From Phorcus lineatus (taxonomy: Eukaryota > Mollusca > Gastropoda > Trochida > Trochidae), in contig OV121086.1 of NCBI GenBank assembly GCA_921293015.1, positions 32,673,194-32,737,193 of the forward strand: a stretch of 64,000 nt of DNA, written 5' to 3'. A program made the position numbers and the translations under genes. Each line of letters begins with the position of its first letter. Position 1 is the first letter of the stretch. Shown piece by piece: positions 1 through 64,000 of the stretch. A model generated the notes under the pieces. That model worked only from the letters and a program-made list of their open reading frames with translations. It made no database searches and was not told the origin of the DNA.

Positions 1-191
1 GCAAAGTACACATTCGAATAAAGTTTATCTTCCCGAAAGCTTACAGGAATAATTTATGCGATTTAAAGTTAACTTTTGAAACGGCGTCGCAAAACTAATT
101 TTTATTGCAACCGAGAAGTATTCATATTATAACAGTTGTTGTATAGGAATACATGACTGAGCTACTTCTATTGGGGGAGAGTGCGGTGCTA
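1..191. repeat. MITE family A, right half (cut by window edge)
   Basis: This is the distal half of a repeat found in full at 15.28-15.71, 31.67-32.12 and 57.29-57.76 kb. Shared landmarks are an internal AAACGGCGTCGC stretch, a GTTGTATAGGAAT block and a terminal TIR reading GAGCTACTTCTATTGGGGGA. The left half lies outside the window. It is non-coding and I see no transposase. Confidence 0.7.
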
Positions 192-1016
192 TTAGCATCT
201 GTTCATTTTCAATTAACTGTAGCTCACCAAACCATATGGGCTTATGAAATGACCCGTCGTCTGACGTCCAAACCTGTTGAACTCGAAAACCTGAAAATGT
301 TGGGGGCATGTACCAAGGGGATCTGAATTTGTAACTTTGGGGCTTCCTCTCCTCCTTAAATATAGACGTGGAAGGTATTTTCCCTTAAAACAACAAATCT
401 TCTTCGAAATCAATTGGCACAGGAGAAAAAATCTTTATGAGTAACATCTGTTTTACATGGAGACTCAAATTCCTAAATTTGGTAATGACCTCACTTCAAA
501 TATGGATGTATCAGGGTGTCCACTCTCAAATCTTCGTTTATCCGTCCTCCATAAATCATCAGTGCTGGAAAGCAAACACTTAAGTACACTTTCTTTGTAG
601 TCTGGAATCTAAGATTTGTAATTTCATTGTACAACCCCCCAATAATAATTGTAAATTTGGTCTTGACAACAATTTTGGCGATGCATTTAACCTGGAGAAC
701 TGTATTTCACAGTCCTTAACATAACGCAATATAAGAGATGATGAGCTACAGGGCCAATGCCTCTGTTTTTAAATTCGCTTTTTCTTCAGCCACAGAGTTG
801 TGTGTTAGATACTATCATCTCCTTAGCCTCTTGACTTACAGGCAAAGCCCCTCTATTCCTTTAGAATAGTTGAAACATTGTGCTCCTGATGATTGTAAAT
901 AGTGAATTGATTTACTTATTCAGTCGCATGTTGATAAATTCCACTTGGTATAGTATTTGTTAATCAAGCAGAAGTTGTAGGTATCGAATCATGCCATTTA
1001 CAAAGTGAACAAATGC
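192..1016. other. No gene seen
   Basis: AT-rich sequence between two repeats. Only short stop-bounded open frames occur, with no recognisable domain, splice-bounded exon or repeat. Confidence 0.5.
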
Positions 1017-1151
1017 AACAGTGTTAAATTTGGGATCACCCTTTCTCCAAATTCGGGCCGAGTACCCTATCAGCAGCTGCTAACTCACATATTTCGCCTT
1101 GAAAATACTCTATACTATTGCAGAGAGTGTGATCCCAAATATAACTCTGTT
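1017..1151. repeat. Short inverted-repeat element (~135 bp)
   Basis: The left end has AACAGTGTTAAATTTGGGATCAC. Read in reverse complement, the right end is an imperfect match sharing TTTGGGATCAC and the outer AACAG. The two ends fold on each other, leaving an internal unpaired region. It looks like a MITE or foldback. No clear target duplication was found. Confidence 0.55.
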
Positions 1152-2232
1152 AAAACTTTTGTGAATTAAGGAAAGGATTGTCAAGAGTTATCCATGTATT
1201 TTACGTGACCAGGTTTTATTCAACGAGTTGAGACAGTACTGATGCTTTAAAAAATATAACACTTTTATAGTAACGTTATCAAAAATAACTATATATATAT
1301 ATATATATATATGTCAATAATTTTATCATTTTCATTTATGTCCATTATATTCCTCAAATGGCGTTACAATGTGAACTTTTTTGTGTTCGAAATTTCTTGA
1401 AATTTGAAGAACTTCACTAGGGATCTTTGAATACAATTAAAAACTGTATATATTGCTTTGATTAGATAACATCCATTCAAAGTGCTTGGTACGTTTTTTT
1501 TATGAATTTGTAGTTTGAAGTTTATGCTTAAAAATTGTTGGTTTAGCAATTGAGCTTATATATGCTCGTTAGTATTGTTAGGAATATTTAATTCTGTATA
1601 ATGTGTACTGAACTGTTACTAACAAAATTTGCTCTAATAATATAAAACAATGTTTTATCATATAAAATCATTTTTTTCATTTTGCTACTTGAAAGGTGTA
1701 AGATTTGCAATGGTACCATACGAGTTACTGTATACTTTTAAAACAACTTGATCAAGGCTTAGGTTTAAATGTCAGCATTAGCTGACAGCAATTAGCTGTG
1801 ATTGATCAATTATTTGCATTTGATTCCTATAATCTATTTCTCTTGTCAGTTATCGCACTTTTACCTTGCAACCTTGACTTGTTGTAACCCTGGTATTAGT
1901 CGTATGACACACTTCCTCGGGTAATAATCTCTATATATGAAGGTAGAGATTAGACGACTAAACCCTTGGTAAAGACCCGTGGATTGTTTGCTGACAGCAT
2001 CTTTTGTGCATAAAAAAGTACACTGCGGGGTTGTTCTCTTTGAGGATTGTTATAGTTCTTATAATGGCTGGGATGGATAATGTTACTGGATTCATGGATT
2101 GTATGACTGTTTGCACTAATAGTATGAATTCATTGTCTTTATTAGGCCTGTTGTAAGAGTTGTTTGCGCAATTATCAGAATATACTGTATTTACCATGTT
2201 TTACCATTCAACTCTATTGTTCTCTTAGGGTT
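1152..2232. other. No gene seen; one (AT)n microsatellite
   Basis: AT-rich non-coding sequence. It holds a perfect (TA)n run at 1290-1312. Nothing else could be supported. Confidence 0.5.
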
Positions 2233-2314
2233 GGTAAGTAAGTTGAACACCGTGTTTTGCCCATGCTCAGGTGGTAAGTTCAATGAACACCGGTGTTCAA
2301 CTAACTTACTCACC
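2233..2314. repeat. Imperfect hairpin (H1)
   Basis: The arms GGTAAGTAAGTTGAACACCG and CGGTGTTCAACTAACTTACT are reverse complements with a mismatch, separated by about 40 bases that include an internal second copy of GTGAAC-like sequence. A transcript could fold into a long hairpin. It is probably a small foldback element. Confidence 0.6.
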
Positions 2315-2411
2315 TATAAACAAGTTTAAAGTTATGAATATTTTTTTCTCATAGTGAAGATGATTCGTAAAATAACTTGTAATTTGGATCAGGAGAATTG
2401 ACAAATGTTTT

Positions 2412-2484
2412 TGAAAGAACCGGGAATCGAACCAGTGTCATCCTGATAATAGTCCAGAGAGATAACCACTAGACCAACGAATCC
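2412..2484 (-). tRNA. tRNA-like sequence (pseudogene or SINE head)
   Basis: On the minus strand this 73-nt stretch has a good A box (TGGTCTAGTGGTTA) and B box (GGTTCGATTCC) at tRNA spacing. A 5-bp anticodon stem with two G-T pairs closes a loop ACTATTA, which would place UAU at the anticodon but with C instead of U at position 33. The acceptor stem and T stem pair poorly. It is therefore either a decayed tRNA (Glu-like A box) or a tRNA-derived SINE promoter, not a confident functional tRNA. Confidence 0.45.
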
Positions 2485-2492
2485 AGCTGACA

Positions 2493-3109
2493 TTCGTAGA
2501 TATTTCAATGACCAAATGATTTAGATCTTTTGAAGTGATAGGAATGAGATAAACATGGTTAATTTTGTAAATCTTAAACGTTTACGGTGGTAAACATCTC
2601 CTCATTTACATGTTGAGATTTAGTCTTTTGTGGTTACTTAGGTGATGTTTACACTGGTTTTACTTTCTGTTATGAAGCAAGTATATTTCAGCATGCTGCA
2701 CGTGCGGGGCGATTTCCTCATGCTTCTGTCACCTATCGTATTTTCAGAAATTATATAATGATATAATCCTGCTTCTAAATAAACTATTATCAAACTATTT
2801 AACTGAAACGCTCTAATTCAGTATATATTATTCAACTTACACATTAAATGTACATTAATCAACTATATATGCAATTATTTTATGTTATATCTCATCTAAA
2901 ACATTTTGATTTGTAAACACTTTTTGGATTAAACGTTTATCATAAAATTATAATTTCACAATATTTCTTGCTTTCTGTGCAATAAGTAAGCAAGACAAAC
3001 ACTGGTGTACTTTTTGAGAGACAATCAGAACTTGGTAAGATGAATAGAGAACAAGTTCAATTGATTTACAAATTCATTATTACAAGATTATGACGTTTCG
3101 CTGTAGGTA
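2493..3109. other. No gene seen
   Basis: AT-rich, non-coding, between the tRNA-like sequence and the 3.1-kb TIR element. No repeat or exon could be supported. Confidence 0.45.
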
Positions 3110-3113
3110 CTAA

Positions 3114-6100
3114 TGTATCATCCCAACTGCGGATCCGCCCGATCTTAAGATGGGACGCGTCCCAACTTGGGATTCCAAGTTGGGACGTCCCATCTTGAGA
3201 TGGGTCGGAGGATACTAAAACATGTTAATAATATTCATATTTTATAATGAATTGTGTCAGTAAAACATGTTTTTAGATAATTCTGTTCTATTCTTTTCAC
3301 ATCTACGAAGAAAATTTGATTTGATGTTCATTTACTTCACTTTCTGACTCAGTTTCATCTGTTATCGAGTACGAACGATTCAACACTACTCAAACAATTA
3401 TTCAAAGTCCCATTTGAATCACATTTGTTAAGCGACATCACAAAATCAGATCAATATAGAGATTTATATTTAGATAATAGTTTTCAGCATTTTTCAAACG
3501 ACCAATACATGCGTAGGTCGAACAGCTGTAAACAGGGAGAAACCAAACGGCTCCACATTTCACAGAGACATATTTGTTTCTTAGTTTCTTTACAAAAAGG
3601 TGGTATAAACTTTTAACAAACAAAGATATGAAGTTATTCTAATACAGATCCAAGTTTTACAACACTAGTGATAAATTGCTTTTTTAAAAATATATATTTA
3701 AAAAACGTACCTGATACAAAGAAATGAATAATCCATGCAAAAACCTTCTATAAGCAGAAATTAAGGTACTCTCCATCGTTACAATCCAGCGCTGAATACA
3801 CTGAATGTGTTAATGTGACAGCTTGGCATGTCAGAGGACGAATGATTGGGCACCAATTTGCCCACCGTAGGTAGTGTTAGGCTAAAACAACATATGGAGA
3901 CACCATAAGCCCATGTTGTTTTAACAAATTATCATCTTGTTTATCTACTTGGCGACTTGGTTGGTTGTATCAAATGTAAAAAGAATTTTAAAGTTCCTAT
4001 TATGCTTTAAACATATTTATTCATGATATAGTACATGAAGGGATTGGCCAACAAGCTCAAAAGAGCTTATTTTAAGGCTGCTCCAATATAATCACATATG
4101 TAAATATATACAAACAAATTATAGTGAGTGACGTGTGACAAATCGTTATTCAATTTCGAAAAAATATACACTGATATTGCATGTATAGCATTTGTTTATT
4201 TGGCAGTCGTTATAAAATGAATGTGCTTATGAAATTTCAAATCGATCAGACTTCATGATATAATTGTGAATCGAGTTCAGTAACTTTTCTAGGTCATTTT
4301 TTGTTCCTATTTTCAAAGTCTGGTTCCCCAACATTTTAGATATTTTCTACTAGTGCCAACTTAGGGCTTGAATATTCCCTGGTAAATCATATCAATATAC
4401 TAAAATCTATCTTAACGGCGACATTTGTCACAGATCTAGAGTGTTGACGAATTCCTAATAATATCTGTTTATCATTTCATAAATGATACCAAACGACTTT
4501 TAAAGCTCTTTCCTAAAATTTGTACCAAATGTAAGGTAGACACATATTGCGTATTCTCATACAATGAAATATGATAATATTTTACAATAAGAAGGACAGT
4601 TTCAATATCAAATTTGTATAAGAAATGACAGTTTCTATATTAAATTTGTATAAGCAATAACAATATGAATCATTTAGTCCTCTGAAGATAACACATGAGA
4701 ACATGTATGTCAGCACAAAATAACTCGATAATTGTTAGTATATCAATAAAACTTCGTTGATGTGTATTTAGAAACCTAATGCCTTTTTTCGGGGGGGACA
4801 TGTTTAAGATAACAAAACGATTAGTTAAGTAAACTTTCAGCTGTAAAACAACAATATTACACTGAAATGTAATTCTTCCTTCTCACCTACTCATCTTATT
4901 TGACTTAGTTGATCAGTTGATTAACTTATTAGCAGTAACAACACACAACAATTCTCTCAATTCAACGCTTCTAACAAGCCTAGATAGACGCTTGTACATA
5001 TAGAAACAACCTTTTCATACTGATCGAAATCATATGTTACCTCGGGTTAAGTAGAAAAAAAATAATTTTACTCAACTCTGTACCCTGGTGTGTGTCAAAA
5101 AATCTTGTGAAGGTAAACAAAGTTTATTAATGAACTCAAAGTCAACCAACTCCGTTTATAATCTTCTTGTAGTATTGATAAGAAATGAGTTGAAATATTG
5201 TATTTCTAATGATGTTAGATTTCATTTTGGTTACTTTATATGATAATCGTTCTGTTTATGAAAAATATATTTTGAATATATTCAGTTTGGCCAAAACACT
5301 TTCATCGAATAACAATAACAATAAACATAAACATTTGATCACGTCTGCGTCCTATCAGTGATAATGCCTTGATAAATAAGAATGATAATCATTGACTAAA
5401 ACAACAAACGCTCGGCGTGTACCTTAGTGTTACAAGCATGCTCATGTACAATTGGTACCCATTCTTGTCACTAATTGGAAGGTGACACACAGGTATTAGT
5501 GTCATAACCGAACCGGATGTTTACCAAAATACCTTCTTTCGGACCCCCTCTCCCCCCTCCACCCTTCTCTGAACTACCAAGCAGGTATGTTTGCCATTTG
5601 CACCACGACACTGATCAGATCAGGTTCGATCGGAAATAGGAGGAGGCATAACTGGATTTATTTACTGGACATCTTATAAGCATTGACGGAACACCACTTA
5701 TAGGTTAGTGTTTGTGAATTATGTTTAAGAAACATAAAGTCTTAGATTCGACTATCAAACACAATGAGTACATTGAAATCATATGCTTAACGGAACGGTT
5801 TATATGTAAGAAATTGAACTGATTAGAAGGCATTAGCATTCATGGTATTCACTAAGAGTGGGTTTTGAGTGTATATATTTTTTTTTATTTGCTTAACATG
5901 CTGTCACAATTTAAAAAAATTAAGAATATAATGAAATAATTTATAAAATTTTGTATAAGAATTACTTTTGAAATCGTATTGTACTATGATGAAAGACTCG
6001 TATGCGATGAGAGATAGATATAGCCAATAAGTCATGAAAATCAACATAAAATCAAAATATCTTTCGAGGGCCTTAAAGCGCTTATCTAAATGATACATGT

Positions 6101-6258
6101 TATCATGTTATTACTAAATTCAACAGTAGAATAAGAATATTATGAACATGTTAAAGTATTCGCTGTCCCATCTCAAGATGGGACGTCCCAACTTGGAATT
6201 CCAAGTTGGGACGCGTCCCATCTTAAGATGGGACGCGATCCCAAGTTGGGATGATACA
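3114..6258. mobile_element. 3.1-kb TIR DNA transposon, apparently non-autonomous
   Basis: The outer ends read TGTATCATCCC and GGGATGATACA and are flanked by CTAA on both sides (3110-3113, 6259-6262), a possible 4-bp target duplication. The first ~100 bp of each end are inverted copies. They are themselves built from short palindromes such as CCCATCTTAAGATGGG and an AACTTGG-AATTCC-AAGTT unit. Weaker inverted similarity continues inward for about 80 bp more. No transposase-like open frame is visible in the 2.7-kb interior, which is AT-rich. The superfamily is not assigned. The alternative is two separate short palindromic insertions in opposite orientation, which the extended inner similarity argues against. 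Confidence 0.65.
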
Positions 6259-6262
6259 CTAA

Positions 6263-6859
6263 CACCGCTTTCAAGCACTTGTATTGTTTGCAATAAAGAA
6301 GTTGTAAATCCATGGAACTTGTTCTCTTACACAGGTATGACTAAAACATTTATTACGACAAATAAGAATAAAGGATGCTTGACATTTCTTGTCGTTTACC
6401 ATGAGAATCTTATTGCTTGAGGCTTACGTTGTTTTTATTTTGAAGAAACTACCGATAATGTTATTAGTTAGTACCAGTATGTTTCTAAATAAGCAAAGTT
6501 TGTTATGTTTTTGTATCTGGTTCTCATTATTTGAACAATCATAAGATCTGTTGTCTTGTCAATGTAAGGTCAAGACTCATTATTAGTTGAAAACTGCTTC
6601 AGACTCATCTTGAGCGTTAATGTTATCTTTTACGACAGTTTCCTTCTGTATCACTGACGGATATGTGACACTCATTGAAGAAAATACGTAAAATTCAATG
6701 TTTGTATTTAATGATATAAAGTCAATAAAAAAATATGGGCATCCATTTGTTGTTGTCAATCTTACCAAGTGGATATATCGTCATCAACGACGGGTCCTAT
6801 TCTTGTTGCATCTCTATTATAAAGAATAAATGTCAGTTTATTTATTTGGAAAACGTTCT
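6263..6859. other. No gene seen
   Basis: AT-rich sequence between the TIR element and a LINE. Only short chance frames are present. Confidence 0.45.
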
Positions 6860-6946
6860 AAAACGTATAGATTTTTTGGGGTTTTTTTTTCAATTTTTTT
6901 TTTTTGATCCCATAAACTTCATGTACAGAATAAGTTGATTACAGGC

Positions 6947-7939
6947 TCATCCATCTGGATCAAAGATTGGGAGTAGAGGAGACCATTTCTTTGTAAAAAT
7001 ATCCAATTTATGATTTTTAATGGATATGAATTTCACAACTGTGAATATGTCTTTAAAAAACTTTTCAAAAAGTTTTAAGTTAGGGATGTTTTTTTTAAGG
7101 TTACAAATATAAATGTGTCTTTTAGCCGAAAGTATTAAGTGATTTAATAAAGGGTCAGTATTTAAAGTTCCGAACCAAACAAGAAATTTTGTCAATTGCA
7201 TATCTAAAGTGTTTTGATTAATCCAATTTTGAAGTTCATTCCAAAAGTGTTTTGTTTCCTCGCACTCCCAATATACATGACATACATTTTCATCAGCAGC
7301 ATGACAAAATGTACATCTGATATCGTCAACAAGTTTCATTTTCATGAGTTCTTTTTTAGTATAAATAATTCCATGCAGAAACTTTAATTGAAAATCAAGC
7401 AGTTTGATATCCTTTATGTTTTTTCTATGGACACAAAAAATCCTGCTCCAGTTAAAATCAATATCTTGAAACAAATTTTCCCATCTAAGGCAAATAGGAG
7501 GCATAATACTATCAGAGAGCAGCTTGTCATAATATTTTCTAGAGCCCTTGTTTGGAGTCATGAAGTCCCTATAAAGGGAATTAACATGGACATGATTAAC
7601 ATTTGTATGTCTGTAATCTTCTAAAGTCTTTGTCCATGAATTTGGTATGATATATAAAATATAGTCAAGATCCATATATGTTCCCCTAATCCCAAATCTA
7701 ATTTTCAAATTTTCAAAACTAACCAAACCCTGTTTATCATATAAGTCCTTAATAGTCCAAATTCCTTTATTTGTCCAGTGTCTGATAATGTGGTTTGGAT
7801 TTTTAAAGTTGTGATTAAGCCATATTGGTTGGGATAGGATTTCATTTATGTCATCATCAATCATGGATTTTCGACAGTAGATTTTCCAAGCTCTAGTAAC
7901 ATCCCTCCGTTTCAACAATCTCCTGAATATTTGCCCCAA
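6947..7939 (-). pseudogene. LINE ORF2 C-terminal region with zf-RVT
   Basis: An open frame of 330 codons encodes the region downstream of the reverse transcriptase. It ends in a zinc-binding 'zf-RVT' type module with the pattern CTFC...CHVYWEC (C-x2-C...H-x4-C, about residues 230-247). This module is typical of L1/Tx1-clade LINE ORF2 proteins. The upstream ~30 codons overlap the RT frame in another phase, marking a deletion or frameshift junction near 7.9 kb. The protein would act in target-primed reverse transcription, but this copy cannot be active because it lacks endonuclease and catalytic RT residues. Confidence 0.8.
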
Positions 7940-8511
7940 ATTTCAATATATCTTTTAGTGGAAAATTACATGGATTATTTACAATACCTTTTATTTTGTC
8001 ATTTTGTCTGATCATACAACCCAGGATTTCAGCTACAAATAGAAATAGGTATGGTGATAAAGGATCTCCTTGTCTGCAGCCTCGTTCATTTGAAAAGAAT
8101 TTTGATAGATGTCCATTTTGAATAACACATGATGTTGTGTCATAAGTTAATAAATTTATCCAGCGTAAAATCTCTGGACCGAGACCAAATTTTAATAGAA
8201 CCGCATTGATGAAATCTTTGGAAACAGTGTCGAAAGCTTTTTCAAAGTCTATTAATATCAATAAACCCTTAATGTTTCTTTTCTTAGTTTCAAACAAAAT
8301 ATCGTAGAATAATCTGGTGTTTTCACTAAGTGTTCTGCCTGGAATAAATCCAGTCTGATTATCATGGCTTAAAGTGTCTAAGGTAATCTTCAACCTGTTA
8401 GCTATGCATGCACTTATAATTTTATATAATGCATTTAATAAAGTTATTGGCCTCCAGTTCTTTAATAGAGTTCTGTTTTTATCAGCTTAAGGAATACAAA
8501 ACAAAGAAATG
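7893..8511 (-). pseudogene. LINE ORF2 reverse transcriptase fragment
   Basis: Read on the minus strand, this gives the RT fingers and palm. Motifs are NWRPITLLN, LILIDFEKAFDTV (first catalytic Asp) and RGCRQGDPLSPYLF. An in-frame TAA interrupts the conserved 'IPKADKN' motif near 8.49 kb. After RGCRQGDPLSPYLF the frame runs only ~40 residues before joining out-of-phase C-terminal sequence, so the YADD box and thumb are missing. The motifs are those of the L1/Tx1 clade. It is dead. Confidence 0.85.
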
Positions 8512-8521
8512 AAAACGTATG

Positions 8522-8703
8522 GAGTTCATATACTGTAACCACCTCTATATTACCTCTGCCATTGCGTCTACTTTAACTTACATAGTAAGTATTAAACAAT
8601 GATTGTGAAGCCAACATGATTCAAACATCCTGATGTCTACAAAAAAACCACTGTCTTGATGGTAGAACTAAACTTGAATATCAATTCATGTATATCCTAC
8701 TTT
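8522..8703. other. No gene seen
   Basis: Short spacer between LINE copy 1 and the TTAA-bounded unit. Confidence 0.4.
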
Positions 8704-9642
8704 AAGGATGTTCGCTCCTCAAATTTAAAGTATTAAACTTTTTTTCTAACTTGTATTTTTCAAATGTTAAGTGTATTTGCTTGAAATATGAACACACAAA
8801 AATAGGGGTTAGTGTGGGTTTTTTCGAAACATTCTAAGACAAAGATCCCTTTGTCAGTCACAGTTTTAACATGGGAGTCTATGGAGAAATCTTGACCTTT
8901 TTTGAGAAATCTTAAATTTTAATTATTTCCTGTATTAAACTTTTTTTAATATGAAAATATGTCAGAGTTAACATAATTTTCTTCCAGAAAAATGTAAAAA
9001 ATATATATGGTAGTGTGGGTTTTTAGCCGCTACGGAGCAACATGTATTGAAACATTTAAATTAAATAAACAACATTCAAGCTATTTTTGTACTAAAAACA
9101 TGCTTTCCTCCACTCATTATCTAAAAATCTACCTGAATGCATACATACAAATCATATTCATTCAACAACATCTACTTGCTAAGATAAACAGTAAATAAAA
9201 CTGGCCGAAATGATAGTTACAATTGAAAATTGATGAGTCAGCAAAATTATGAATTAATTCAAAATACATCAGACACGTTTTTTCTCTTTAAACACACCAT
9301 ATGTATTTGATTTATAATAAATAAACATGAAGAAAATACAAAATAGTAGAAATAACACAAAAATACAATTTATTTCTTTTCTCACACCACTTTTCAAAAG
9401 GTACAGAAAATCAAAAAATCATAAAGGGAAGCAACTGGTCAACTTGAAGCGCACATAAAATACCTAGAGAAATGTGTCTTGTCAGGTACACAAAATATTA
9501 ATTTAACTCAACCAGAAACTATAAATCCTTGGTTATTGTATGTTAACCAAAAAGGAATGTATCAAGTCATTATTCTCCAACTGAGATTCACAGACACACT
9601 GGGAAATCATAGGTTTATATGATCTGTATGTCACAGCATTCA

Positions 9643-9702
9643 TTACAACAGTTTATCCTCTACTCTGCATCTACTCTGCATCGGATGAAAGTACACATCT
9701 AC
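9643..9702 (-). other. Tentative terminal exon (small gene?)
   Basis: On the minus strand a pyrimidine-rich acceptor (CATCTTTTCAG) precedes 19 open codons and a TAA, reading VDVYFHPMQSRCRVEDKLL. It could join in phase 0 to the candidate exon at 12108-12161. No homology is recognised, and chance splice signals are common in AT-rich DNA. Low confidence. Confidence 0.15.
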
Positions 9703-9887
9703 CTGAAAAGATGAGTAAGTTGGTTAACTACACTCATTAGAATTGATTCCTTTTCATTTCATAATGGCAAACAGCCAATATTGTCATATCTTTTTAAAAA
9801 TCCATTACAGTTCATACAATGATGAACATAATTGATAATTTGGCCTTTGGAATAAGAGCAACAAGCTTGTAGTTAAGATGTGACTTT

Positions 9888-11504
9888 TGGATTGGTTCGA
9901 AAAAACGCTGTCGAATGAAACTTTTACAGGACAGTAAAATGGATTGGACTGAAACTTTTAAACTATTGGGTATAAAATTTGACACTCATCTTGAAAATAT
10001 GGTTGATCTTAATTATAATGATAAATTTAAAGAAATAGAAAATTCGATGCATCTCTGGAAAAGTAGAATCCTGACACCATTTGGACGTAATACAGTATTG
10101 AAATCACTATTCTTGCCAAAATTGAATCATTTGTTTTCTACTCTCCCAGCACCATCTGAAGATATTATACAATCCTTTCAAACTAACTGCTTTAGATTTA
10201 TTTGGAACGAAAAGCCAGATAAGATTAAAAGAGACCGAGTAACGAGTAATATTCCAGATGGAGGTTTTAAGGTTCCAATTATAAAAGATATCATTGCTTC
10301 ACAGAAAATTTCCTGGCTTCGCCGTATACAACTCTCAGATACTGCTTTTATAACATTTCTTATGGAAGCGAAGATTGTTCCACCAACTTTTTTGGAAAAA
10401 GATGCAAAATATATCAAAGACCATATTATAGATACCATAAGAAACCCTTTCTGGCGGGAGGTGTTATCATGTTGGAGTACCTTCTTGGATACATATAAGA
10501 AAACACGAAGGGATGCCTATTCCCAATTCTTATGGTATAATGACAATTTACAGGTTGATAATAAATACATTTACATTAGGAACTGGGAAGAAGCGGGAAT
10601 AAGATATATCAATGATTTGGTAGATAATGAAGGCAAACTCCTCTTTCACGAACAATTCATGAATATATATAATATTTCCTGTAATTTTTTAACGTACTAC
10701 GGTGTGTATAAAGCCGTAGATGCGTATCTAAAAACTCTAGAATCCGATGAAAATACCCCTTTGATGTCCCCAATACTCCCTTTCAACCACTCCTTACTCA
10801 TTAATAACCAAAAGGGATCAAAATATTATTATAATGTTTTATTACTATCAAAATTTCAGAGGACATCGGCCAATCAGCAATGGGAAACTGACATCACTAA
10901 TTTCACTGATCAAGAATGGAGAAATATAAATGAAATTCCCTTTCGAGCTACTGATAGTGTGCAATTGCGTTGGCTTCAGTATAGAATCATTAACCAAATC
11001 CTGCCTGTTAGTAAATATCTCTTTAAGATAGGCTATAAGAATTCTCCTTTATGTACAAGCTGTTACGGCTCTGATGCTGATATATGTCATGTATTATGGA
11101 ATTGTGAACATGCTCACTCTCTCTGGAATGAAGTTGAAAACTGGATAAATACGCAGGCGGAAATAAATATCTCCTTCACTAAGAGAAATGTTCTTCTAGG
11201 TTTTCTTTCAAAAAGTAATGATCCATTAAATGCAATATGTCTTGTGATTAAAGATGTTATTTTCAGAAGTTACCTTAATAAGAGGACATTATCATTTACG
11301 CACATTCAGAGAGAGTTGGCAAATTACTATAATGTAACAAAAACTATAGCCTTTTCTAATTGTAACCCTAACAAATTTGTAAAATTCTGGTCTAGTTGTC
11401 ATAACTTGTTCATTGACCATTCCGAATCAACTGTGCTGTTCAGTTTCGTGACAATGCTAAAAATGTTTTATATGATTTGCTGTACTTCAAAAAAAGTGGA
11501 ATAA
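9888..11504 (+). pseudogene. LINE ORF2 C-terminal part (529+ codons)
   Basis: The frame is open from the truncation point to the stop just before the A-tail. It starts with the RT thumb region (GSKKRCRMKL... then FKLLGIKF, typical of L1/Tx1 ORF2) and ends with the zf-RVT module CTSCYGSDADICHVLWNC. The upstream AP endonuclease and RT palm, including the YADD box, are absent through 5' truncation. The first Met at 9915 is internal, not a native start. It is non-functional on its own. Its lack of stops over 1.6 kb contrasts with the older LINE relics in the window. Confidence 0.9.
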
Positions 11505-11523
11505 AAAAAAAAAAAAAAAAAAA
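9888..11523 (+). mobile_element. 5'-truncated L1/Tx1-like LINE, copy 2, with 13-bp TSD
   Basis: AAGATGTGACTTT occurs immediately before (9875-9887) and after (11524-11536) the element, and a ~22-base A-tail precedes the right copy. This is a textbook target-primed insertion. The element begins inside ORF2, downstream of the RT catalytic core. The open frame is intact, suggesting a comparatively young insertion. It lies inside the TTAA-bounded unit. Confidence 0.92.
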
Positions 11524-12107
11524 AAGATGTGACTTTCAATGTCATCTTGTCTTAAAGAACATTGTACACCTCACTTAACATAATCACTAGCCTCAAAAAA
11601 CTTCCCAACAATATTTTATGAATTTAAGGGGAATTAATTTTTTTTTAATTTGATTATGTCTAGTCTCAAAGACCTTTTTGACCTTTCTTCTCTCATTATG
11701 TTAATATTACATGATCATTCATGAACACAGAAATATACAAAAGTTTTATTATTACAAAAAATACCTATGATGAAAGTAATCAATTGTTGACAATGGTCGA
11801 ATAAGGATTTTTCCTTCTTGATTTGTCATAATTAGTATGATACTCTAAACATATATAATTGTGACCTGAAAAGAATATAACTTATTGTTATGTAATGAAT
11901 TAATTATTCCAATGAGTAGGCTTTCTAATGCTGCTAGGGCGTAGGCAATATTTCTGTCATTGGCCGCCAAATCATTATAAAAACTTTCAGTTCAATAATA
12001 TATTCTCATCAATAATGATTTTTTCAATGATCAGAATAAATCAAATACAATCAGCGAATCAAAAGTGATTATTTGCTTTATATATTTGATAGTTATCAAT
12101 TTATTAC

Positions 12108-12161
12108 CTCAATTTCTGCAGCTTTAGCTACCAGCATCTTTTTCAGTGGTGATCTCAGGTT
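12108..12161 (-). other. Tentative internal exon
   Basis: A minus-strand 54-nt segment is bounded by an acceptor (TTGTCATTTAG) and a donor (GAG|GTAATA). It reads NLRSPLKKMLVAKAAEIE in phase 0. It might belong with the tentative exon at 9643-9702, but no protein is recognised. An upstream candidate around 12.44-12.55 kb does not join in frame. This could equally be non-coding. Confidence 0.15.
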
Positions 12162-13191
12162 CTAAATGACAAGAATAATGAATATTAAGTCTACAATAAT
12201 GTCTACATTCAGTGCATTCAATGAGAAAAATGTGACACATAAATGTCATGACCCATTGCTAAAATTCACAAAAAATAAATAAGCATTATTTGATCTGGTT
12301 CAGCAAGTCATTAATAGGTTAATAAGATAAGATACAGAAATAGATAATTAATCACTATGTAATGAAATTAGATAAGTTAAATCATAAATTGAAATGGTGT
12401 TGACAGAAAAGTAAGAAGATTTAGAGTTCGTAATACATTTTACATACCGGTGCCAGTGATTTGTTGTTTTTTGTTGGCTTCGCCCTGTCGCTCTCATCGG
12501 AATCAGCTGATCAGCATGACCTAATTTCAACAGGGTACTATCCGCCGACAAGCATGACCTGTGTTTACTCTTACTCTTAGTTTTCAGTGGCAGCGGTTTT
12601 AGTCGAATTTATTTCTGTTACTGTCGGGCAGTATATAATAGGGAAAGCTTGATTAATTCCCTCATCACTTTCAACAAGTAAATCGAGAAAATCCATGTAA
12701 AGTGTCGAGATTTGGTGGTGTCTTGTCTAGCCATGTTTGCCTCGGAGATATGGTACATTGGTCATTGCTTCGCGCGGGGTTTGTAAATTCATTTCACACT
12801 TTAGGCAGCTTCATAACCTCAATTTGGTGACTTGATATATTGTGTTTCAACACTTGTATACGCCGGGAACTAAACTTGAGGGCGAATGTAAACACATGCG
12901 ACTGTAACATGAGACTGGGCCGCCTCTGTTTATTTCCACTGTTCACTGACTATTCGCAATCGGCCGAAATAACCAGTTTCCGTAACTTCATTATACGGTT
13001 GTCGTAAAAATACTACGTTTGTTAATTTTGATGAATATTTAATCAGAAATCATCAAAATTGAGAAATTACCGCTTCATTTCGGTTTATAATATAAGAACA
13101 TTATTATTTCAGGCTTTTTAGGTTTTGCAACTTTGACTTGTAAGTTGACAATTTGGTCATGCGCAGTAGGTGAGGAGCGAACATCCTTAAT

Positions 13192-13600
13192 AAAGAAACG
13201 CCTAGATGCAAAGTGTGATATACACACAACAGTGTTAAACATGTATTATCCGACGAAAGTCGAGAATTATTTGTTTATATGACGAATGTCAAATGGACAA
13301 GGTCAGAAAGCAGTCAATACATCATGACCTCCATTAGCAGACATGTTCGCTTGTCATTTGCGTAAAAAAGATTGGTTAGTACCACTTTTAAAAGAAATAA
13401 TTGAAAAAATTAATTTTTAGCCCTCTAGGCTTTCGTACATAAGATTCACGTTGCTATAAAACTTCTTAGAATGTTATTATTTCCCTCTGTCCTCTTGACT
13501 GGTTTTGTGCATTTTAGTAGCAAAGACGATTATCCTATCCCAGACTGGTTTATTCATCTTGGGTAATCCTTTCTGAATGTAGTCAAGTAAATTTCAATGC
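13192..13600. other. No gene seen
   Basis: Non-coding spacer between the TTAA-bounded unit and a LINE relic. Confidence 0.4.
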
Positions 13601-13619
13601 TGTTATTGCCCATGCAAAA

Positions 13620-14910
13620 TCAGCAATGTACTCGAAACAGATATTCTTCCAGTTGAAGGTTTGTATTCACCAGTCTCGTCGCGTAACGACCCATCGCATT
13701 ATTCTGCTTGATCTTGGTTAGTTTAGGAATACAACTTGCCTGCATATAAAATGGCAGGGCGTCCGTCCGTCTGTAAACTTTAACTAAACCAACCATTGAC
13801 TCAAGAAATCTCAAAGTAATGAGGTGTTTAATTAATAGATTTGATGACCATGAGACCCATACTACGGGCCAAAACCCCTTCTCCTAAAACAAAAGGTAAA
13901 TTTCAAAATGTGAAGAAGTATCGACGAATTTTAAGATTTTGTAACAAATAATTTAGCAAAATCATTCCAGTTTTATGTTTATGATAGAACGCGAATACGG
14001 GGCCTTGACCTGCTTCACGTATTGTATGTCGGCAAATGTATTTTAAAGTAATGAATTTTAAAACTTTTTTTAGATAAAGTAAGAACATTTATATGAATAA
14101 AGGTTCTATCCCATATGCGGTCATTGTTCATAGCGAAATGATATTGACTTATAATTTCCAAAGTTTAAAATAGTTCTCAAAAGAATCAAGTGATTTCTGA
14201 AGATCTAAGGGGGTCTCGGCGATAAGAACTGTATCTTTAGCATAAAGGAGAATAAGCAATCTTATCTCTATCAGCGCTTCTTGATCATGAATCGAATCAA
14301 CACTGACACCATTACATCCATTTTCTAAAAGTTTTCAAGATGATTAAAATAAATTGCAAACAAAACTCACCCCTGACGAACACCTGTATTGCAGGAAAAG
14401 TATTTAGATTTTTTTTATCTTTTATCATCAACTGATTTATATTACTAAAATGTTTTGACAAATTCATAGAATCTACCATGGATACCAGATCTGAGTAACT
14501 TTGTCCATGGACTAGTTCTGCAAACAGTGTCGAACGCTTTCGTAATATCTACAAAAGCGCATTTGGCTTTCTGCATTATCTGAAGTAGTGAATTTTTTTT
14601 CTATAACTGGCTTTGGCTTTGTTGAGAGTGTCATTTGTTTCCAAAAAAAAAGTCTATCATTAAGGATATGAGTAAACAGTTTACTGATGAAACTCAATAA
14701 CGTGATAGATCTATATGAATTTGGATCAAGCTTGTCGCCTTTATTTTCATAAAAAGGTTTAGCAATTCCGATCAGCCAAGACTCTGGGATATCACCTGAT
14801 GAAAATATAATATTAAATAGCTCATAGTATAACGAGGCTAGGAAGTATTGATTCACAAGAGGATGGAATAGTTTTGCAGGCTCATGAATTTCACCTAGAT
14901 TTTTTGTCAC
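13620..14910 (-). pseudogene. Old LINE reverse transcriptase relic
   Basis: On the minus strand, 14512-14910 encodes RT fingers (ELFNIIFSSGDIPESW, then GDKLDPNSYRSITLLSFISK). Further along, 14.22-14.28 kb reads LLILLYAKDTVLIA, a mutated YADD box (YAKD), and 13.90-14.09 kb continues in another frame with thumb-like sequence. Multiple stops and frameshifts separate the pieces. The motif style differs from the L1/Tx1 copies and resembles RTE/Ingi-type or related LINEs. The clade is not fixed. It is dead and older than copies 1-3. No A-tail or target duplication was identified. Confidence 0.7.
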
Positions 14911-15274
14911 TAAAGTCTGAATTTTGTACTATTTTTTCCTCCATAAACAAGTTGCTTTGCTTTCATTATAATAAAAGATCGTGTTCAATTTACAAACCAA
15001 ATATGGATATGAACATCGGTAGACCGTGCCAACAATTACCGATTAACAAATATTCATATATCTTTTTACCTAAAAGGTTTAAAGAAGTGTATGAAAAGTA
15101 TTTTCTTTATTTACCTTTACTTTAAGTTCATATACGTGTTCAGAATGGACTTTGTGCGCAATTGCGTCTTTCTGACAATAATATTATCGGTACAGTTTTC
15201 AAAAGAAATCTGATGGGTGCATTGCAAGCAGTGACAATGTTGTTATAGAAGTAATCTGTGGTTTATGTTATGTA
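14911..15274. other. No gene seen
   Basis: AT-rich. The plus-strand open frame here (83 codons) has no recognisable features and probably lies in the decayed flank of the LINE. Confidence 0.35.
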
Positions 15275-15715
15275 GATTCTCTCCCAACAGAGGTAGCTCC
15301 GTCATTTATTCCTATACAACCTCTGTCTGAATACGAACTTTTCTCGGGCTTCAGGCAGTTTTCCCTACCGGCGATATATTGCAACTTATAGTACCTGGCA
15401 ATATTTCAGCCAGTGAAAACACCGAATGCACGAATGATATATTTGTAGTCACATTGGCCTATGCAATGATGCAGTCGCAAAATGAGGCGTATGTGCTCTA
15501 TAAACACGACTCAAAGTGAAAGGTGCTGGTGCATATTGGAATAACGTTTAGCTTCTTCAGGGCTTCCGGAAATCACTTAATCCGATTTGAATGACAACTT
15601 TTGAAACGGCGTCGCTGATTGCACAACTAACTTTGATTGCATCCAATAAGCGTTCTACATTTCGTGCCCGAGAAACCTTTGTATTAAGCTACCTTTGTTG
15701 GGAGAGAATGTGTTA
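15275..15715. repeat. MITE family A, full copy
   Basis: About 440 bp bounded by inverted ends. The left reads TTCTCTCCCAACAGAGGTAG and the right ends GTTGGGAGAGAA. It shares its interior (CTCGGGCTTC, AAACGGCGTCGCTGATTGC) with the copies at 1-191, 31.67 and 57.29 kb. It is non-coding and non-autonomous. Confidence 0.8.
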
Positions 15716-16480
15716 TGTAATGAACAACAATGATATCGCATATCTTCCGAAATAAATGTTTATTTGCAAGATCTATGAATTCAAGAGTAATTTCATAAAC
15801 AGGGAAACTGATAGTTTAACGTTTTCATCTATATTCTTCTTATTGAAATCCGTTTATTATATGAATTCCATGAATGTGAATGGTAAAGATATGAGGTGAG
15901 TTTGGGGTAAAACGTCCCGTCCTCTTCAACTTAGAAGTTAATTAGAAATAAAAGATAAACATCATCATAATCGAATTCACTTTAATAATGTCAAATATTA
16001 AGGCAATCTCTTGTTAATCTAAATGAAAATGCCTTCAAAGTGGATTTGGATCTAAAATAACACGATCACTCGATCGTCATCACCATGGATCAATTCAAAT
16101 GAGTAGATGACAACATACATGTAGGTCAGCACTAATGCTCACTCGAATTTACCTTCATAATGTATAAGAAAGGATGACGTGACGTCACCATGGCAGGTCG
16201 TGTCTACCTGAGCGGAGAAGAGACGTAATGAGTTCTTCCCTATGCCAATCTGATGAAGCAGTGATGTTTAAAAGTATACACATGTAAGCCCACTATATTT
16301 TTTCAAACATTGTAGACAGAACTTTATCACGTTTGACACGAAACTGACATTTTGTAAGTGTCTTACCTGTCGCCTGCATGATCAGCCATTTGCAATATCA
16401 CACGAAAATACGTGACAAGGTATTTCCATATCACCCCGGTCGTGATATCTTGAACTCACTCATACACCTAGCTCTATCCC
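15716..16480. other. No gene seen
   Basis: Non-coding. It may include part of the 5' flank of the ORF1 relic that follows. Confidence 0.4.
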
Positions 16481-16483
16481 TAT

Positions 16484-17341
16484 ATGGAAACCTCGGGTAA
16501 CTCTAAACGTAATAGAGCTGAAGTATTTACGTCTCCCGAATCCGATATCGACAACACCAAAAGACAGTGAAATTTTACAAGAGACTCGATCGAGGGTAGT
16601 TTTCTTGATAGCTCTCTCGACTCATCTTTGCCAGCTATAGAGGGCCAGGGCAATTCCGATCATAGCGGAGCTAATATTTTCGTTAATCAGCTTCTGCATG
16701 GAGGCATTCACTAACGAGTCCGTTATAATGAAAATTGGTGCTGCAGTTGCTGCATGTATACAGCCTACACTTGAGAAGCAAATGAAAGTCATTATGGACA
16801 AAAACGACGACCTAGATAAAGAAGTCAAAAGTCTCAAACAAGAAATAGCTGAGAAATTGAATGAGAATTGAAAACCTCTCAGACAGCTTGGATAGACTAG
16901 AGCAACATTCAAGAGGAATCAACATCCGTATAATGGGTATCCCTGAGGTAGAGCCTGAGGGGGAGATCTCGCCAAGTCTATGGGGTAGACTTATCAGAAG
17001 ATGACATCGTCATCAGTCACAGGGTACCCCGGTACACCCCCCCCCTTCCCCCCGACACCCCAAACAAGGACAAGGCCTATAATAGTGAGATTCTTGTCCA
17101 ACTCTAAGAAAATGGGACTAATCAAAAGTCGGTCCAGACTGAAACAAGTGAAAACACATTACAGAATATTCGTCAACGAAGACCTCACCAAAAAGCAACA
17201 GCTAGAAATATGGCCAATGAAAATAGAATTGAATCTACTTGGGTTACTGGAGGTGTGGTGATTGTTAAACTCAAGGATGGATCACTGAAAAAAGTATCCA
17301 CAAAATCGCATTTAGATGATGTTTTGAGAGTACTAGGCTGA
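16484..17341 (+). pseudogene. L1-type LINE ORF1 relic
   Basis: Reconstructable by eye across several frames. ATG at 16484 opens METSGNSKRNRAEVF..., stopped by a TGA after ~28 codons. A coiled-coil stretch (EKQMKVIMDKNDDLDKEVKS and on, 16.77-16.86 kb) follows. After a frameshift comes SDSLDRLEQHSRG-INIRIMGIPE, the conserved junction to the RRM-like domain. A second frameshift gives the RRM/C-terminal part (RPIIVRFLSNSKKMGLIKSR), ending in GGVVIVKLKDGS...VLG and a stop near 17341. ORF1 proteins are RNA-binding chaperones of L1/Tx1-like LINEs. No ORF2 follows, so this is an orphan ORF1. It is probably from the same broad clade as LINE copies 1-3. Confidence 0.75.
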
Positions 17342-17413
17342 AATCTGTATTAAGATCCAGCCAGTGATCATTTGCATTCACTTGTACACAAATTATAATT
17401 TGATCCTTGTGAA

Positions 17414-17580
17414 TACTTTATATGAATATTTATGTATATATGCATGTGTGTGTGGGTGTGTGAGTGTGTGAGTATATATATATATGTGTATATGTATGTA
17501 TATGTGTATACATGTTTATGTATATGTATATGTATCTATATGTATGTGTGTATATGTATATATGTATGCATATATATATC
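17414..17580. repeat. (TATG/TG)n microsatellite
   Basis: A compound tract of TATG, TGTA and TG units that opens several Tyr/Ile/Cys-rich spurious frames on both strands. It follows the orphan ORF1 by about 75 bp. Confidence 0.9.
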
Positions 17581-17599
17581 ATGTATTGTATTTCACATG

Positions 17600-18960
17600 T
17601 CCAAATCAGCACTCTTTTTATCTTTTTGATTGTGTGTAATATGTAAGTACACTCACAACTCTATCCATTTCACTAGTATAACTAGTCTTATATGATGCGT
17701 GTACTTAATGTGTAGTTGCATTGCTTAGCAGTATATCTTATCACTTAGCAAAGATCAAATCGTGCACAAGATAAGCAAAAGATGCTTCTTAGAATACAAT
17801 ACATGTAGGTGCTTGGTATATATAATAGAATCAAGCACATGTGATCACTGGATGTCTTAGATCCATAAGATCAGTTAATGATTAGTACAGACAACATCTA
17901 GTTTCCTTATTAGTAATGTATATGCAACTTTAAAGTTTTTCAGGAAATGAAATCACTGGGCAACTTATGATATGAGATACATTTTGAACCTACAAGTACC
18001 TAAATAATTACCTATAAAAGTAGTGCACTGATTTTAAATTTCTGTTTAAATCAATTAGCTATATAGATTAGTTACATCTTTACTATAAAAGTAGTGCACT
18101 GATTTTAAATCTCTGTTTAAATCAATTAGATTAAATCAATTAGATTAGTTACATCTTTGCATACAATCCCATGCAATTAATACAAATTGTATACAACCTC
18201 ACATTATTTCATGTAATATATTCTTTTAGCTATAGAAAATGTGAATATTGTTTATTTACTAGCAAATTAGGATCAGATAATTTCTTTGCATACAAATACT
18301 ATTATCTAGAAAAAGAATGTTTTAAATCTTACATTTAGGTCCATGCACTGCATCCATTTACAATTATGTGGTTATTGTACATGTTTTGTACATGTTGGTG
18401 ACAGTAAGTATATTTGTTCAGAACACAAAGAACAGATACCTTGTATGTCTACATTTCAACAGATAGCAATTACCTGCTTTGGTACTATATATTATTATAT
18501 ACCCATGTAATCTTACTATAGTAATACGTATTGAAATACAATGAATTCCGTATTGCACTCCTCAATCCGTATTGCACTCCGTATTGCACTTCTCACGGAA
18601 CTACTTTCTCAGCGAGAGAGGTGTCATGTCAGCTATATTTAGAATTTGTCGAACGTCAACGAATGATTCAAGTTCTGAATGTTTAAATTGTATTCGAATG
18701 AAAAGTTGATATACATGAGTGATATGCACGCGTCATTAAAGAAATTTTAAACATGTGAACAAATATCTTGCGTCTGTTTTTTTTCAAATATTCATCACAG
18801 TTTCGTGTGCACTCTATTGTCCTTTGGCGTCATAGGTGGAGAAATGTGATGACGTAATATTACGTGAAAGGGTTGGCGGAGTAATTTCTTTAGGTCAAGA
18901 CAACGCGTACACACTCTTCGGCTTTATTTGAAGTAAATTTATCGAAAAAAGGGTATGTAA
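17600..18960. other. No gene seen; small tandem duplications
   Basis: A ~75-bp direct duplication lies at about 18010-18155 (landmark AAAAGTAGTGCACTGATTTT twice), and three copies of CGTATTGCACTC lie near 18548-18595. The rest is AT-rich and non-coding. Confidence 0.6.
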
Positions 18961-18963
18961 TAA

Positions 18964-19106
18964 ATATAGGACGTCATTCTAGTGCATTTTTTCGTTAGCA
19001 TTGAACTCGTAGATGTCACAAAGAGCAAAGAAACAACTCGTTCTGCTCTTTGTGACATCTACTCGTTCAATACAAACGAAAAAAGCACTTGAATGACGTT
19101 CTATAT
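18964..19106. repeat. Long hairpin (H2)
   Basis: The arms run inward from ATATAGGACGTCATTC and the complementary GAATGACGTTCTATAT. They are separated at the centre by about 16 bases after the AGATGTCACAAAGAGCA arm. Two small mismatches or indels interrupt the stem. Non-coding foldback. Confidence 0.8.
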
Positions 19107-19299
19107 ATGCAAACTCATTTAGAATAGGGGATTTTCATCATTAGAACAGTTACATAAGCTGCTCTAGATGTATGCAATTACAGTGATCTGCATACAGGGG
19201 TGTGTTTCAAATACAGTTTGTCCATGTAATTACATTAACCATTATCACAAATTGATGCAGCACCTCAGGTAGCAATAGCAACTACATATCCTATATTAT

Positions 19300-20297
19300 T
19301 TAAAGGGGAAGGTAAAACAGGCCCGATTTACCCATGGGTAAGCAATTAAGGCTACAAGAGCAGTGATTGGCTACTAGCAGACTGGGGGAGATGTTATCAC
19401 CCAATGTGCCCCACCTTCTAACGGTCGCTGGAGTCAGGGAGGTCAAAGGTTATGGGAATTTTACTATGAGAGATCTAAACATTTACCACAGTAAAATGAT
19501 ATTTCACGGCAAAAATCAAATAAGTGAATGAATGTGCTGGTAGATGATATTTTCTAAGAATGACTTGAATGATATTGTATTTCCCTATAAAAAATATTTT
19601 TAAAAAGATTCCCCATTTTGAATATTTTGCCTGTATTAGTCCCTTGATATAATTACATATTTGTTTGGTGTTTGTTGTGGATTCTCAAGATATATCTGCA
19701 TCAGATTTTTCACACTGTGAGGCCTTATGATCCTTTAATAATTGTTAGCTAATACAAAGTACATCTATGTGCCTAGTTTTGTCATATCATTGGTGACAAT
19801 ACAAAATAAGGTTCAGCATTATCTCTACTCTAGTGCTAGCGGCCCATTCCCATAGGCAGCAGTGGCCAGGCTGGGATCACAGCTGTCTTGGAGTGGGGAG
19901 GGGGGTTGTTTTACATGGGAAAGACAGGACTACTGGGGTGAAATTGATATCATGAATGGACAGTTCTTAGCCACTCAGAGACTGCTGCCATGGCAACACT
20001 CACTTATCTGATCATATGACACATACAGAGGCAAATTTGAATCTTGGGTTGGTGTATTTGAATATCTTTTTTCAAATTCTGTTTACAGAGTAAATGTATT
20101 TTTTCAGAAATTAAAGCTTTGTACTCTTCAAATACTGGTGTATATGGATGCAAAAAATCATTCTTAAATTACAAGTAATTGTTTTGATAATTGGCTAGAC
20201 AAGAGTGTACCCAACTATATCTCAACTGAAAAGACACTCTTTACTAGGAAAATTGACTCCACCCATTCTGTGTATAGGGATTTACCTTCCCCTTTAA
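19300..20297. mobile_element. TTAA-bounded TIR element (~1 kb)
   Basis: TTAA then AGGGGAAGGTAAA at the left; TTTACCTTCCCCT then TTAA at the right. The TTAA duplication suggests a piggyBac-like non-autonomous element. No transposase frame is visible. The interior is unremarkable apart from short G-rich stretches near 19.9 kb. Confidence 0.65.
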
Positions 20298-20625
20298 CAC
20301 TAAGAATAGTAAATGATATTATTATTTTGAACATTAGGAACAGATACTTTGAAAAAAAACCTCTCATTTTGTTAAATAATGCTATCCACATGTCTTATTC
20401 CTGCCACACATACGACCTAAAATGTTTCTTCTAGAAAACGTTGATTCTTCTTGAAAAGAAACATTTAAAACAGGCCTCAACTTAAAACATAACATAACAC
20501 CTGATATCTTAGATCAATATCCAACTGTTTCTGGGACACACATAGCGGCAGTCCCAATACTAGGACAGCAAATGACGACGTGCACGTGCATCTCGTGATG
20601 ATGTTTCACGTCTGTAAGGAGTCCC
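20298..20625. other. No gene seen
   Basis: Non-coding spacer. Confidence 0.4.
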
Positions 20626-20683
20626 TGTCCACACACACAGACACACCCCCACACACACGTGGACACAGACACACACGCACTTA
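20626..20683. repeat. (CA)n-type low-complexity tract
   Basis: Imperfect CACA/GACA tract, the source of a spurious Cys/Val-rich frame on the minus strand. Confidence 0.85.
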
Positions 20684-20709
20684 TTATAAGAATAATCAAC
20701 AAGTTGCGA

Positions 20710-20813
20710 GGAATTACGGTTTATCTGTCCTGAGTGGATTATTGTGATAAATTCCGAGCTTTAGCGAGGAATTTATCATAATAATTCACGAGGGACAGAT
20801 AAACCGTAATTCC
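20710..20813. repeat. Long hairpin (H3) with CGAG-type centre
   Basis: The arms GGAATTACGGTTTATCTGTC and GACAGATAAACCGTAATTCC are exact reverse complements. Inner arms meet at a centre reading CCGAGCTTTAGCGAGG. The stem is about 45 bp. Non-coding. Confidence 0.85.
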
Positions 20814-20825
20814 AAGCTTCGAGTT

Positions 20826-21400
20826 GGTTATTCTTTTTCTTACCCAATTCATATTTAAGATTATTTAAGGTACTTTTGTAAAATACCTTCGCGAAGGCAA
20901 GTTGCTAGTTAACTCGGTCATTGTATGCATGCGCGGCGAACGAAGATTATAGTATGGTCTTCATTCGCGGAACTAAATCTAGTCCCAGCAATTCCTTACG
21001 TGTTTATGGATAACATACTGAGTAAGACAATCTAATATGAAAGAAATAGTAAAACAAACCAATCATGAACACTTGACGTTCAATGTTCTTCCATACGAAA
21101 TGAAAACGATGTTAGTTTTGAAGTCGGGTTGACACGAGTATGCTACGCTCGCTGAAGGAGCGAATAGAAAGTAGTTCTGTCATCCAATCAGATCTCGAGT
21201 TATTTTTAGAAAAACTGTAATTCCCGTGACCATTATGAAAACTTTAATACCCGGCATATTCGTGCCCGCTTGGGTAAGAACATGTTTTTCACCATCTAAA
21301 TACATGTACATGTAGACGACCATTAGGTATTGTCCTATCTACAGTGGTTTTTGATACACATCTTGAATATTTATTTGTATATATTTGTACTTAGTACGTT
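20826..21400. other. No gene seen; likely flank or 5' UTR of the next LINE
   Basis: Non-coding. The last part may be the 5' UTR of the CR1/Jockey-like LINE, whose start could not be fixed. Confidence 0.35.
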
Positions 21401-21666
21401 ATGTTATATACATGTTTATGTTCTGTTTGCTTCTCAGAGCGGTATGCTCTTTTTTCCTTTTTCTTTCTTCAAATGTCCTATGTTGGAAAATTGATCCTTT
21501 TAATTCTTCTCTATTTTGCTTTCAATCATGTTTCTCTTTCGCAAATATTCAAAGCAAGGTTTAAACAATACAACAGGAATGAATGTACATATGATTATTC
21601 ATCAACGAATATCGGGTATACAAGCTTTCATTTAGCAATCTATGTGGCTTATTATTCATCAATTAC

Positions 21667-22494
21667 ATGCATGCTAGTCCCAAACCAATGCCTTCTCTTC
21701 TTCGAATCTTTATTTCGCACACCATGGGAGTTGACATAGCGATGTATAGACAGAGGATTGGGACCTTCTGTACAATTTGTTATAACAATCGTAAGCATAG
21801 ATTAGATATTAACTCGTGCTTCCTAATAATTTCTTTCTATTTTCTTGGCATTTCAGGCTTACGCATAACTCTTCTAATAATCTTATGTTGTGGCGATGTA
21901 CACCCAAATCCTGGTCCTGATAATGCTGACATATCTATTTTACAGGTAAACGTATGCAGTTTACTTGAAAAAGTAGATTTAATATGTGCAGAACTAAAAG
22001 ACTTCATTTCCGAAACATGGCTTCATCCAGGTATAAAGAATGAAGAAATAGTTTTACCCGGCTATCATATGCCTTTCCGTAGGGATCGTCCAACTAGGAG
22101 AGGGGGTGTAGCAGTATATGTCAGGGATAACTTGCACGTTAAGCATAGGTCTGACCTTGAAATTCCTGGACTTGAGACTGTATGGGTAGATATTAACTGT
22201 AGAAACAAGAATTTTACAATAGGTACTTTTTATAGAGCTAAGTATACAGTTAGTTATTGGGATTTGATTGACGAATCAATAGCCCTAGCAAATGATAACC
22301 AGTCAACTCTTATTGTTCTTGGTGATTTTAACGTGAATATATACAACTCTACTAACACCAACATTACTAATCTCGAAAGACTTTACGGTTTGAAACAGAT
22401 TATTAATGAACCTAAGATCTACCTCAAAGACATTAATCGATCTTATTCTTATTGCGTGTCCAAATCAAACATCCTCTTTTGGGACACTAGCTAA
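21667..22494 (+). pseudogene. LINE ORF N-terminus: 2A-like motif and AP endonuclease
   Basis: 275 open codons. A hydrophobic stretch (about residues 50-74) ends in CCGDVHPNPGP (residues 74-84), a variant of the 2A consensus D-V-E-x-N-P-G-P with His for Glu. It is placed just before the endonuclease as in some invertebrate LINEs. Endonuclease motifs follow: NVCSLLEK, SETWL (catalytic Glu; a few residues before it seem lost), RRGGVAVYVRD and LIVLGDFNVN. The frame shifts near 22.47 kb, and the remaining SDHCPV endonuclease motif lies in the next frame. The protein would nick target DNA for target-primed reverse transcription. An upstream 112-codon frame (21401-21739) overlaps and is probably leader. 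Confidence 0.8.
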
Positions 22495-24046
22495 TTTTTG
22501 TAGTGATCATTGTCCTGTCTTTGTTAAACTGAGATATAAAAAGCCACCAGAACAGAGTTATTTGAGAAGAATATATGATTTAAATAGTATAGATGCAAAT
22601 GGGCTAACTGAAACAGCTTCATTATTTGATTGGAATGCAGGGTTGAATGATAATATTAATATAAGCACTCAAAACACAATCGAAGAAATAACTCAACTAA
22701 CAGATTCTTTTGTACCTAATAAATTGGTAAGAATTCGTCCACGTGACGAACCTTGGATGAATGGATACATCCGTAAACTCATGAGACAACGTAATAGAGT
22801 ACATAAAAAAGCCAAAATATTAAATTCTCCTGTACTTTGCGAAAAATTCAGACAAAAGCGGGACTTTGTAATTTCAGAAGTTAGAAAATGTAAAAAAGAA
22901 TATAATGACAATATTGACAATAGCTTAAACTCTGAACACGGTAGTAAAACTTGGTGGAAATTAGTTACAGATTATCTAAAAAAATCCTCAAAATCACAAG
23001 CATTTCCAAGTCTAGAACACGAGGGGCAAATCTACGATGACGATCAGGATAAGGCCAATATCATAAATAATTACTTCGTTAACAATACAAAGATTCCTGA
23101 CCACGACGACAGTATCATTGACAATACAACAAATCCCGAAATTGCCCTGCAACAAATACTTATTACAGAAAAATAAATTGAGGACATTTTAAAATCCCTG
23201 GACTCAACCAAATCAATCGGCCCCGATAAAATAAGTAACCGAATCTTAAAAGTCCTGTCTAGCGTCCTAGCTAAACCTCTCTGTCACTTATTCAATTTAT
23301 CCCTATTCCACTCAATTTTTCCTGATATCTGGAAAGTAGCATCTGTTATCCCACTCCATAAAAAGGAAAGTAAGCATTTATGCTCCAACTACAGACCTAT
23401 TTCATTCACAAGTTGTCTTTCAAAGGTTTTTGAAAAATGTGTTCATAAACATGTACATAACTTCTTTTTAAGTAATGGAATTATTACTCCGTTGCAGTCT
23501 TGTTTCACACCTAAAGACTCTACGGTATACCAGCTTACCCATCTTTATAATTTTATAAGTAAATCATTAGATGAAGGTAAAGAAGTCAAAGCAATTTTCT
23601 GTGACATAAGTAAGGCTTTTGATAGAGTATGGCATAAGGGGGTTTTATTCAAATTGAAAAAATATGGCATTCGGGGGAAATTATTGAATTGGTTTGAAAG
23701 TTATCTTTCTGATAGAAACCAGTAAACCGTTATTAACGGACAAAAGTCGGACACCAGATCATTATTAGCAGGCGTACCTCAGGGTTCTGTTTTGGGCCCA
23801 TTGTTATATCTAATTTTTATCAATGACATAGTTGACGAAATAAAATGCAATATAAGACTTTTTGCCGACGACACTTCCCTGTACGTTATTATTGGTGACC
23901 CAAATGAAACATCATGCCTCATTAATAATGATTTACTTAGAATTTCTGAGTGGGCCGATGAATGGAAAGTCAAGTTTAATACTGAAAAGACTCAGAGCAT
24001 AACATTCTCCAGGAAACGAGTACCTACGCAAGTACCGATTTTATGA
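22406..24046 (+). pseudogene. LINE ORF: endonuclease end and reverse transcriptase
   Basis: The frame continues from the endonuclease end (ANFCSDHCPVFV) through a linker to a TAA at 23174, then the RT. Motifs are STKSIGPDKISN, NYRPISFTSCLSKVFEK, AIFCDISKAFDRVWH, then a TAA at 23723 in place of a sense codon after SDRNQ. GVPQGSVLGPLLYLIFINDI and LFADDTSLY (catalytic FADD near 23861-23872) follow. These are standard CR1/Jockey-group RT boxes. With the stops ignored the domain is otherwise well preserved, so inactivation is moderately recent. Confidence 0.85.
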
Positions 24047-24960
24047 AAGGTAGAATGATAAACGATTTCACTACTCAAAAACATCTAGGGTTGATTTTCC
24101 AATCAGACGGTAATTGGCACTCCCACATTGAAAATATAATTTCAAAGGTAAGCCCGATGATAAACTGTTTACAAATACCGCCTGAGTCGACCTACTTTGT
24201 ATGTACTTTATAATTCCTACATCCTTCCTCTTTTTGACTCTTGTGATCATATATTTGATAACTGTACAAAATATCATGAAGTATTACTTGAAAAACATTT
24301 GGATGCACTAAGGACAATATGTGGTGCAGTTAGAGGTACCAGCCAACAAAAAAACTGTACGAAGAAACAGGGTTTACATCGCTAGCTGTTAGACGACAAC
24401 GTCACAAGTTATGTCTTTTTTTACAAAATGAAGTTTAACTTGACACCAGAATATTTATCGTCATTAGTTCCACCAGCAGTGTCCGAGATTTCAAACCGTA
24501 TTACCCGAACATAAAAAACTTACAAATTCCTGTATGCCATACTGAATTCTACAAACATTCCTTCCTACCATTTCTGCGTGGAATGATCTCGATGTGTCTC
24601 TTAAAGACTCTCAATCGTATGCTATCTTCAAAAAAGGCTTGTTTAAAATTGTTTGTAATGTTCATAGAATATTTCGAGATTTTAGAACTAGACAAAACCA
24701 GGTAACACTTTGTCGTTTAAGATTAGGCTGTAGTGAACTTAAGGGTCACATATTCGACAGGTTTATAGAAAACTCTGCTACCTGCTCTTGTAACTACTAT
24801 TACGAAGATGCTATGCATTACTTATTTTGTTGCCAAAACTATTCATGTATAAGATCAAACAGCTTTTATTATGTTAATGGTTTCGATTTAAAACTGTTCT
24901 TTTTGGTAATAACAAACTATCTGATGACACTAACTTGAAAATTGTTGATTCTGTTTGTAC
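24047..24960 (+). pseudogene. LINE ORF C-terminal region
   Basis: Downstream of the RT the relic continues in shifting frames. It includes KHLGLIFQSDGNWHSHI (24.08 kb, RT connection region) and AWNDLDVSLKDSQSYAIFKK. The open frame at 24594-24938 has a Cys/His pattern ATCSCNYYYEDAMHYLFCC, like the C-terminal motif of several CR1/Jockey-group elements. Several frameshifts. Confidence 0.65.
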
Positions 24961-25404
24961 ATTTATAGACCTAAGCAAACGATTACAGTGATTTATAAAG
25001 CACTAACATTTTTTGTTGTTGTAAAGTTTATCTTTTGAATGCACATGCTCATAGATTGTGTTGATCACTGTATTTAGATAATCTGCAAGTATTCATGAAT
25101 TTCTTTCTTTTTTTTAATGTATGTTACATGTTACTTTGTATAAATCCTGTCCACATTTACACATAATTTGGGTAAAAGTAATTCTTAAATTATTTTTGTT
25201 TTCAAATCAAGGAATAAAGCCTCAGAGAAATTTAAATTCCAGAATCTGTTCTTTTTCAAAAGGATATGTTTTAGGCTGGGATGAAAATAAAGGTAAACAT
25301 GTTATAAAAAGAGAACGGGTTCTTTGGATCTACAACTTTTTTTTTAGGATTGGTGTGTATCTTTTGTAGATACCAACACCATTATCAAGCAAGTGATATT
25401 GGAC

Positions 25405-25534
25405 TTGAGTTGTTGTTGGGTTGAAGTTTAACGTCTGCTTCAAACTTTGGGTGATGTCACCGACGTGGGGCCTATGCCTTAGTTATTTGGAACGAATGGA
25501 GGAATTTGGAATAGAGTGGGGGGGGGGGGGGGGG
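25405..25534. repeat. SINE-like fragment and (G)19 run
   Basis: GTTGGGTTGAAGTTTAACGT resembles the head of the SINE-like repeat at 29.73 kb, followed by a region (CACCGACGTGGGGCC) not shared with it. A run of 19 G lies at 25516-25534. The repeat assignment is weak; the homopolymer is certain. Confidence 0.4.
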
Positions 25535-27579
25535 AAGATATAATTGTGAGAGGTAATATATACATAGATAGGAATAAGTTTGTATGAATAGGGTCCTTGA
25601 GAGTACACGGAAAGTTCTCAAGCGACAGCAATGACTAACGTAATTCATGTGTTCAGACTTGTGTTTGCGCTTGGTTAACCTCAAGTGACTGCTCACATAA
25701 AAGATTATATGCTTTCGCATTATAGGAAACCATAGAAACTTAATTCAATTACTCTTTCCTGATAAAAAACCCCAACTCATCTGAAGACAGCTCACTGTTT
25801 TCCTCAAAAATCGTATGGGAAACGGACTTTATTGCCCGAAAACGCTTTTACTGTTAGCTGTTGTTTTGATCTTCGGACAAGAGCTCAGCCCCACCTCTAT
25901 ATTAGTTTATCTGCATATTCAAATATGAGTGTCGGACACGAAGCTAAAAGCTTGAATGCTGTGTAATTAAGATAAAGTTAAAAGTAAAACATTTGTGTGT
26001 ATATTTACTTATATTTCCGGAAAATATATGTTTTTCTTTAAAATTTTGAAAAATTGATTAGGATAATTATTGTTTTTTATCAATGTTTAATGGCTGATGT
26101 AGATGAATGTTCAACTTTCTATTTATACTCTAAAATTAAATATGTATTCAATCTTGAAAAACATCCTGTAAGCGTTGAATCTAAAGAAGCAAGACGTAGA
26201 ATTACTGCAAATAAATAAATAAAATAAATATTGCAAAGCCTTAATCAATTTTGAATTTTTTCCATGTTGTGCACACCAAATAAAAACAAAAGTAGTTTGA
26301 AAATGCGAATGAATTTTCAAAATGGGAAGGAGTAACTGAATCAAAGACAAAATTCAGTGCCGTGTTTTAAGACATCTGTTTGTGTCAATGTGGATTACAC
26401 GAAATACTGGTTTTTCTCGTTTACGTGTCTTCAGTAAAGTTTAAAAAAAGACTCGACATACATCTCTACGTTTTGACAGTCAATACGTTTGTATTACAAG
26501 AGTTATGCCCATGGCCGTATTTTAATGTGAAATTGGTGATTAATGAAGGGTTTGTTTGGATTCCTATCGTTTAATGACAAATTCGTACACAATCATTTTC
26601 ATATGAATTAAATCAATTAAAATTAAATATCGGGGATTGATATCACAACGTTTGAATAAGGAGATGGTGCATTATTTACTTACTTACATATTAAGGGTCT
26701 TGATCCTGTGTGAAACTTTCCCCTTTAAAAGAGTTCACTTCAACAATGAACGCTTCATGAACTACACTTGCACTGCACTTGACAACGTTCTGAAAATCAT
26801 AACTTTATGCAATTGCATTCGCTTTTACACGGAAAAGACGTTTTCGAAAAATGGGGTTTCCAAATAAGGAACATGAAAATGTTTGTTTGTGATTAATGTA
26901 TGTATGAATTTTGATATGAATGATAATCATATTAAGTGGTAATTGACAGAATGATAAACTTTCAATAATAAAAAAATTAAATCCGTAAGATATTTAGTCT
27001 TAAGTATTTGCATAAGACAATGTAAAGCACAAATATATAAACCCAATATTGCAGAATATGGTAGATATGGCACGTGTTTGAAAACCTGTCAGCATGTCTA
27101 TCTGAAAAAAAATTCTGACGCGTGAGGCAATGACAATATTGAGCATTGTTTTTTTTTTTACATATATTGTCAAATACCACGTATATAGTGAAAGAAGTAG
27201 ACATCCCAATGTTCATGATTAGTTAGGCTGGTTAGTGATTTCTACATCCCTATAAAGTTATTCGCTGAGAAATCTAACATCTTCCTCTATTTTATTTTCC
27301 AAATGTAAACGCAAGTTTACGTCATTGACTATAAGGATCGATTTGCGTTATCACGATAATCTAACAACGTCCTTGTATCTTTACACGACTGCAAAGATGG
27401 CGCCATGTGCTCCGAAAGTGTATAAAGTAATATGGTTTTAAAATCAGTTAAAAATAGAAATTCATTTCAAATGATAGATCGTTTCCTCAGTAATCGACTG
27501 CTACCTAGAAAACTTCTTCTATTTATGTATGTATGTGAACAATGTACATAAAAATAATAATCGATTTAAGTAAGGAAAT
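25535..27579. other. No gene seen
   Basis: AT-rich with scattered short frames (60-80 codons) on both strands. None has motif, splice context or family resemblance. Confidence 0.5.
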
Positions 27580-27640
27580 ATAGTGAGTGAGTTGGGTTTT
27601 AACGTGCTTTGAACAAGAAATTTGCATATAACCATTACCT
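27580..27640 (+). repeat. SINE-like repeat, 5' fragment
   Basis: AGTGAGTGAGTTGGGTTTTAACGTGCTTTGAACAA matches the first 35 bases of the repeat at 29.73 kb with one or two changes. Similarity fades after that. Confidence 0.6.
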
Positions 27641-28194
27641 AAACAAGTAATTACGCTAAAGAGATAAAGACAAGGGAATTGAAAGCCCTGAATATGAAAC
27701 AAATGATAAAAGGTTTCGTTAAAGATATGGGTTTCAAGCCATGTATCTCCGACGATATAACCTACTAGTATTCTAAAGCAACAGTGGCATGAACTTCACC
27801 AAAAGTCATTTTTGCTTTTGTTTCTCTTTTAAAACTTTTTTTCTCTTTTTAGGTGGGGTCTCAAGGTTTGCGTCCAAAGTAAATGAGAATGTATTATCAT
27901 TAGAGCACTTGGTGTCATGTTCTATACAGCAGTGACGTCCGACCTCCTGATCGCCTGCATGATTGGTTAATTAGTATATTTGTCATTGCATTCTATAAGC
28001 CTGTGTGGCGTGCCAAAATCTTATCTATGCTTATTTCAAATTCAAACCATCCCACCCCACTTGCTATTAACCACTGAAGGCCAAATAAATGACAATTATC
28101 TGACAATCATACGACTTTATACTTGTGTATAAGTCGAACGTAATTGGTCTATGTCCATGTATATAATCTATTTAACTTATTTAACATCTCAAAA
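27641..28194. other. No gene seen
   Basis: Non-coding spacer between a SINE fragment and an unidentified open frame. Confidence 0.4.
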
Positions 28195-28578
28195 TTAAAT
28201 CTTTTTGTTTTTCAATCTGATATAAACAAATTGATTGCATTCGTATAGCACAAAATATATGATTAAAAACCTTGATAGATTGACAACTGATAACAATATC
28301 ATTAATTTTGGATTTGATATCTTATATATTACCTCTGATTTTGTTGAAGAAGAACAAATGCCCCTGGAAGGAGTTATCGTTTTGTTTCTGACATTTTTGG
28401 AATGCCTGATTTGATCGGCCATTCGAGTATCATTTCCGCCTGGAATCAAAGTCGAAATCTTTATCAATCCAGAACTCATTCGACGATAGTCACGTATGAT
28501 ACACCGAATGGACATGGCACGAAAGTATTGATCTTCATTTAGTTTTGAATGAAGGATTGTGGCTAAATCGTTATACAA
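28195..28578 (-). other. Unidentified 127-codon open frame
   Basis: An ATG-initiated frame. Residues ~15-60 are mixed and plausible (FRAMSIRCIIRDYRRMSSGL, then STLIPGGNDTRMADQIRHS), while the C-terminal 35 residues are hydrophobic and AT-driven. Part could be a degraded exon or a transposon remnant. I recognise no family, and no neighbouring exon or splice site supports it. It may be a chance frame. Confidence 0.15.
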
Positions 28579-28789
28579 AGTATGTTTAACATATCTCGTA
28601 TTGCAATATTAATGCATGAAAGAACAATTATTTTTTAAAATATGCTTAAACGAAACGTAAGATGATATGCCTTTGCGTTCGTTTTAAAATATCATCAATA
28701 TAAAATATGCTTAAACGGTCAGTTTCAACAGACTGTTTAAGATGAAATTCATTTTAAGCACATTACTTAAGATAGAAAATATTTTTACG

Positions 28790-29415
28790 GATACACACTA
28801 GTTTACGTTCGAGAAAGAAGATAAAATGCGTTTACGTTCGGTTTCTAAATACATGTACTTTATGTAAGATAAACTGCTTTTACATTCAGATTCAACACAC
28901 TATATATTGCATATAAAGCTTCTATGTTCAAGATATAACACGTTAGTGAATGTTTAAATCTTTTACGTTCAGATGAACCTCATTATGCCAGTTAAAAAGC
29001 TTTTACATTCAGATTAAACACAACATTGAATTTTGAAAATTTTTACTTTCAGATTTAACACATTATTGAAGTTAAAAAGCTTTTACGTTGAGATTAAACA
29101 CATTATTGCAGGTAAAATACGTTAACGTTCAGATTAAACACCACATTGAATTTTAAAATCTTTTACGTTCAGATTAAACACATTATTGCAGTAAAAAAGC
29201 TTTTACGTTCAGATTAAACACAAAATTGAATTTAAAAAGCTTTTACGTTTAGTTTAAACTCATTATTACAGTTCAAAAGTTTTTACGTTCAGATTAAACA
29301 CAACATTGAAGATAAAAAGTTTTTTACGTTCAGTTAAAAGCACTAATAGGGATTAAATGCTAATAGGTACAGTTTCAACACACTGTTGCAGTTAAAATGC
29401 TTTTACGTCTATTTT
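28790..29415. repeat. Decayed ~40-bp tandem repeat array
   Basis: About 12-15 diverged copies of a unit with consensus landmarks TTTTACGTTCAGATTAAACA then CATTATTGCAGTTAAAAAGC, giving a 40-bp period. Copies near the centre (29.0-29.3 kb) are best preserved, and the edges fade into single-copy DNA. It is unrelated in sequence to the 33.9-37.4 kb array despite the same unit length. Confidence 0.85.
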
Positions 29416-29726
29416 CAACACAATATTTAAGAAAATGCCTTGCAATGATTTCAAGAGAAGAGTAACCTGGAAAAAATTAGAAGGTATAATAAAAATATTT
29501 AAATGTAAAATGATAAATGCACATGCTTTAAAAGTAAACCCGCATTCATAAACCGTTTCAAGAATAATTTCTATTAAAACGAGTTGTAGTAAAACCTCAA
29601 ACTCGTGTCTCCTATTACAAATACAGATACCTGATAACAAATAGAAAAAATAACATAAACCTGAAAAATAAATATGTAATTTTACAACCTTATAGAGATA
29701 AAACATATGCATTAGTAAACTTTCCA

Positions 29727-30053
29727 CAAGTGAGTGAGTGAGTTGGGGTTTAACGTGCTTTGAACAATATTTCAGTTATTAAACACGTGGATGACAAGCA
29801 TCCAAAAGAGAGTGGACAGATAAGGGAGAAAGGGATCGAAAGGTTAGGGGTAAAGACGGAAAGAAAGGCATAGTGAGAGATAGACAATAGGTTTTAAAAG
29901 GACTCAAATTTAGTCGCACTTCTACCCGTCGACCTGTCCAGCTTGGGTGTCCCTACCAGGAGCATGAAAGTTCCAGCTGGCATAGCTCTTGGGGTCTCTG
30001 AAGCACGCAAACCACCACACCGCGATAAGGTATTGAGTCCAGTGGTGGAAACT
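29727..30053 (+). repeat. SINE-like repeat, most complete copy
   Basis: Begins with GTGAGTGAGTGAGTTGGGGT and runs through landmarks CAAAAGAGAGTGGACAGATA and CCTGTCCAGCTTGGGTGTCC to about 30.05 kb. Partial inverted copies at 55.95-56.18 (3' part) and 60.77-60.83 kb (5' part) define the family. No tRNA promoter is evident, so 'SINE-like' is descriptive. I know this type of head from mollusc genomes. Confidence 0.65.
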
Positions 30054-30420
30054 TTCCACAAATCGATTGATATAAATTGATAAGACTAAACAAAAATACC
30101 GCTAATGAAATAGCAACTTTCTTAAAACTTATCAATTGGGAGGTTGGATATGTACCAAAAAATCAAAAGATATTTTAAGTTGTTAATATTTCGTCGAAAA
30201 ATATATCCCGAATCTTATTATGTCACAATAGCATGATATAAATTTGGTGTGGACCCGGAAATATTGGAAATCAAACTTAAATGTAACAGTGATGTATATC
30301 CATTGATATGTTACTGTGACAAAATGTTTTCGGATGGTTTACCCGGATGTGCTCATCCTCTGCAAATGTTGAGACACAAAGGTCGTCCATGATGAGGCAT
30401 GACAGATGTGGCCAGTTTGA

Positions 30421-30780
30421 CTGAGCTATTTAAAGGGCAACAGAGTATGTTGTTGGAGTCAAGCATTTCAAACTTTCAAACTTCATGAAAGGTGTTATTT
30501 TATCGAGACGTAGTAATTATTTCTGAAAATCACAATGTAAGTGCTTATCAGTTCAGTGTGGTGACAATCACCAGTTAAATTCGGGATTTGTGATCGAAAA
30601 CCGGACAATGGCGCGCGCATTTGACTCAATCGTAATTTTAGAAACATATTTTCAGCATACACAAACACAAATATCAGTTTAAGTGTTGAACCGGTCATTT
30701 AGATAAAGATCATGTAAGTTTGATGAAACGTCCTAACATTGATACGGCCCTTTTTCACATTTTTTTTAAATTTTAGAGAG
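30421..30780 (+). repeat. MITE family C, partial copy
   Basis: Starts at TTTAAAGGGCAACAGAGTAT and shares GTTGTTGGAGTCAA and GTGATCGAAAACCGGAC (30590-30606) with the complete element at 32909-33387. The right TIR was not found. Confidence 0.65.
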
Positions 30781-31664
30781 ATATAGGGGACGATTTGAAC
30801 TTAAATAAAAACATTTTGTATTTTCCCCTCATCTAAGCCACGTCTAAAATCATGAAGCATTGAGATATATACATATATATATATATATATTTATGATATA
30901 TATTTACTCATAGGTAGGTTTTTGATCGTCAGAGGAGTGTTCATCAATCTTATTGAAATAAAACCTAATATTGCTGCACTACGTTACGCAAACAATGTAG
31001 TGGAACATTTAAATTTCATTTTAATGAGATTGAGTGATTACGAATCCTAAGGTTTATGCCAAATTGTCTCCTATAACCTCAATTCGGTGTCTTCCCACTG
31101 CCCTCTCACCCACTAGTACAGTTAACATGGATTTTCCGCATTGATTTTCACTTTTATGAGGGTTCTATATTTTTGGTACATACGTATCCTGTGGTGTTTC
31201 ACAATAATTTAAAGATTACATGTTTATCTCTTCATTAAAAACCTTTTTGTCGCATGACGGTTTGGGCTAATCAATGTATCAGAAATAGTTCTACTTTGTA
31301 GTCTTGTTTACTCAAAGACGTATTGACATAGATTACCAGCTGTTGTCATCTAATGTTATGCTTGTCTAAAATTTCAATCATTTAGTATAAATGTGTCGAT
31401 TTCGAGTTTGATATTAGTATTATCAATGGTTGAGAGTTACGTGTGTATAATAGATTTTGCAGAATGATTCACTGTTTATAATGATAGAGAAATAGGTCTT
31501 AAATGGGCGGATCGCCTTAACCCGCTCTGTATCAAACCTTGTTTGAAATCAATACCACTTTTTGAGAATGTTCTATTTGTTTGCCTTGAACAGAATATAT
31601 AAATTTCTTTCAACGGTTGTAACCATAGTTATTTAACAATGATGTTTTCGTGTTGCATGATGCT
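30781..31664. other. No gene seen; (TA)n run
   Basis: Non-coding, with a TA dinucleotide run near 30866-30892. Confidence 0.45.
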
Positions 31665-32120
31665 CTCAATTCTCCCTCAAAAGAGGTAGATCCGTCATTA
31701 ATTTCTACACAATCTCTGTCTTATAACTAGGTTTCTCGGGCTTCATGCAGTTTCCCCTAGCGGGACAATATTGCAACTTAAACAACCTGGCTATATTTCA
31801 ATCAATGAAATCAACGAATGGATGAATAACATATTTGTTGTCACACAGGTCTGTGCAATGAAATAGTTGCAAATGAGGCATTTGTGTTCTGTAAAGAGGA
31901 CTCAAAGTGCAAGGTGCATATTCGAATAAAGTTTAGCTCTTGGAAAGCTTACGGAAATAACTCAGGCGATGTGAATGATAACCTTTGAAACGACGTCGCT
32001 GATTGCACAACTAACTCTGATTGCATCCAATCAGCGTTCTACATTTCCTGAAGCCTTCGAATTAGGAGAGAGGTTGTATAGGCATTCATGACAGAGCTAC
32101 CTCTGTTGGAAGATAATGGG
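31665..32120. repeat. MITE family A, full copy
   Basis: Same orientation and interior as the 15.28-kb copy (TTTCTCGGGCTTCATGCAGT, GACGTCGCTGATTGCACAAC). The inverted ends around AGAGGTAGATCCGTCATTAA and GACAGAGCTACCTCTGTTGG are recognisable but diverged. Confidence 0.8.
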
Positions 32121-32908
32121 ATGTATGGCAATATGTTTCATGATGTGAAACTTTTCTCTCATAGCACAAGGGTTGAGTCTGTGCGTATATTTTCCATTCT
32201 TTATAGCTGGTGACTGCATTACTAGTGTAAAGTTTCCTTTACTCATCAAAGTTGAGTGATGCTCATTGGCTATATCAAGTACCAAATTCCCTTTGTTTTA
32301 AACAAATTATCTGAAACATATGAGGCTGGAAACAAACCAACTTAGCCCCTTTTCAAATCTTATTGCTTTTTTAATTGTTGGGACAGTAAAGTTCAAAATT
32401 ACCCAATTTTTTCGATTAGCGTTCAAGAAAATACGTTTCCAAGGGCAAAAAAACCATGTTTTTTTTATATCAATTGCGCTACGCTAAACTTTAGATGACA
32501 AAAGAAAATATAAATCAAAGATTTTATTCAGTTGAGGTTTTTACATGAAATACATATAAATGAAGTATATTGAATTCATTAGAGATACATATTGTGAGTA
32601 ATTTAATTTAAAATAAAAAAATTATTATTTTCAAACGTATACACATTTCCTTTTAAATTTTCAATAACACCTTGTTTACAGGCGCATAATATAAAGGTAT
32701 AATCCTAGAACATATAAACATAATATCGTAAGAATCATAAAACTAGCAAACTCTTATCAGTTAATGAGAAATACTAATGAAGATCAGAGAAATTTATGTT
32801 GTTGTCTGTCCATTCTGAGGCTAAACTGAAAAAAACGGGAACACATCTTTCTGAATCTCTACTCAATGGTTGTATTAGAAACCTTAATCAATGCTTAAAC
32901 AAATAAGT
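32121..32908. other. No gene seen
   Basis: Non-coding, very AT-rich between two MITEs. Confidence 0.45.
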
Positions 32909-33387
32909 TTAAAGAGCCACTCCGTGAGTTGTTGGAGTCAAATATGCCAAACTTAATCAATGGTGTCATTTGATCGCGAAGTATCGACTGTTACCAAAAA
33001 GACAAAATTTAAAGCTTTTTGGGTTTTTTGACAGTGACAATATGAAGGTAGAACGTCGTAATTGTGATCGAAAACCGGACTGTGGCGCGCGTCAAATAGT
33101 CAAACGTAATTTTGGAGACTTATTTAGAACAGCCAGGAGGGCAGTTAGGAGTTTATAGTGTTTGTTAGGTTATATAACTAGTATCCATGTATACTGAACG
33201 TGATATCTACACCTCCGGGCTTTTTTAAGGCTTTTTTTAGATTTTCATGAAAAACCAGTATTTGTCATATAAATGTCTTTTGGACATGAACAATTAAGAT
33301 GTTTTGATTTTATATTATCACATATGAAATTTAGGTTCGTATCAAAGGTAAATAATATGTTATGAAAATCACGGAGTGGCTCTTTAA
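32909..33387 (+). mobile_element. MITE family C, complete (479 bp, TTAA ends)
   Basis: TTAAAGAGCCACTCCGTGA at the left is mirrored by TCACGGAGTGGCTCTTTAA at the right. The outer TTAA may be the target duplication, as in piggyBac-type elements. The interior carries GTGATCGAAAACCGGAC and GGCGCGCGTCAAATAGTC, shared with copies at 30.4, 59.2-59.6 (inverted) and 59.9-60.1 kb (inverted). The 62-codon frame inside is spurious. Confidence 0.8.
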
Positions 33388-33908
33388 GAATTACTTGAAT
33401 GCGGGAAGTGCAGACATGTCATTCTGTCAAAATGTTTGTATGTGTGAGGTTGTTCAATTTCATATCCATGCGACCATAACATTTATGTAAGATATTAGTA
33501 ATAGTTTCAGATTCAACTTTCATGTCTTGCTGTTCTTTTCCTTTCCTGTCTTGTTCAGTATATGTCACCCTTTTATGATTGAAACGTATAATCTCGTAAA
33601 TACCAAGGAGAGGGTATCCTAAGTTGGAGAACTTGTTCCCAATCCGTTTCATTATGCATAAAATATGTTTTAAACAAATTATATGTCATCTTCTGATGTA
33701 TCTTGTTAAATATTCGATGTTTTCAATAAGCCAACAATACATCAAATACCCTTATGAAAAGGGGAAAAGGGGAATTTTCAATGTACAATGCATTTAATGC
33801 ATTTTCAAACCATAACACATCACATTAATACATAAAGCACAAACATTCACGTAAATTTCTATCAATCAATCAATCGAACAAAATAAAAATTACATCAAAA
33901 TTATCCCT
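33388..33908. other. No gene seen
   Basis: Non-coding. A 77-codon minus-strand frame (33419-33652) has mixed composition but no splice sites or recognised family. Confidence 0.35.
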
Positions 33909-36900
33909 GTTAGTCAGGAAACTAACCGATACAAAACGACTGTAAGTTGTTAGTCAGGAAAATAACGAATACAAAACGACTGTAAGTTGGTAGTCAGAAA
34001 AATAACGAATACACAACGACTGTATGTTGGTAGTCAGGAAAATAACGGATACAAAAAGACTGTAAGTTGTTAGGAAAATAACGAATACAAAACGACTGTA
34101 AGTTGTTAGTCAGGAAAATAACGAAAAGAAAACGACTGTAACTTGGTAGTCAGGAAAATAACGAATACAAAACGACTGTAAGTTGTTAGGAAACTAACGG
34201 ATAGAAAACGACTGTAAGTTGTTAGTCAGGAAAATAACGGATACAAAACGACTGTAAGTTGTTAGTCAGGATAATAACGAATACAAAACGACTGTACATG
34301 TAAGTTGGTAGTCAGGAAAATAACGAATACAAAACGACTGTAAGTTGTTAGGAAACTAACGGATACAAAACGACTGTAAGTTGTTAGTCAGGATAATAAC
34401 GAATACAAAACGTCTGTAAGTTGGCAGTCAGGAAACTAACGGATACAAAACGACTGTAAGTTGTTAGGAAACTAACGGATACAAAACGACTGTAAGTTGT
34501 TAGTCAGGAAAATAACGAACACAAAACGACTGTGAGTTGTTAGTCAGGAAACTAACGGATAGAAAACGACTGTAAGTTGTTAGTCAGGAAAATAACGGAT
34601 ACAAAACGACTGTAAGTTGTTAGTCAGGATAATAACGAATACAAAACGACTGTACATGTAAGTTGGTAGTCAGGAAAATAACGGATACAAAAAGACTGTA
34701 AGTTGTTAGGAAAATAACGAATACAAAACGACTGTAAGTTGTTAGTCAGGAAAATAACGGATACAAAACGACTGTAAGTTGTTAGTCAGGAAACTAACGG
34801 ATAGAAAACGACTGTAAGTTGTTAGTCAGGAAAATAACGGATACAAAACGACTGTAAGTTGTTAGTCAGGATAATAACGAATACAAAACGACTGTACATG
34901 TAAGTTGGTAGTCAGGAAAATAACGAATACAAAACGACTGTAAGTTGTTAGGAAACTAACGGATACAAAACGACTGTAAGTTGTTAGTCAGGAAAATAAC
35001 GAAAAGAAAACGACTGTAAGTTGGTAGTCAGGAAAATAACGAATACAAAACGACTGTAAGTTGTTAGTCAGGAAACTAACGGATAGAAAACGACTGTAAG
35101 TTGTTAGTCAGGAAAATAACGAATACAAAACGACTGTAAGTTGTTAGTCAGGAAACTAACGGATAGAAAACGACTGTAAGTTGTTAGTCAGGAAAATAAC
35201 GGATACAAAACGACTGTAAGTTGTTAGTCAGGATAATAACGAATACAAAACGACTGTACATGTAAGTTGGTAGTCAGGAAAATAACGGATACAAAAAGAC
35301 TGTAAGTTGTTAGGAAAATAACGAATACAAAACGACTGTAAGTTGTTAGTCAGGAAAATAACGAATACAAAACGACTGTAAGTTGTTAGTCAGGAAAATA
35401 ACGAATACAAAACGACTGTAAGTTGTTAGTCAGGAAACTAACGGATAGAAAACGACTGTAAGTTGTTAGTCAGGAAAATAACGGATACAAAACGACTGTA
35501 AGTTGTTAGTCAGGATAATAACGAATACAAAACGACTGTACATGTAAGTTGGTAGTCAGGAAAATAACGAATACAAAACGACTGTAAGTTGTTAGGAAAC
35601 TAACGGATACAAAACGACTGTAAGTTGTAAGTCAGGATAATAACGAATACAAAACGTCTGTAAGTTGGCAGTCAGGAAACTAACGGATACAAAACGACTG
35701 TAAGTTGTTAAGAAAATAACGAATACAAAACGACTGTAAGTTGGTTGTCAGGAAACTAACGGATAGAAAACGACTGTAAGTTGTCAGGAAAATAACGGAT
35801 ACAAAACGACTGTAAGTTGTTAGTCAGGATAATAACGAATACAAAACGACTGTACATGTAAGTTGGTAGTCAGGAAAATAACGGATACAAAACGACTGTA
35901 AGTTGTTAGTCAGGAAACTAACGGATAGAAAACGACTGTAAGTTGTTAGTCAGGAAAATAACGGATACAAAACGACTGTAAGTTGTTAGTCAGGATAATA
36001 ACGAATACAAAACGACTGTACATGTAAGTTGGTAGTCAGGAAAATAACGGATACAAAAAGACTGTAAGTTGTTAGGAAAATAACGAATACAAAACGACTG
36101 TAAGTTGTTAGTCAGGAAAATAACGAATACAAAACGACTGTAAGTTGTTAGTCAGGAAAATAACGAATACAAAACGACTGTAAGTTGTTAGTCAGGAAAC
36201 TAACGGATAGAAAACGACTGTAAGTTGTTAGTCAGGAAAATAACGGATACAAAACGACTGTAAGTTGTTAGTCAGGATAATAACGAATACAAAACGACTG
36301 TACATGTAAGTTGGTAGTCAGGAAAATAACGAATACAAAACGACTGTAAGTTGGTAGTTAGGAAAATAACGAATACAAAACGACTGTAAGTTGTTAGTCA
36401 GGATAATAACGAATACAAAACGTCTGTAAGTTGGCAGTCAGGAAAGTAACGGATACAAAACGACTGTAAGTTGTTAAGAAAATAACGAATACAAAACGAC
36501 TGTAAGTTGGTTGTCAGGAAACTAACGGATAGAAAACGACTGTAAGTTGTCAGGAAAATAACGGATACAAAACGACTGTAAGTTGTTAGTCAGGATAATA
36601 ACGAATACAAAACGACTGTACATGTAAGTTGGTAGTCAGGAAAATAACGGATACAAAACGACTGTAAGTTGTTAGTCAGGAAACTAACGGATAGAAAACG
36701 ACTGTAAGTTGTTAGTCAGGAAAATAACGGATACAAAACGACTGTAAGTTGTTAGTCAGGATAATAACGAATACAAAACGACTGTACATGTAAGTTGGTA
36801 GTCAGGAAAATAACGGATACAAAAAGACTGTAAGTTGTTAGGAAAATAACGAATACAAAACGACTGTAAGTTGTTAGTCAGGAAAATAACGAATACAAAA

Positions 36901-37426
36901 CGACTGTAAGTTGTTAGTCAGGAAAATAACGAATACAAAACGACTGTAAGTTGTTAGTCAGGAAACTAACGGATAGAAAACGACTGTAAGTTGTTAGTCA
37001 GGAAAATAACGGATACAAAACGACTGTAAGTTGTTAGTCAGGATAATAACGAATACAAAACGACTGTACATGTAAGTTGGTAGTCAGGAAAATAACGAAT
37101 ACAAAACGACTGTAAGTTGGTAGTTAGGAAAATAACGAATACAAAACGACTGTAAGTTGGTAGTCAGGAAACTAACGGATACAAAACGACTGTAAGTTGT
37201 TAGGAAACTAACGGATACAAAACGACTGTAAGTTGTTAGTCAGGAAAATAACGAAGACAAAACGTCTGTAAGTTGGCAGTCAGGAAACTAACGGATACAA
37301 AACGACTGTAAGTTGTTAGGAAAATAACGAATACAAAACCACTGTAAGTTGGTAGTCAGGAAAATAACGGATAAAAAATGACTGTAAGTTGTTAGTCAGG
37401 AAAATAACAGATGCAAAACAACTGTA
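33909..37426. repeat. 40-bp minisatellite with higher-order repeats (3.5 kb)
   Basis: Roughly 88 units of a 40-bp repeat (GTTAGTCAGGAAAATAACGA followed by ATACAAAACGACTGTAAGTT) without spacers. Variants include a ~36-bp form lacking GTCA and a 46-bp form containing GTACATGTAAGTTGG. The 46-bp marker recurs at 34294, 34652, 34894, 35256, 35538, 35852, 36018, 36300, 36618, 36784 and 37066. The last two blocks (35538-36300 and 36300-37066) have almost the same spacing series (314/166/282 and 318/166/282), so a ~764-bp higher-order unit was duplicated recently. Each unit carries stop codons, so it is not coding. It lies ~3 kb beyond the 3' end of the minus-strand gene. Confidence 0.97.
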
Positions 37427-37432
37427 TTTTTT

Positions 37433-38098
37433 TAATAACAGGGCATTACTTATGCCAGCCACAATGACTCTTCATTTTGTTCTATATTTTAAATAATAGA
37501 GAAAAAGTGGCTAAACTGAGTTATACCTTGCGGAGAACTTTGAAGGAATGTTGTCTGATCACATATATCGGAAGAATAGCAAGATGAGTTTAAGTGATAC
37601 ATAAGGATGAAAGTATTGACATTGATGTATAGACAAGAAATTTAAAAAAAACGTCGAGTGATGTTAATTATTATGTAATTATGTTTACAAGTATTTTTAT
37701 AGCATTTAATAATTTAATATAAATTGAAGAAAAAAATCTTTATCGTGAAGGAGAACACCACGTACGTAAGTTAGCCTATAATTTCCATCTTATGTAGAAG
37801 TAAGCATATGCAAGAAAACTTCAAACATGTTTATAACATATCCTTAAAAGAAGACTGACCATATGGATAATAAGACTATAAATAATGCATGGCAATAAAT
37901 AAATAACAAGAAATTTTCATTGATAATACGCTGAACACCGGGCTGTTTGATACATATAATTGACAATATTTTCCAACACAAAGCAGGTGCTTACAGGTGT
38001 ACTAGCAAGTCCGACAACTAAATTGTAATTTGACACAGTAAATAAAACATGTACAACATTTCATCTAAAACTAGAAATATGTACAGGTGATGCACAGT
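37433..38098. other. No gene seen
   Basis: Non-coding AT-rich sequence. Confidence 0.45.
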
Positions 38099-38753
38099 GA
38101 TGTCCCCCTTCCAGATTTTTAATCCAACCTAATCATCTTATTGCCACTTATACCAGAAACAATCCATACCAAACATATACTAAAAAGGTTAATATATTAG
38201 CATCAATGAACTTGAGATAATATTGCCTCGTAAATATACAAGTTCAATGGCGCATAAGGAAGATTTTTTATACTTCTTTAGTGTAGGGAATATGACATTT
38301 AATACTCACACAGTCATCAAATATTTTAATTAGCATCTACAGCCCCCAAAATTCGCTAGGTTCAAACATTTTCCATAGAAACCAAGTAAAATGAAAAAGT
38401 AAGAATAACCAAAGTAGCAAAAGGCACCACCAAAGCACTAGATCTAACCACATACCAGGTTTATTAGAATAATACTCATTTGATTTTTAGATATAAGTTG
38501 GAAAGTTACCTTACTCCCATATGCACAAAGTTCAAATTGTTTACAAGTATCGTAAAAGAAACAATTTTTTTGAGAAGCTCAAATTGATCCCATGGATACC
38601 AGAAAAAAAGTAATTTCAGAATAGCAAAAGGCACCAAAAGGAACGGTTTTTGAGATATTGTCTTGAAACGAAAGCATTTCGGAATTACGGAATTACGGAC
38701 AGGACTGAAGACATTATATCTCCTGCAAAGCTTTTTGCGGGGGACATAATCAA
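38099..38753. repeat. Possible TIR element (~650 bp)
   Basis: GATGTCCCCC at the left and GCGGGGGACATAATC at the right form a short inverted repeat. The right end with TCTCCTGCAAAGCTTTTTGC looks like a common invertebrate MITE end. The interior is non-coding. Boundaries are based on only ~10 bp of TIR. Confidence 0.4.
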
Positions 38754-39978
38754 AAACTAGTTCACTTCCGACCCTTAAAGAAGATGCAAGTCAATATCGT
38801 ATTCGTGGAAATGAACCCAACATTTCAGAAATTTATGTAAAGCAAGAGGAAAACTGCTTACTTGAAACATTTAAATGTTAATAACAATATACAACAATGC
38901 ATTGCAAAACATGTTTTATCAATAAGTTATAGATAAAAACATAACATCTATAATAATAACATGACTGATGATATTTTTATATGACAATAATGAAACACTA
39001 TAAATACAAAAATATTACTTATTTAGAAAACTTGTATCAAGCCATTGGCTAGATAGCTCATCTGGCTTTAGATCATATATAAATAATGTTTAAAAAGTAA
39101 AATAAATAGGTTTTCCATAAGCAGTTAAAACATTTGGTACAAAAGATATCAGCTTTGTGGCTTTTAATTCTTGAGAGGAAGGCAAAAATGTTGTCTACTG
39201 TGCGCCTCATTTGCAACCTCAGGGTTAACAAATAACAACATATTACTACACAATTCTTGCCTTTCAGGCTTGATGATCTTAAATACAAATGATATTAATC
39301 ATTGAAGAATTTATATTTTTAAAAAGACTTGTTTTGTTAACAAATTAAATTACCATATTTTGAAGAGGAAGTTGCAAACGAATGCAATACAATCAGTTCA
39401 CACAAATGATTGTTTAACAGTACCTGAAGTTTTAGTTGCATGAAAGTAGGAGAATACTTTAAACACCAGTTGTTTTTACTTTGAAAAGCCCTTCAACATG
39501 CATGAATAAAATTATTCAAGGGAAAATTAAACGGAATTTCATCAAGAGGCAATACAAATGAAAATGAAGATCTATAAAAAAAAATATCACGTGAGAAACA
39601 CAACCCGACTTAGTAACACATGATGATATTGTCATTCTCTATAACAGCGGTTACTTTTCCTCGAACGCTTCTGTTACTGTTACCAGAGATGAGAGAAAAC
39701 ACATTGAAAGTAAAAGATGGCTTGCTAATGGATCCTAGGTAAGACCATGTTGCTCACAATTTCACAACGGTCATGGAATTTGAAACAGGATTCTAACAAA
39801 TCATTCCAAAAGGATTTTACAAATCAGTATGAAAGGGACAGTAGACATTAGTCTATGCCGACTTTATTATCTTCAGAGTGTCAAAACATCTCATTCAACT
39901 CGACCATCCGCAGTCGTAGAGGAAATAATCAAGTATCAAGCAAAACCCACTGGTGGCCTGTTTGTGTTGGAAATAGAG
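38754..39978. other. No gene seen
   Basis: Non-coding. The short frames on the minus strand (for example 39073-39288) lack features. Confidence 0.45.
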
Positions 39979-40119
39979 AATACTAAACGACGTCCCGTTT
40001 GATAACATTTTTATGAAACGAGTGAATGGTTTGGTATTCAACGAGCGAAAGCGAGTTAGATACCATTACCATTCACGAGTTTCATAAAAATGTTATCAAA
40101 CGGGAGTGAGTTTAGTATT
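39979..40119. repeat. Long hairpin (H4), CGAG-type centre
   Basis: The arms start AATACTAAAC and end GTTTAGTATT, with a long inner arm (CCGTTTGATAACATTTTTAT) mirrored on the other side. The centre reads AACGAGCGAAAGCGAGTT. It shares ends and centre type with the hairpin at 62010-62150. It lies ~430 bp beyond the stop codon of the minus-strand gene, in its probable 3' UTR or flank. Confidence 0.85.
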
Positions 40120-40128
40120 TTATTTATT
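40119..40128 (-). terminator. Candidate polyadenylation signals
   Basis: AATAAATAAA on the minus strand, two overlapping AATAAA hexamers ~425 bp after the stop codon of the large gene. This is a plausible but unproven 3' end, next to hairpin H4. Confidence 0.3.
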
Positions 40129-40551
40129 ACTCGCAGAATTATTTCAAATTAAAAGCATGAAAATCACCGAGATTACCATTGCGTAATAACATTGTAGATT
40201 TATTAAACGGCGGTATCTTTAACAGAAGAGTAATAAAATATGTTTATCTTATGTGTTGGTTGCATGCCCCAAGGGAGTTAGGAATTGAAAATTGACGGAT
40301 TGTGGTATTAGACCAAGATCAAAATATGGTTTTCTGTATGAGCAAGGATTGAGAAAAATAGTCGCCTACTCTATCCGGTGTCAAGCTAACCATGTAAATA
40401 TCTTTAATTCAAACTAAATGTAACTCCTCCACATTGACTCGTTTACTCTGCCACTCCTGTCAAGATGAGGAAGTCAAACCGTTGCCGTGGTCTTACAGCA
40501 CAAAGTCTTTACACAAGATTACTGGTCAGCTTAACAAATATTTCTTCATGT

Positions 40552-43491
40552 TCATTCTTCCTTCATGGGAAAGCCTTTTTCCAAATCTTCAAGGGATGTT
40601 GGCAGGAAGAAAAGCTGAAGTGTAAGTTTACTGCCATAATGAGTATCGAAGTCATTAAATAATTCCACGATCTCAAGTTGGGCGATTGTTGACTTTGTGC
40701 TGGGAAGATATTTCTGTAATAATTCAAAAACATCTGTCCAAACAGACTTAGAGTGTTCCTCACTGGAGTCCTCCATGGTTTTGATAAACTCGTCTTTTTG
40801 TAACCTGAACTTATCAGTCAGGATGTATTTCCCAAAGAATTGATCAGTTACATAATCTTGTTTCTTCAAATCCCCCAAGATGTTCTCGGCCTGTTTATGA
40901 CCATAGTGCTGTGCCAAGATGTTCCTCATTGTCTCTTCCTCCTTCAGTTTCTTATCCTTCTTCTCATCACGTACGGCTAAAACATAGACTAGTTTTCTTT
41001 TCTTGGAATTGAACAATGACAAAAACTTTTTCTTTGTCAGCTGTTTCATTTTGTTCACTGTTGCTCTTCTGTAAAAGTACTGAGCTTGGTCTTTATCTGG
41101 TTCTAAGGTGTATTTCTCCCACATTTCTTCAAGCATGCTACAGGTTGAGTGGGTGGTTAATGAAGTAAACAGCAGTTTGGCGGAATTCTTTATTTGTGAA
41201 CAGACGTCCCGAACTGTTTGTCCAAATCCATCTTTAACATGAATCAGATAAGTTTTCTTCCGGTCAAACTTGAGAATATCAAACATTTCGATGTTTCTTG
41301 TACAAATCTGATCCCCAACTATGTATCCTTCTCCAGGATTTTTGAGATACCTGTCATACAGGATGTAACTTGTGTTGTATAAGAGTTCAACCAAATTAGA
41401 ACGAACACGGAGAAACATCAACATAACAATGACTGTATCTTCTTTCTCGTATTGATGTGTTTTGTATGTTATTCCTTGGTCTGTATCTGGTGGTTTGTCG
41501 CATGAAATCTTTTCAAGGACATGCATAAATTTTTTTTCCGTCATGTTTGGAAAACTCAACTTCATGAACTTAATGAGGTCACTCATTTGAAATGATTGAC
41601 TATTTAAATATTTAGTGCCACACTTTCCTGTATATACCCATGGCAAGGGAAGGATAGTTTCGTCTGTCAACGTACACTTATGTAATATATTTTGGAATTC
41701 TTCAGCAACAATACCGACGAATTCAGCTTTGATCTTAAGCCATTTCCCATGCCAGAAGAAATATTGTTTATTTTCCAACATTATCTGATGAACAAGCAGT
41801 TCGGCAATTGGTTTTCTTATCAGAGTACTTTTTCCTTTGAATTGCATAGTAAATTTTGCGCTGTTACGAAGCAAGTCCAATGAAATATTTGTCTTGCATT
41901 CATCTGAAGCATCAAGTACTTCATTCAAAATTGCTGGCATTCTTGGCCATTCCTTTTCAGGATCCTTTTTTGTTCCTAGATAGAGTTTGAAAGTGTCGGT
42001 ATCCATCCATTCAGAGAGATCAGGTAGTGAAAGGGGAATACAGAGTCCAGAATCGTTTTTCAATGATTCATCAAACCCTTTCTCCAGTTCATTTATCTTC
42101 TGTTGGTCTCTCTCCTCCTGTATCAACTCGAAACATTTGAAATTGCCATCATCTTTTTCCTGGTTTGTCACAGATTGTTCAACCTTGATGAAATTTTTGC
42201 TTACAAGGGAATATATATAACTGGTTTTTTCGTAGCGAAACTTAATGTTCTTGTTGATGAACTTGCGAATGGATTCTTTTTTCTTCCCATTCTGCAGCAT
42301 TACATTGTCAACTAACCAGGAAAAATTTAATCCAGGATCCTGTAACGCTTCATTAGAGTAAACGTCTCTTAATGCATTCAAAATTTCGTGAACAGTTGTA
42401 GGAAAGGTCAGAGTTGTGAAACCAATACCACGTTTGTACTTTATATGCAAACTATATTGTCCAGTCCCACCTTTCACGGCAAAGATTTTGTCTCCTCCTG
42501 ACCGATCCAAATACAGCAATAGCCTTCTGTCTAGTTTGGACTTCAACTGTGAATCTTTTATTTTTTTAAACTTGTGATGTAACTTTTTACTTTCATCGGT
42601 GTCAGAGTGAAGTATTCTGTGATCAGAGAGAAATGTGTCTTTCCCTTTGTCAATGTCAGCCACGTGTTTGATAAATGAAAGCATTTCAGTTAAGGAAAGT
42701 GTAGTGTGAGCTTTCAAGAAAAACGGTTTTATTGTAAATTTGCAGTCTTTGCTCACTTCAAAACCAGGCAGATCATAAAGCGAAGAAAGATCCGTTGGAG
42801 ACGCTGTGTAAGAATGAACAATGACATGAATAAGATCCAAAATATTCGGCACCTCTGGGCAATTTGGACGGAATATTTTTCTAGTTTGTTCCATTTTTCC
42901 AGTCACATTTCTTGTTTCTATTTTGATTGTTTTGAATTCAAGCAGTCTTTTGGCTACATTCTTGGGGAAATATGGACAGCTTTTTCTCTGCACTTTTCTG
43001 TATGCCTGTCCTGATGTCATCACGAACATGACTGGATCCACGTCTGTGAAGAAGAAGATCATAAAGCTTCTTGAGGTATTGAGTGTCTCCACTCTCTGGG
43101 TGCCTTCCACAATGGAATTAACAGCTAATGACATGGCAGAATCATTCGTAGAGGTGATGACAAACACTTTCACTCCATAGTGAGAGGGATGATTCGCGAT
43201 CTCTTGTTTGGTAGCATCATTGAGCTCCAGCTCAGTGATTGAGGGAATGTCGTTTTCAGTCTCCTCATTCCCTCGGTCATCTACATGATTTTCTGATTCA
43301 TCAATGCCGTTTCCCTTTGCTGAGGCATCCCCTTCCCTAGCGCTACCTGGTTCTTTCACACCTTGCTCTGGCGTCCTACCTACACGGCGTTTTACTGTCG
43401 ATTTAAAACCTAATATTTTTTCTATGACCTCTGCTGGCGATTCTTTGCCCATTATGATTTTTGACAGATTCATTTCCGGGAATGGCCTGGT
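40552..43491 (-). CDS. Large DUF6119/TIGR04141-like protein, main (3') exon
   Basis: An uninterrupted 980-codon exon (Met at 43473, 973 aa from there) after a strong acceptor (AATTTGCATTTCAG), in phase 0 with upstream exons. The N-terminal ~95 residues are polar linker. Residues 100-275 hold alternating beta-type segments (VKVFVITS, SFMIFFFT, DPVMFVMTSGQ), then LSLTEMLSFIKHV. The second half has YFFWHGKWLKI (571-581), ILPLPW (607-612), RNIEMFDILKF (726-736), YLIHVKDGFGQTVRDVCSQI (742-761) and KLVYVLAVRD (827-836). The order GKW, LP, then 'IE-x-DIL...LIHVK...' matches my memory of the prokaryotic DUF6119/TIGR04141 family. This is an inference, not a search result. Function is unknown and no catalytic site is claimed. 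There is no signal peptide or membrane helix, so it is probably intracellular. Overall length exceeds the ~550 residues I recall for bacterial members, so eukaryotic extensions or insertions are expected. Confidence 0.8.
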   Translation of the reverse strand, partial: TRPFPEMNLSKIIMGKESPAEVIEKILGFKSTVKRRVGRTPEQGVKEPGSAREGDASAKGNGIDESENHVDDRGNEETENDIPSITELELNDATKQEIANHPSHYGVKVFVITSTNDSAMSLAVNSIVEGTQRVETLNTSRSFMIFFFTDVDPVMFVMTSGQAYRKVQRKSCPYFPKNVAKRLLEFKTIKIETRNVTGKMEQTRKIFRPNCPEVPNILDLIHVIVHSYTASPTDLSSLYDLPGFEVSKDCKFTIKPFFLKAHTTLSLTEMLSFIKHVADIDKGKDTFLSDHRILHSDTDESKKLHHKFKKIKDSQLKSKLDRRLLLYLDRSGGDKIFAVKGGTGQYSLHIKYKRGIGFTTLTFPTTVHEILNALRDVYSNEALQDPGLNFSWLVDNVMLQNGKKKESIRKFINKNIKFRYEKTSYIYSLVSKNFIKVEQSVTNQEKDDGNFKCFELIQEERDQQKINELEKGFDESLKNDSGLCIPLSLPDLSEWMDTDTFKLYLGTKKDPEKEWPRMPAILNEVLDASDECKTNISLDLLRNSAKFTMQFKGKSTLIRKPIAELLVHQIMLENKQYFFWHGKWLKIKAEFVGIVAEEFQNILHKCTLTDETILPLPWVYTGKCGTKYLNSQSFQMSDLIKFMKLSFPNMTEKKFMHVLEKISCDKPPDTDQGITYKTHQYEKEDTVIVMLMFLRVRSNLVELLYNTSYILYDRYLKNPGEGYIVGDQICTRNIEMFDILKFDRKKTYLIHVKDGFGQTVRDVCSQIKNSAKLLFTSLTTHSTCSMLEEMWEKYTLEPDKDQAQYFYRRATVNKMKQLTKKKFLSLFNSKKRKLVYVLAVRDEKKDKKLKEEETMRNILAQHYGHKQAENILGDLKKQDYVTDQFFGKYILTDKFRLQKDEFIKTMEDSSEEHSKSVWTDVFELLQKYLPSTKSTIAQLEIVELFNDFDTHYGSKLTLQLFFLPTSLEDLEKGFPMKEE

Positions 43492-45351
43492 CTGAAATGC
43501 AAATTGTTTTCCATTTTTAGATCATTATCCAATACAACACTGAAATGGCTTGTCCCATAAGAAAAACTGACATCAATTAAACTTCTCTCAATATGAGTAT
43601 GTTTTTAAAACATAATTGATTGGACTGTCAAAAGCTGTGCACTAGACTGTTTTGAGGCATAGAACAATACTCACAAGAACGGCAAAATTGTAAAGAAGCA
43701 TGCACTCTAATAAGCCCGAATTTCTCCTTCAAAAGATGTTAATAGTGTTATCATTTCCTTCGTAGTAATGTATTTATTTTCATATCAATGTCAACTAAGA
43801 CATCAATAACCATACAATTTATTTGAATTATGTTCAATCCAATGTTTTGCTATTAGGATCTTGATCATTTGTTGCAAGATTTGATAAATTGGATTTATGA
43901 TTTCTTATACATATCCAAATGAAAACGAACTGATGAAGAGGTTAGTGTGTTAAAAAGATGGCAAACTGTTAACTGATTCAGCAAACTTTAAATATCTCTC
44001 ATTACACTCTGTACCTAAGCAGGTTTTTTAAAAATTGTTCTATGATCAATTGTTCTCCAGATAAAACAAATTGTCCAGTATTGGTGCACGAAGAAGACGA
44101 CTTTACACAAAATGGAAAGAAATTTATTAAACCGTTACATTTTCCTTAAATCATGATACAAATGGAAATAAATAATTGAAAAGTAGTTGTTTAGGAAATA
44201 AATACGGATAAATTTCCACGCTCATAGAAATATTATATCTTGTGAAATACTTTCTAACGGCACAAGTGCATTTAAAAACAACTCTAAACTGTTTGAAATT
44301 AGCAACGGATACATTTTTCTGGACCCAAAATTTGTCTACCCTTTTTGTTGACCACCCCACCCACCCATCTACACATGAAGCTTTCATGTCAAGAGAGTTA
44401 TTTCAGTGGTGAAATTGGGGGATATTGGTAATATTTGACTGAGAACTGTGACCGATATGATGCTATTAAACATTATATCATTACTTAAAATATAACCTTA
44501 TGTTAACATGTCAATACTTAAGAAATAAAGTTCGCTCTTCCCCAATGTATTTTGTAATAATGTATAGTTTTACCCTGAACCATTAAGACAAAGCACGAGG
44601 ACGGTAGTCCGAGTGCTTTAACGTTGTAATAGTTCAGGGAAAACTATACTCTGTCAGGGGGCAGTGGGGGAGAGCAGATATAACGTCATTCAATTGTTAG
44701 GTCATGAAAAAACTATACCTTTATTGTCTGATAAAGTACTTTTTTCGATTGTTCTAACCGCTAGCCATCTTAAAAACAAATATACAGTAACATTGTAAAT
44801 AGATAAAAAGTAATAATGCACAAAAAATGCATTATTCAAGACAACATAAATTAATAAAAAAAATTATCCCAAAATCTTAAGCTTCCATGTATTTCTTGGT
44901 TCTGGAGGTAAACGAATGAAGTTTTGAGGGTGGACATGCCTGCAACTCCCATGTTGGAGAAGGGAAGGTCATGACCAAATCTACAAATGTGGATATACTA
45001 GTTACCGACCCCAACTCCCTCTACACGTCTTATTACATTGGAGGACCTTCAATAACCATGATTATGCATGAAATCCTGGTTACCAAAGGCCTGGCAGCTG
45101 TTCTCGTTAATGATTTTTGTGAATGAAGCACTGGTTATATCAGTTGATTTCATGTGTAAATTTTGCTGATTACTTGAGCTACAAATATGATTTTGCTCTC
45201 TTTTTAATTCTCATAATCACAGCTTTTAGAAAGGATAGGCCATTTTTAATTGCAAACCTGTTGTAAGTTTTAACCTTAAAGGAACAGATCCTACTTCATA
45301 GTTACATGGCAATATATCATTCTCAGGCGGCGGAATAAATTAATTACTAAC
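43492..45351 (-). other. Intron of the large gene
   Basis: Bounded by donor AAG|GTTAGT at its upper end and acceptor TTTCAG at its lower end. It contains hairpin H5 (44534-44675) and no supported exon. The 78-codon minus-strand frame at 44151-44387 lacks splice context. Confidence 0.6.
44534..44675. repeat. Long hairpin (H5), CGAG-type centre, intronic
   Basis: The outer arms GCTCTTCCCC and GGGGGAGAGC and inner arms around ATAGTTTTACCCTGAAC and its complement enclose AAGCACGAGGACGGTAGTCCGAGTGCTT. It shares arm sequence with the hairpin at 52.76-52.88 kb, so the two are copies of one element. It would form a strong structure in the pre-mRNA. Confidence 0.8.
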
Positions 45352-45473
45352 CTTGCAATCTGTATCTGTTTCTGTTTCTGCATCTGTTTCTGTTTCTGTA
45401 TCTGTTTCTGCATCTGTTTCTGCATCTGTTTCTGTTTCTCTATCTGTATCTCTATCTGTTTCTGTTTCTGCAT
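45352..45473 (-). CDS. Hexanucleotide-repeat exon: Asp/Glu/Thr linker
   Basis: A 122-nt exon between acceptor TTTGTTCACAG and donor AAG|GTTAGT. It completes a split codon from the exon at 46022-46139 (phase 1) and leaves phase 0 for the main exon, so all three exons join in frame. It is almost wholly a GAAACA/GATGCA/GATACA hexamer repeat, encoding DAETETDRDTDRETETDAET and a similar continuation ending DCK. The product is an acidic, Thr-rich, probably disordered linker whose length could vary in steps of two residues. Splicing is inferred from sequence only. Confidence 0.6.
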
Positions 45474-46021
45474 CTGTGAACAAATATAAACATTTACTGA
45501 TAAGATTCTTAAATGTTATCAATTACACGAATTTGAGCCTTAAGTCCTTTAGAAAACGGTGAACATCAGTTTTTTTGGGAGTGCATTAGGCCACTGGGAT
45601 TTTCAAATCTTGAACCCGGTTTAAGGTGACATGATTTAATATAGTAATTAAAAGCATGGCGGAAAATATTAAATATGTTTTAGCGATGTCAAACTAATTT
45701 TTGGAACTAGCCTTTCTCAGGTGTTATTTCAGTCATGAACAGGATGTCCAATTCTAAGATATAATTTGGTCAAACTCGGTGAACCTCTACTACAATACGC
45801 CATGAAACCAGTACTTGGATACCCCCCTGTCAAATGCAGTCAATCGTTAATTGCATGAGTTGACAACTGTTACTTCACTTTTGGGTGAATTCCATGTGAC
45901 AATCGGGAAATGATCCGATCAGGAAAGGTCCAAGTAGTAATTAGCAACTTGACGGTTTAAGTTGTTTTGTGCAGTACATTGTGTATTTACCTGTATAATG
46001 TCTGTATGCTATTCTGCTTAC

Positions 46022-46139
46022 CTCGATCGTCCACCTGTACCTCATCTGGTTCTGATTTGACTGATGATGTTGGACTGCTTGACTCCATCCTTTTAAAAAC
46101 TGTTGTAGACTCCTGGGGTTCAGTCACGTTCCTATGATC
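46022..46139 (-). CDS. Upstream coding exon of the large gene
   Basis: A 118-nt exon between acceptor TTCATTACAG and donor GAG|GTAAGC, open in phase 0 (starts DHRNVTEPQESTTVFKR). It then reads MESSSPTSSVKSEPDEVQV-DDR and ends with one base of a split codon that joins the repeat exon. It includes a possible initiator Met at codon 18, and another Met could come from the candidate microexon upstream. The content is polar, Ser/Glu-rich and likely disordered. A broken duplicate lies at 49098-49211. Confidence 0.6.
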
Positions 46140-46583
46140 CTGTAATGAACGTTCAATGATTTTGATTAGTGTATTTGTGGTTTTTCAAAAAATTTCATAA
46201 ACATGATTTGGTTTTAACAAAAGCAGTCTTAGGTCTGTAAGAAGCATTAAAATATTACAGGGATGGTAACTTAAGTGCAATGATCCGGTTATGATTCGTG
46301 AATATTTATTTATTCATAGCTTGAGTGATGAATATTGAAAATAAACTAATAATAATGTGTTTGTATTATAATGACAGAATAACTGTCCTTTAACATTTTC
46401 ATTTTCATTTTGTAGGAACTAAATATTGAAAAAATAAGGACATATACATTATGTACATTACTAAAATTTTCTAATATATCACGCATTAAAACAATTTAAC
46501 ATATTACTTTTTCCATTTAAAATGTTACACTTCCTTGTGGTCACTTTAATCTAAAATAAATTGAACATTAGTGAAAAAATTAC

Positions 46584-46609
46584 CATTTTGTTTTGACTTG
46601 TCACATCAT
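46584..46609 (-). other. Candidate microexon, first visible upstream piece
   Basis: 26 nt between acceptor ATTTTCTTTTCAG and donor ATG|GTAATT. After two bases completing a split codon it reads DVTSQNKM and joins the exon at 46139 in phase 0. The final ATG could also serve as the start. In the duplicated copy (49.63-49.66 kb) the matching donor is altered, consistent with loss of constraint there. Such a short exon needs transcript support. Confidence 0.3.
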
Positions 46610-46748
46610 CTGAAAAGAAAATTTGGAAAATTCTTTAATTTCATCTTTTGCCTGGCAATAAACAAAAGTCAATCAAAGTATTCATTTTATTATCAACACT
46701 ATTGTTTTGTACTCTTGTATTGTCAAAATTTTAGTATTATGACAAAAT

Positions 46749-46758
46749 GAAAACGAAA
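46749..46758 (+). promoter_or_regulatory. ISRE-like motif
   Basis: GAAAACGAAA fits the GAAANNGAAA core bound by IRF-family factors, 140 bp upstream of the candidate microexon. The duplicated copy has GAAAAACGAAAAC (49801-49813) with a 3-base spacer. Such motifs are frequent in AT-rich DNA, so this is only suggestive. Confidence 0.2.
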
Positions 46759-47227
46759 ATGATTTTCGGGAGCACTCGATGTCTCTGTAACAAATTGCGC
46801 GTCAGAAAGTGAATCAAATCGAAATAAAACATCTCATGTGACATATCACTGTCGATATATATCTCTAACATGCATTCGAAATACTAAATCTCTTTATTAA
46901 AAGTTACTGTATATAAGTATTAAAAAGGAAAACCACTATCTAATGATGAGCTTTTTAAGCTATTGTAAGCTTGAAATTGCCAAAAACCTTTTTTATGAAG
47001 AGATGGCTTGTTGGAAATGAGAATCAGGATCCTTCGTTCAATTTCCAAATTTATCAAAAGAGAAAGTTTACTAATTCTTTGAACAAGAAAAATCAAGTTA
47101 AAATTCTAATTACTGCAAACAAAACTTCATTTTATGACAAACTTTTATCCTCCACAGAGGTTACTCGAGGCATGTCTTTCCTAACAACTTCTAATAACAT
47201 TAAACATGATGGAATGGATTTATAGAG

Positions 47228-48030
47228 TGCCTATATCCACCATTAAGATGTTCAGTGGCCCTATGGCAGTAGTAGAGAAACATATATCATGTGGAAACAC
47301 TAAATGCAGAAGTGAATAGATTTGTTTTAACACAGTTTTGAAAGTTCGTTATGTTTCTTAATTCCTTTGGAAGAGAATTCCACAGAAGATGACTGGCAAA
47401 GTCTGTGAGTTGGTTTGGAGATCTGTTTAGGGTGAGGAGAAAGTCAGAGGTGGATCTGAGACTTCGCTAGGGTAAATACAATGAGATTAGCTGCTTAAGA
47501 TGGTCTAGAAAGTTAGCATTGTGACGAGAATCTTAAAGGAAAGTCTTGCAGGGATGGGCAACCAGTATAGGGAATGCAGTACTGTAGTGATATGGTCACG
47601 GCGTGGAGTGTGTGTGATACATCTGGCAGCATTTTTAATCCTCTTTGGTTTGTTGAGGTGATTTATATAAAAGATTAGCAGATTAAGAGTTACAGTAGTC
47701 AAGTTTTAAAGTGATATGGCTAGTTCATGAGAAGTTTACATTTGTCAGTGTCAGGGTAATGGCTGACTTGACTGATGTTAAAGATGCTCAAGTAGCATGC
47801 TCTACTGATATCGTTGATGTGCCCATCCAAGGACACGCTGTGGTCAAGAATGAAACCAAGATTCCTGAGACACTGCGATGGTTTGACAACTGTGTGGCAA
47901 ATATGAAGAATAGGTGATGTAGAACCAGTCTTCATCTTTATCAGATGATTCTTCTAGCCAGTGGGCAAGAACTCTGTCTTATCTTCATTATGCATAAGGT
48001 AGTTCGAGACCATCCATGACTCTATATCCT
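47228..48030 (-). pseudogene. CR1/L2-like LINE 3' relic
   Basis: On the minus strand, 47720-47935 reads PSQCLRNLGFILDHSVSLDG (RT connection), and 47505-47660 reads KRIKNAARCITHTPRRDHIT then VLHSLYWLPIPARLSFKILV, the hallmark post-RT block of CR1/L2-group LINEs. 47.34-47.47 kb continues with RSTSDFLLTL...LLWNSLPKELRNI in another frame. Stops and shifts separate the pieces. It sits between the two duplicated 5' exon segments. No tail or target duplication was found. Confidence 0.8.
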
Positions 48031-49033
48031 ATCAACTAACTTAAAGCTGAAATTGTTTTTAAGAGAATATTTTATTACTTTGAAATTATTTCTGACAATT
48101 TCTTTTAATTCATAGATTATTAAACAACTACTTTTTGGTCCTGATATATGAAAGACAGCATTGTTATTCCGAGGACGCACAATGTTAATGGCAAGACTTT
48201 GTTTAACATTATACGATTAAATATTTAATTGAAACATAGATATGTAACCTATCTGCATAGAAAAGAAATGTGTATGTATTTCACATCAGAACTATAGAAA
48301 ATGGTAAGTGGTATTAGTATATTTCTAATTAAGAAACGAGAGAGTACCTGTTTGTTACAGGCAAGACCAATAGGTGTTGCAAAATGGAGGTATTTTTGTC
48401 AATGGGGTTATGATAATAATATTAAATACCCAAAGGACTATAAAACATTGCTATTTAAGAACTTCGTTTGCTTGTTATCCAACAGACAAATATTGTTACA
48501 GGAAAGGCAACTTCAAAGTCATATGAACACTAATTCTGAGCTTAAGATGCATTTCAAACTAGAATTCCTGTCTTGCAAAGTTATCTGCGTCACCGATAAT
48601 AATGGTATTACTCAAACCGTTATTGTATGTCGGGTTGGGGATGTAGAAATATCATTTATGTCATGGATAGTTTCAACGTTATTGATATGCACCATCTCTC
48701 CATTCAAGTGATTGAACCGCAGAGGATTTTAATCAAAATTACAACAAGAATCAGAGTCTTAAGACAACGTACAGACTGACACATGAACAAACTAGGATCA
48801 CATCCACTTCCAGAACGTTTGACTTTTGACTGTTTGTATTGCATCTTGACAATGTATTTTATTTCAGGTGTATCTGATCCTAGTTGGTACGACCATTGTC
48901 CCATGGGTTTGATAGATAAGGCAGGTGTCAATTTACCTGTAAGAGGATGACTGAGCCTACTATCTAGGGTGAGAGTTCAGTCTGAGATAATCTGTGTGAG
49001 AGTGAGAGTAGAGGTTGCCAGTGGCATATTGAT
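48031..49033. other. No supported gene
   Basis: Contains a plus-strand 136-codon frame (48301-48711) with mixed composition but no recognised family or splice context, so it is not called. The rest is AT-rich. Confidence 0.35.
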
Positions 49034-49097
49034 GGTTAAGGGTGTTTTGTGCACTACGTTCATAACCAGTTGACTGTCAGTATGTTCTTCTGCTTAC

Positions 49098-49211
49098 CTG
49101 CCTCGTCCACCGGTACCTTATCCGATTCTCATTAGACCGAAGTTTCTGGATTGTTTGACTTCATCCCTTGAAAATCTTTATATGTTATATATCACTCCCG
49201 TTCCTATGATC
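49098..49211 (-). pseudogene. Broken duplicate of the upstream exon
   Basis: Keeps the acceptor (TTCATTACAG|GATCATAGGAACG) and donor (G|GTAAGC) of the 46022-46139 exon, but the frame reads DHRNGSDI and then a TAA. A later TAA and small indels (114 versus 118 nt) also break it. If spliced it would be non-coding. This is the dead partner of a tandem duplication. Confidence 0.75.
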
Positions 49212-50212
49212 CTGTAATGAATGTTCAATGATTTTGAGTCTCTCTGTGTATATATACATGATTTATTTTAACAAAAGAAATTTTAGGTCTGTAAGAAGCG
49301 TTTAGATATTACAAACACGAAGCATACCGTGGTTAATCAAATGCAAATATCCGACTACGATTCGTTAATATTAATTCATTCATTACATTACTAAGTGGTG
49401 AATATCGAAAATTATAATATTATTATGATTATTATTATATTAATTTATTCCATTTGCAGGAACTACAATATAATTATTGAACGATCATGACCAGGAGAAA
49501 ATCGCATATACATATACATTAGTAAGTTCTTTTAGCAAACATGCATTAAAAACATTTAACAATTTACTTTTGTTACACACCATTTGTGCTCTTATTCAAA
49601 ATGAATTAAACCCAACTGAAAAACTAACTAATTTTGTTTTGACTTGTGTCATCATCTAAATAGAAAATGTTTTTAAATTCTGTATTTCAAACCATCATCA
49701 TTTGACCGGCCAAAAATGATAGCAAACCAACGTATTCCTTTTAAGCAATCAACAATATTGGCCTGTACTACTGCAGTGTAGTAGAGAGATGGAATTGGTG
49801 GAAAAACGAAAACTAAATTGAGCACGCGTTGTCCACTAACAAAATGCACGTCACATGGTTACACATCTCGTTATATCACTTACATATTACTCTCGGTATA
49901 TCTCTTTTTTTTTCTTCTTTTTTTTTCCATATTTGTGTTACAGGCAAAAATAAGTAATATGTTTCATCAAACAATCGTCAAAAAATAAAGATACAAGAAA
50001 TTCACAGTTGGCTATTACATTTTAAAAAAGAAATCTAATTAACATTATTTTCCCAGTAATAAGTGTAAACTTGACCAATATTGAAAAAACTTTGCTTCAG
50101 TTTCGGTTGATAGAAAAATATATCTAGATAAGTCATAATAACGTACAATTTCATCTTGAAGATGTTCTAACTTTGGTTTGTAACCATTAATGCTACATCT
50201 ATGAATATACTT

Positions 50213-50512
50213 TTAGACTATTAAAATGATTGCATTTACAGGATTATTGTTCTTTCCGTTCATTCCCAGTATAACAATTTTAATAGTAAATTCTAATTTC
50301 AGTTGATCAGAGTTTAACCATAATTCTATTTCCTTCCATAATCTGAGGATAGGTTCACATTCCCAAAGCATATGGTTTAAGGTTTCTATTTCACTTTTGC
50401 AAAACGCACAAAGTGATGATGATATATATCCTATTTTATAAAGAAATTGTCTTGTTGGGAGAATATTATAAATAATTCTATATTGCAACCATTTTAAGTC
50501 TGTGCTTTTCAA
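50213..50512 (-). pseudogene. LINE copy 3: zf-RVT region
   Basis: The frame reads LKWLQYRIIYNILPTRQFLY then CAFCKSEIETLNHMLWEC, the C-x2-C...H-x4-C zinc-binding module at the end of L1/Tx1 ORF2, as in copies 1 and 2. Upstream sequence (50.5-51.05 kb) continues the protein in broken frames. Confidence 0.85.
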
Positions 50513-51059
50513 ACATTTATTAGCAATAATGTTAAAAACTTTCCAACCTTTTTCATCAAAATCACTTTGTAAAACTTTTTTTCCATTTTAGGTCTTTGAC
50601 GGTTATTCTTTTAATCCATTTAAATTTTTGTGATGATATGATCTTCCAAATATTTTGAGATTTTATTCCCCCATGTTCTGGGTTTAACATCATTAGATCC
50701 CTTTTAATCTTATCTAGTATGTTTTTCCATATGAAATTAAAACACTTTTTTGGAGTTTTTCAATGACGCCTTTTTTGGGATTTGGCAAAGATGAGAATAG
50801 ATGGTTAAGCTTTGGTAGTAGGAGTGATTTAAGTATCGTATTTCTGCCTTAGGGGGTTAATGTACGTGCTGACCAGATGTTCATTTGTCTGTAGATATGA
50901 GAAAGCTTTTCTTGGTAATTTATTTCAATCATTTTATCGAGATCGATATCGAACTGTATTCCTAGAAGAGTGAAGTTTGTTTTTGACTAATCGAAATTCC
51001 ATTCTTTACATATTTTACATCGAGATCTCTTTTTGGAGCCTATCCACATAAGCTTTGTT

Positions 51060-51905
51060 TTATCTACATTGACTTTCAATCCTGAAAAACGGGCAAATAG
51101 TTCCAAGGTATTTAAAGCTGAATAAAGGTTTTTTTCCCGATCCATCTAATGTGAGAGTTGTATCATCTGCGAACTGTGAGAGAAGATATTCTATATTTCC
51201 TATTCTAATTCCCTTTATGTTTTTGTTATTTCTTATCATGATACCCAAAATTTCTACACAAAGTAGAAAAATATATGGCGCTATCGGGTCCCCCTGGCGG
51301 CATCCTCGGCTTATTTTAAATGGGTTAGATGCGAAACCATTAACCAGGACTCTCGATTAAATATCATTATAAAATGTTTCTATCCAATGTGAAATACTCG
51401 GTCCGAAATTGAAAAACTTCAAAACATTGGTGAGGTATTTTCTGTCTACTGAATCGAATGCCTTTTCGAAATCAATTAGAAGTAGTAAGCCTGGTATCTG
51501 ACATGTTTCGGTGTGTTCCATTAGATCATATATAAGCCTCGTTACCTCTCCAATATATCTCCCTTTGACGAAACCCTTTTGATCTTCATTTATTATGCTT
51601 GGCAAAACCTGTTTTATTCTATTTGCGATAGCTGCAGCACCAACTTTATATGACGTATTTAGTAAGGAGATTGGGCGCCAGTTTTTCAAGAATTTCTTAG
51701 GTTTGTCAGGTTTAGGAATGCATGTTATTAATCCTTGATTTTGCGAAATGGATAGGTTTCCGTTTTCATAGCCAAAGTTGAGGGAGTTAAGGAGAAATAC
51801 TCCAAGATATTTCCAGAAGAATTTAAGAAACTCAGTGGTAAAACCATCGGGCCCGGGACTTTTTTCATTTTTCATATTTCTTAACGAAAATGACAGCTCA
51901 TTCAA
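51060..51905 (-). pseudogene. LINE copy 3: reverse transcriptase
   Basis: 51357-51905 encodes the fingers and first palm motif (KSPGPDGFTTEF, NWRPISLLNTSYK, LLLIDFEKAFDSVDRKYL). After a stop, 51.25-51.30 kb gives RGCRQGDPIAPYIF-like sequence, and 51060-51248 contains LLSQFADDTTLTL, the catalytic FADD box. Several frameshifts and stops are present, so it is older than copy 2. The motifs place it in the L1/Tx1 clade. It is non-functional. Confidence 0.85.
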
Positions 51906-52075
51906 TTTTAATTTTCATTCAAGGTTATTTTTATCATGTTCATTTAGAAATGGAAAATTATCATTTTTTAAATATCTCTAACATGCATTCAATATTTATA
52001 AACCGCAATATTTAAACTAACCGTATACAAGTTTGAAAAGAAACCCACTGTGTGATTAGCTTTTTAAACTAGTGT

Positions 52076-52515
52076 AGGTCTATTCTCAACATGTCTTCCC
52101 TAATAGGCTCTGTTGTAACTTGTAAGTGGAGAAATTTCATGGCTAGGAATATGAATCCGTGATCGGGCGGAAATAAAGTTAGTTATGTAATCAGCTATAT
52201 TTCAGCGCTGTTTCTCTTAACCGAATTCATGGCTTTACCCAGAAAATTGGAAATGTGAAAACATGACGAGTACCTCATATCAGAAATACAGATAAAAAAT
52301 GAGTTAATTTCGTAAGACGGGTACCCTTAATGTAGATTTGGAATGTAAGAAACATAAAAGGTTACTGATGGAAGACCAAAGCATTTATAAAGCGAAAGTT
52401 ACAACAGCGGCAGGAGTATTATCATCTAAAAATAAACATACAAAATATCCCCTCGTTACACTATTTCCTCGACTATATTTTCGATGTCTTTGAATTTTAC
52501 ACGGTGTATAAACAC
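52076..52515. other. No gene seen
   Basis: Non-coding spacer. Confidence 0.4.
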
Positions 52516-52636
52516 CAGGGCCTCCTTTCACAAAGCTCCAAGGTGATCGTAAGTCCTTATAGTGCCTTAATGCAATGTTAAAGAATAGGAGTTAAGGTTA
52601 ACCTTAGTTAAGGTTGCTTTGTGAAAACAGGCCCTG
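52516..52636. mobile_element. Short hAT-like MITE (121 bp)
   Basis: CAGGGCCTCCTTTCACAAAG at the left is mirrored by CTTTGTGAAAACAGGCCCTG at the right. Ends starting CAGGG with a 'TTTCACAAAGC' arm are typical of hAT-type MITEs in many animals. No clear 8-bp target duplication was seen. Confidence 0.7.
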
Positions 52637-52756
52637 CTCTACTTGTCACGCTGTTCGGGCGTGCCTCCTTTGTCTCACCTCTCAATATTTTTTTTGAAAA
52701 AGTCATGAATAATATTACATATCTAAAGAACACCATTTCCATTTAAGTACTTAATT

Positions 52757-52882
52757 TCGCCCTACCCAAATGTGTTTTGTAATAACGAATAGTTTTGCCG
52801 TGAACTATAAAGTTTAAGCACGAGGTTGGTGCTCCGAGTGCTTAAACGTTATACTAGTTAAGAGTAAAACTATACATAGAGC
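52757..52882. repeat. Long hairpin (H6), CGAG-type centre
   Basis: The arms ATAGTTTTGCCGTGAACTAT and the diverged complement near AGTTAAGAGTAAAACTAT enclose TTTAAGCACGAG-GTTGGTGCTC-CGAGTGCTTAAA. It shares arms with hairpin H5 at 44.53-44.68 kb. Confidence 0.8.
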
Positions 52883-53032
52883 AAGCTTTATTTATTTTCT
52901 AAGATGCCAAAATGACCTTTAAAGGAATTATGCTAATATAATTCTCGAAAAAATAGTCTTTTCATTGTCACATTAACAATCAATGAACAGGGTTAAAACT
53001 GCCTTTTTCAAGTGTAGAACCTAACCTCTAGT

Positions 53033-55928
53033 TTAAAGTGGGGCTCCCGGGTAAAATCACCTTAAATAACTAAGCCAAATGGACACTTATGTGCATATTT
53101 TCATAATATATCCTTCTTGAATTGATTTTACGTCATTTTTAACAAGTTTAAACAACTAGATTATGTTAATAATTTCGATTGAAAAAAGAATAGTAAATTG
53201 CCTTCCCGATCGTGTTGTTCCGTGAAATCAACCGGATGTGACGTCAACTGTGGAAAACACACGTGACGTAGCCGCCATAACAAATGTAAACAACACCACA
53301 TTTCATAATTAGGTGATCGTGTTCTCGTAGCTATTGAAAACTCAGAACGTTTTAGGGTGATGTTTTTTTTAAATATAAGTGCTGTACGAAAATTTAGAAA
53401 AAAGGTAAAGGCTGTTGATGACTTTTACACGTTATTATCATGGAAACAATTCATATGATAAATTCGCGGTCTCAAACCACTGCTTTACACTGTGTCTACA
53501 CGGATAATGCACCCAATTAAAAACACCGGTGAGTGACTCCTTGTTATAATTTTCCTAAAATCTTCAAAATAATTTTTTCCTTCGTCAGTTTACTGTCGAA
53601 TGTATGAATAACACTTCTTGTTTCAACCTCAATGAAACAGCTGATTTGTCATTGTAAGTGTCTCGAACGCAGTCGCCGAGTTTTGTTTTTATTTCGCTGC
53701 CGTGACTTTCGAAAGGCGGCCTCAATCTACATCAGTACACGTGTATGAAAAAAACATTTGAACAATCGGTGAAGTTAAATTTGTTGAACTGGGGATTTTG
53801 ATTAAATTGCAAAAATCCTATATATGATATGAACACAGATAGGCTTGATTTGTTGTTGATATTAGAATTTTCAAAAGGGTGAAAAATTACCAGATGACCC
53901 CATTTACATTTTAGTCTTTCAACTCTAAATTTCAAAATGATATATAGCCTACTTTAATTATTTCAACATTTTGTAAATAAACTATAATATACAAAGCAAA
54001 ATAAAGTGAATCAAATAAATTTTATTATTATATAAACAGAAGTGATTTATAAAATCTAATTTATTCAATCAGATTCAATATCAAACATTGCTTAAATTAT
54101 TCTCCTTAATCAGGAAATTAAATATAATTTTGTGCAAAGCTTGGAAATTATGTCAAGCCAAATAATTCTGTGTGCCAAACTTGACTTTCAAAATTAAGTC
54201 AATCATCTCAATGCATTTTCCCTCCTTCATTTTCGAATAACAAAACATTAAGACTGATATACAAAAATATATGGTTTATTCTATTTTTGTAATATGAATC
54301 TTATCACATGCATTTATAATCTATGTTTTATTATTGTGTCAAAACAATACTCACTTGAGCAATATTTTAATGCTGTGACAGAATGATGACAGTAAATGAT
54401 AGTTGGGGTGGAGGGTCTGGAAACAAAAGCACTTTTTTGTACACAGAATATGTCTTTAGATGACTGAACAAAAATTGTAATTTTTTTTATTGATTATGCA
54501 ATGTCATTAGTTAAATATCTTGGTTATAGACTTCAATGCATGACTTTATTCAGCATTCATAGCAGTTTATTTTTTTGTATAAGGCAATGCTTAGTTAAAG
54601 TTAATATTTAGAAGAAAAGTAGCAATGAAAGCAAACAAGGGAATTTTGTGTGCTGTCAATGTGCATGAAAATGACATCATAAACAAAACACTGTGCTTGA
54701 GAATTCTTATTTTCTTATTTGTAAACTTTAAATAATAGTTTATCTATTTTTATTGCAACACCAAAAAAGAAAGAAAATTTAATTGCACCAATTTTTTAAC
54801 ATTATTTCACTGTATTTCTTTTGTCAATACATTGTTTGTTATATCATATATTTTGATAGACTTATTTAAAAAAAATGTTATCCTAATTCCTAGTGAATAT
54901 ATGAAGGGCGATTGATCAGGTTATTTCCAATTCCAACAAAGGTAATATGAAAAATGGACGAATGAATGAATGAAGGTTCAGAATATTTGATAATTTTTGT
55001 ATTTGGTCAGAAAAAAAATAAAGACCTGTCATGGGTTTTAAAACATGGAAAGCTTACAATAAAAATTCCATATCGAACATCGGCCATGCACAAATACATC
55101 AGCAAATAATTGAAAAAAATGCCAGATTCAACCACCACAAGTTATTATGATTTAATATGCATTCGTAAAATGTTATCATAATTTTCAATTTTATAATACG
55201 TAAAAAGTATGCAGCTGGTAATTTCATTTTGAATCTGTCCACGATACATTGAATGGTATTTCACACTCGTGTATATTGCTGCGTTGTACGTACGTGCAAG
55301 TTGACTTACGTAACGAGCGGCGTTTCGCTAAATCAAACGACAAAAATACAGTTTCACAACATATGTTTGTTTAAATCATCATTTGTCCTTACATTGATAA
55401 GGGTATTTGTAAAAACACGTATGTTACCCGATGTCTTTTCGACCGAAATTAGTACTGTTTTGACGTTCGAATTCAATGTATGAAGAGACTCACTTCCGGG
55501 TTATGTAATTGACATTAATTCAACTTAATCGTCATTTTTTTTTTATTTCCTTTTTACTATTGCGTCAGAAAATCATAAGGAGATATCTTGCCAATCTTTA
55601 TATGAATTGGTCGACTGGTATGGCTCCCACAACCTGCGCTATTTCATTGTCTGACAGTGTAAAGATACGACAGAGGCCATCTGTTTTACACAGGTGACGT
55701 CACACATTCCATAGGACGAAATCGAGGTTTTGCCGGTGTAAACGGTACAGTTTTCAACTGCTTTTACGATTTGCTAAAACATCCTTCATCCGAATAGCTA
55801 AGGTATTTGTTATGTTGATGACTTTTAACTCATGAATGTGTTTTTCACGTCTATTAGATGTACATGCCAAGCAACGTGTGTATAGACGGAAAATTTTGGA
55901 GCAAAATCACCCGGGAGTTGCACTTTAA
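53033..55928. mobile_element. TTAA-bounded TIR element (~2.9 kb)
   Basis: TTAAAGTGGGGCTCCCGGGT at the left and ACCCGGGAGTTGCACTTTAA at the right are inverted copies with a few mismatches, ending in TTAA. No transposase frame is visible in the AT-rich interior. GC-richer stretches next to both ends (53.2 and 55.6-55.7 kb) contain several ACGT/TGACGTCA motifs. It may be a non-autonomous piggyBac-type relative. Confidence 0.65.
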
Positions 55929-55949
55929 AACGACATTTAGTTTGCTTTA

Positions 55950-56185
55950 TTCTAAGCAGAACCGGGAGCTATGCCAGCCGGAGCGTACATGCTCCTGGTA
56001 GGGACAACCAAGCTCGACAGGTCGATGGGTAGAAGCCAGACCAAATTATAGAGTCCTTCTAAAACCTGCTCTCTATCTCTCACTATGCCTTTTTCCGTCT
56101 TTTTCCTCTTCCTGTAGATCCCTTTTTCTCTGATCTGTCCACTCTCTTTTGGATGCTTGTAATCCACATGTTTAGTATGGTGGCT
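55950..56185 (-). repeat. SINE-like repeat, 3' part
   Basis: Reverse-complement copy of the later two thirds of the repeat at 29.73-30.05 kb (CTCCTGGTAGGGACAACCAA, ATCTGTCCACTCTCTTTTGG). It breaks off at ACATGTTTAG, where the 21-bp array element begins. Confidence 0.75.
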
Positions 56186-56490
56186 GATTTCTGCCATTCG
56201 CGTCTTCGCTATTTCGTGATATGCCAACCTGGGGCGAAATAGCGAAGAAGCGATGCGAAATAGCGAAGTAGCGATGCGAAACGGCGAAATGGCGATGCGA
56301 AACAGCGAAAGGGCGATGCGAAGTAGCGATGCGAAATAGCGAAGACACGAAGCACTTTGCTTCGCTATTTCGCATCGCATCTTCGCTATTTTGCATCGCG
56401 TCTTCGTTACTTCGTGTCTTCGCTACTTCGTGACATCACAATTTCGTCACCGGATTCGCGGTTTGCCTCACTCGCTACTTCGCGTCCTCC
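56186..56490. repeat. 21-bp minisatellite in inverted-repeat element (copy 1)
   Basis: Starts with GGTGGCTGATTTCTGCCATT and continues into GCGAAATAGCGAAGTAGCGAT-type units, then into the inverted form (TTCGCTATTTCGCATCGCAT). The array is therefore palindromic overall. The period is a multiple of three, so it opens repetitive frames (YFASLLR-like) on the minus strand that are not real genes. Confidence 0.85.
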
Positions 56491-57286
56491 TATTTTTTTC
56501 TGTATTCGATAGATTAATAAAACATTTATGTAATAATGATCGTCGTTCATGCTTTTAAGAAGGTATTTGAGAAAAATAACTTAACATAACATTTTGTTGT
56601 ATATAATAGTTTGATATTACCAACAAACACTTTAGAATGTTTGTAAATCTACCTATAAACGAATTTAGATAACTGTCATTAGAATTGTATTTCATACAGT
56701 TTACCCACTTTAATTGTTGCTAGGTATAGAAGTGAAGACATTACGTTTAGGTATTAATTCATTGCATTTAAGTCAAATTGTAAAGATTTTGAAAGCCCAT
56801 GTTCTGATCCAGTCGTCTCTACACGTATACGGAATAAATAATGATATAGTATTTTATCATTAAACATATCTATGCCTCAGTCTTCAAAAGCTTTATTGCG
56901 AAACTGTTTATAACACCAAAATTTTTTAAATATCATTTTAACAGACAAACTCCAGGAACTCAATGTAGTCACTAATCACTCTCACTCTTGAGTGAGATCA
57001 ACCTAAATTGGTATAGTTGCAGCACCGGTTCCATTAACGACAGTTCTGAATGATATTACATGTGTGCCCTCAGTGCATATAACTTAATATGCATTCATAT
57101 AATTCGAGGTGAAAAGACTTTTTCTAATTTATGCTAATAGGTTGTTTTTTTAAAAAATGAAATGCCTTCTCTTCTAGTATTCAATGGATATAAGTTGCCC
57201 GAAAATAAACGTTTAAACCCAAAAAACTGGGGGAGATATGATTTCCAAGTTTAAATCACGTTTTAGCATTACACGAATCATATACA
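56491..57286. other. No gene seen
   Basis: AT-rich, non-coding. Confidence 0.45.
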
Positions 57287-57758
57287 TTCTCGCTCAACAG
57301 AAGTGGCTCCGTCATACATTCCTATACAACCTCTGTCTTTAATGCAAGGGTTTCTTTGTCTAGAAATGTAGAAATGTAGAACGCTGTTTGGATGCAATCA
57401 AAGTTAATTGTGCAATCAACGACGCCGTTTCAAAAGTTATCCTTCAAATCGCCTAAGTTATTTCCCTAAGCTTTCCAAAAGCTAAACTTTATTCGAATAT
57501 GCACTTTGCACTTTTTAGTCTTTACAGAACACAAACGCTTCATTTTGCGACTGCATCATTGCACCTGCCGGTGTGACAAGAAATATGTTGTTCATGCATT
57601 CGGTGTTTTCATTGGCTGAAATATAGTAGTAATTAGTTTAAGTTGCAGTATTGCGCCGGTAGGAGAAACCGCCGGAAGCCCGAGAATTCTTCGTATTAAG
57701 ACAGAGGTTGTATAGGGATTTATGACAGAGCTACCACTGATATGAGAAAATGAATCAT
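57287..57758. repeat. MITE family A, inverted full copy
   Basis: Opposite orientation to the copies at 15.28 and 31.67 kb. The ~45-bp TIRs are well kept: GTGGCTCCGTCATACATTCC and CCTATACAACCTCTGTCT at the left, with AGACAGAGGTTGTATAGGGA and GACAGAGCTACCAC at the right. Confidence 0.85.
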
Positions 57759-58400
57759 ACATTGATTGACTTTAAATCGGCAATTTCTAGTTCGCTGCTG
57801 AAAATAAAGACACATATTTCCTTTTAGTTTGTAATTCTGTACGAATTTTATAAGCGTATTACCCTATACATGAGCTTTACTTCGTAGGGGAAACGAGCAC
57901 TTAATTGAATGAATGAGGAATGACCCAATATACGTCAGTAAGAATTTAAGAACATCAATCAATCAATTTATGAAATAAATTAGATATGTTTGAAGTTTAT
58001 AGAAAATTGGTTTTTTATCGGTCAGGTCAGTCAAATTCCTATTCTATCATCAGTGTTTCATGTTTGGCTCATCAGGCCTACATTACTAGATTGGCCTCTG
58101 GCATCGATCCTTGTCCAACGTCCATCTGGCATGGGTCAGTAGTTGTCCACAAACTTTTTGCATTTTGGAGTTCATAACTGGTGCACCTCTAAAGCTGACA
58201 GATTGTAGAGTGCCTTGGAACTAAAGAATCTATGATTGTACAATGAATGATTTTGTCCTGAGCCTTTACAAATATGGATGTGTCAACATCTTAAGACCTT
58301 CAACATTTTAAGCGATCAAAACGCAAGCGCACAGTTAGCTATAATTTTCAGAAGAGCATCTTTGTTCCTAAGACTACGTTGACCCAAGTACTAAGTATCA
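57759..58400. other. No gene seen
   Basis: Non-coding. The 63-codon plus-strand frame at 57986 lacks supporting features. Confidence 0.4.
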
Positions 58401-58414
58401 AATGATACAAACAA

Positions 58415-58985
58415 AGCCTTCTGAGAGTATCAAGGCATTTTTGCACCACCTTTAACGTATACTCAACTGAAACATAATTCCATTCCCTATCAAATGAGGT
58501 ACCTAATGTCATAATACATAGAGGCGGTCGTACCGTAACGTCACAAAGGACGTTACTATGTCACCATTGTTACTTTTGTTCGAACAGCAACTTCTGAGAG
58601 TATCAGGGATTATTTGTACTACCCCTACTTATTCAATGAGGTTTTAAAATCATAAAAAAAGAGGCGATCGTCCCGTAGAGTCACAAAAAGCTTTACTTGG
58701 TACCCAAGATTAAAAACAAGAACTTCTGAGAGTATCAAGGGATATTTGTACCATATTGTACGTATAGTCAAATGAAAGATATTTCCATTACCTATACAAT
58801 GAGGCATCTTACACGTCATAATACATAGAGGCGTTCGTACCGCAATGTCACAAAAGAGTTACTAGGTGTCCTTTGTTTTAGTTGTTTTATTTTTGTTCGA
58901 TAAACAACTTCTGGGGTATCAAGATAATTCAACTACCTTTCCAATGAGGTATCTTATCTTTTCAGACAGGCGATAGTACTTTGTA
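58415..58985. repeat. ~175-bp tandem repeat, about four diverged copies
   Basis: CTTCTGAGAGTATCAAGG or close variants recur at 58418, 58591, 58723 and 58908. Each is followed by an AATGAGGTAYCT block, and the first three by TAGAGGCG-TCGTACCG-type sequence. Spacings are 173, 132 (internal deletion) and 185. The size recalls bivalve ~160-bp repeats such as BIV160 or pearl-element cores, but I cannot match the sequence from memory. Confidence 0.8.
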
Positions 58986-58999
58986 GCTCTTATTCTAAC

Positions 59000-59234
59000 C
59001 TCTCTGAATGACATTTTATATGATTGTTTGTAAAGTTTGTGATGCCTTATGAACGAGAACCGCAATACCCTTTAAAATCAATGGTTTAGTTTGTTTTTTA
59101 ACAATTGTGTCAGAGAATCTTTATTTACTTTCATTTCAAAAGTCTATATATTCAGTCTTTTTAGTTCAATTCCTGTAACATAGTTTCTAACGGAACAACA
59201 AAGAGAAAAAAGGCAAAGGACTTAAAGAACATCT
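59000..59234. other. No gene seen
   Basis: Non-coding spacer. Confidence 0.4.
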
Positions 59235-59630
59235 CTGTATAACGTATTTAAAGTGACACAGATTAGCAAAATTACCACATATCCTCAACTAAATTCAAAT
59301 CGCCTTTCCAACTCGCACCTTCATCTCCTAATTCCCAAATTGTGCTACTTTTATGTTTTCAAAGTTAAATGAAAAATGGCCATATAATGGTAGGACGTCG
59401 AAATTCTGCGTACATTTTACATGTATATTAGTTAAATGCCCTAATCAATACTACCAATCCATATTTACATTTGTGTCTGCTGTAAATAAGTTTCTAAAAT
59501 GACGTTTTAGTCATGACGCTCGTCAGTGTCCGATTTTTTATCACATATCGATACTTTACCCTCTATTGCCACTATACTGAACTCATAATCACTAAGACTA
59601 AAATCATTAAACGTTATTCTTCAGTAATAA
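59235..59630 (-). repeat. MITE family C, inverted partial copy
   Basis: TATTTAAAGTGACACAGATT marks one possible end. GTCCGATTTTTTATCAC (59528-59544) and AAATAAGTTTCTAAAATGAC are diverged reverse-complement matches to the complete element at 32909-33387. Confidence 0.6.
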
Positions 59631-59639
59631 TTTACTTAT

Positions 59640-59905
59640 GGTCTTGCCAATCTTGTTTATTGGTAAGGCTATTCTCTTAGCCCATTCAATGGGTAAATTT
59701 CTATTATTCAAAATAGTATTTAACAACACATGCAAAAATGGAAACAGTCTGGATCATTGTATAATTTCTGGAGGATTTCCATATTGACCTTGCACTTTAC
59801 CGTCTCTCAGGTTACCAATGGCTAGAAATGGATCTTCTTCTCTTAAACGGCTTTGGTCCATATTGGCACGACTGATATTCATAAACGTTTTGAAAGTAAT
59901 CGACC
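59640..59905 (-). pseudogene. LINE reverse transcriptase scrap
   Basis: Read on the minus strand: AIGNLRDGKVQGQYGNPPEI, then (after a stop) FPFLHVLLNTILNNRNLPIE and WAKRIALPINKIGK. This corresponds to the RT block normally reading 'GPDGLPPEI...W..A.I.PIHKKG', the N-terminal fingers. No catalytic box remains. The style is closer to the 14.5-kb relic than to the L1/Tx1 copies. Confidence 0.65.
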
Positions 59906-59929
59906 CAGAGACTTGCCTATATAGAGCTT

Positions 59930-60135
59930 AAAGGTGTTGATTAATCAATTACAAGATGTTTAATTTGGCTCATCAACGATTGCGTGTGTTCTAAATTAGA
60001 TGACAGCTGATCAATAATGAAAAGAAGTTACGCTTGAGTCTTTGGCGCTCGCGCCGTTGTCCCGTTTTCGATAATAAATTAAAACTCAAGCCTTTTTCTT
60101 GTCTCCATATCAACAATAAGATCATGATTTTGAGA
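59930..60135 (-). repeat. MITE family C, second inverted fragment
   Basis: GGCGCTCGCGCCGTTGTCCCGTTTTCGATAA corresponds to the GTGATCGAAAACCGGAC...GGCGCGCG core of the family, in reverse orientation. The ends are not preserved. Confidence 0.5.
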
Positions 60136-60369
60136 GACAACCACAACTTCCCGATAAAATAGCATAATTTATTAGGTTTGACTACTTTTTATTCCAACTA
60201 CAAACTCTGTGTCGTACTAACAAGAAAATGGAGAGTTATGTCAATATTTAGAAATAGTTAAATCGAGTGACAGTTTCAAGTAGTTTCCATTGTTCACATA
60301 AGATAAAATCGCTTTTTATTCGCAAATTAACCAAATTAGCACAAAATTGAAGACAGGAAGAAACAAAAT
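60136..60369. other. No gene seen
   Basis: Non-coding spacer. Confidence 0.35.
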
Positions 60370-60768
60370 AGCTTCGACACGAAATTGCGAAGGCGCGAAA
60401 TAACGAAAATGCGAAGACGCGAAACAGCGAACACGCGAAATAGCGAAATAGCGAAGTAGCGATGCGAAATAGCGAAGTAGCGATGCGAAATAGCGAAGTA
60501 GCGATGCGAAATAGCGAAGTAGCGATGCGAAATAGCGAAGGAGCGATGCGAATGAGCGAAAAGGCGATGCGAAGTAGCGATGCGAAGTAGCGATGGCACG
60601 ATGCACTTTTGCTTCGCTATTTCGCATCGCATCTTCGTTGTTTCGCATCGCACCTTCGCTATTTCGCATCGCTATTTCGCTATTTCGCATCGCTATTTCG
60701 CTATTTCGCCCTTGGTTGACATATCACGAAATAGCAAAGACGCGAATGGCAGAAATCAGCCACCATAG
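60370..60768. repeat. 21-bp minisatellite in inverted-repeat element (copy 2)
   Basis: Units GCGAAGTAGCGATGCGAAATA repeat about five times perfectly at 60.44-60.54 kb, after which the sequence inverts (TTCGCTATTTCGCATCGCTA). The right end AATGGCAGAAATCAGCCACC is the reverse complement of the left end of the 56.19-kb copy. Repetitive frames on both strands are artefacts. Confidence 0.9.
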
Positions 60769-60828
60769 TTTAATAACTGAAATATTGTTCAAAGCACATT
60801 AAACCCCAACTCACTCACTCACTCCTTT
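60769..60828 (-). repeat. SINE-like repeat, 5' part
   Basis: AACTGAAATATTGTTCAAAG then CACATTAAACCCCAACTCAC and TCACTC, the reverse complement of the first ~58 bases of the 29.73-kb repeat. It abuts the 21-bp array element at the same internal point (…TTATTAAAC) where the 56.18-kb copy is broken. Confidence 0.8.
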
Positions 60829-60989
60829 CGCATCGCATCGAACGAAGCCACTGGAATTCTGCTTTCACAAAAACGTCCAAAACGTGTTTTTGAGGCATGA
60901 TTTGTGATGCACGTGGAGCAATGTTGCAAATATGCCCTTGTTGGAAAGAGCAGACGTTCAGTAACATAGATAACACCAAAAGTATGCCA

Positions 60990-61215
60990 AGACGCAACGT
61001 GACAAAGCGATCAGTATGATCAGTATGGGGCTTCCCATTGTCAATTGGCAAGAATTTTCAACTGCAGATGAACCACCATCACAAGGCTGTTAATTCGCTA
61101 CCAGCAGACAAGGCCAGACGCAGGACAGACCAAGATGGGAAGACCGAGGGTAAAACCTGCGGCCAAATATCGCCTGATCAGGCAGATTTACGATTCGTAA
61201 CGGCAACATCAACAG
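60990..61215 (+). pseudogene. Tc1/mariner transposase N-terminal relic
   Basis: Across three frames the plus strand reads MPRRNVTKR, SMISMGLPIVN, LARIFNCR (stop) TTITRLLIRYQQTR, KMGRPRVKPAAKYRLIRQIY and RFVTATSTA. The order and the 'GRPR...R.I...RF.TATSTA' pattern are those of the paired-type helix-turn-helix DNA-binding half of Tc1-like transposases. The catalytic DDE half is not found downstream. At least three frameshifts or stops make it dead. Inverted termini were not identified. Confidence 0.65.
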
Positions 61216-61440
61216 CGGATTTGGGCTTTATAAGTTCTTTACTGAATACTTTTCGTGTTTTTTTTTACCAAGTTGGAGAATAACATTTCTCATTAATAAC
61301 TATATTTGGAACTTTAAAAAATGAATGAGAAATTGAGGGGAGGGTCGAAATTGAAATATGAGGGGTAGCTGGGTAGCAATTAGGAAATATGACGTGTGCG
61401 GTGTGCAGTCGGTAGTGAAGAGGAGACTATTCGATACTAA
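61216..61440. other. No gene seen
   Basis: Non-coding spacer between the transposase relic and a hairpin. Confidence 0.35.
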
Positions 61441-61583
61441 ACAATTATTGACTTCAATTGAGGTTGATCCAGTGATTTATCGACCTTGGACATGTGATAT
61501 TCACAGAGGCGAAGCCGAGGTGAATATCACATGTCCAAGGTCGATAAATCATTGGATCAACCGAGTCTGAAGTCCATAATTGT
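61441..61583. repeat. Long hairpin (H7), CGAG-type centre
   Basis: The inner arms ATCGACCTTGGACATGTGAT and ATCACATGTCCAAGGTCGAT are perfect complements. The outer arms (GAGGTTGATCC and GGATCAACC, ACAATTATTGACTTCA) are slightly diverged. The centre is CAGAGGCGAAGCCGAGG. The stem exceeds 55 bp. Confidence 0.88.
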
Positions 61584-62009
61584 TTTATTATATGAATTAG
61601 TCTTGAATTACCATTCTTCTGGTATTTCCGGTAGACCGGAATTTTCGAAATCTATTTTTATCCACCGGAGGTGTTTGGATTGTTATATCAACCTCTCGCG
61701 ATCCACACAGGTTGACATCGCTTGACGTCATTGCTGTCATGTGACCAAGTAGGCCAATCAGAAAGACGGAAATAATTCATTCATATAATAATGAGAATTA
61801 CTACTCGCCCGTGTAAGATACCGCAGTGTAATATTTATACGGCGACATTAAACTAGTGTAATGCCGCTCCCCGTATGACGTCATAATATTGTGTGGTTTT
61901 GACGTCACAATCTTAGCACCGCCGCCTCAATGGCGGCTTAGTCACGGAAATGCTTCGTTCAGTACACTTTCGGTAATAATGCTTGATTACTGAGGTCAAG
62001 TATTAAACA
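61584..62009. other. No gene seen; GC-richer stretch
   Basis: Two TGACGTCA-like motifs (near 61877 and 61900) and CGCC-rich sequence lie between two hairpins. It could be regulatory or the remains of a TIR element. Not assigned. Confidence 0.3.
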
Positions 62010-62150
62010 GAATACTAAACTTCCTTCCATTTAATACTATTTTTATTACACTCGTTAACGATTTGGTATCAAACTCGCTTTCGCTCGTTTTATACTTAAT
62101 CATTAACTCGTTTAATAAAAATAGTATTAAATGGAAGGTCGTTTAGTATC
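62010..62150. repeat. Long hairpin (H8), CGAG-type centre
   Basis: Starts GAATACTAAAC and ends GTTTAGTATC. The arms CCATTTAATACTATTTTTAT and its complement enclose AACTCGCTTTCGCTCGTT. The ends and centre match H4 at 39979-40119 while the arms have diverged. Confidence 0.85.
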
Positions 62151-62573
62151 CTCTATCAGTCATACCTTTCTAACGTATTGAATTCCTGAGTGTTGGGTCC
62201 GAAGTATGGCATGTACGTGCGTGTTAACCGATTTGCCAGAGTAAAGTATATCACATGACTATAGATTTTCTCTAATAGCCTTATATGATTTCAAGGTAAA
62301 AAAGAATCACGTGTCCTGGTTTGTCATCAGTGACAAAGGTGCAGAGAAAATAGCACATGAATTTGAATACTATAAATATGTCATTCATAAATAAAGATTT
62401 AGGACGTTAAGCTATCAACTGTTTCTAAAACTAAGCCCAGAGAATGTCTGCATCGTGGCATTAAATCCCCGAAATTAAAGATTTAGAAGAGATTCAGAAA
62501 GAACAGTTTTCGCTTTTGTCAGCATAAATAAATAAATAAACTAAAATAGATAAAAAGAAAAGTACTTTTCCAT
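62151..62573. other. No gene seen
   Basis: Non-coding. It directly precedes the gene fragment below, whose 3' side is not preserved here. Confidence 0.35.
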
Positions 62574-62779
62574 CATTAAATAATTCGATAATCTCAAGCG
62601 ATTGTTGAACCTGTGCATAGAAGATATTTCTTAAGTAATTATGAAACAGTACCCCAAACAGTCTTAAAGCCGTCCACGCTGGATGCCCCATGGTTTTGAT
62701 AAACTCGTCTTTTTCTACCCTGAAAAAGTCAGGATGTATTTCCAAAAGAATTGACCAGTTACATAATCGTCTTTCTTCA
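62574..62779 (-). pseudogene. Fragment of the DUF6119-like gene, 3' end
   Basis: Collinear with 40.65-40.87 kb of the large gene. The minus strand reads VEKDEFIKTM where the gene has LQKDEFIKTM, and EIIELFND where it has EIVELFND. The nucleotides AAACTCGTCTTTTT and AGTTACATAATC are shared. Indels break the frame between them. It covers about 70 residues from the C-terminal region (roughly residues 870-941) and nothing upstream. It is a dead duplicate ~20 kb from the parent. Confidence 0.85.
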
Positions 62780-63146
62780 ACGCCTGAACGAAGTTCTTAC
62801 GATTGGGAGCGAGAGCGGATTCAAGTACGCTGATGCTAAATAACATGCGTCCATCTTCCCTTCCAAACTTTAAAGAAATTTTCGAGAAAAGCAGAGTTCC
62901 GCTTTACCCTGTTTCCCATTCGCAATAGCTTCCATAAAATTGTTTTTTTTTTTTTTATACCACTGTATTCCCATATTACGAAAACAATATAGCAAGATTA
63001 CATCATGTAGCATTTGGATATCATGACTTCACTCAGATGAAGTTACACAAATTTGAACATTTTATAGTGATTTCAGAACTCGTTAGTTTGAACTTTCTCT
63101 TGATTGCGAACATGTCCAAAGAATCCCCGGAGGTTATAATCAATAA
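62780..63146. other. No gene seen; (T) run
   Basis: Non-coding with a T14-like run near 62941. Confidence 0.35.
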
Positions 63147-63232
63147 CATCCTGTCTCAGGGTAAGACGTATAGCTGACGCTCCACTGAGAAGAGTGGAAC
63201 GTCAGGTATACGTCGTACCCTGAGACAGGATG
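63147..63232. repeat. Hairpin (H9)
   Basis: CATCCTGTCTCAGGGTA and TACCCTGAGACAGGATG are perfect 17-bp arms continuing through ACGTATAGCTGACGCTCCACT and its near complement. The loop is very short (about GAGAAG). The stem is ~39 bp. Confidence 0.88.
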
Positions 63233-63869
63233 GGATACACAATCAACGATTACTTACCATTGACTTTACCAAGCATGTAAGAAAGTATGCATATGAGTTC
63301 TATAAAGCTTAGTGGGAAAAAGTTATAACTAAATTAAATGGGCGGCGGAAGTCGGGGATGCTAATGAATATATGTAAAAAAAAATTCCTCTCAAATTAAA
63401 TTAAAGATCAAAAGATGTTATTAAAACAAACTGACATGAATATTAGGAAAGATTTGGTATCGTATCTTGGTTACGCAAACCTCCAGTAATTGACTTTTTC
63501 TCAAAAAGTCTCCAATAGTAATGGAACCGTGTCATAAAATTGTTTTGGTCAGACTAAATGCGGGGACGAGAAATTGGTGAAATACAAATGCCACTGCAAA
63601 CCAATTGGCTAGTTCAATTTGACAGATTTGACAAATATAGCTCAGTTCATAATCATTCTCTCGTTGAGCACAGACAGATTGAACCGTGATTGCATATGTG
63701 CAATAATTATTTTCTTAATCATTTTGACATATACTCGTATCTTAATCTTTTTTATTTGTATATACCTGTACCAATATTTTGGTCTTAATACTTTTTATAA
63801 TGTATAATATTTATACCTTACTTCTATTTCTTCTATGTGATACATTCACAACATATTTTACTCATTTTT
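63233..63869. other. No gene seen
   Basis: AT-rich, non-coding. The last part may be LINE 3' UTR. Confidence 0.35.
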
Positions 63870-63985
63870 ATGTCTCTAATAAGAGTGGCTCAGTGCATGT
63901 TTTATCTGAGTGTTTATTTTATGTATATATCTTTATCATGTAATGTGGTGAGACTTTAATAAACTACCTGTCTGTCTGTCTATTT
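63870..63985 (+). repeat. Possible LINE 3' tail
   Basis: Ends in GACTTTAATAAACTACCTGT followed by (CTGT)n. An AATAAA-bearing end with a short tandem repeat instead of poly(A) is typical of CR1/L2/RTE-type LINE 3' ends. No coding sequence is attached within the window. Confidence 0.4.
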
Positions 63986-64000
63986 TCAAATAAAATGAGG

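Follow-up and report, generated by a model that had tools for sequence, protein, structure and literature searches.

Prokaryotic proteins of the TIGR04141/PF19614 (DUF6119) family carry the label "sporadically distributed protein". Literature searches under the family names and identifiers found no description of this family, and together with searches of the wider defense literature they found nothing in print on a defense association of bacterial DUF6119 or on its participation in restriction. For the restriction-endonuclease fold, an "E, D, ExK, Q" motif and a QxK variant are listed (PMC3482391), and HxK does not appear in the accessible part of that source. Restriction enzymes of the phospholipase D (PLD) type that carry HxK are described in the accessible part of PMC4081073. 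The amoeba TirBCD family likewise is a bacterial defense-associated family that is present as a small eukaryotic gene family. Transfer and toxicity are shown for that family in the part of PMC13142454 available to us, whereas transfer and activity are hypotheses for the animal DUF6119 genes.

We analyzed a stretch of 64,000 nucleotides from the genome of the gastropod Phorcus lineatus (hereafter the window), in which an initial annotation had recognized a gene resembling DUF6119/TIGR04141. The encoded protein scores 64.5 bits with Pfam DUF6119 (PF19614; curated gathering threshold 27) and 65.8 bits with NCBIfam TIGR04141 (curated cut-off 35), which are the profiles that the annotation had proposed to check. 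Since both curated cut-offs are passed, the proposed likeness reflects a true family relation, and by its sequence the animal gene in the window almost certainly belongs to the DUF6119/TIGR04141 family. It is indeed a eukaryotic member, as had been proposed, because it resides in an animal genome, has intron-like borders and is accompanied by paralogues. The contig with COX1, translated under the invertebrate mitochondrial code, contains frames recognizable by eye as ND2, COX1, COX2 and ATP6, arranged in this sequence, which is in keeping with a mollusc and probably a gastropod. The gene model and its landmarks are as follows.

40552..43491, minus strand: large 3' coding exon of 979 codons plus stop, with the DUF6119/TIGR04141 domain inside
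45352..45473, minus strand: predicted middle exon of 122 nt, in phase
46022..46139, minus strand: predicted first exon of the model, 118 nt, in phase
43000..43020, minus strand: N-terminal block MTSGQAY, which aligns with the bacterial FALTFG.G block
42157..42624, minus strand: insert of ∼155 residues, which among the paralogues is shared with the C11 pseudogene and missing in the remaining five
41668..42168, minus strand: best-scoring Pfam DUF6119 stretch (reading-frame residues 452–618, profile positions 202–369)
41182..41388, minus strand: candidate active-site segment E702...D713...E735xxD738...H751xK753...Q766xxxS770, from the 30-protein alignment (residues counted from the exon start)

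The long exon had been reported with a clean acceptor, and this is borne out: the minus-strand reading frame 43521..40552 runs for 989 codons without a stop, and the exon begins at 43491, after ATTTGCATTTCAG. Two further exons had been placed upstream in phase, which also holds for the predicted exons. The middle one (45473–45352) is bordered by the acceptor TTCACAG and the donor GTTAGT and consists of a low-complexity, simple acidic (AET/TD) repeat, with a tandem repeat at 45358–45477. The first (46139–46022) is bordered by TTACAG and GTAAGC and carries an in-frame ATG (MESSSPTSSVKSEPDE...). Additional 5' exons ahead of 46139 are possible. Spliced together, the three exons stay in phase and contain the terminal stop only. 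On the sequence evidence, chance is excluded as the origin of the long exon, because two curated family models are passed and six homologous loci, five of them intact, are present in the same genome.

Coverage of the profile extends beyond the best window stretch in paralogue P0001, which matches DUF6119 positions 70–451 of 524. A DUF6119 search of the animal's own genome scored over the cut-off at all five places listed. The proteins P0002, P0003 and L024 gave no DUF6119 match in hmmscan at E 0.01, although six-frame searching placed the L004, L005 and L024 loci over the cut-off (L024 being the bacterial gene described below). With only the C-terminal parts as queries, five of the six animal proteins listed DUF6119 at E up to 10, the best at 3.5e-10. 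A search of the PDB by sequence revealed no relative, with profile searches reaching only E 0.39 or worse. Likewise, none of the PADLOC families matches the window protein, and no PADLOC model matches the bacterial members tested (L026, L048 and L053).

The residues that are invariant among the prokaryotic proteins (GxW, ExxD, HxK and Q) are all present in the window protein, and the animal genes share with the prokaryotic family both these residues and the block order, namely a FALTFG-like block, GxW, ExxD, HxK and Q. The peptide blocks quoted in the initial annotation all occur in the window protein. As for the order that it proposed to be shared with bacteria, GKW and the IExxD...HVK block are truly common to both sides and the LP block corresponds loosely, whereas KLVYVLAVRD aligns with none of 24 prokaryotic rows. 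The animal coding exons span ∼790–1060 amino acids, as against ∼530–630 in the prokaryotic proteins examined, and the animal side further differs in having FD in place of CD, additional inserts and, in the C11 genes, an acidic tail at the N-terminus. The L024 protein has ELFD and HIKDG, as do the animal proteins. The SHL that precedes Q in most aligned prokaryotic members is replaced in the six animal proteins and in L024, with Q kept. This feature is a reading of our own alignment that lies outside any published family definition, and both curated scores pass regardless.

The gene had been called locally duplicated, which is true, although the other copies all lie outside the 64-kb window. 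Searches of the 958-Mb genome with DUF6119 and with protein queries identified at least seven loci, a lower bound, in two clusters, one on contig C11 and one on contig C19, and one of these loci is a pseudogene. Cluster C11 comprises the window gene, the pseudogene at ∼32.660–32.662 Mb, which has several stops, and genes at 32.67 Mb and 32.57 Mb. These paralogues are located ∼2, 11 and 100 kb ahead of the window start. Cluster C19 holds three frames of 805–810 codons within ∼43 kb. Nei–Gojobori estimates of dN/dS are 0.51, 0.32 and 0.35 in the C19 trio and 0.38 in the C11 pair. The values of 0.32–0.51 in these four measurable pairs demonstrate purifying selection on the family, and not directly on the window copy, since 11 of 15 pairs, including every pair with the window copy, are saturated at synonymous sites.

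When species genomes were scanned for the animal alignment, 83 stretches matched and one homologue among them was confirmed. This is L024, a single-exon gene for a 630-amino-acid protein in the metagenome-assembled genome of Bacteriovoracaceae bacterium UBA6200. The two scan patterns were narrow, so relatives closer than L024 may exist. In the phylum of L024, at least four of 368 genomes score over the DUF6119 cut-off and at least six at E 0.001. This tally is a lower bound because the L024 genome is absent from it, yet scores over the cut-off in a single-genome search. A search of 368 genomes of the phylum for L024-like genes recovered L024 alone, and its protein has no match in plasmids. When L026, one of four proteins from this phylum, was used as the query, 31 plasmid records and one phage record were recovered. 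In viral contigs, a pattern search yielded three members, which a second pattern found again, and a prophage-type query added three near-identical ones; a scan with L040 returned two of the first three contigs, as L042 and L043. Scans with A3 alone or L032 alone returned nothing, and tblastn with animal queries produced no homologue in plasmids and none credible in phages. In the scan of viral contigs for this alignment, too, 83 stretches matched, none of which was confirmed.

Thirty proteins were aligned: the six intact animal proteins, L024, four proteins from genome searches, 15 from plasmids, one from a phage and three from viral contigs. Excluded from it were L053, which is a partial plasmid gene, the pseudogene, L042, L043 and L055–L057 as near-identical loci, L030 and L031 as weak or cut ones, and the plasmid records not fetched. 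Five residues, D713, E735, D738, K753 and Q766, are kept in all 30 proteins. E702, H751 and W584 are each kept in 29, HxK reading LxK in the one protein without H751, and position 770 is S in 22 proteins, A in five, Y in two and G in one. We regard E-D-ExxD-HxK-Q as a candidate active site that the animal copies retain.

In an unrooted maximum likelihood tree built from 537 columns, the six animal proteins form one clade (100/100), and L024 groups with this clade (99/95) as opposed to the 23 other prokaryotic proteins. The L024 branch is long (2.35), and its identity to the animal proteins (16–19%) is no higher than that between the animal proteins and other bacterial members (best 17–19%). 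Profile–profile comparison of the animal and bacterial C-termini gave a probability of 91.7% (E 7.8e-7), or 39.5% with query and template exchanged. The L024 profile matched the animal profile at 96.8% over 54 columns and the bacterial profile at 85.6%, the exchanged comparison of bacterial to L024 giving 50.7%. Control profiles (HsdR, HsdM, HsdS, SprT and integrase) reached at most 0.3% in ten comparisons. The hhalign result for L024 versus the animal profile was the same in every run. With a bacterial C-terminal HMMER model and 2000 shuffled decoys, the window protein was found at E 1e-7; two C11 paralogues, one C19 paralogue and L024 outscored every decoy, whereas the best decoy scored higher than the other two C19 paralogues. 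A link between L024 and the animal proteins is probable from these sequence comparisons.

In the loci that were read, prokaryotic members cluster at type I restriction–modification (R-M) genes and other genes of anti-phage defense. Sixteen differing plasmid records were fetched of the 31, and 14 of them are annotated (L051 and L054 are not), with gene tables that are incomplete. Type I R-M genes are found near seven of the 14 annotated loci (L032, L034, L036, L045, L046, L049 and L053), and in L036, L045, L046 and L049 the gene order is HsdS, DUF6119, HsdR, SprT. Bacterial members repeatedly fill this accessory slot of type I R-M operons. Some defense gene is nearby at 12 of the 14 loci, or at 11 by annotation alone. 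PADLOC places L035 near IetAS, L037 next to AbiH, and L047 near Gabija and Shedu. L048 adjoins a NACHT gene and L050 has a TIR gene ∼6 kb away. Loci L033 and L052 have no defense neighbor. As controls, five 42-kb stretches from five of the same plasmids were cut into 15 windows of 14 kb. These places were chosen by the analyst and scored by annotation only, whereas PADLOC was used as well at three bacterial loci; plain toxin–antitoxin genes were uncounted in both sets. Type I R-M genes were present in none of the 15 control windows, and a defense gene in one, namely AbiEii, which shares its window with a UvrD-type helicase. By Fisher's test the differences correspond to p = 0.002 for R-M (7/14 versus 0/15) and p = 2e-5 for any defense gene (12/14 versus 1/15). 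With related loci collapsed by the tree, the proportions are 4/9 (p = 0.012) and 7/9 (p = 0.0007).

Outside of plasmids, L026 sits between HsdS and HsdR, as read by eye, and L024 is part of an island with an integrase, a type II methyltransferase and a PifA-like NTPase. The phage member L038 is located between two integrase genes. The neighbors of L027–L029 and of the members on viral contigs are known as reading frames only and were left out of the counts; two frames beside L029 have no Pfam match. The bacterial neighborhoods lend support to the defense-like character that the initial annotation had suggested, which for the animal gene is hypothetical. The animal gene is unlike its bacterial relatives in this respect, as inspection by eye of the 14 window reading frames of at least 130 amino acids showed no HsdR, HsdM or HsdS beside it.

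The most attractive explanation for these patterns is that DUF6119 proteins are nuclease-like defense effectors in bacteria that were co-opted in animals, a reading that we hold tentatively, at slightly less than an even chance. Given family membership, the nuclease part of it is evenly balanced, and an immune role for the animal gene is somewhat more doubtful. The C-terminal part would be a nuclease-like phosphodiesterase domain with a restriction-endonuclease-like site, laid out as E (helix), D, ExxD (strand), HxK (strand) and Q (helix), that would bind a metal ion and cut nucleic acid. The N-terminal half and the GxW region would sense or position the substrate. In bacteria such a protein may serve as an extra effector or may aid in restricting foreign DNA. 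The animal protein would have the same core plus an acidic, probably disordered N-terminal tail and would act in the cell against foreign nucleic acid, its gene presumably stemming either from lateral transfer or from an old ancestor that already had it. The animal copies keep the presumed active site and therefore may represent a borrowed or very old immune enzyme. It is doubtful, if conceivable, that the family constitutes an undescribed nuclease-type effector that works with type I restriction and other anti-phage systems and whose expanded branch, in one animal lineage or more, is a cell-intrinsic immune nuclease, which would make it a new defense gene common to bacteria and animals.

The layout resembles that of PD-(D/E)XK enzymes such as Tox-REase-1 (E, D, ExK, Q) in the order of acidic residues, the xK and the helix Q. 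An AlphaFold2 model of a bacterial C-terminal domain from six sequences (mean pLDDT 51, pTM 0.52) has a core of strand-strand-helix-strand-helix-strand, with block pLDDT values of 51–72 over residues 71–180, and in this weak model the two strands, helix and strand may correspond to part of the alpha-beta-beta-beta-alpha-beta core of PD-(D/E)XK proteins. A full-length model of a bacterial member from four sequences (pLDDT 35) was useless. DUF6119 differs, however, in having HxK for (D/E)xK and in lacking a profile match to such families. Of the motif D ... (D/E)xK, the D is present and HxK replaces the remainder, and on this sequence basis the window protein is not assigned to the PD-(D/E)XK nucleases. 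No Pfam nuclease family was listed for 23 bacterial or six animal C-termini at E up to 10, and the DUF6119 C-termini exhibit no profile similarity to the HsdR family. Foldseek searches of the PDB and of viral models with the C-terminal model gave no match at E 0.001 or better; among the weak matches listed, a few are nucleases (XPF, HamA and endonuclease I) and most are not. As there is no fold match, the nuclease reading rests on the motif and the genomic context, and not on the fold.

Both the absence of similarity to known nucleases and the presence of H in place of D/E would fit proteins that are non-catalytic, with conserved residues that hold together a module for binding nucleic acid or protein, in the animal copies as well as in the bacterial ones. 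Such a protein could be a type I R-M subunit that serves assembly, specificity or inhibition, and a factor for assembly or regulation might well occupy the slot between HsdS and HsdR. However, several polar residues typical of metal-dependent active sites are near-invariant over very diverged proteins, which is unexpected for a binding module, and some members have no adjoining R-M operon. We therefore view the non-catalytic role as possible although unlikely.

Bacterial members are located on plasmids, within prophage-like contigs and next to integrases, which raises the prospect that the gene is a passenger of selfish DNA. Under this scenario, the animal copies would have no immune function and would be a transposon, provirus or bacterial insertion that became domesticated, consistent with the retroelement-like frames seen by eye in the window and with an animal coding part that is mostly one long exon. 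Nevertheless, the copies are few and confined to two clusters, dN/dS is well below 1 in the measurable pairs, and defense neighbors in bacteria are far commoner than elsewhere on the same plasmids. Moreover, no convincing terminal inverted repeats surround the gene among the 25 of 48 pairs inspected. These observations make the passenger scenario improbable.

The family could instead comprise HxK enzymes of the phospholipase D kind, as is the restriction enzyme BfiI. The PLD pattern is HxK(x)4D. The final position is Q in the window protein and a residue other than D in the aligned bacterial rows inspected, and the ExxD strand that precedes HxK and the Q helix that follows it are foreign to the PLD site. 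Thus, even though 29 of the 30 proteins retain HxK and PLD-type restriction enzymes with this motif exist (PMC4081073, accessible part), this assignment is highly improbable. Bacterial contamination or an assembly artifact has a negligible probability: the closest homologue outside the genome is bacterial in a comparison made without other eukaryotes, but the gene has intron-like borders and sits inside a 58.7-Mb contig, where retroelement-like frames occur and the base composition matches, and its paralogues occupy two chromosome-sized contigs.

If the interpretation as a co-opted nuclease-like effector is right, then one more family joins the short list of immune genes that bacteria and animals share. 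An unstudied gene that recurs inside type I restriction operons is directly testable in laboratory strains, and the function of a small animal gene family can now be asked for.

Several additional features of the locus were recorded. An internal repeat was considered as the origin of the ∼155-residue insert and is not significant, since 295 and 110 of 300 shuffles scored equally high. An OTU exon near the pseudogene was considered as a component of the gene; neither the window nor the paralogue loci checked contain it, and its genomic relatives do not lie at the other gene copies. The window includes several reading frames recognized by eye as retroelement-like. Short inverted pairs with ∼72% match bracket the gene, for example 39412–39440 with 47114–47142.

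The DUF6119 cluster on C11, the contig of the Phorcus lineatus genome that carries the window gene and three further copies, has undergone copy loss in addition to gain, as one decayed copy shows:

C11:32660224-32662371, DUF6119 pseudogene with several stops (locus L002/L007)

In a search of the own genome, the window gene and this pseudogene share 53% identity across their best stretch. An exon encoding a partial OTU-like cysteine protease (C11:32655872-32656234; L059:5872-6234) is located ~4 kb upstream of the pseudogene, and its score is 24.8 bits versus 23.3. Five other OTU-like places, among the own-genome matches listed, have 23-36% identity to this exon.

Among bacterial DUF6119 members, a gene for a SprT-family metalloprotease adjoins HsdR at the plasmid-borne type I R-M loci L032, L036, L045, L046, and L049. 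This repeated arrangement suggests a recurrent accessory module at DUF6119-bearing type I R-M loci.

Retroelement-like reading frames, recognized by eye, flank the window DUF6119 gene on both sides, and tandem repeats are also present in the window:

6947-11504, 14512-14928, 21595-24938, and 51357-51914, retroelement-like (reverse transcriptase) reading frames, by eye
33908-37426, minisatellite of 3.5 kb, 40-bp unit, ~88 copies
56234-56432 and 60380-60709, tandem arrays, one per interval, with a 21-bp repeat of the GCGAAATAGCGAA type

The minisatellite has a strong G and A strand skew. Within each of the 21-bp arrays, both orientations of the repeat occur close together.
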